A stretch of DNA of 20,951 bases. Origin: a virus. Both the position numbers and the translations under genes were made by a program. The notes beneath the pieces were generated by a model. It was not told the DNA's origin. It searched no databases and saw nothing but the letters and a program-made list of their open reading frames with translations. Within the stretch, counting starts at the first letter, position 1; the number at the start of each line of letters is the position of its first letter. The stretch is from the IMG/VR virus record IMGVR_UViG_3300030108_005733, positions 1 through 20,951 of that record. One strand, written 5' to 3'. This document shows positions 1 to 20,951 of the stretch, piece after piece.

Positions 1-1208
1 TGCTCAGAGAGAATACCCGTAAGCTCAACCTCTGCGTCCAAGTTGTGATAAGCGTTGAGATCCTGGCCAAGCTCAGGAGTCCACTTCGCTTTCAGTTTCT
101 TGGTTACGGCCGTGACACTTACCGAATCGACCTTAATATCGATTTCGGGGATTTGTGCCTCGTTTTCAAGGCCCCAAGTCGTGGTACCGGCGACCATACC
201 GAAATTATCTCCATCAGGCGCGGCTCCATCGCCACCAAAATCATCAGCTTCAGCGAAGCTCACGTTCGTGACTGCAATAGCAGATGCCGAAAGAGCAATT
301 GTATCGTGAGCACTAGAAGTACCAACGAAAGCAAGAATGATAGTTGATTCATTTGTTTCACCCTTGTGGCTACCACTGTACTGAGACAAACGACGAACCT
401 GCGTACCACCATTCGTGGCCAAGGATCCAAGAGCAGAACCACCAGCAGCTGCACCAGAAACAACAACAGAGACAAGATTGTCTTTGTTAAACTGGGTCAA
501 GTTGGCAGTAGTAATTGTTGCCAAGAACACTCTCTTGTCGAGAAGGTCTGGATCGAAACGACATATTGCGTCGAAATCGGTAGCAACAGCCGTACCAGCA
601 GCATAGGAGTTAGCAGCAGCATTACCTGCAAGACCAACACTCCAGCCACCTCCGACAGTACCGGAAGCAAGACCCTGGAGGCTAGGACCACCTGCGTTCG
701 TAACAGAACCGGTTGGCGAAGCATAACCCTGGTTCAATGCATAGAAGCCAAGCTCTGCATTTCGAGGGGTCGAGGTACCAAGATCGATACCACCAGTAAT
801 TTGCAGACCAACTGCTCCACCACCATAAACCGACTCATTGTCGTTTTGGCCGAGGCGCGGGTTGGTTCCAGGTGTGAACTGGAAGTCAAGGAAGAAGATC
901 AGGCCAGAAGGCAAGCTCATGGGCTGAACACTTACAAGATCATTTGCAATAAGCCCACCGAATACACGACGGACGATCGGGAATGCAACAGCAGCGAAAC
1001 CCTCAACATCTCCAGCAGCCATCGACGAAGCTTCTTTAAGAAGCTGTGCCGCTTGGTTCTCAAGAAGTCGAGCCATTCCTTGACGCTTTCCATCACCCTC
1101 AAGACCTTCAAGAAGTCCGGTAGCTTCCCACTTGTTAAGAAGTGCTGCTCCCTCCTTCTGAAGGTCGCGACTAACAATTCCTTCAGTTAATTTTTTCAAA
1201 ACACTCAT
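1..1208 (-). CDS. 23: Major capsid protein, T4 gp23-like (C-terminus beyond window)
   Basis: Main subunit of the icosahedral head shell. The reading frame opens at the ATG at 1208 behind AAGGAG and stays open to the left edge (about 402 codons), so the C-terminus is missing. Translation gives MSVLKKLTEGIVSRDL at the N-terminus and, near residues 76-115, the gp23 signature FPIVRRVFGGLIANDL then VSVQPMSLPSGLIFFLDF, matching the VQPM-P-G region of T4 gp23. Residues 1-60 are helical and charged, as expected of the N-terminal propeptide that the prohead protease removes. L57-K-E59 followed by Ala fits the (L/I)-x-E cleavage rule and lies close to the T4 cut after residue 65. It follows the scaffold gene by 17 bases, the T4 22-23 order. 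Identity is secure; the cleavage position is inferred. Confidence 0.93.
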   Translation of the reverse strand, partial: MSVLKKLTEGIVSRDLQKEGAALLNKWEATGLLEGLEGDGKRQGMARLLENQAAQLLKEASSMAAGDVEGFAAVAFPIVRRVFGGLIANDLVSVQPMSLPSGLIFFLDFQFTPGTNPRLGQNDNESVYGGGAVGLQITGGIDLGTSTPRNAELGFYALNQGYASPTGSVTNAGGPSLQGLASGTVGGGWSVGLAGNAAANSYAAGTAVATDFDAICRFDPDLLDKRVFLATITTANLTQFNKDNLVSVVVSGAAAGGSALGSLATNGGTQVRRLSQYSGSHKGETNESTIILAFVGTSSAHDTIALSASAIAVTNVSFAEADDFGGDGAAPDGDNFGMVAGTTTWGLENEAQIPEIDIKVDSVSVTAVTKKLKAKWTPELGQDLNAYHNLDAEVELTGILSE

Positions 1209-1225
1209 TTTTCTAAATTCTCCTT

Positions 1226-2254
1226 TTATTTAATTCCTGCGAGTCGTTGCATACGACTCTTAGCACCACTCGGCACGTCTGACTTTGGCCGCTTATTGCG
1301 GCGGCTGGCCAGCAAGGATGAGTTCCTTTTCTCAACCGTCTCACTCAGTGATTTTGGTCCTCGCCGGTTAACCGGTGAAGATCCCACTGCGTTTTGGAGG
1401 GCTTCAAAAATTACCTTAGCCTCTTCTGCCGAACTTACGTTAGAAATAGCATCGACAACTTTTTGTTTTTGTCGCTCATTCAGAGAGTCACTATTCAATA
1501 TTTTATTCGTATAAATTAATCTAGCATTGGAAACAACCATTTCGTCAAACTTTTCTTTTAACGAAGAGACAACTTCCTTATACTTTTCTTCTCGTTCCGA
1601 AATTGAATCAAAAGATTCTTGAAGCTTGTCTAATTTATCTGCAAGCTCTTTGTTTTCTTTCTTAAGAACATCCATTTCTTCTTCTTGAGCCAATACAGCC
1701 AAATGCTTTTCAGCTTCAAAATCAAGCTCTTTTTGAGGTCGACCAACATGGCCACTCATTTGTGGTGACATATCCACGATGACTTTCTCCAGAAGGTCAG
1801 TAAACTCTTCCTCGCTCAAGTTAAACTCTTCTTCCAATTCTTCATCATCAGCGATTTCAACTTCTTCAGCCAGTTCTTCAGCTACTTCTTCGTGTGGTTC
1901 AGCTGTACCGATATCGCCGGCTGCTTCCATTTCATCAAGTTGTTCTTTGATTTTATCAAGATCAAACTCTACCATTTCTTCAAGATTTGGCTCAGTGATT
2001 TGATCTGCAGGAATTATGACATCAACCGTTTCTGCTTCAGGATCTAGAGGGAGTTCATCCTCCGTAGCTGCTAGGGGAATCCCAGCTGGAGCGTCGTCCG
2101 TATCCTCGACCTCTTCTTCCTGTTCAAGTAGCTTTTCAACAGCATCCTTGATATCATCAGAATACTTTTCAATCAAGGTCTCCTCTGCGTTCCTAATGGC
2201 TGCTTCTCTTAGAGATTTAGCATCCACAATTGCTTGTTCTAACATAGATGACAT
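1226..2254 (-). CDS. 22: Prohead core scaffolding protein, T4 gp22-like
   Basis: Internal scaffold on which the capsid protein assembles; in T4 it is then degraded by the gp21 protease. The 342 residues are very acidic over about residues 35-160, with long Glu/Asp runs. They become a predicted coiled coil at about 185-250 and end in a basic tail with the SRMQRLAGIK terminus that I associate with gp22 homologues of marine T4-like phages. Many L-x-E triplets suit processing by gp21. The ATG has a strong site (AAGGAG, six bases spacing). The gene lies directly upstream of the major capsid protein, as in T4, and is separated from the fibre gene before it by a 97-base intergenic region with a terminator and possible promoter. 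Sequence similarity alone is modest because scaffolds diverge quickly; position and composition make the call firm. Confidence 0.85.
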   Translation of the reverse strand: MSSMLEQAIVDAKSLREAAIRNAEETLIEKYSDDIKDAVEKLLEQEEEVEDTDDAPAGIPLAATEDELPLDPEAETVDVIIPADQITEPNLEEMVEFDLDKIKEQLDEMEAAGDIGTAEPHEEVAEELAEEVEIADDEELEEEFNLSEEEFTDLLEKVIVDMSPQMSGHVGRPQKELDFEAEKHLAVLAQEEEMDVLKKENKELADKLDKLQESFDSISEREEKYKEVVSSLKEKFDEMVVSNARLIYTNKILNSDSLNERQKQKVVDAISNVSSAEEAKVIFEALQNAVGSSPVNRRGPKSLSETVEKRNSSLLASRRNKRPKSDVPSGAKSRMQRLAGIK

Positions 2255-2301
2255 TTATAACTCCTTATATAATGATATTAACGATAAATATATATCCACA
2301 A

Positions 2302-2316
2302 ATAAATAGTATTTAG
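2302..2316. promoter_or_regulatory. Candidate late promoter motif upstream of scaffold/capsid genes
   Basis: The intergenic region before the scaffold gene is AT-rich. It holds a near-palindrome TAAATA-G-TATTTA, so a TAAATA core can be read on either strand; T4 late promoters use TATAAATA. The 12-mer ATAAATAGTATT at 2302-2313 recurs exactly at 20418-20429, upstream of the 686-residue gene. Lying between a terminator and the scaffold gene makes it a reasonable start site for a scaffold-capsid transcript. On the minus strand the match to the T4 consensus is only partial (ACTAAATA), so this is a weak call. Confidence 0.3.
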
Positions 2317-2322
2317 TTTTGT

Positions 2323-2346
2323 AAAAAGACCCAGTTAGGATCTTTT
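2323..2346 (-). terminator. Hairpin terminator after the 809-residue fibre gene
   Basis: Minus-strand transcript after the stop codon at 2352 reads AAAAGATCC, loop TAACT, GGGTCTTTT plus another T. This is a nine-pair stem with one G-T wobble, ending in a T run. It sits five bases past the stop codon, where a rho-independent terminator is expected. It separates the fibre-like genes from the scaffold-capsid pair. The arms are A/T flanked on both sides, so it may act in both directions. Confidence 0.65.
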
Positions 2347-2351
2347 GATTA

Positions 2352-4781
2352 TTATGTTGTAGCTAATAAGGGCGTATCGTTTAGTTTTCCGTCAACAAGC
2401 CATAATGCTCCGGTAGAAATAAACTCCAATATATCACCAGCGGCGGCATTCTGTAAAGTAATCTGACCCTGGTTCCCCACGGCTGTTAAACCAGTTCCAC
2501 CAGTAGTATTATTAAAATCTATTATAGAGCCATTTATAACATTCTCGCCCGTAGCAGATTTAATAATGTGGTTTTGTGATGAGGCAATGAGTATTCTGCA
2601 ATAAAAACCCTTCGTTGTTTTTGCAGGCAACGTTATTGTCTGAGCCGAGCCGGCTGAAAGAACAACATCAACGCCAGACATGGCTGCGGTAAGCGTCATA
2701 TTGCCACTAGAAAGATTTCTTACTGGCCTAAGATTACCAAAGCCACCCATAAAAGTGTTGTTGGTTTCTGATTCCGGATTTGTTCTCGCAACTTCTGTGG
2801 CAGAACCGCCAACCATTGAGGTAAAAATCATATTACCATTTTCTGCACCATCTGAAACGTCTGCAGAACGAACATCAATTTTAGAGTACACTACGTCCTC
2901 TGCGTCATCGCCGACTTGATCATCAAGACCTTCGAACCTAATGGTACCTATAAAGTCGTCGTCGGCAACACTGCCCTCTGGCTCTTTGCGAAACACCATT
3001 ATTGCACCATTTGAGCCGGTTGCTGAATTCATCAACATGAGGGCGGCTTGATCCATTCCTTGACTAGCATTACCGGAAACCTCAATGGCTACAGCGGCCA
3101 TGAAGTTTTCATCTGTATCTCCAGACTGGCGTGCATTTTGAAGCACATAGAGGCAAGTGGCGGAAGTAGAAGCTTCATTCTTGTTGTGAATTCTAACCAA
3201 CTCGCGAGCCTGAGTAGCTGAACTATCAGATTGAATATGAAGGGCTCTACCGGTAGTAAGCCCATCGGCAGTAATATCAATGACGTTAGCTGTCGTGACC
3301 GCATCAGCAGTAATATCAATTACATCTGCATTAATATTTGCAGCATCGATATCGAGCGCAATCTGGTCTGTGTCATCATTATCAATAAGAAGGGCAGCTG
3401 CAGCAGCGGAGGAGCCATTTTCAATCTCAACACCAGCTGCCGTTGTTTTCATCAGCCCACCAGAATTGATTGTAAAGGCCCCGCCATCTGCAACCGTGAA
3501 CGTGGTTGTGTCAGCAGCATCGTCACCCTGGTCAGCTTTCAAGGTCAATACGGCACTAGTAGCTTCGCCAGCAGTTAATGTCATTGCAGAGCCGGAAACC
3601 AAAAGACTACCAGTAATGCTAGTAGTTCCATTTACAGCAAGAGTGGAGGTTGGAGCGCTAGTTCCTATTCCTACCCGAGAGGTGCCACCATTTACATACA
3701 ACATGTTGGCATTGGCATTTGATTCAACACGGAAGTCACAATCGATGCTGGCATCATTAACTACAACTTCACAAGCAGTACCATTTGCAACATCCTCTCC
3801 ACCAATCGAGAAAAGATTTGCAGAAGCAGCGGTACCACCAGTTCCGCCAGCAAAAACACTAAAGGTTATCTTGCCGCCTTCGTCGTTATTAGTAACGTCA
3901 GATGATTCAGCGAGAATTTGAACAAACGTCGTTTCATCATCGTTTGAATCAAGACCAATAAAGTCGATGGTACCAAGATCATCATCGTCAGCAGCACTAC
4001 TCTCTGCCTCCTTAACAAAAGCCATTATGGGACCATTTGCGTCCGTATTTGAATTCATAAGCTTAAGAAGTGGCTGATCTGCTGTTCCAACAGCTGTCTC
4101 AACAACTAAAGCTGCACCCAAGTTTTCATCTTCGCCACCATTTTGGCGAGCATCTTGACGAACGTACAAACAAGTCGTGTTAGTTGCTGAAGCATGATCA
4201 TTATGAATCGTGACCAACTCGCGGGCACTGGTGGTTGAACTGTCAGAAACGAGTTTTAGAATCGCGCCTGTTGTTAGAGCGTCAGCAGTGACGTCTAAGA
4301 CATTTGCAGTTGTGACAGCATCAGCAGTAATATCAATGACGTTTGCATTGATATTTGCAGCGTTAACATCAAGGGCAATTTTATCTGTATCGTTACTATT
4401 AAGCTGAACAAGTGGGACGCCTGTTGCGCCAGCCGAAGCATGGTTTGTAATTTCCAACGTTGCAGCAGGTGCATCCGTTGAATCACCAATACTAACTCTA
4501 TCGTTTCCAGCGTCAATAAAAAAGAGGTGAGTTTCAGTATCACCCTCGACACGGAAATCAAAATCACCGCCGGCTTCATTAGAAATGAAAGAACCATAGT
4601 TGGTGATTGTATTGGTTCCTGAAACTATCAAACTACCTGTGACTATTAACGAGCCAGTAATATCTAATGAGCCGGTAATAGAACCGGATCCATAAGTAAT
4701 GGCACCCGTAGAACCACTTGCTGTGGTTCCACTGCCGCTAATTGTTGTTGTCCCGCCAGAGCCGCTTACTATAATAGGCAT
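2352..4781 (-). CDS. Large repeat-containing virion protein, probable tail/head fibre
   Basis: An 809-residue beta-rich, Gly/Ser/Thr/Asp-rich protein with no enzymatic motif. Residues 1-60 are a low-complexity stem with ITGSL/IVTGSL hexad repeats. Residues 75-111 and 348-383 are two copies of a fibre motif (DFRVE ... RVSIG/RVGIG ... TLxI/V). Residues 131-314 and 470-660 are two copies of a module of about 185 residues with DTDxIALD, NVIDITADAVTTA, AREL, CLYV and G-I-F landmarks. The C-terminus (about 686-809) has TITLPA ... GDILEF ... LWLVDGK, like a trimerising fibre tip. No collagen repeat or S74 chaperone is seen. Its ATG overlaps the stop of the preceding 687-residue gene (TAATG), so the two are probably translated together. 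Fibre or decoration role is inferred from composition and position; the exact structure is unknown. Confidence 0.7.
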   Translation of the reverse strand: MPIIVSGSGGTTTISGSGTTASGSTGAITYGSGSITGSLDITGSLIVTGSLIVSGTNTITNYGSFISNEAGGDFDFRVEGDTETHLFFIDAGNDRVSIGDSTDAPAATLEITNHASAGATGVPLVQLNSNDTDKIALDVNAANINANVIDITADAVTTANVLDVTADALTTGAILKLVSDSSTTSARELVTIHNDHASATNTTCLYVRQDARQNGGEDENLGAALVVETAVGTADQPLLKLMNSNTDANGPIMAFVKEAESSAADDDDLGTIDFIGLDSNDDETTFVQILAESSDVTNNDEGGKITFSVFAGGTGGTAASANLFSIGGEDVANGTACEVVVNDASIDCDFRVESNANANMLYVNGGTSRVGIGTSAPTSTLAVNGTTSITGSLLVSGSAMTLTAGEATSAVLTLKADQGDDAADTTTFTVADGGAFTINSGGLMKTTAAGVEIENGSSAAAAALLIDNDDTDQIALDIDAANINADVIDITADAVTTANVIDITADGLTTGRALHIQSDSSATQARELVRIHNKNEASTSATCLYVLQNARQSGDTDENFMAAVAIEVSGNASQGMDQAALMLMNSATGSNGAIMVFRKEPEGSVADDDFIGTIRFEGLDDQVGDDAEDVVYSKIDVRSADVSDGAENGNMIFTSMVGGSATEVARTNPESETNNTFMGGFGNLRPVRNLSSGNMTLTAAMSGVDVVLSAGSAQTITLPAKTTKGFYCRILIASSQNHIIKSATGENVINGSIIDFNNTTGGTGLTAVGNQGQITLQNAAAGDILEFISTGALWLVDGKLNDTPLLATT
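2802..3374. repeat. Second copy of the long duplicated module in the 809-residue protein
   Basis: Encodes residues 470-660 and pairs with the copy at 3840-4391. The shared order of landmarks is DTDQIALD, AANIN, VIDITADAVTTAN, LTTG, AREL, CLYV, the N-G-I-M motif and a closing G-x-I-F strand. Each copy also holds a smaller internal repeat (VIDITADAVTTAN followed by VIDITADGLTTG). Confidence 0.75.
3840..4391. repeat. First copy of the long duplicated module in the 809-residue protein
   Basis: Encodes residues 131-314. It aligns without large gaps to residues 470-660 of the same protein: DTDKIALDVNAANINANVID against DTDQIALDIDAANINADVID. Each copy is preceded, directly or after a short insert, by the DFRVE...VxIG module, giving an A-B-A-B architecture that points to an internal gene duplication. 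Confidence 0.75.
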
Positions 4782-6844
4782 TAGTCTTCAATCTCCTGTA
4801 ACATCATTTTATATCTCTTTCCTGTTGCGTTATTTATGACGCACAAATAATCCGGTTCCTCAAGAATTGTCCAATCTCCTCGTTCATTTCTAAGATGTAA
4901 GTCGCCAGTATATATATTTGCCCAGCGCTTATCTGGTTGACCCAAATTGTGAGAATTGTCACTTGATGGTACCACATGACTACTAAAGGTTGCACCCTGT
5001 GAACCAGTCAACTGCCCCGTCACTGTTATAACATCAGCTGCAGCATCTCCTAAAGTAACAGAACCTGACACACTCAGATTGTTAGATACAAATGTGGCAC
5101 CACCGATCACTGCACCAGCAGAAGATGAAAGTGTAGATGCTAAAATTGTAGAACCAGTGACGTTCAGAGCGTTAGAGATAAATGTTGCACCACCAAGAAC
5201 TGCACCAGCAGAGGACGAAAGCGTAGATGCCAAGGTTGTAGAACCAGTGACATTTAGTGCGTTAGAAATAAAAGTATGACCCCCAAGAACTGCGCCGGCA
5301 GAAGATGAAAGTACACCAGTCAAGGTTGCTGAGCCGGAAACACCTAAAGTCTTAAAGTGACCTCCAGCAGAACCAGAGACAGATCCAGAGGCAGCCAAAG
5401 AAGTAGGATGGGATAAGAGAACTGTACCTCTTATGTTTGCTCCAGCTGATGAAGATAATAGGCCAGTTAAGGTTGCCGAACCAGAAACACCTAGAGTCTT
5501 AAAGTGACCTCCAGCAGAACCAGAGACAGATCCAGAGGCAGCCAAAGAAGTGGCATTAGATAAGAGAACTGTTCCCCCTATAATTGCCCCAGCTGATGAG
5601 GATAATACACCAGCAGTAGTAATAGAGCCAGATGTAGCCAAAGAGGTGGGATTAGATAAAATAACTGGACCAAGCATTGTAGAGCCCAGAGAAGATGAGA
5701 ATGACGTCGTTGTTAGGTCAGCCAAAGTGGCAGATGCATCTTTAAAAGTTATGTTTCCACCATCGGCATTAAGTTCAATATCACCATCACAATCAACTGT
5801 GAAAGTAGATTCCGTCGCAGAGGCAGACAAAACGGTGCTAACTTTGGCTGTCTCAATTGTAATACCAGTAAGACCAGTAGCACCTCCACCTGAGCCAGTT
5901 AAGAAAACACTCCCAGTAATACTATGGACATCGCTGTGGGCATCTCCCAAGGTGGCGGAACCTGAAACAGCGATACCAGCTGCCAGAGGGAATTGAGCCA
6001 AACCAGTAGAACTAATCGATAGCGCCGTGTTGGTTCCAACCGTTGAGCCTAATCCAAGCTTGAAGTGATTATCAGTGTCATCAATGCCTATGTAAAAGTC
6101 ATTTGTGCTACCATCAAGAACAATCTTTTGATCTTCTGCATCGCCATCACCAACAGTTAGGGCACCAGCTACTAATGTCGCACCAGAGACGTTTAAAGTG
6201 TTCGATATAAACGTTGCACCACCCACAACTGCGCCAGCAGACGAAGATATCACTCCAGCAGTAGTGATAGAACCAGAAGTAGTTAGTGAATTGGAGTTAG
6301 ATAAAATAACTGGCCCAAGCATTGTAGAGCCCAGAGAGGACGAAAACGATGTGGTTGTTATATCAGCCAGCGTGGTAGTATCGTCCTTAAAGATTATATT
6401 ACCACCGTCAGCGTTAAGCACAATATCGCCACTACTATCAATTGTAAATACGCCCTCATGAGCGGAGGCTGATAGAACAGTGCTAACATCGGCTGTTTCA
6501 ATTGTAATACCAGTAAGATTGGAACGCCCATTGGCAGAACCAGTTACATATATGCTACCGCTAAAATCGTGCTTATCTGATCCATCGTTACCAAAACTAT
6601 TGGAGCCTTGATAAATTGTGTCACTTACTGTTATTGTCTGAAATTTATATGAGTTGATTGTACCAGAAACATCTAAATTTCCAGAAAGATAAAGGTTGCT
6701 GTTGGCATAATCATATGTTAAATTGTGGGAACCGGAGATAGCAGCGGACCCAGAGTAGAAAGTCACTCTTTGATCTGCAGCCCCCGTATGTGCTACGGTT
6801 GACCCAGTTACATACGCCCAACCTAGTGATCCAATATTTGGCAT
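4781..6844 (-). CDS. Repeat-rich virion protein with conserved C-terminal tip, probable fibre
   Basis: A 687-residue Gly/Ser/Ala/Thr-rich beta protein. The N-terminus (1-110) has short strands and GS turns. Two long repeats follow (about 114-207 and 328-424; landmarks TIETA-VSTVLSASA, LNADGGNI, FKD, SFSSSLGSTMLGPVILS). Between them (230-281) lies a module shared with the 208-residue protein upstream. Residues 413-510 are two 49-residue tandem units and 511-600 three 30-residue units (LSSSAGAVLGGATFIS). The C-terminal 65 residues form a distinct, charged, non-repetitive domain (HNLGQPDKRWANIYTGDL, then RGDWTILEEPDYL) that I recall from fibre-like proteins of marine T4-like phages. AGGAG precedes the ATG. 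The stop overlaps the next gene's ATG. The repeats suggest a long beta-helical shaft; receptor or capsid binding is not known. Confidence 0.7.
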   Translation of the reverse strand: MPNIGSLGWAYVTGSTVAHTGAADQRVTFYSGSAAISGSHNLTYDYANSNLYLSGNLDVSGTINSYKFQTITVSDTIYQGSNSFGNDGSDKHDFSGSIYVTGSANGRSNLTGITIETADVSTVLSASAHEGVFTIDSSGDIVLNADGGNIIFKDDTTTLADITTTSFSSSLGSTMLGPVILSNSNSLTTSGSITTAGVISSSAGAVVGGATFISNTLNVSGATLVAGALTVGDGDAEDQKIVLDGSTNDFYIGIDDTDNHFKLGLGSTVGTNTALSISSTGLAQFPLAAGIAVSGSATLGDAHSDVHSITGSVFLTGSGGGATGLTGITIETAKVSTVLSASATESTFTVDCDGDIELNADGGNITFKDASATLADLTTTSFSSSLGSTMLGPVILSNPTSLATSGSITTAGVLSSSAGAIIGGTVLLSNATSLAASGSVSGSAGGHFKTLGVSGSATLTGLLSSSAGANIRGTVLLSHPTSLAASGSVSGSAGGHFKTLGVSGSATLTGVLSSSAGAVLGGHTFISNALNVTGSTTLASTLSSSAGAVLGGATFISNALNVTGSTILASTLSSSAGAVIGGATFVSNNLSVSGSVTLGDAAADVITVTGQLTGSQGATFSSHVVPSSDNSHNLGQPDKRWANIYTGDLHLRNERGDWTILEEPDYLCVINNATGKRYKMMLQEIED
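5045..5314. repeat. Three tandem 90-base (30-residue) units in the 687-residue protein
   Basis: Encodes residues 511-540, 541-570 and 571-600. Each begins with LSSSAGAV and continues GG-(A/H)TF(I/V)SN-L-V-GS. The first two are nearly identical in protein; the third has drifted. The repeats are in frame and far too divergent in DNA to be a CRISPR array. Confidence 0.8.
5315..5608. repeat. Two tandem 147-base (49-residue) units, with a 56-base exact match
   Basis: Encodes residues 413-461 and 462-510. The two copies share 56 identical consecutive bases (5349-5404 and 5496-5551, offset 147). This shows a recent tandem duplication or repeat homogenisation. Shared protein landmarks are GTVLLS, SLAASGSVSGSAGGHFKTLG and VSGSATLTG. 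Confidence 0.85.
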
Positions 6845-6887
6845 TGATCTTGTTCTCCTATAACGCTAAAACTAATTAGTTCTGAAA

Positions 6888-7184
6888 TTAGTTATAAGTT
6901 ATATCGACTTTTTTATTTGTCGTTTCTTCCCATTGTTCCTTCATTGCTTCAAGGAATTCAATAGATTCTTGGAGAGCTTCTCGATCTGATTTGGTTGATT
7001 CCAAGATCTCTTCCTTTATCGCATCAAAATAGTCCCCTAGGTTGGTTCTTTTGATTATTGGAGAGAGCTTGTCTAGAGTATCGATAAATTTTATGTGATT
7101 ATCGAGAGTCATATCAAGACTGATTATCAATGATTGACAAAGTTCATACAGGATAGTAACGATTTGTCTTGAATCATCGTACAT
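6888..7184 (-). CDS. Small helical protein of unknown function
   Basis: A 98-residue, acidic, almost entirely helical protein (for example DDSRQIVTILYELCQSLIIS near the start and a charged EAMKEQWEETTNKK near the end). It has no signal peptide, no clear membrane segment and no recognised motif. It lies six bases after the 208-residue structural gene and 43 bases before the 687-residue fibre gene. It could be a small virion or assembly protein, for example a fibre assembly helper, but that is position-based inference only. Its stop codon sits at the start of an A/T-only imperfect hairpin (AACTAAT...ATTAGTT) too weak to call a terminator. Confidence 0.6.
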   Translation of the reverse strand: MYDDSRQIVTILYELCQSLIISLDMTLDNHIKFIDTLDKLSPIIKRTNLGDYFDAIKEEILESTKSDREALQESIEFLEAMKEQWEETTNKKVDITYN

Positions 7185-7190
7185 TAGTCA

Positions 7191-7817
7191 TCAATCACCT
7201 TCATCGGGTGCGCCGCCTATACAAAACATTTTTACTGCTGAAGCGCTCGTTCGCTGAAAAATCAATAGGACGCCACCATCTTGGGTGGCCAGCTGGGCAG
7301 TGTCAGCAATTGTAACACCGGTGCCACCTGCAAATTGTACATCTTGATTTCCATCATTAATGTAATAACACTTAACACATTGATTATTAGCAGTTAAAGG
7401 AATGCCCGCGATGATATTTGCTGCTGTATCAGTAGTAGCTGTGCCAGCGCCGGACGTTGTAGTGTGAAGTATAATCCCCTTTTTTATCTCAGCTGCGGTT
7501 AGCAGGACGTCTTGACTATTTTCGTCAACTACCTCCAAATGCTCTACAATTCGTCCTTCGTTGACTGTATTGAAACTAAAAGTGGTTGTCCCATTGTTAG
7601 CGAAAGCCATTGCCGTGTTGGTTCCGTGAGCGGCACCCAGGCCAAACTCCAGACTGTCAGTGCCATCATCGACACCCATACGAAAATCGACAGCAGCGCC
7701 GTCAAAGACGATCATAGTATCCTCTTCACCAGCATCGCCCACTGTTATTTTAGGCGTAGCACCTCCTACGACCACATCGGTAGAAATATTTGCTTTGCTT
7801 TTAGTAAATGAACCCAT
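7191..7817 (-). CDS. Beta-rich structural protein sharing a module with the 687-residue fibre
   Basis: A 208-residue protein rich in Gly, Thr, Ala and Asp, without enzymatic motifs. Residues 25-82 (landmarks ITVGD, IVFDG, DFRMGVDD, FGLGAAHGTNTA) align without gaps to residues 230-281 of the 687-residue protein two genes downstream. The rest (about 88-208) has strand-rich segments ending in VLLIFQRTSASAVKMFCIGG, similar in style to the C-terminal tip of the 809-residue protein. A good AGGAG precedes the ATG and the gene follows the 140-residue structural gene by ten bases. A short fibre, collar or decoration subunit is likely; which one cannot be told. Confidence 0.65.
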   Translation of the reverse strand: MGSFTKSKANISTDVVVGGATPKITVGDAGEEDTMIVFDGAAVDFRMGVDDGTDSLEFGLGAAHGTNTAMAFANNGTTTFSFNTVNEGRIVEHLEVVDENSQDVLLTAAEIKKGIILHTTTSGAGTATTDTAANIIAGIPLTANNQCVKCYYINDGNQDVQFAGGTGVTIADTAQLATQDGGVLLIFQRTSASAVKMFCIGGAPDEGD

Positions 7818-7827
7818 CTTTTTTCTC

Positions 7828-8250
7828 CTAAGCCGTTAATCCAGAACCAGTCAAACGATACATAGAGGCAGTTGGGATCCCTGTCAGTTCAGCGAATACT
7901 TCGAAACCACAAGTTCCATGTCGAGAGGTTAGATATACCTCTTTGCATTTAACATTGAAAGTTACTGAATCACCAGCATCTGCTAATGTAATATAGTGAT
8001 GACCCGAGCCTGTAACAGCGTCAGCACCAATTTGTGCATCAGCACCATCAACGGCAGTGTTGAAGTGAACTAACAGCTGCCCAGAAGTAGAGCCCGAATT
8101 AATCACAGTAATTGATTTGGTAACATACGGAAACTGAACCTTTGTTTCCTGCGCGGCTACCATTAAACCATTAGAACCAGTGATGTATGGCACTCCGCTT
8201 ACTTGATAAGCTCCTACTTGTCTTAACCCTTGTCCTTTATAAACTGACAT
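7828..8250 (-). CDS. Small beta-rich structural protein, function unknown
   Basis: A 140-residue protein starting MSVYKGQGLRQVGAYQVSG and dominated by alternating beta strands with Gly/Ser/Thr turns. One region resembles an immunoglobulin-like or jelly-roll fold (SITVINSGSTSGQLLVHF ... HHYITLADAGDSVTF). No signal peptide or catalytic motif is seen. It is preceded by AGGAG and lies nine bases after the bS21 gene. Size, fold style and setting among virion genes suggest a head decoration or neck protein, but I cannot match it to a named T4 protein. Confidence 0.6.
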   Translation of the reverse strand: MSVYKGQGLRQVGAYQVSGVPYITGSNGLMVAAQETKVQFPYVTKSITVINSGSTSGQLLVHFNTAVDGADAQIGADAVTGSGHHYITLADAGDSVTFNVKCKEVYLTSRHGTCGFEVFAELTGIPTASMYRLTGSGLTA

Positions 8251-8259
8251 TATTATCTC

Positions 8260-8478
8260 CTAGTCTCTATTTTTTTGTTCCCATTCTTGGCGTAGCTGCT
8301 TATACACCTTCTTTCTTCGAATCTTTTTGAGTCTTCTTATTTTAGAAGGCTTTACAAAATGTTGTCTTTCCAACACCTCTCTAAGAAAACCCTCTTTCTT
8401 ACATTTCTTAATAAATCTTTTTATTGCTCTCTTAGGATCTTCGTTTCTCCTAACGTACACTTCCATATTGATTCCCAT
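8260..8478 (-). CDS. rpsU: Ribosomal protein bS21 homologue (phage-encoded)
   Basis: Cellular bS21 is a small basic protein of the 30S subunit that sits near the anti-Shine-Dalgarno end of 16S rRNA and helps mRNA binding at initiation. This 72-residue product matches it over most of its length: V-V-R-NE-(D)P-AI-RF--KC-K-GFL-EV--R--F-KPS--R, corresponding to the E. coli pattern V-V-ENEPFD-AL-RF-R-CEKAG-L-EV-RRE-YEKPT. The C-terminal third is the usual Arg/Lys-rich tail. The first ATG overlaps the stop of the 127-residue gene (TAATG); an internal ATG four codons on (MEVYVRRNE) gives a more typical bS21 start and has GGGA upstream. S21 genes are known in some phages, including marine ones. Placement among head genes implies late expression. 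Replacement of host S21 to favour phage mRNAs is a hypothesis. Confidence 0.87.
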   Translation of the reverse strand: MGINMEVYVRRNEDPKRAIKRFIKKCKKEGFLREVLERQHFVKPSKIRRLKKIRRKKVYKQLRQEWEQKNRD

Positions 8479-8861
8479 TAGATTAGTTTACTCCAGTTAC
8501 TATTAAATAGTCCAGAAATGTCAACTCCAGGATCTCCAGGTGAAATATTTGACAAAGGAGAGTGAGAATTTGATTCACTGGGTGAAGGTTCAGTGCCTTC
8601 AAAAATGTTTACACCATTGTAAGAATTTTTTCCAATGGCATCCATCATTCTTTTTCTTTGTTCTTGAATTTTCTTTTTAGCCAGTTCATTATTTGGTTTT
8701 GGCTTAGAAACTTGTTTTTGTTCTTGGATAACTGGTGCTGTGTCAACACCCTTTACAACCTCACTAATAATCCCGGAAAGCACACCTTCTTCAAAGATAA
8801 CTTCCTTGATGCATTGCTTGATTAGTGGTTTAAGAACTTTTTTCAATTCGTTTTTTTTCAT
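8478..8861 (-). CDS. Small lysine-rich protein in prohead-core position, function unknown
   Basis: A 127-residue protein. The N-terminus (1-40: KKNELKKVLKPLIKQCIKEV, then IFEEGVLSGIISEVVKG) is an amphipathic helix that I have seen in small conserved proteins of marine T4-like phages. A charged segment follows (about 45-75, KPKPNNELAKKKIQEQRKR), then a Ser/Pro/Gly-rich C-terminal half. No catalytic motif or membrane segment is seen. It starts four bases after the protease gene and its stop overlaps the bS21 start. A prohead core component, by analogy with T4 gp67/gp68 near gene 21, is possible, but there is no sequence proof. Confidence 0.55.
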   Translation of the reverse strand: MKKNELKKVLKPLIKQCIKEVIFEEGVLSGIISEVVKGVDTAPVIQEQKQVSKPKPNNELAKKKIQEQRKRMMDAIGKNSYNGVNIFEGTEPSPSESNSHSPLSNISPGDPGVDISGLFNSNWSKLI

Positions 8862-8865
8862 AATC

Positions 8866-9477
8866 TCACTTTAATATATCGTAAAGCGCTCGATTAATCC
8901 GATCCGCTTTTGTCCAAACTTTGTTTTGTATTTCTCTTTGTTGATTTTCAGAAAGAGCTAAATAAGCGTTTGTCGTTGAGGGCTCTGAAACAATGTCAAA
9001 ACAAATCAACTGAAAATCATCCTCGACAATTATTCCTCTATGATTCTCCTGTACAGAACCCATGCCTCTCGAAGAAATACCAAGAGAGACGCCAGATTTA
9101 GCCAGAGACTTAAGAATGTTGCCAGAGGGGGTATCGAGAGCGCGGAGCTTGCCCATAACACGATCGCCATCCCACCAACATTGTGTCACAATATGAGAAA
9201 CATTGCGAAGATTAATTACCGAATCATCTGGGTGATCTAACTCACCAAGGGCTCGGTTTTCATTAATAATTTTTTGATAGTTTTCTACTTCCCTCATCAA
9301 AACCGATTTAGGATAAATTCTACCATTGCCGTTTTTTTGCTCAGCACATTGAATGATTCCTGTGAGAAACACAGCGCCCTCTTCATTAACCATTCGCTTT
9401 TCAGCCTCGGTTAAAAAATCCTGACAGATGCCTCCATCACACAACTCATAATATTCTCTAAGTACAACTTTACTCAT
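8866..9477 (-). CDS. 21: Prohead core protease, T4 gp21-like
   Basis: Serine protease that assembles inside the prohead and cleaves scaffold, capsid protein and packaged internal proteins, usually after (L/I)-x-E. The 203 residues match the T4 gp21 size. The His motif GELDHPDD with His82 and the Ser motif SLGISSRGMGS with Ser136 (or Ser135) are both present, with the usual spacing of about 54 residues. The N-terminal region AEQKNGNGRIYPKSVL is also typical of these prohead proteases. The gene starts behind AGGATG, just after a hairpin terminator, and precedes a small prohead-core-like gene. It is intact. Confidence 0.9.
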   Translation of the reverse strand: MSKVVLREYYELCDGGICQDFLTEAEKRMVNEEGAVFLTGIIQCAEQKNGNGRIYPKSVLMREVENYQKIINENRALGELDHPDDSVINLRNVSHIVTQCWWDGDRVMGKLRALDTPSGNILKSLAKSGVSLGISSRGMGSVQENHRGIIVEDDFQLICFDIVSEPSTTNAYLALSENQQREIQNKVWTKADRINRALYDILK

Positions 9478-9490
9478 TTTTACATCCTGG

Positions 9491-9568
9491 TTAAAAAGCG
9501 GGCGCTACCCGCCCGATTAAGCTTCCTCGGCAACAGTTAGCAACTCTTGGAATCATGTATCGTTTCAT
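9491..9568 (-). CDS. Possible 25-residue micro-ORF with a strong ribosome binding site
   Basis: A very short frame (MKRYMIPRVANCC..., 25 codons plus stop) starts two bases after the stop of the membrane protein gene. Its ribosome binding site, GGAGG with five bases to the ATG, is among the best in the window, although the same bases encode the last Gly-Gly of the preceding gene. The frame ends inside the T run of the terminator hairpin. No homologue is known to me. It may be a real micropeptide, a translated leader affecting the terminator, or chance. Confidence 0.3.
   Translation of the reverse strand: MKRYMIPRVANCCRGSLIGRVAPAF
9493..9515 (-). terminator. GC-rich hairpin terminator between the portal block and the protease
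   Basis: The minus strand reads CGGGCG, loop GGTAG, CGCCCG, then CTTTTT: a perfect six-pair GC stem followed by a T run. It is the strongest rho-independent terminator signature in the window. It lies only 16 bases before the protease ATG, so it probably sets the dose between upstream and downstream genes or requires antitermination. Confidence 0.75.
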
Positions 9569-9569
9569 C

Positions 9570-9857
9570 TTAGCCTCCGAAATTAATATTTAAACCATCA
9601 TCATTAAACAACATTGACAATGTATAGCTCGTTCCAGAACTTAAACACCCTAGAAGCAAGGCATTGACAAAATTATAGTCAAATATAAATAGTTCTGTAT
9701 ATCCGTTTACGCAGAACAAAAATACACCAACCCAAAAGCCCATACACATTGGACAATGAAAAAAATGATGTTTTGGTCTAATCTTCTTGAAGATGGTCCC
9801 ATAGACCAATATTAATGTAAGACCATAAGATATAAGAATAAAGTATAATAGTTCCAT
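9570..9857 (-). CDS. Small membrane protein with CxxC-GFW motif (DUF1360-like)
   Basis: A protein of 95 residues from the ATG at 9857 (a GTG one codon earlier is possible). The first 21 residues form a hydrophobic segment (LLYFILISYGLTLILVYG). Then come the basic KKIRPK and the motif HCPMCMGFWVG, followed by a second hydrophobic segment (VFLFC) and a third weaker one (NALLLGCLSS). The C-x2-C-x-GFW pattern resembles small membrane proteins of the DUF1360 type found in bacteria and phages; their function is unknown. The ATG overlaps the stop of the upstream degenerate copy (TGATG). Its location among head genes is unusual for a membrane protein. Prohead assembly at the inner membrane, as in T4, could explain it, but that is speculation. 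Confidence 0.6.
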   Translation of the reverse strand: MELLYFILISYGLTLILVYGTIFKKIRPKHHFFHCPMCMGFWVGVFLFCVNGYTELFIFDYNFVNALLLGCLSSGTSYTLSMLFNDDGLNINFGG

Positions 9858-9934
9858 CACTGCCTAGGGGCCCCATAAACTAACAATATCATGAGGCTAT
9901 AAGATATAATAATAAAGTAAACTAACTGCTCCAT
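9857..9934 (-). pseudogene. Truncated tandem copy of the small membrane protein gene (25 codons)
   Basis: A 25-codon frame starts on the stop codon of the 178-residue gene (TAATG) and ends on the start codon of the membrane protein gene (TGATG). Its product begins MEQLVYFIIISYS and continues through LVYG, aligning with MELLYFILISYG ... LVYG at the N-terminus of the next gene with one inserted residue. The bases align too (TACTTTATT-TTATATCTTAT in both). It diverges after LVYG and stops at APRQ. It could be a dead duplicate or a short, single-span membrane micropeptide kept in translational coupling; both stop/start overlaps are intact. Confidence 0.6.
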
Positions 9935-10470
9935 TACTCCCTGTATGTGAAGCTTATCCCATATGGGCTGCGAATATAGATTGGCCGTAGCGTGCCCTTA
10001 GTGTCACTGTGCCTGCCAGGATCATATTCAGTTGATTCTTCTTCGTCTGGTGCTGTGAGTCTCCTATCTTGTTCTTTCTCAAAAGCATCCATATATTCAA
10101 AGTATGGTTTCTCTTCCTCAATAAAATTAGCGATAGAAACTAAACTAACACTTATAACATTTAAATCTTTGTTGTCCAAAATCTTTGCCTCCATGGAACC
10201 GTGAAGGCTCCCGCCCTGAACGCTGTCTGGGGATATGACGCCCTTCTTACTAAGGTGGTTAAAAAGCTTATCCTGCGTTTGGTAAACCGCTTCTGACATA
10301 CTTTCCTTTGGAAAAGCAACAATCTTCTTTTTTTTGACCATCACCACAATGTCCACATCTGCATGGTCCCTAATAATAATGTCACCACTTAAGGTTCTTC
10401 TGGCGTTTAATTTAAAAACCAGATCTTCAACGGCCTCAGTTGGATCAATTGTGATATGTATATCAGCCAT
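9934..10470 (-). CDS. Conserved-looking phage protein of unknown function, downstream of portal
   Basis: A 178-residue soluble protein. Residues 1-75 alternate strands and charged turns (DIHITIDPTEAVEDLVFKL, RRTLSGDIIIRDHADVDIVV, then KKKK). The middle (about 95-125) is another alpha/beta segment and the C-terminus is Asp/Glu-rich, then ends RSPYGISFTYRE. No known motif is recognised. It overlaps the end of the 275-residue gene by eight bases, so the two are likely translated together. Position between portal and protease corresponds to the prohead core genes 67/68 of T4, but those are small acidic proteins and this does not look like them. Confidence 0.6.
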   Translation of the reverse strand: MADIHITIDPTEAVEDLVFKLNARRTLSGDIIIRDHADVDIVVMVKKKKIVAFPKESMSEAVYQTQDKLFNHLSKKGVISPDSVQGGSLHGSMEAKILDNKDLNVISVSLVSIANFIEEEKPYFEYMDAFEKEQDRRLTAPDEEESTEYDPGRHSDTKGTLRPIYIRSPYGISFTYRE

Positions 10471-11290
10471 CAGATTGTATTTCCTTAACCAGTTTTTGAA
10501 TTTTTAAAACCTGCTTGATCATACTATCATCGACCTGGCTTGTCTTATACTCCTCGATAATGCTAATAACTTTTTTAGCTGACTCCAGCATGTTTGAATC
10601 TTCTTTTACCTCTTCCATATCAAGCGAATCATTAACAACCCCCTTCAATCTTGATATTTCCTCATTTAGATAAGTCTTAAGACCGATACCATCGTCAGAG
10701 AAAGAGTAGATATATTGCACCAACAACTCTCTTTGCTCCTCCTGAAGTTCTCCATAAGTTTCGTTGAATTTCTTAATAAATGTCTTAAATGTCAACTTAT
10801 CGATGGGCTTCATCTTTTCTTTTTGCTCTTCATTAATTGACATCATGTTCTTGACAATTTGTTTTTCAAGCATCACTCTTTTTTTGACTGTCAGTTCATC
10901 ATTGAAGATTTGAGAAAGAGTGGCCAAGTCTTTGTAGTTGGGAATAAAATTGGAGAAAACGCTTTTAGATAAATCTTTGTTAACCCTAGAGATCAGATGG
11001 CTTTGTTGCTCATAGACCTCGGGGTTTTTAAAACCAGACCAATAAATCATTTTTGCTTCGTAAAGAATCTTTTCAGCCGTAGAATAATCAAGTTCCCTGC
11101 TCTCTAACACATCCCTATACAAAGTAAGCTCTTTTCCCAGAATGGAGTCCTTCTTAAAATACTCCTTTATAATAGAAAGAACACAATCCTTTCTTTCTTT
11201 ATCGTCTTGCACGATGCTCTTAGTTAATTCTTTTACCAGAGATTCGTACAGAAACATCGTATTTCGTTTCTTATTGTGCCTGAGTTTCAT
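10463..11290 (-). CDS. Helical protein of unknown function, coupled to portal gene
   Basis: A 275-residue, lysine- and glutamate-rich, almost wholly helical protein starting KLRHNKKRNTMFLYESLVKE. Similar proteins follow the portal gene in marine T4-like phages as far as I recall, with no assigned function. No catalytic motif, signal peptide or membrane segment is seen. Helical stretches at about 140-165 and 220-245 could form coiled coils. Its ATG lies 20 bases inside the end of the portal gene, which implies translational coupling and a matched dose. A portal or prohead-core assembly role is inferred from this coupling only. Confidence 0.65.
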   Translation of the reverse strand: MKLRHNKKRNTMFLYESLVKELTKSIVQDDKERKDCVLSIIKEYFKKDSILGKELTLYRDVLESRELDYSTAEKILYEAKMIYWSGFKNPEVYEQQSHLISRVNKDLSKSVFSNFIPNYKDLATLSQIFNDELTVKKRVMLEKQIVKNMMSINEEQKEKMKPIDKLTFKTFIKKFNETYGELQEEQRELLVQYIYSFSDDGIGLKTYLNEEISRLKGVVNDSLDMEEVKEDSNMLESAKKVISIIEEYKTSQVDDSMIKQVLKIQKLVKEIQSDG

Positions 11291-13187
11291 TGTTTTTGTT
11301 CTCCAATTCTGTAATCAGTGTTCTAACCTTGTTGTTAGTTTCAATTAAGATTGCTTCTTCATCTTTATAATTAGATTCTTCCCCCTCCATAAGACCTTTT
11401 GATAGGCGACCTAAGTCTTTTAATCCTGGGTGGAGCTTTCTTGGTGTGCTAAATTCTGGCGTGTGGTTTCTCTTATAACTTTTTGTCCTTGGGCCAGCGC
11501 TAACTCGACCATCAACTTCAACCGGATGATAGACTTTGCCCTTCGCGCCTGGAGTTAAGTACCCATCATCTCGCTTACCCGGTGGAGGGGTTGCCAAAAG
11601 TGGAGACTCCTCTGGAGATTCCTCTGGTGTTTCTTCTGGCGTTTCTTCGGCAGCATCATCACCAAGATCTAAATCTATATCAGCGGTATCACCCCCAATA
11701 TCATCAGGGGTAAAATCTGCTGCTACTTCTTCTGCTTCCGAAACAGTATCAAGTGCCGTCTGGAACTTCCGGTCTGAGAAGAGTTCTCTTTGGTTACGAA
11801 TAAATTCTTCCTCAGATAAGTCAAAAATATTCTTAGCAACCCAACGTCGACTAAAGTATCCTTCTGTAGCTGATGAAGCAATATCGAACTTCTGCTTCCA
11901 ATGTTCCAGTTCTTGCAACTCTGCAATCTTAGAGGGATTACTTAATTTAAGTTTAAAAGAAACTAGGTCGCTGCCACGATACCCAAGAGAATAAAGATGG
12001 ACAATGCCTATTTTTTCAAGCTCAGAAATAATAACCCTCTGTAGTCTCTGGATTGTTCTAGCAAAACGGATGTCCTTTTGTGCAAGAGTTGTCTTGTCTT
12101 CATCAGCACCCTCACCACGTGAAAGATACGACTGAGGAACTTTAAGGGCCGAAAACAGTTTATCTCTCATATATTTGATATCGTCGATATCTCCAGTATA
12201 TGTCCCGCCCGGTAAAGTTTCGATTCTTGTCGAAATACCACCACGGACTGGGATAAAATAATCTTCCTCAACAGAAAGAGGATTATATCTTAAATCAACA
12301 CGACCAGTATCAGGGTCAACAACCTGATTACGCTTCATTTGGGTCATGATTTTTTGCATGTATTGTTCCAAATCTTGAGGCGGAACATTTCCTGTGTCAA
12401 TATAGAACACTCGGCGTTCTGGTGAGCGAACAATACGATAAGCCATCACTGCATCTTCAAGAAGAGTTAGTTGTCGCCAAATACGACGGGCAGGCTCAAG
12501 AACAGACGTGCCGTAAGGAGCATGTTTGTCGTTTCCAAGGATCCTGAAGTGTGCGATTTGCCAATTTTCAAATGTCATGCCGGCCTGGTTCCACTGAAAT
12601 TGGACATAGTTTGGATTAGTTTTATCTTCTCCTTCTATTCTCTCAACTTCATTGTATGGAAGGCTGATTACATTTTTAATACCATGCTCTTCGTCAACGT
12701 CGATATATAAAAAATAATCCCCGTACTTACACATCGTTCGACACCAGCCAAAAAGGTTGAATTCGATATTCAATATATTATGATAAAGCGTGTGTAGGAC
12801 AGTTTTGATTTCCTCATTTGTACAATCAATCCGTAGAAGAGGTTGTAAATCAGAGGATGTCGTCATCTCATCTGCGTATATATCCAAGGCAGAAGCAATC
12901 TCTGGGGTATACTCCATTTGATCAAAATCAGCATAACGTTCAACGCGATTTTGAGATGAAATTATATTCGATTGAAGATTGTGAAAAGGATTGTAAGATG
13001 ATTTTTTAAACTGTTGTCCACTTAAAGACCTAAACGTTTGAGCAAATTTATCAAGCTGTGAACGCCGATATTTCCGTATCGTTTGAGCGCGATAATCAAT
13101 AATAGGACCAGAAAAGATTCTAGTCAGTCTTCTAAACAAATTTGAGTTCGGATTCTTTGGATTCTTTGTATCTTTTTTAGGTGCCAT
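11271..13187 (-). CDS. 20: Portal vertex protein, T4 gp20-like
   Basis: Dodecameric ring at one head vertex through which DNA is packaged and ejected, and onto which the tail docks. The 638 residues contain gp20-family features in order: basic N-terminus with YRAQTIRKYR (about 32-41), EIASALDIYADE (96-107), the stem/wing region with RIVRSPERRVFYIDTGNVPP (251-270), LPGGTYTGDIDDIKYMRDKL (325-344) and KVPQSYLSRGEG (349-360). T4 gp20 has 524 residues; the excess here is mostly a C-terminal extension from about 480 onward, acidic and containing ETPEETPEESPEES (514-528) before a basic tail. It starts five bases after the terminase stop. The extension does not interrupt the core. Identity is firm. 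Confidence 0.93.
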   Translation of the reverse strand: MAPKKDTKNPKNPNSNLFRRLTRIFSGPIIDYRAQTIRKYRRSQLDKFAQTFRSLSGQQFKKSSYNPFHNLQSNIISSQNRVERYADFDQMEYTPEIASALDIYADEMTTSSDLQPLLRIDCTNEEIKTVLHTLYHNILNIEFNLFGWCRTMCKYGDYFLYIDVDEEHGIKNVISLPYNEVERIEGEDKTNPNYVQFQWNQAGMTFENWQIAHFRILGNDKHAPYGTSVLEPARRIWRQLTLLEDAVMAYRIVRSPERRVFYIDTGNVPPQDLEQYMQKIMTQMKRNQVVDPDTGRVDLRYNPLSVEEDYFIPVRGGISTRIETLPGGTYTGDIDDIKYMRDKLFSALKVPQSYLSRGEGADEDKTTLAQKDIRFARTIQRLQRVIISELEKIGIVHLYSLGYRGSDLVSFKLKLSNPSKIAELQELEHWKQKFDIASSATEGYFSRRWVAKNIFDLSEEEFIRNQRELFSDRKFQTALDTVSEAEEVAADFTPDDIGGDTADIDLDLGDDAAEETPEETPEESPEESPLLATPPPGKRDDGYLTPGAKGKVYHPVEVDGRVSAGPRTKSYKRNHTPEFSTPRKLHPGLKDLGRLSKGLMEGEESNYKDEEAILIETNNKVRTLITELENKNNETQAQ

Positions 13188-13192
13188 ATTTT

Positions 13193-14767
13193 TTAACCTT
13201 TATAAAGCCAAGAAAATTCTTGCGCTTGCTTGATTTGTCTTTTTCTCTCAATAGTTTTATGACCCCTCATCCCAGGAATCGTTGTATTCATAACTGTTCT
13301 GCTTTTCTTAAATGAATCCATAAGTGCCTTTCTGTATTCTGCATCCTTTTGATTCACTGTTAGTGCAGTATCTCTCACCCAACAAGCAATCGCCAAAGCC
13401 ATCACTAGGTCGTCGTTGTATCCTCGCATGGCCTCTGGCTTGTTGTTATTCCAAACAAACGTCTTGATTTCACTAAGAAGACGAGAAGAATATATGTTAA
13501 TTATGTTGTTCCTAATGAATTCTTCCAATTTTGCCAAAATCATTGGGCGAGTTTTACTGGAAGTTGTAAAACCAGGCACACAATCACTTCTCCCTTCAGC
13601 TACATATTGTTCCACATATTCGTGTGTGGATTTAACAGAGTGATAGACATTCGTATAACCTAGTTCCTTAATCTTTTCTATTACTGTGTATCCGATGTTG
13701 TTGTTTTCAATGACAAGCATACAATCACCATATTGCTTGCCAATATCCATTAAAAAAGGGGCATAATGGTCAGGAGTCATTTTACCTTGATATTCGGCGA
13801 CAATCTCCATTGTATTAAGGTTTATAACATGGAAAACAGAATAATCTTTTCCATCTCCTCGGGCAACGTCAGCAGATATCAGATATGTACAAGAGACATC
13901 ATATTGCTGCCATATCCACAAGCCACGATCATATCCAGTTCTATATTCTGGCTCTTGTATGCTTTCCTCTATTCTAGCAATATCGTTTGGATGAATCACC
14001 GTTTCACCAGACATGTTAAAGTTGCACTCAAACTCCTGTGCAATCTGTCGCCTGGACATATTCTTTGTTTCTTTCTCAAACCACTCTTGATCTCGATCAG
14101 GGTGTAAATCCCACATTAATTTAACATGATGAAAATCGTTTGCTTGCTTCTCAGCATCAATGTAAGTTTGATGAAACCAGTTACCAACACCGTTAGGTGT
14201 TGATACAACAATGCACCGACCACCAGTTGAGATTGTGGGATAGAGACCGGTCCAGAGGTCATCAAGCCCTTCTACGTGGGCAGCCTCGTCAATAACCAGC
14301 AATGACAGTGCTTCTGAACGACCGGCATCTCCGGAAGTTGATGCGGCCTTGATTTGTGATCCGTTAGTCAATTCAAATGAGCTTCTGTTATCAACAGATA
14401 TATTAGCTATTGTAATCCAATCTGGTAAATTTTTAATGATTGCTTTAACTTTTTTTACTAAATTCGATGCTGTCTGGAACTTTGTCGCCATCACAAGAAT
14501 GTTCTTGTCACGATGAAACAACATTAGCCAAGACACATAGGCAGCAGTAATTGTAGAAATACCCATCTGTCGAGCCTTCAATACTATGTTAAATCGATAA
14601 TCATTGAAGTCCTCCAGTAAGTCTTGTTGGAAGTCGTATGTTTTAAACGGGACTAAGCCGTGGATGGGGTGAGATATTTTAGCGTAATTATTAATGAAAT
14701 AGTAAGGGTCTTTACCAGATTTAACGATCTCTTTGATCAGTTGCTTTTTGGATAGTTGATAGCTCAT
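13193..14767 (-). CDS. 17: Large terminase subunit (packaging ATPase/nuclease), T4 gp17-like
   Basis: Motor that pumps DNA into the prohead and cuts the concatemer. Of the 524 residues, the N-terminal half is the ATPase: Walker A-type KARQMGIST (64-72), Walker B LLVIDEAAHV (156-165, with D160 and E161), and the coupling motif STPNGVGNW (189-197). The C-terminal half is the RNase H-like nuclease with metal-binding acidic residues in ADVARGDGKDYS (D300), LVIENNN (E354) and YNDDLVMALAI (D452/D453). All key residues are present. T4 gp17 has 610 residues, so this is a somewhat shorter, complete version. The stop is followed five bases later by the portal ATG; in T4 the sheath and tube genes lie between them. 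Confidence 0.95.
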   Translation of the reverse strand: MSYQLSKKQLIKEIVKSGKDPYYFINNYAKISHPIHGLVPFKTYDFQQDLLEDFNDYRFNIVLKARQMGISTITAAYVSWLMLFHRDKNILVMATKFQTASNLVKKVKAIIKNLPDWITIANISVDNRSSFELTNGSQIKAASTSGDAGRSEALSLLVIDEAAHVEGLDDLWTGLYPTISTGGRCIVVSTPNGVGNWFHQTYIDAEKQANDFHHVKLMWDLHPDRDQEWFEKETKNMSRRQIAQEFECNFNMSGETVIHPNDIARIEESIQEPEYRTGYDRGLWIWQQYDVSCTYLISADVARGDGKDYSVFHVINLNTMEIVAEYQGKMTPDHYAPFLMDIGKQYGDCMLVIENNNIGYTVIEKIKELGYTNVYHSVKSTHEYVEQYVAEGRSDCVPGFTTSSKTRPMILAKLEEFIRNNIINIYSSRLLSEIKTFVWNNNKPEAMRGYNDDLVMALAIACWVRDTALTVNQKDAEYRKALMDSFKKSRTVMNTTIPGMRGHKTIERKRQIKQAQEFSWLYKG

Positions 14768-14780
14768 TCATTTTCCGATT

Positions 14781-15302
14781 TTAGCGAGCAACGTCAACCT
14801 TACCCAAAGCGAGCCATTTTTTAAAAGAGTCAGCGAGACGCTCCTCACTTGCTTCTGCAACTGGGACAACATCGCCAATTCCACCAATCTTGTAGGTCAT
14901 GTTTGCTTGAACCCAGGTGCGGACTCTAGAAGTATTCTGCACAATGGCGTTTAGTTCACCTTCAGCAGTTAAAGTTAGGGTATCCCCGGTAACTTTTTTA
15001 TATTCCTTTTTAATAAAGTTTGCAACATCGTTGATACAGGATTTTAAACCATCTTCAAAACCATTACCATGAACCTCTTTTAGTTGAACCTCAGAGTGAT
15101 AAAGAACTTGTAGTTTATCACCGTGAAGCTTAACTTTAAAGCCATCCATCACCCGGCGGTCAAGAATTGGATCACCCTCTTCTCTCTTTAGACCAAAACT
15201 GTGAGATTCTCCATCATCAGTGTAACTCTCTTTGTGTCCACCATCATAAGCATAAGTTAATGCTTGGGAAATTCCTCTAATAATCTCTAACGTTGTTGCC
15301 AT
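14781..15302 (-). CDS. Unrecognised 173-residue protein upstream of terminase
   Basis: A soluble alpha/beta protein starting MATTLEIIRGISQALTYAYD behind a good AGGAG site. It has a central strand-rich region (DGFKVKLHGDKLQVLYHSEV), a helix with INDVANFIKKEYKK, and strands around VRTWVQANMTYKIGG. No motif, coiled coil or helix-turn-helix is recognisable. It ends 13 bases before the terminase start, where T4 has the small terminase gp16. It does not look like gp16, which is rich in coiled coil, so I do not name it. A virion or packaging role is inferred from position alone. Confidence 0.6.
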   Translation of the reverse strand: MATTLEIIRGISQALTYAYDGGHKESYTDDGESHSFGLKREEGDPILDRRVMDGFKVKLHGDKLQVLYHSEVQLKEVHGNGFEDGLKSCINDVANFIKKEYKKVTGDTLTLTAEGELNAIVQNTSRVRTWVQANMTYKIGGIGDVVPVAEASEERLADSFKKWLALGKVDVAR

Positions 15303-15303
15303 T

Positions 15304-15693
15304 TTATTCTCCTTTTGGTCTCCAGCCAGATTTCCAGCGTTCTTCGCGGCCTTCTACATATTTAAAAAAACATTCATAACAGCACCCATATTTGTTCATA
15401 TACACATCGTCCCCAAGTTTGAACGAATAAGAACCACAAGTTGGGCATGTTCTATTACTCTTCTTATTAAGTAGTTTCTTGGAAATGAAAATTCCATCTA
15501 CTTCTACTTTCTCAGATTTCTCCTCCAATGACTGGAGTCTTTCATAATATCTTTTTTGTTGTTCTATATATTCTTTTTCTTTTTCCTCGTTCCACCCTTT
15601 CTTTGGGTTTTGAATTGCTTCGTGGCCATATTTTTCTGCGATGGCTTTTTCAAGCTTAACAATATAGTGTGGATCGTCGTATTGTTTAATCAC
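15304..15693 (-). CDS. Small zinc-ribbon protein, function unknown
   Basis: A 129-residue protein. Residues 1-75 are charged and helical (WNEEKEKEYIEQQKRYYERL), followed by a C-terminal zinc ribbon: CPTC at about 83-86 and CCYEC at about 104-108, a C-x2-C ... C-x2-C arrangement. It ends in a tryptophan-rich basic tail (RWKSGWRPKGE). The start is a GTG at 15693 with GAGG six bases upstream, chosen because no ATG lies nearby in frame. It ends one base before the following gene's region, with that gene's AGGAG inside its last codons. Similar zinc-ribbon proteins occur beside terminase in related marine phages (recollection, not searched). DNA or RNA binding is plausible; a role in packaging recognition is only inferred. 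Confidence 0.65.
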   Translation of the reverse strand: MIKQYDDPHYIVKLEKAIAEKYGHEAIQNPKKGWNEEKEKEYIEQQKRYYERLQSLEEKSEKVEVDGIFISKKLLNKKSNRTCPTCGSYSFKLGDDVYMNKYGCCYECFFKYVEGREERWKSGWRPKGE

Positions 15694-15734
15694 TTCAAAC
15701 CTCGGTCTTATTTAAATCGACATCATAATTAGAA

Positions 15735-17114
15735 TCAAGAATTTGAAAACGGACTTGAATCCCAAGTTGGTACTCCTGAAGCGAAAGCGGCTCCTCCGTC
15801 ATCCCCGAACGAATCATTAGTTAGTGTTCCGTGATTGCCGTTTCCTGAATGATCTGTAACAGTGGTACCATTACCTTTATTAAATTTCCAATATCCTACA
15901 ATACCACTTTCGTCTCTAAGATCTTTTCTCTTTCGGCGTGTTCGTGGTCGATTTGGTCCATTGGTGTTATATATGTTTGCAATAAAGTCAGCATCTTTTT
16001 CTGTGTTAAAAATGGCTACCTCACTAAGAGCACACGCCCATCCGTTGTTATAGCTAGTGCTTGTTCCTGAACCTCTTACTGCTCGCATACCAAAAGATAA
16101 ACCCTTACTCATCTCTCTTCCTGTATCACTGTAATTTATATTACCAAGATTAGCTGGGTCTGACACTCCAGTGCCCCATACTTGCTGTCCATTCATATAT
16201 ATTTTACGCAACATGTTGTTTGTTCCTGCATCAGTGCCTGCATATGTTACTGCGAAATGATACCAAGTACCATCTGTTTTTAGAATATATTTACCATCAG
16301 TGTCCTCTATTACCCATTCTCCTAATTTATCTGATAATCCTGCTGTATCAAGCATTGTCTTAAATGTTCTTTCAGATTGGTTTGCCCCAACGCCGACATA
16401 CAATTTGTGCTTTTGACTAATACCAAATGTAAATCTTGAGTTATTGTGAGCTTTTCTACCAATACAGAACATATCACTACCCAATTCATCTGGTCTAACC
16501 CAATAAGATATGGTAAATCCTGATTCTGCAAGCGGCTTTCCTGAGCCATCGGGGTTATCAGGATTAAAATCAGTTGCTACCAAATCCCCTCTCCTAGTGC
16601 TGACATTTGTATCGCCGGTAAATGATAAGGCATAACTTACACTTCTTCCCTTAGCGCGAGCCCCGTACTGTTTCTTTGCCATCCGGGTGTCACGCTTATA
16701 TACTTCCATTGCAAGCTCAAGATCTAAATCAGCTAATTCTTGATTAAGGGGAGCGGTTAGCCAACTATTCCAATCAAGATCCTGAAGAAGAGGTTCACGA
16801 TTCTGGATTATATTATTTATTTCTTCAAGTTCTCTGATCTTTCGGGCGCGTTCTTCGGCCTGAGATAGCAAAGAATTAAACTCTTTTTCCCATTTTTGTT
16901 CTGCTAACTCTTGTTTTCTCTGAATGTGTTTCTGACTAATACGCTCAGCTTCTTGTCGCTCTAAAAGAAACCTTTCACGCTCAGCGATTTCTTCCTGCCT
17001 AAGAGTTTCAGCCTGTATTTTAGCAAGACGCTCGGCTTCTTTTTCGGCTTCCAATTCAGCAGCGTGCTGCTTTTTTCTTTCCCACTGTCGTTGTCGGTAC
17101 TTAAGATATTCCAC
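15735..17114 (-). CDS. Coiled-coil protein with C-terminal LamG-like lectin domain
   Basis: Probable virion-associated carbohydrate-binding protein. From the GTG at 17114 (459 residues), about 1-125 are a continuous charged helix (WERKKQHAAELEAEKEAERL, then RERFLLERQEAERI), ideal for a coiled-coil stalk. About 159-459 form a concanavalin A-like/LamG jelly roll: YALSFTGD, FTISYWVRPDEL, GTWYHFAVTYAG, IYMNGQQV, and GYWKFNKGNGTTVTDHSGNG near the end. An in-frame TTG at 17216 would add 34 residues but has no ribosome binding site and overlaps the upstream gene by 98 bases. The GTG lies four bases after that gene's stop, so I prefer it. A role as a short fibre or glycan-binding appendage is inferred. 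It could also be a cargo or collar protein. Confidence 0.7.
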   Translation of the reverse strand: MEYLKYRQRQWERKKQHAAELEAEKEAERLAKIQAETLRQEEIAERERFLLERQEAERISQKHIQRKQELAEQKWEKEFNSLLSQAEERARKIRELEEINNIIQNREPLLQDLDWNSWLTAPLNQELADLDLELAMEVYKRDTRMAKKQYGARAKGRSVSYALSFTGDTNVSTRRGDLVATDFNPDNPDGSGKPLAESGFTISYWVRPDELGSDMFCIGRKAHNNSRFTFGISQKHKLYVGVGANQSERTFKTMLDTAGLSDKLGEWVIEDTDGKYILKTDGTWYHFAVTYAGTDAGTNNMLRKIYMNGQQVWGTGVSDPANLGNINYSDTGREMSKGLSFGMRAVRGSGTSTSYNNGWACALSEVAIFNTEKDADFIANIYNTNGPNRPRTRRKRKDLRDESGIVGYWKFNKGNGTTVTDHSGNGNHGTLTNDSFGDDGGAAFASGVPTWDSSPFSNS

Positions 17115-17118
17115 AGAC

Positions 17119-18339
17119 TCACTTCTTTTTGCTTTTTTTGACAGAGTTAATATATTTTCTATAAACTGCTGCAGCAGACTTCTTTCCAGCTGCTTTTGCT
17201 CTTTGTTCCATTGCAACAGCTGCTTGAACTTTGTGAGCGTGAGTTCGACTAGATCTCTTAATTTTATTTACACTCGCCTCTGCATCCTTTACAGTTGCAA
17301 ACTTTAGTCCGTGAATCGTACCTTTTGGATCTTCATCTGTGTAAAGGTCACTGTGTTTTTTAGACTTGGCGGGTTGTCCTTTTTTGCGAGGTATTCTCGG
17401 ATTTTTCTCCTCATTGGTTCTCTCACCCTTTTTAGATCTAGTTTTTTGGTTTTTGCAGAACTGCTTCATTGTAAAACCTTTTGGATTAGCGCATTTGTTT
17501 TTTCTTTTAGCTCGCTCTTTTTCTGACCACTTCTCTTGAAGTGTGGTGTCACCAATCTTTATTGTAATACCGGAGGGTTGCCCACCATTTAGCGACATCA
17601 TGCGATCATAGGCATCTGTTCTTACGTTGGATAGTCTTCCCAAATACCCATTTCTTCTCAAGACTTTAAATGCAAGGTTTTCTGGAGAAAACTCACCTCC
17701 TTGTTCCAGTCCGCACTTACGAAAGTCCCTGATTCTATCTCGTAAACGAATCGCCTCATTGTGGGCATCTTCATACCTTCCGGCGGCAAATACGTCCTCG
17801 ACATCTTCTATCAAGTCCATAAATGCTTGTGCTTTTTTACCAACCAGAGGTTCATCAATTGTAACCTCTCTGTAAGTTGGCTTTGTTTCCCACTTGTTAT
17901 ATAATAGGGAATAGACACCGGTCGACATGTGCGGTTCCCCGGTGTCCTGAACATATAGTTCCACTTCGTGTGTCCCAATCTTAACATTATGAACTTTGTT
18001 CCAGTTCGCTCGAACACTTCTAAAATAATCTTTTACTAAGTCCATAGGAGCATTAATATCGTTGAAATTGACAAGAATGTGTAAATCAATATCAGACTTT
18101 TCTGACCAATTATAGTTGGCTGCAGAACCAGTGATGATTATATCAACAATCCCGACATCTTTTAAATCTAAATCACTCCAAAAATCATCAACGATTTCTT
18201 TTAGTTTCTTTGCTACTTCTGGACGGAGTTTTTCGCCTTTCCAAACTTTTGGATTAAGTTCTTTCTTCAACTCGAAGGTTGAGAAATCAAAGTCTAGTTC
18301 CTCTAAATATTGTCTGAAACTTTCAAGTAATAATTTCAT
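17119..18339 (-). CDS. Nucleotidyltransferase-fold protein with capsid-targeting-like N-terminus
   Basis: A 406-residue, three-part protein. Residues 1-14, MKLLLESFRQYLEE, match the start of the preceding 686-residue protein at 10 of 14 positions and end in L-E-E, a gp21-type cleavage pattern. Residues about 62-135 are a Pol-beta/MNT-type nucleotidyltransferase core: GSAANYNWSEKSDIDLHI with G71-S72 and D83/D85, and HEVELYV (E125/E127) as the third acidic strand; helices follow to about 210. From about 268 the chain is Lys/Arg-rich, with CANPKGFTMKQFC and a terminal helical module (HAHKVQAAVAMEQRAKAAG...) I know only as a recurrent marine-phage domain. The ATG overlaps the previous stop (ATGA). 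Catalytic residues look intact; the substrate (nucleic acid, protein or drug) is unknown. Packaging and injection are hypotheses. Confidence 0.7.
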   Translation of the reverse strand: MKLLLESFRQYLEELDFDFSTFELKKELNPKVWKGEKLRPEVAKKLKEIVDDFWSDLDLKDVGIVDIIITGSAANYNWSEKSDIDLHILVNFNDINAPMDLVKDYFRSVRANWNKVHNVKIGTHEVELYVQDTGEPHMSTGVYSLLYNKWETKPTYREVTIDEPLVGKKAQAFMDLIEDVEDVFAAGRYEDAHNEAIRLRDRIRDFRKCGLEQGGEFSPENLAFKVLRRNGYLGRLSNVRTDAYDRMMSLNGGQPSGITIKIGDTTLQEKWSEKERAKRKNKCANPKGFTMKQFCKNQKTRSKKGERTNEEKNPRIPRKKGQPAKSKKHSDLYTDEDPKGTIHGLKFATVKDAEASVNKIKRSSRTHAHKVQAAVAMEQRAKAAGKKSAAAVYRKYINSVKKSKKK

Positions 18340-20396
18340 CGTCTGTTCCCCAAAAGTATTCTTATTGCTCTTTTCTTCTTGCTTTCGTTAACACCGAGAG
18401 CACGGGTAAGATCGGGAAAATCTTCCTTCACTGACTCAAGGGCTTTGACGATTGCTTCTTTAAGCAGTTTGTTTACAACCTCTCCGACTATTCTTTTAAG
18501 AGCGTCAAAGTTATCGTCAAAGAAGTCAATGAACTCTGCTATGTATCCTGCTTGTTCTTTGCCAAGTTCAGCATCTGCTTTTATTTGCAGCCGAAGAGCT
18601 ATAGTATCTTCTTGTGAGGATGCAAAAACAGTTGGGCTGAGTCCAACTGCTAATGGCGGGGTTAATCTCTTTCTTTCTGGTGCCTCAAGACCTGGAATAC
18701 TTAGTTGTTTCTCTGCATCGCGATAGGCTTGAGCCAAGAGTGTATCCATTTTGTCAAAAAGAACATTGTCGGCATATGAGCGACCTTCCTCGCTTTGAAA
18801 ATTTTGCTTGAAGAAATATATAATTTTTGTAGTGGCTGGACTGGATATACCTGATTGTCCTCCCATCGCCCCCACTATTTGTTGTGCTCCTGCATTGATG
18901 CCGACCTCGGGGTATTCAAGAGGATTGCTGCTGGACTTCATAGTTCTTCCTTTACTAGTGATGTCGAAGTTCTGTAGATCTTTCTCTTTAAGTTTTGCTC
19001 GGAGTTGACCAACAGGTTCGTCTGATATATCCAACGCCCCTTCATCAATAAACAAATCAATCAAGCTTGCCTTGATGTCTTCGTATTTTTCATCGATCTC
19101 AGACATAGTATTTACAAAGTTTGCAAACCTTTGAACAGGATCTGATGTATAGTAGTCCTCTTCTGCGTCTATATCAATACGAACATCATTTCCATAGATT
19201 TCTATTTCTCGTGGATAAACATAGTTGTCGTCTAATACTTCTCTTATTTCGTCCTCAAGGTCGTAGTCGTCCAGTTCTAGTGGGTCGTCTGGCGGGCCAA
19301 ACTCATAATCGTCAAACTCAAAAGAAAGACCACCACTATAATACCATCGGCCTGGCTCATATTCGTCGTAAGAAACATAGACATTTTGTAGGTCTGCTTC
19401 TTCGTAAATCTTATCGTAGTCAGCTTCTGACGGACCAGCTGGGTTGTCCATAAAGTGGCCGACTGCTAGGGAGTCTATTTCATACCAAGCATCAGTTACT
19501 CTCTCTTCGTAGAACTGCTCTAGATCGTCGAGTTCATAATCCTGCTTTCTAAGAACACTTACAATTGTTTCGTAATATTCTGGATAATCCTCTTCGAACT
19601 GACCTTCCAACTCAAATCCATAATCTTCTACTTCTTCGTAGGCTTCAGTAAAGTTCTCACCAAAAAGGTTTGATGTAATGACCTTTATAACCTCATCCAT
19701 ATCCATTGGGCTATCGGCAGCATCGTATGCTTCCTCAAACTCATCAGTGCTTCCATCATAAACAAGAGCAAGCTTGTGAAACTTGCGATATTCAGAAGTG
19801 GAAAAATTATTCTTATTCTTCATGAAGAGAAAGTAGAAGCCTTTACCCTCACCAGAATACTGGTTAAAATAGTTTTGTGATTCTGTCGCTGAGATACACC
19901 ATTTTGTGCCTCGACCCCAGAAACAGGAAGCACCAGAGTTAAACGGACGAACCATCAAGAAGTCTTCATCTTTATAGACTACATCAGAGTTCTCCATTGC
20001 CTCTTGTTTATATTTGGCTTCTATTCTTTTTAGTCGGTCTTTTTCTGCTTTTTTCTGGTAAGTGTCATAAGCAATGCGTTCTAGATCGCGGAGGTCTTTA
20101 ATCCTATTGATATCTTTGTATTCGGATGGGATATAGGCTCGCAACTTGTGATACAATTCAATATTTGCAGCAGCATAATCAGCTGTTTGTGAAGTCGAGT
20201 CGTCTCGCTGAGCCAGTTGTTTCGCAGCCCAAGCAAGGTACTTTTGATTACCAGAAGGATCTTTATCGATAAGAATATCAAGCAAACCCTTTTCATCGAG
20301 TTCTGGATATCTCTTCTTTACATCCTCTATTCTGCCTTCTATTAGCAGTTGTTCTTCGTTGAGATATTGTCGCCAGTTTTCAAATAGTAGTTTCAT
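18336..20396 (-). CDS. Large acidic GTKWC-motif protein with capsid-targeting-like N-terminus
   Basis: A 686-residue protein of unknown biochemical function. Residues 1-14, MKLLFENWRQYLNE, form an amphipathic helix ending in L-N-E, like T4 capsid-targeting sequences (MKTYQEFIAE) that gp21 removes. Residues about 145-215 hold FWGRGTKWCISATESQNYFN then GFYFLFMK, the GTKWC motif that recurs in large phage proteins without assigned activity. Residues about 220-415 are extremely rich in Asp, Glu and Tyr (for example YEFGPPDDPLELDDYDLEDE). The C-terminal part (about 490-686) is Gly/Ser then helical, ending basic (KKKRAIRILLGNRR). The stop overlaps the next gene's ATG. The acidic block could act as a nucleic-acid mimic or metal-binding region, which is speculation. 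It is intact and probably virion-associated. Confidence 0.65.
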   Translation of the reverse strand: MKLLFENWRQYLNEEQLLIEGRIEDVKKRYPELDEKGLLDILIDKDPSGNQKYLAWAAKQLAQRDDSTSQTADYAAANIELYHKLRAYIPSEYKDINRIKDLRDLERIAYDTYQKKAEKDRLKRIEAKYKQEAMENSDVVYKDEDFLMVRPFNSGASCFWGRGTKWCISATESQNYFNQYSGEGKGFYFLFMKNKNNFSTSEYRKFHKLALVYDGSTDEFEEAYDAADSPMDMDEVIKVITSNLFGENFTEAYEEVEDYGFELEGQFEEDYPEYYETIVSVLRKQDYELDDLEQFYEERVTDAWYEIDSLAVGHFMDNPAGPSEADYDKIYEEADLQNVYVSYDEYEPGRWYYSGGLSFEFDDYEFGPPDDPLELDDYDLEDEIREVLDDNYVYPREIEIYGNDVRIDIDAEEDYYTSDPVQRFANFVNTMSEIDEKYEDIKASLIDLFIDEGALDISDEPVGQLRAKLKEKDLQNFDITSKGRTMKSSSNPLEYPEVGINAGAQQIVGAMGGQSGISSPATTKIIYFFKQNFQSEEGRSYADNVLFDKMDTLLAQAYRDAEKQLSIPGLEAPERKRLTPPLAVGLSPTVFASSQEDTIALRLQIKADAELGKEQAGYIAEFIDFFDDNFDALKRIVGEVVNKLLKEAIVKALESVKEDFPDLTRALGVNESKKKRAIRILLGNRR

Positions 20397-20417
20397 TCAG
20401 ATATACCACTCCCTTGT

Positions 20418-20429
20418 ATAAATAGTATT
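20418..20429. promoter_or_regulatory. Candidate late promoter motif upstream of the GTKWC gene
   Basis: The 51-base gap between the Nudix and GTKWC genes holds ATAAATAGTATT, identical to 2302-2313 upstream of the scaffold gene. With the preceding T, the plus strand reads TATAAATA, the exact T4 late consensus, but that orientation points away from all genes. On the minus strand the motif is AATACTATTTATA, 24 bases before the ATG. Use and direction are uncertain. Confidence 0.3.
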
Positions 20430-20447
20430 CTCTTTTACTTGTGGAAA

Positions 20448-20879
20448 CTAATAAAAGAGGAGTGCTTTTTTAATTACAGCAAGCTCGTGGGGTTCAAAAA
20501 TTGTATTGTACTTGTCTATCCTATCCATACTAACCCAGGCAAAGCCATGATGCTCATTGCTTAAAGTTATACCCACACCATCACCGGTGAATTTATCCGT
20601 GATATAATAATATATCATTCCAAAATTATTTTTTGATCTCTGCAAAAGTGGTTTCAAATCTGCAGCCTTCACAATCAGACCGGATTCTTCATATGTTTCT
20701 CTGACAGCAGCTTGTATCGGAGTTTCGCCAGGATCGACGTGGCCGCCGGGAGGACCGTATGTGTCAGGTTTCCATCTGGATTTTTTACTTCTCAGTAAAA
20801 GAAGAACCTTACCGTCTTTGACAAGAATAACATTGGCACCACTTTTACTACCTTCCATGCCTATTTTTATCCTTATCAT
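20448..20879 (-). CDS. Nudix hydrolase (MutT-like)
   Basis: Hydrolase of nucleoside diphosphates linked to another moiety (X). The 143 residues have a full Nudix box at 46-68: G46-x5-E52-x7-R60-E61-x2-E64-E65-x-G67-L68, in the segments GGHVDPGETPIQAAV and RETYEESGL, so the magnesium-binding and catalytic glutamates are present. An N-terminal strand pair (GANVILVKDGKVLLLLR) precedes it as usual. The start overlaps the stop of the preceding gene (ATGA); an internal ATG at codon 8 (MEGSKSG) is the alternative. Substrate cannot be deduced: dNTP sanitation, ADP-ribose or NADH cleavage, and mRNA decapping are all known for Nudix proteins, including T4 NudE. It is the only clear metabolic enzyme here. 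Confidence 0.9.
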   Translation of the reverse strand: MIRIKIGMEGSKSGANVILVKDGKVLLLLRSKKSRWKPDTYGPPGGHVDPGETPIQAAVRETYEESGLIVKAADLKPLLQRSKNNFGMIYYYITDKFTGDGVGITLSNEHHGFAWVSMDRIDKYNTIFEPHELAVIKKALLFY

Positions 20880-20951
20880 TTGATTTCGCTAATTGCAAAC
20901 GCAATACCAATTGTCGCTGCAACGCCAATAACAATACCGCCAGTAAACCAC
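20876..20951 (-). CDS. C-terminal end of a small membrane protein (partial)
   Basis: Upstream of the Nudix start an open frame runs in from the right edge and ends on TGA at 20876-20878, overlapping the Nudix ATG (ATGA). The visible 24 residues are WFTGGIVIGVAATIGIAF then AISEIK, a glycine/alanine-rich hydrophobic span with a short charged end. This looks like a single transmembrane helix at a C-terminus. The rest of the gene is outside the window, so its identity is unknown. Tight coupling to the Nudix gene supports it being real. Confidence 0.5.
   Translation of the reverse strand, partial: WFTGGIVIGVAATIGIAFAISEIK

Follow-up and report, generated by a model that had tools for sequence, protein, structure and literature searches.

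The window, by which we mean the whole 20,951-nucleotide stretch of viral DNA analysed here, carries a short gene for ribosomal protein bS21 inside a T4-type head block (gp17-gp20-gp21-gp23), placed between the prohead protease gene gp21 and the major capsid gene gp23 (Table 1).

Table 1. Genes and translation signals of the head-gene block surrounding bS21 in the window
Feature	Position	Strand	Basis or remark
Major capsid protein gp23 (PF07068)	3..1208, off window edge	minus	Pfam 9.9e-28
Acidic gene immediately preceding gp23, probable scaffold or prohead core	1226..2254	minus	position and pI 4.3
Next gene after bS21, function unknown, probably structural	7828..8250	minus	frequent downstream neighbour of bS21
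AGGAG Shine-Dalgarno of the gene after bS21	8257..8261	minus	overlaps the bS21 stop codon
Phage bS21 (rpsU-like)	8260..8478	minus	72 aa, ATG start, pI 10.9; PF01165, S21p, PDB bS21
Small gene directly upstream of bS21	8478..8861	minus	127 aa, pI 9.2, C-terminal DPGVDIS motif; 1-nt overlap between its stop and the bS21 start
GGAG, best Shine-Dalgarno-like match upstream of bS21 Met1	8491..8494	minus	12-nt spacer; within the preceding gene, at its end
Prohead protease gp21 (Peptidase_S77, PF03420)	8866..9477	minus	Pfam 2.8e-29
Portal gp20	11271..13187	minus	Pfam 1.9e-84
Terminase large subunit gp17	13193..14767	minus	Pfam and PHROG

Judged by its sequence, the product of the 72-codon gene is a genuine phage bS21, on which three independent profile libraries and the sequences of solved structures agree. 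It matches Pfam Ribosomal_S21 (PF01165) with an E-value of 3.8e-13 and 49.4 bits (cut-off 27), NCBIfam S21p (TIGR00030) with 1.6e-10 and 40.7 bits (cut-off 28.95), and the PHROG family phrog_21469, ribosomal protein S21, while the top chain in a sequence comparison with the PDB is a bS21 (3.4e-7); the profile scores bear out the first-pass annotation, which had seen a clear bS21 homologue here. Residues F22, K25 and K43 do not vary among 38 diverse phage bS21 sequences, and the window protein keeps the conserved core (F, G, KPS) together with a basic C-terminal helix. The same annotation had described a retained core and a basic tail unlike those of cellular proteins; the difference in the tail is real, yet usual for bS21, as divergent C-termini are reported for phage copies in PMC9723584. 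An AlphaFold model predicts a helical protein (residues 15–29, 31–37 and 44–71; pLDDT 85, pTM 0.52), and all 13 Foldseek matches to this model are chains from ribosome structures with bS21 on top, although for so short a helical protein the best E-value is 0.066 and none falls below 0.001. Among close relatives dN/dS is 0.045–0.165 in the pairs for which it could be computed, a rough figure because dS is saturated in most pairs, and these sequence comparisons indicate that the gene is under purifying selection.

The proposed coupling of bS21 to the preceding gene through TAATG holds, with a real 1-nt overlap in which the final A of the TAA stop, base 8478, also opens the ATG start. A possible dual start, also suggested at first, is not supported: all seven close sequences keep the second ATG (Met5), but in every one of them Met1 has the better upstream ribosome-binding match (Met1 −5.9 to −7.2; Met5 −4.2, weak). 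The T4-type late promoter TATAAATA does not occur in exact form on the coding strand, and its near matches are not clearly above chance, nor is the number of sigma-70-like sites; searches for Rfam families and for tRNAs returned no match.

The first-pass annotation had placed bS21 between a prohead-core-like gene and a structural gene. Its placement in the head operon, flanked by gp21 and gp23, stands, but the prohead-core label is not established for the gene at 8478–8861, whose product has no match in Pfam or PHROG and a pI of 9.2. The likely better scaffold candidate is the acidic product of 1226–2254 (pI 4.3), itself lacking a match to any scaffold-family profile in Pfam and PHROG. The family of the 8478–8861 protein, a constant neighbour of bS21, shows a conserved helix-like stretch at the N-terminus and a P.DPGVDIS motif at the C-terminus. 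Elsewhere on the minus strand, a G+C-rich hairpin followed by a T run (9499–9515) lies between the gene at 9570–9860 and gp21 and resembles a terminator, with such sites not above chance in the region. Two long Ser/Gly/Thr-rich repetitive proteins, pieces of which match relatives at shifting places, occupy 2352–6844 and may serve as fibres or decoration. A protein with a Concanavalin A-like (Laminin_G_3) domain (15735–17216) lies upstream of the packaging genes. The proteins of 17119–18339, which includes a nucleotidyltransferase domain scoring at the Pfam cut-off, and of 18336–20396 share an N-terminal leader, MKLL(L/F)E(S/N)(F/W)RQYL(E/N)E, which we take to resemble the T4 capsid-targeting peptides cut by gp21.

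The arrangement around bS21 recurs well beyond the window. As a control for circularity we picked 80 viral contigs by similarity of gp21 alone, of which 56 were testable in that they extend sufficiently beyond the small gene. A bS21 profile match is present in 53 of the 56, in 49 directly after the same small gene, a frequency that describes this phage group rather than T4-like phages at large because the contigs sampled are the 80 that matched gp21 best. In L161, one of the three loci lacking a profile match, an open reading frame at this place looks by eye like a divergent bS21 but is not recognised by Pfam. Among loci in which bS21 was found, the majority order is gp17-gp20-(three small genes)-gp21-small gene-bS21-(unknown gene)-scaffold-gp23; a minority have bS21 in another context and probably belong to other phage groups. 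In 105 of 114 loci the distance from the preceding gene to bS21 lies between −8 and +27 nt, 21 of these having a 1- or 4-nt overlap, and bS21 lies on the gp21 strand in all 113 loci checked. Distances between bS21 proteins correlate moderately with those between gp21 proteins (Mantel r 0.37–0.45, above all 999 permutations). This points to a gene that has long been resident and has been exchanged at times, or just to the noise of a short protein. Contig names and relatives point to a marine T4-like group as the carrier of bS21 in this slot. One contig in an Acidiferrobacteraceae MAG (L086) equals an IMG/VR phage contig (L022) in size (24,260), gene layout and identities, and is therefore probably phage DNA binned with the MAG. 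An attempt to name a host through cellular bS21 was set aside, as the one genome scan gave mostly Melainabacteria/Gastranaerophilales, a result put down to a degenerate search pattern; tree distances between phage and cellular bS21 are large.

So constant a position among head genes might indicate that the protein has left the ribosome and serves in the virion or in head assembly, and packaging is raised as a possibility in PMC9723584. We regard this as very improbable: the protein retains the core residues and the predicted fold of a bS21, it has no N-terminal leader like those of the proteins starting at 17119 and 18336, and the T4-like phage HTVC008M carries its bS21 away from the head genes.

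On the ribosome bS21 is located beside the anti-Shine-Dalgarno (anti-SD) sequence of the 16S rRNA (PMC9723584; PMC9578407), and in Bacteroidota, whose genes usually have no SD, its Tyr54 stacks on the anti-SD region (PMC9723584). The window residue aligned to Tyr54 of Flavobacterium johnsoniae is K57, and an aromatic residue occurs there in only one of 116 group members. The genes of the window are strongly SD-led, with a mean duplex energy of −5.97 kcal/mol over 21 starts against −2.74 at random positions (a level reached by none of 20,000 resamples), and mean SD energies in the relatives scored range from −3.9 to −7.8. Since the aromatic is absent and the genes are SD-led, the anti-SD of the host is probably accessible, and the SD-led genes argue against a Bacteroidetes host. 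That the window protein helps to sequester the anti-SD as in Bacteroidota has a negligible probability in our judgement, even though Y59 lies two residues past the aligned position and the phmmer match to the F. johnsoniae protein runs from query 9–59 to chain 6–54, a pairing that would need a gap. Occlusion of that type is rejected here on K57 and the SD-led genes, and with a single aromatic among 116 sequences it does not apply.

We consider it rather likely that the phage bS21 enters host 30S subunits late in infection and supports or favours initiation on SD-led structural mRNA, with a putative bias towards phage mRNA. The protein would be made as part of the head-gene block late in infection, would enter the 30S subunit by exchange with, or addition to, host bS21, and would then sit next to the anti-SD end of the 16S rRNA, where initiation on the strongly SD-led structural mRNAs of the phage might be supported or favoured. 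Late expression is what its position, together with published metatranscriptomes of other phages, would lead one to expect, phage bS21 being transcribed with structural genes and expressed late in PMC9723584; incorporation into 30S is likewise anticipated from a published E. coli experiment with the bS21 of another phage. The leading hypothesis in the literature is that phage bS21 is made late and acts on host ribosomes, and the SD-led genes of the window fit it. Selectivity for phage mRNA is not obvious, as host bS21 generally serves SD-led mRNA too. The phage protein might simply top up or replace a scarce or absent host bS21, with no selectivity; bS21 is described as binding loosely and passing readily between assembled ribosomes (PMC9578407), and near-fixation of the gene would be expected if bS21 limited late translation, but we think this unlikely.

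Incorporation could also inhibit rather than favour, because the pelagiphage bS21 was stably incorporated into E. coli 70S ribosomes and left them about 5% of their activity in vitro (PMC6375957). From this one might suppose that phage bS21 acts mainly as a dominant-negative subunit, shutting down or damping host translation without selecting phage mRNA. We judge this quite unlikely, as the gene sits in the head block, to be expressed when the phage most needs translation, and the authors of PMC6375957 propose as causes that the phage protein is incompatible with E. coli ribosomes or that factors were missing. Returning to late entry into 30S in support of structural mRNA, we venture a broader and distinctly more tentative proposal: that bS21 belongs to the core genes of the head block in a large marine T4-like group, and that its product refits SD-using host ribosomes while capsid is being made, as a ribosome-specialisation switch unlike that of Bacteroidetes phages, with translational coupling possibly keeping its dose in step with that of the neighbouring genes.

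Whether viruses build specialised ribosomes is a question for which ribosomal proteins encoded by phages offer a test case. The first-pass annotation had located the novelty of this gene in its linkage to capsid genes, which is not new: among 900 published bS21 phages, 388 carry a core structural gene no more than ten genes away (Chen et al. 2022, PMC9723584). That phages encode bS21, next to capsid genes and with late expression, is thus already published, as is ribosome entry in E. coli (PMC6375957). Our additions, modest ones, are near-fixation in one slot, the same-strand close-packed order, the non-Bacteroidota residue and the SD usage, none of which we found in the portion of the literature surveyed. 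A near-universal, position-fixed bS21 combined with SD-led genes offers a cleaner contrast to the Bacteroidota type, in which SD pairing is blocked, and would let the selectivity hypothesis be tested.

Among known systems, the Bacteroidetes phages of Chen et al. resemble the window in having bS21 in the region of TerL, portal, prohead protease and MCP, with the same logic of late expression. They differ in that, as described in PMC9723584, bS21 and the structural genes lie on opposite strands, whereas they share a strand in our group, and in that the Tyr54 position is aromatic in 61 of 61, against the near absence of such residues and the SD-led genes here. Flavobacterium phage immuto has no bS21 in the head region searched. 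A tblastn search of named phages with the window bS21 gave no match; Mel-JY01 and HTVC008M surfaced through other queries. In the isolate Microcystis phage Mel-JY01 (PP395634.1) an annotated RpsU S21 lies, as in the window, between the prohead protease with a small gene and the capsid genes, and the portal is 43.5% identical to that of the window over 65%; its bS21 is divergent, being found by the profile but not by tblastn with the window protein. Pelagibacter phage HTVC008M (AGE60443) encodes a bS21 of the same family, the one shown to enter E. coli ribosomes in PMC6375957, but beside cobS and near clamp and clamp-loader genes rather than in the head block. The bS21 paralogues of Francisella (PMC9578407) are cellular rather than phage genes, and there, in a cell that uses SD, alternative copies alter how a subset of the genes is expressed.

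What the first reader, a model, noticed from the sequence alone, without database searches (positions are those of the whole stretch)
17119..20396. Two adjacent enzymes-like proteins share a capsid-targeting-like leader: candidate injected effectors
The 686- and 406-residue proteins are unrelated in their bodies but start with MKLLFENWRQYLNE and MKLLLESFRQYLEE (10 of 14 identical). T4 internal proteins start with MKTYQEFIAE, which sends them into the prohead and is cut by gp21 after (L/I)-x-E. Both leaders here end in L-x-E, and a gp21-type protease is encoded in the same window. Together they suggest a packaged cargo set: a nucleotidyltransferase and a GTKWC protein delivered with the DNA at infection. 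The leader could be used to find the whole cargo repertoire of such phages.
Basis: partly seen in the sequence, partly recalled or inferred. Interest (0 to 1): 0.85.

Follow-up and report, generated by a model that had tools for sequence, protein, structure and literature searches.

The report
Phage leader tagging proteins for capsid
Two neighbouring phage proteins share a 14-residue start that also heads at least 280 other proteins with over 100 unrelated bodies in uncultured phages, and it looks like the tag phage T4 uses to pack helper proteins into its head for injection, so it may reveal a large set of injected phage proteins.

Summary
The 686-aa and 406-aa proteins begin MKLLFENWRQYLNE and MKLLLESFRQYLEE (10/14 identical) on unrelated bodies, and an S77 (gp21-type) prohead protease lies in the same head operon. 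It is far beyond chance: scans found 281 distinct proteins with this leader, on at least 103 unrelated bodies, only in virus contigs (none in 84,980 bacterial and archaeal genomes), up to 14 per contig, mostly in one-direction cassettes. Selection acts on the peptide, not the DNA. A gp21-type (L/I/V/M/F)xE site sits at Glu13-17 in about 91%, against about 10-13% in control windows, and the phages' own capsid proteins keep LxE at the T4 gp23 cleavage position. Conserved residues line up with those shown in T4 IPIII to matter for targeting and processing; nucleotidyltransferase homologues carry T4-length forms (MKAFKEYLEE, MKWKDYLEE). Every leader-bearing record of at least 130 kb (11/11) encodes S77. 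A distant GTKWC homologue (PA5oct) was found in virions by mass spectrometry. Best reading: a capsid-targeting propeptide marking an exchangeable cargo set; the members are candidate injected effectors. Packaging, cleavage and injection are inferred. The principle is known from T-even internal proteins; the leader, lineage and repertoire are new.

The parts
20355..20396 (-). leader of the 686-aa protein, MKLLFENWRQYLNE; predicted cut after LNE (E14)
   Evidence: PSSM score 39.6
20337..20345 (-). second LxE site in the 686-aa protein (LIE, E20, followed by G), conserved as LL(I/V)E-G/N in most long GTKWC homologues
   Evidence: alignment
18336..20396 (-). 686-aa GTKWC protein (weakly PcfJ-like fold); predicted packaged cargo
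19896..19925 (-). invariant C158, G161, C167 and nearly invariant W166 of the GTKWC core
18298..18339 (-). leader of the 406-aa protein, MKLLLESFRQYLEE; predicted cut after LEE (E14)
   Evidence: PSSM score 25.9
17119..18339 (-). 406-aa nucleotidyltransferase-fold protein; predicted packaged cargo
   Evidence: PF01909 4.6e-4 at cut-off, phrog_36119 1.9e-48
18085..18129 (-). NTase signature GSAANYNWSEKSDID (invariant G71, S72, D83, D85; E127 further on)
17122..17412 (-). C-terminal basic ~97-aa domain (DLYTDEDPKGTI...), about 75-82% identical in many other viral contigs
8866..9477 (-). prohead core serine protease (gp21, Peptidase_S77), predicted to remove the leader
1226..2254 (-). gp22-type scaffold (by position, coil-rich composition and conservation next to gp23), rich in LxE; predicted docking partner of the leader
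3..1208 (-). major capsid protein gp23 (runs off the window)
   Evidence: PF07068 9.9e-28
1032..1040 (-). predicted gp23 maturation site LKE (E59, before A), aligned with T4 FLTE-A
11271..13187 (-). portal gp20 (assigned by synteny and conservation)
13193..14767 (-). terminase large subunit gp17, 45% identical to Flavobacterium phage immuto
20448..20879 (-). NUDIX hydrolase without leader; marks the upstream edge of the cassette in close relatives

Best explanation
The 14-residue leader is a capsid-targeting propeptide. During prohead assembly it forms a short helix that docks the protein on the gp22-type scaffold core, through the aromatic residues at positions 8 and 11. The gp21-type protease then cuts after (L/I)xE, normally at E14 and sometimes a few residues later, and frees the body inside the head. 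The body stays with the packaged DNA and enters the host at infection. The two window proteins, a nucleotidyltransferase and a GTKWC protein, are members of an exchangeable cargo set of at least 103 body families used by a group of uncultured gp23-type phages. Shown by sequence: the shared leader, the unrelated bodies, protein-level selection, the cleavage motif, the link to S77/gp22/gp23, cassette organisation and slot swapping. Inferred: scaffold docking, cleavage, packaging, injection and effector activity.
For: (1) 281 distinct leader proteins; at least 103 single-linkage body families, 131 mutually unrelated bodies. (2) (L/I/V/M/F)xE with Glu at 13-17 in 148/157 proteins (13-21 in windows shifted into the body) and 241/264 in the larger set (23-35); residues 12-14 were not used to find the proteins. 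(3) Within genomes, synonymous differences pS 0.69-0.81 against pN 0.09-0.23: the peptide is conserved, not the DNA. (4) In T4 IPIII, residues 4 and 7 matter for targeting and 8 and 10 for processing (PMC9026906). Y4, F7, I8, E10 align with leader W8, Y11, L12, E14: position 8 aromatic in 264/264, position 11 in 252/264, position 12 L/I/V/M in 240/264, E14 in 213/264. (5) NT homologues carry short T4-length leaders MKAFKEYLEE and MKWKDYLEE. (6) S77 in 11/11 leader-bearing records of 130 kb or more; 19 records in which S77 was not found also gave no match to gp20 or gp23 and are probably fragments. (7) LxE at the T4 gp23 cleavage position in the own capsid proteins. (8) In the close relative G011, NT (92%) and NUDIX (63%) are kept but the 686-aa protein is replaced by an unrelated 318-aa protein; only the 14-residue leader aligns significantly. 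(9) PA5oct, which has S77, has a GTKWC homologue starting MKLFEVFTLYE that is annotated as a virion protein by ESI-MS/MS, matched again by fold (E 1.5e-6). (10) One cargo body has an ADP-ribosyltransferase-type fold, as has T4 Alt, which is packaged and injected (PMC9026906). (11) AlphaFold gives the leader low confidence (54) next to a confident body.
Against: There are no virion proteomics for any phage of this group. The P1' residue is loose and the leader is as long as or longer than T4 CTSs. Some cargo proteins lack a clear LxE near the leader (8 of 264 have none by Glu26). NT homologues in cyanophages, Maribacter and other phages lack the leader, so the NT body has roles that do not need it. 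The PA5oct N-terminus is only loosely similar to the leader. S77 is common in large T4-like phages, so the 11/11 co-occurrence is necessary rather than specific evidence; I have no background rate.
Confidence: 0.84

Rival explanations
1. The leader targets the proteins to another phage structure (tail or baseplate, a membrane site, or a phage-made compartment) and is not a head-packaging propeptide; the LxE is just part of an amphipathic helix.
For: The leader is predicted as a short helix with a clear hydrophobic moment, and such helices serve several localisation roles. There is no direct virion evidence in this lineage.
Against: LxE is enriched 7-10 fold exactly after the helix, even where two or more residues are inserted before it (e.g. 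YINLLNE, YTNTLNE); positions match the T4 IPIII targeting and processing residues; short T4-length variants sit on the same body; all near-complete genomes have S77.
Confidence: 0.1
2. The shared start is a DNA or translation element (start-region context or a recombination module), with no function for the peptide.
For: Leader DNA forms the gene junctions: ATGA overlaps and 17-nt overlaps recur between cassette genes, and cassettes appear shuffled. It may help recombination as a by-product.
Against: Synonymous codons vary almost freely while residues do not (all six Leu codons at position 3; pN/pS 0.11-0.34); conservation of a Glu after variable-length linkers makes no sense for DNA; the upstream sequences of the same genes are mostly unrelated.
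Confidence: 0.03
3. The leader proteins are structural or core components of the prohead (such as T4 gp67/gp68) that are packaged but not delivered to act in the host.
For: The cassette lies beside the head genes in the window, G007 and G011; T4 core proteins are also gp21 substrates.
Against: Many bodies are enzyme-like and of sporadic occurrence (NUDIX, HAD/NT5C, kinase, HNH, RNase T, polyA polymerase, guanylate kinase, GNAT, DnaJ, ART fold) and the repertoire differs between close relatives, unlike core head genes.
Confidence: 0.1

Closest known systems
T4 / T-even internal proteins IPI, IPII, IPIII with their capsid-targeting sequence (MKTYQEFIAE), cut by gp21
   Same: short N-terminal peptide starting MK, aromatic residues three apart followed by (L/I)xE, shared by otherwise unrelated proteins, encoded with gp21/gp22/gp23 homologues
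   Different: longer and nearly invariant leader (MKLLFENWR(K/Q)YLxE); bodies are often enzyme-like and up to 900 aa; up to 14 per contig and over 100 families, against about 10 internal proteins reported for T-even phages (PMC12373910); packaging not shown here
T4 Alt (injected ADP-ribosyltransferase)
   Same: enzyme with an N-terminal propeptide; one cargo family here has an ART-type fold
   Different: Alt starts MELITELFDE, no leader of the present type
P1 Dar proteins (DarB N-terminal capsid signal, PMC9024508)
   Same: N-terminal residues send unrelated large anti-restriction proteins into the head
   Different: no shared consensus among Dar N-termini and no similarity to this leader
phiKZ/SPN3US ejection proteins with prohead-protease propeptides (PMC5694885)
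   Same: packaged proteins lose N-terminal propeptides cut after Glu
   Different: propeptides mostly over 100 residues and a different motif (S/A-x-E in phiKZ); no short shared leader
Pseudomonas phage PA5oct EST35_0205
   Same: GTKWC protein, virion-associated by mass spectrometry, its phage has S77
   Different: N-terminus MKLFEVFTLYE, only loosely similar; distant body (about 31% identity over 22% of the query)

Membership tests
T4-type CTS-bearing internal (packaged) proteins | short N-terminal sequence shared by proteins with unrelated bodies | tested here: met
   281 proteins, at least 103 families
T4-type CTS-bearing internal (packaged) proteins | sequence ends in a gp21-type (L/I)xE site | tested here: met
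   148/157 and 241/264 with (LIVMF)xE at Glu13-17 against about 10-13% in shifted windows
T4-type CTS-bearing internal (packaged) proteins | residues equivalent to IPIII 4, 7 (targeting) and 8, 10 (processing) conserved | tested here: met
   positions 8, 11, 12, 14 conserved in 264, 252, 240 and 213 of 264; literature; the alignment to T4 is by hand
T4-type CTS-bearing internal (packaged) proteins | phage encodes S77 protease, gp22-type scaffold and gp23 | tested here: met
   window; four larger genomes; S77 in 11/11 records of 130 kb or more
T4-type CTS-bearing internal (packaged) proteins | protein present in the mature head | not testable with these tools
   only indirect: PA5oct GTKWC homologue annotated ESI-MS/MS
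T4-type CTS-bearing internal (packaged) proteins | propeptide removed by gp21 | not testable with these tools
   motif only
T4-type CTS-bearing internal (packaged) proteins | injected into the host with the DNA | not testable with these tools
   no experiment available
Peptidase_S77 (gp21) | profile match over cut-off | tested here: met
   102.4 bits, cut-off 27
NTP_transf_2 nucleotidyltransferase (406-aa protein) | profile match and GS...DxD...(D/E) catalytic residues | tested here: met
   21 bits at the cut-off of 21; G71 S72 D83 D85 E127 invariant in 9 homologues
PcfJ-like (686-aa protein) | profile or fold match | tested here: inconclusive
   two homologues at Pfam E 0.098 at best; Foldseek to PcfJ-like viral models E 0.004-0.03; no solved structure matched
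ADP-ribosyltransferase fold (cargo L130:10733-11290) | fold match to ART superfamily | tested here: met
   VIA-align Z 9.0 to KptA/Tpt1 over 79 residues, with nearly all listed rows ART-type; but Foldseek E 0.24 and model pLDDT 67 from 3 sequences, so moderate support only

The most novel reading that the evidence does not exclude
A group of uncultured large phages uses one nearly invariant 14-residue address to load a large, swappable arsenal of at least 103 protein families, many enzyme-like, into the capsid for injection. The same phages carry a second N-terminal address (MK(I/L)TK(S/T)QLKQ(I/L)IKEEL) on another roughly 40 proteins, so the head may be filled through two orthogonal address tags.
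Probability: 0.4. Interest if true: 0.88.

Novelty: new variant of a known kind. Interest (0 to 1): 0.8.

Why it matters
Proteins that phages inject with their DNA act in the first moments of infection and include inhibitors of host defences (T4 IPI-IPIII against GmrSD; PMC12373910), yet they are hard to recognise because they share nothing but a short start. A sharp leader that can be searched for in DNA turns the question 'what do these phages inject?' into a list. It gives over 100 candidate families, most without any known function, and predicts a cut site that a single proteomics experiment could check. The leader with its own protease and scaffold could also be a second, T4-independent system for loading proteins into heads.

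Tried and rejected
PSSM search of the closest cultured relatives by terminase (Flavobacterium phage immuto, 150 of 160 kb, and Microcystis phage Mel-JY01) and of parts of T4: no leader of this type (best scores below zero), although a de novo N-terminus search did recover the known T4 pair MKTYQEFIAE and Alt as a positive control. tblastn of the leader against 50,697 phage records: only matches with E 3 or worse. A T4-type late promoter shared by cassette and head genes: the octamer next to the cassette runs the wrong way, so no claim. A C-terminal tail LxE..K..IxIxL as a second tag: conserved in GTKWC proteins but not enriched among leader proteins in general. Solved-structure searches with the 686-aa profile and model: no meaningful match. 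First family count with 29 members in one cluster: partly chaining between different bodies, hence the independent-set count. Literature searches for this leader or for capsid targeting in cyanophages: nothing beyond T4, P1 and giant phages.
Full report
WHAT IS IN THE WINDOW. The window is a 20,951-base IMG/VR virus record. All main genes lie on the minus strand in a T4-like head operon: NUDIX, the 686-aa and 406-aa proteins, a LamG protein, two small genes, terminase gp17, portal gp20, small genes, S77 protease gp21, small genes, two repeat-rich proteins, a gp22-type scaffold and gp23. The two proteins begin MKLLFENWRQYLNE and MKLLLESFRQYLEE, 10 of 14 identical, and have unrelated bodies.

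MORE THAN CHANCE. A degenerate DNA pattern for the leader was scanned over IMG/VR with Gln/Glu/Asp/His at position 10 (38 stretches) and with Lys (67 stretches), and over 84,980 bacterial and archaeal genomes (0 stretches). In 15 records searched whole, 14 matched and the reversed control gave zero. A position matrix built from 85 distinct leader starts gives a bimodal score distribution in each genome. In all, 281 distinct proteins carry the leader (264 ATG, 15 GTG, 2 TTG starts); their bodies form at least 103 single-linkage families and 131 mutually unrelated bodies at E 1e-3. These are lower bounds for the family, but only sequence similarity was used, so some 'unrelated' bodies may share a fold.

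REPERTOIRE AND GENE ORDER. The larger contigs read whole hold 6 to 14 leader genes (G001 6, G002 7, G003 11, G007 14, G008 8, G011 6, G014 11). They lie mostly in one direction in tight cassettes with ATGA or 17-nt overlaps. In G007, fourteen successive leader genes fill the space between the NUDIX gene and the terminase block. In the window and G011 the cassette has the same position; in G001, G002 and G003 it is far from the head genes. Bodies with Pfam matches include NUDIX, protein kinase, NT5C/HAD, tRNA-ligase phosphodiesterase, ParB, DnaJ, RNase T, HNH, GNAT, polyA polymerase and guanylate kinase. One family folds like the ADP-ribosyltransferases KptA/Tpt1 (Z 9.0 over 79 residues; model of moderate quality). 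Most bodies have no known family.

SLOT SWAPPING. In the close relative G011 the NT gene (92% identical) and NUDIX (63%) are kept, but the 686-aa protein between them is replaced by an unrelated 318-aa protein. BLASTP finds only the 14-residue leader in common at E 0.003; other matches are at E 0.06 or worse. Between NT and the small gene p129, G011 has three further leader genes (two with GTG starts, one HNH and one ParB-like by sequence) where the window has the LamG gene.

SELECTION IS ON THE PEPTIDE. Between leaders of one genome, synonymous differences are 0.69-0.81 per site and non-synonymous 0.09-0.23; all six leucine codons occur at position 3. This argues against a purely DNA-level or translational explanation.

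CLEAVAGE SITE. Residues 12-14 played no part in finding the proteins. Even so, (L/I/V/M/F)xE with Glu at 13-17 is present in 148 of 157 (13-21 in twelve shifted windows) and, counting one protein per family, in 74 of 79 (5-11 in shifted windows). In the larger set it is 241 of 264 against 23-35. Where extra residues are inserted the site moves with them (YINLLNE, YTNTLNE). The phages' own gp23 sequences have L(K/R)E-A/V at the position of the T4 gp23 cut FLTE-A (the T4 cut itself is from general knowledge of gp23), so the protease of these phages probably has the same taste.

LINK TO T4. In T4 IPIII the first ten residues suffice for packaging; residues 4 and 7 matter for targeting and 8 and 10 for processing (PMC9026906). 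MKTYQEFIAE aligned from its end puts Y4, F7, I8, E10 on W8, Y11, L12, E14, which are aromatic 264/264, aromatic 252/264, L/I/V/M 240/264 and Glu 213/264. NT homologues in G002 and G008 carry MKAFKEYLEE and MKWKDYLEE, which are T4-length, and MAFFT aligns them to the long leader by itself. T-even internal proteins are known to share only this sequence (PMC3012670, PMC12373910).

HEAD GENES. S77 is found in all 11 leader-bearing records of 130 kb or more and in several shorter ones. Nineteen shorter records in which S77 was not found also gave no match to portal or gp23, so they are probably fragments, though an empty search is weak evidence.

THE TWO WINDOW PROTEINS. The 406-aa protein has a nucleotidyltransferase domain with its catalytic residues intact (G71 S72 D83 D85 E127), weakly similar by profile to the nucleotidyltransferase domain of DrrA (E 0.003), and a basic C-terminal domain common in other viral contigs. 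Its target is unknown. The 686-aa GTKWC protein has homologues most of whose N-termini keep the leader or a diverged form of it. The AlphaFold model is confident except for the leader (pLDDT 54), the region around 570-600 and the C-terminus. Viral-model matches include the PA5oct virion protein (E 1.5e-6) and PcfJ-like proteins (E 0.004); no solved structure matches.

MECHANISM. The best reading is a capsid-targeting propeptide: docking on the scaffold core, removal by gp21 after LxE, retention of the body with the DNA, delivery at infection. The sequence-level steps are shown; packaging, cleavage, delivery and effector activity are inferred. Confidence 0.84 for the packaging-propeptide reading; the delivery step is less certain.

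NOVELTY. The principle is known from T-even phages. New here are the leader itself, its phage group (no cultured relative with it was found) and the size and enzymatic character of the set. A second N-terminal family, MK(I/L)TK(S/T)QLKQ(I/L)IKEEL, on 40 proteins with 38 unrelated bodies in the same phages (19 forward, 0 reversed, 0 shuffled) may be a second address and is unexplained.

Noticed in passing
L186:7354-9657 and L168:11457-12888 (minus strand), other loci listed: A second shared N-terminus MK(I/L)TK(S/T)QLKQ(I/L)IKEEL heads 40 small, mostly unrelated proteins (38 body families) in the same phages; immuto has MKKSQLREIIRKEL-type starts. Possibly a second address tag.
   Followed up: partly
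window 17122-17412: The basic C-terminal domain of the 406-aa protein (DLYTDEDPKGTI...) is about 75-82% identical in dozens of other viral contigs, where the match covers only this part.
   Followed up: no
window 18336-18400 and GTKWC homologues: Many GTKWC proteins end in a tail of the kind LxE(N/S)K(K/R)..IxIxL even where the rest diverges; it could be a C-terminal propeptide as in T4 Alt.
   Followed up: partly
window 1226-1260; L197 and L199 (immuto): The gp22-type scaffold ends in RMQRLAGIK-like tails in the relatives, while two immuto proteins start MKKQILSEQF(K/R)RMQ(F/K)LAGIITE: an N-terminal leader that resembles the scaffold's own tail.
   Followed up: no
L161:14397-14430 region of G002 (minus strand): Directly before a LamG gene lies a leader-like reading frame that stops at once (TFENWRKFLTKGHKC-stop), perhaps a decayed leader gene.
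   Followed up: no
L182-L187 (G007), L147, L172: Leader DNA doubles as the gene junction: upstream genes end on TGA within ATGA or within TTTGAA of the next leader, giving repeated 4-nt and 17-nt overlaps that could serve as recombination joints.
   Followed up: partly
window 20400-20430; G007 and G011 equivalents: CTATTTATACAA(A)GGGAGT is conserved just upstream of the first cassette gene in the window, G007 and G011 although the genes behind it differ; the only other window copy of CTATTTATA on that strand is at 9692, upstream of gp21.
   Followed up: partly
window 2352-6844: Two large repeat-rich proteins (809 and 687 aa) with GSxxxSGS-like repeats lie inside the head operon between scaffold and protease.
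   Followed up: no
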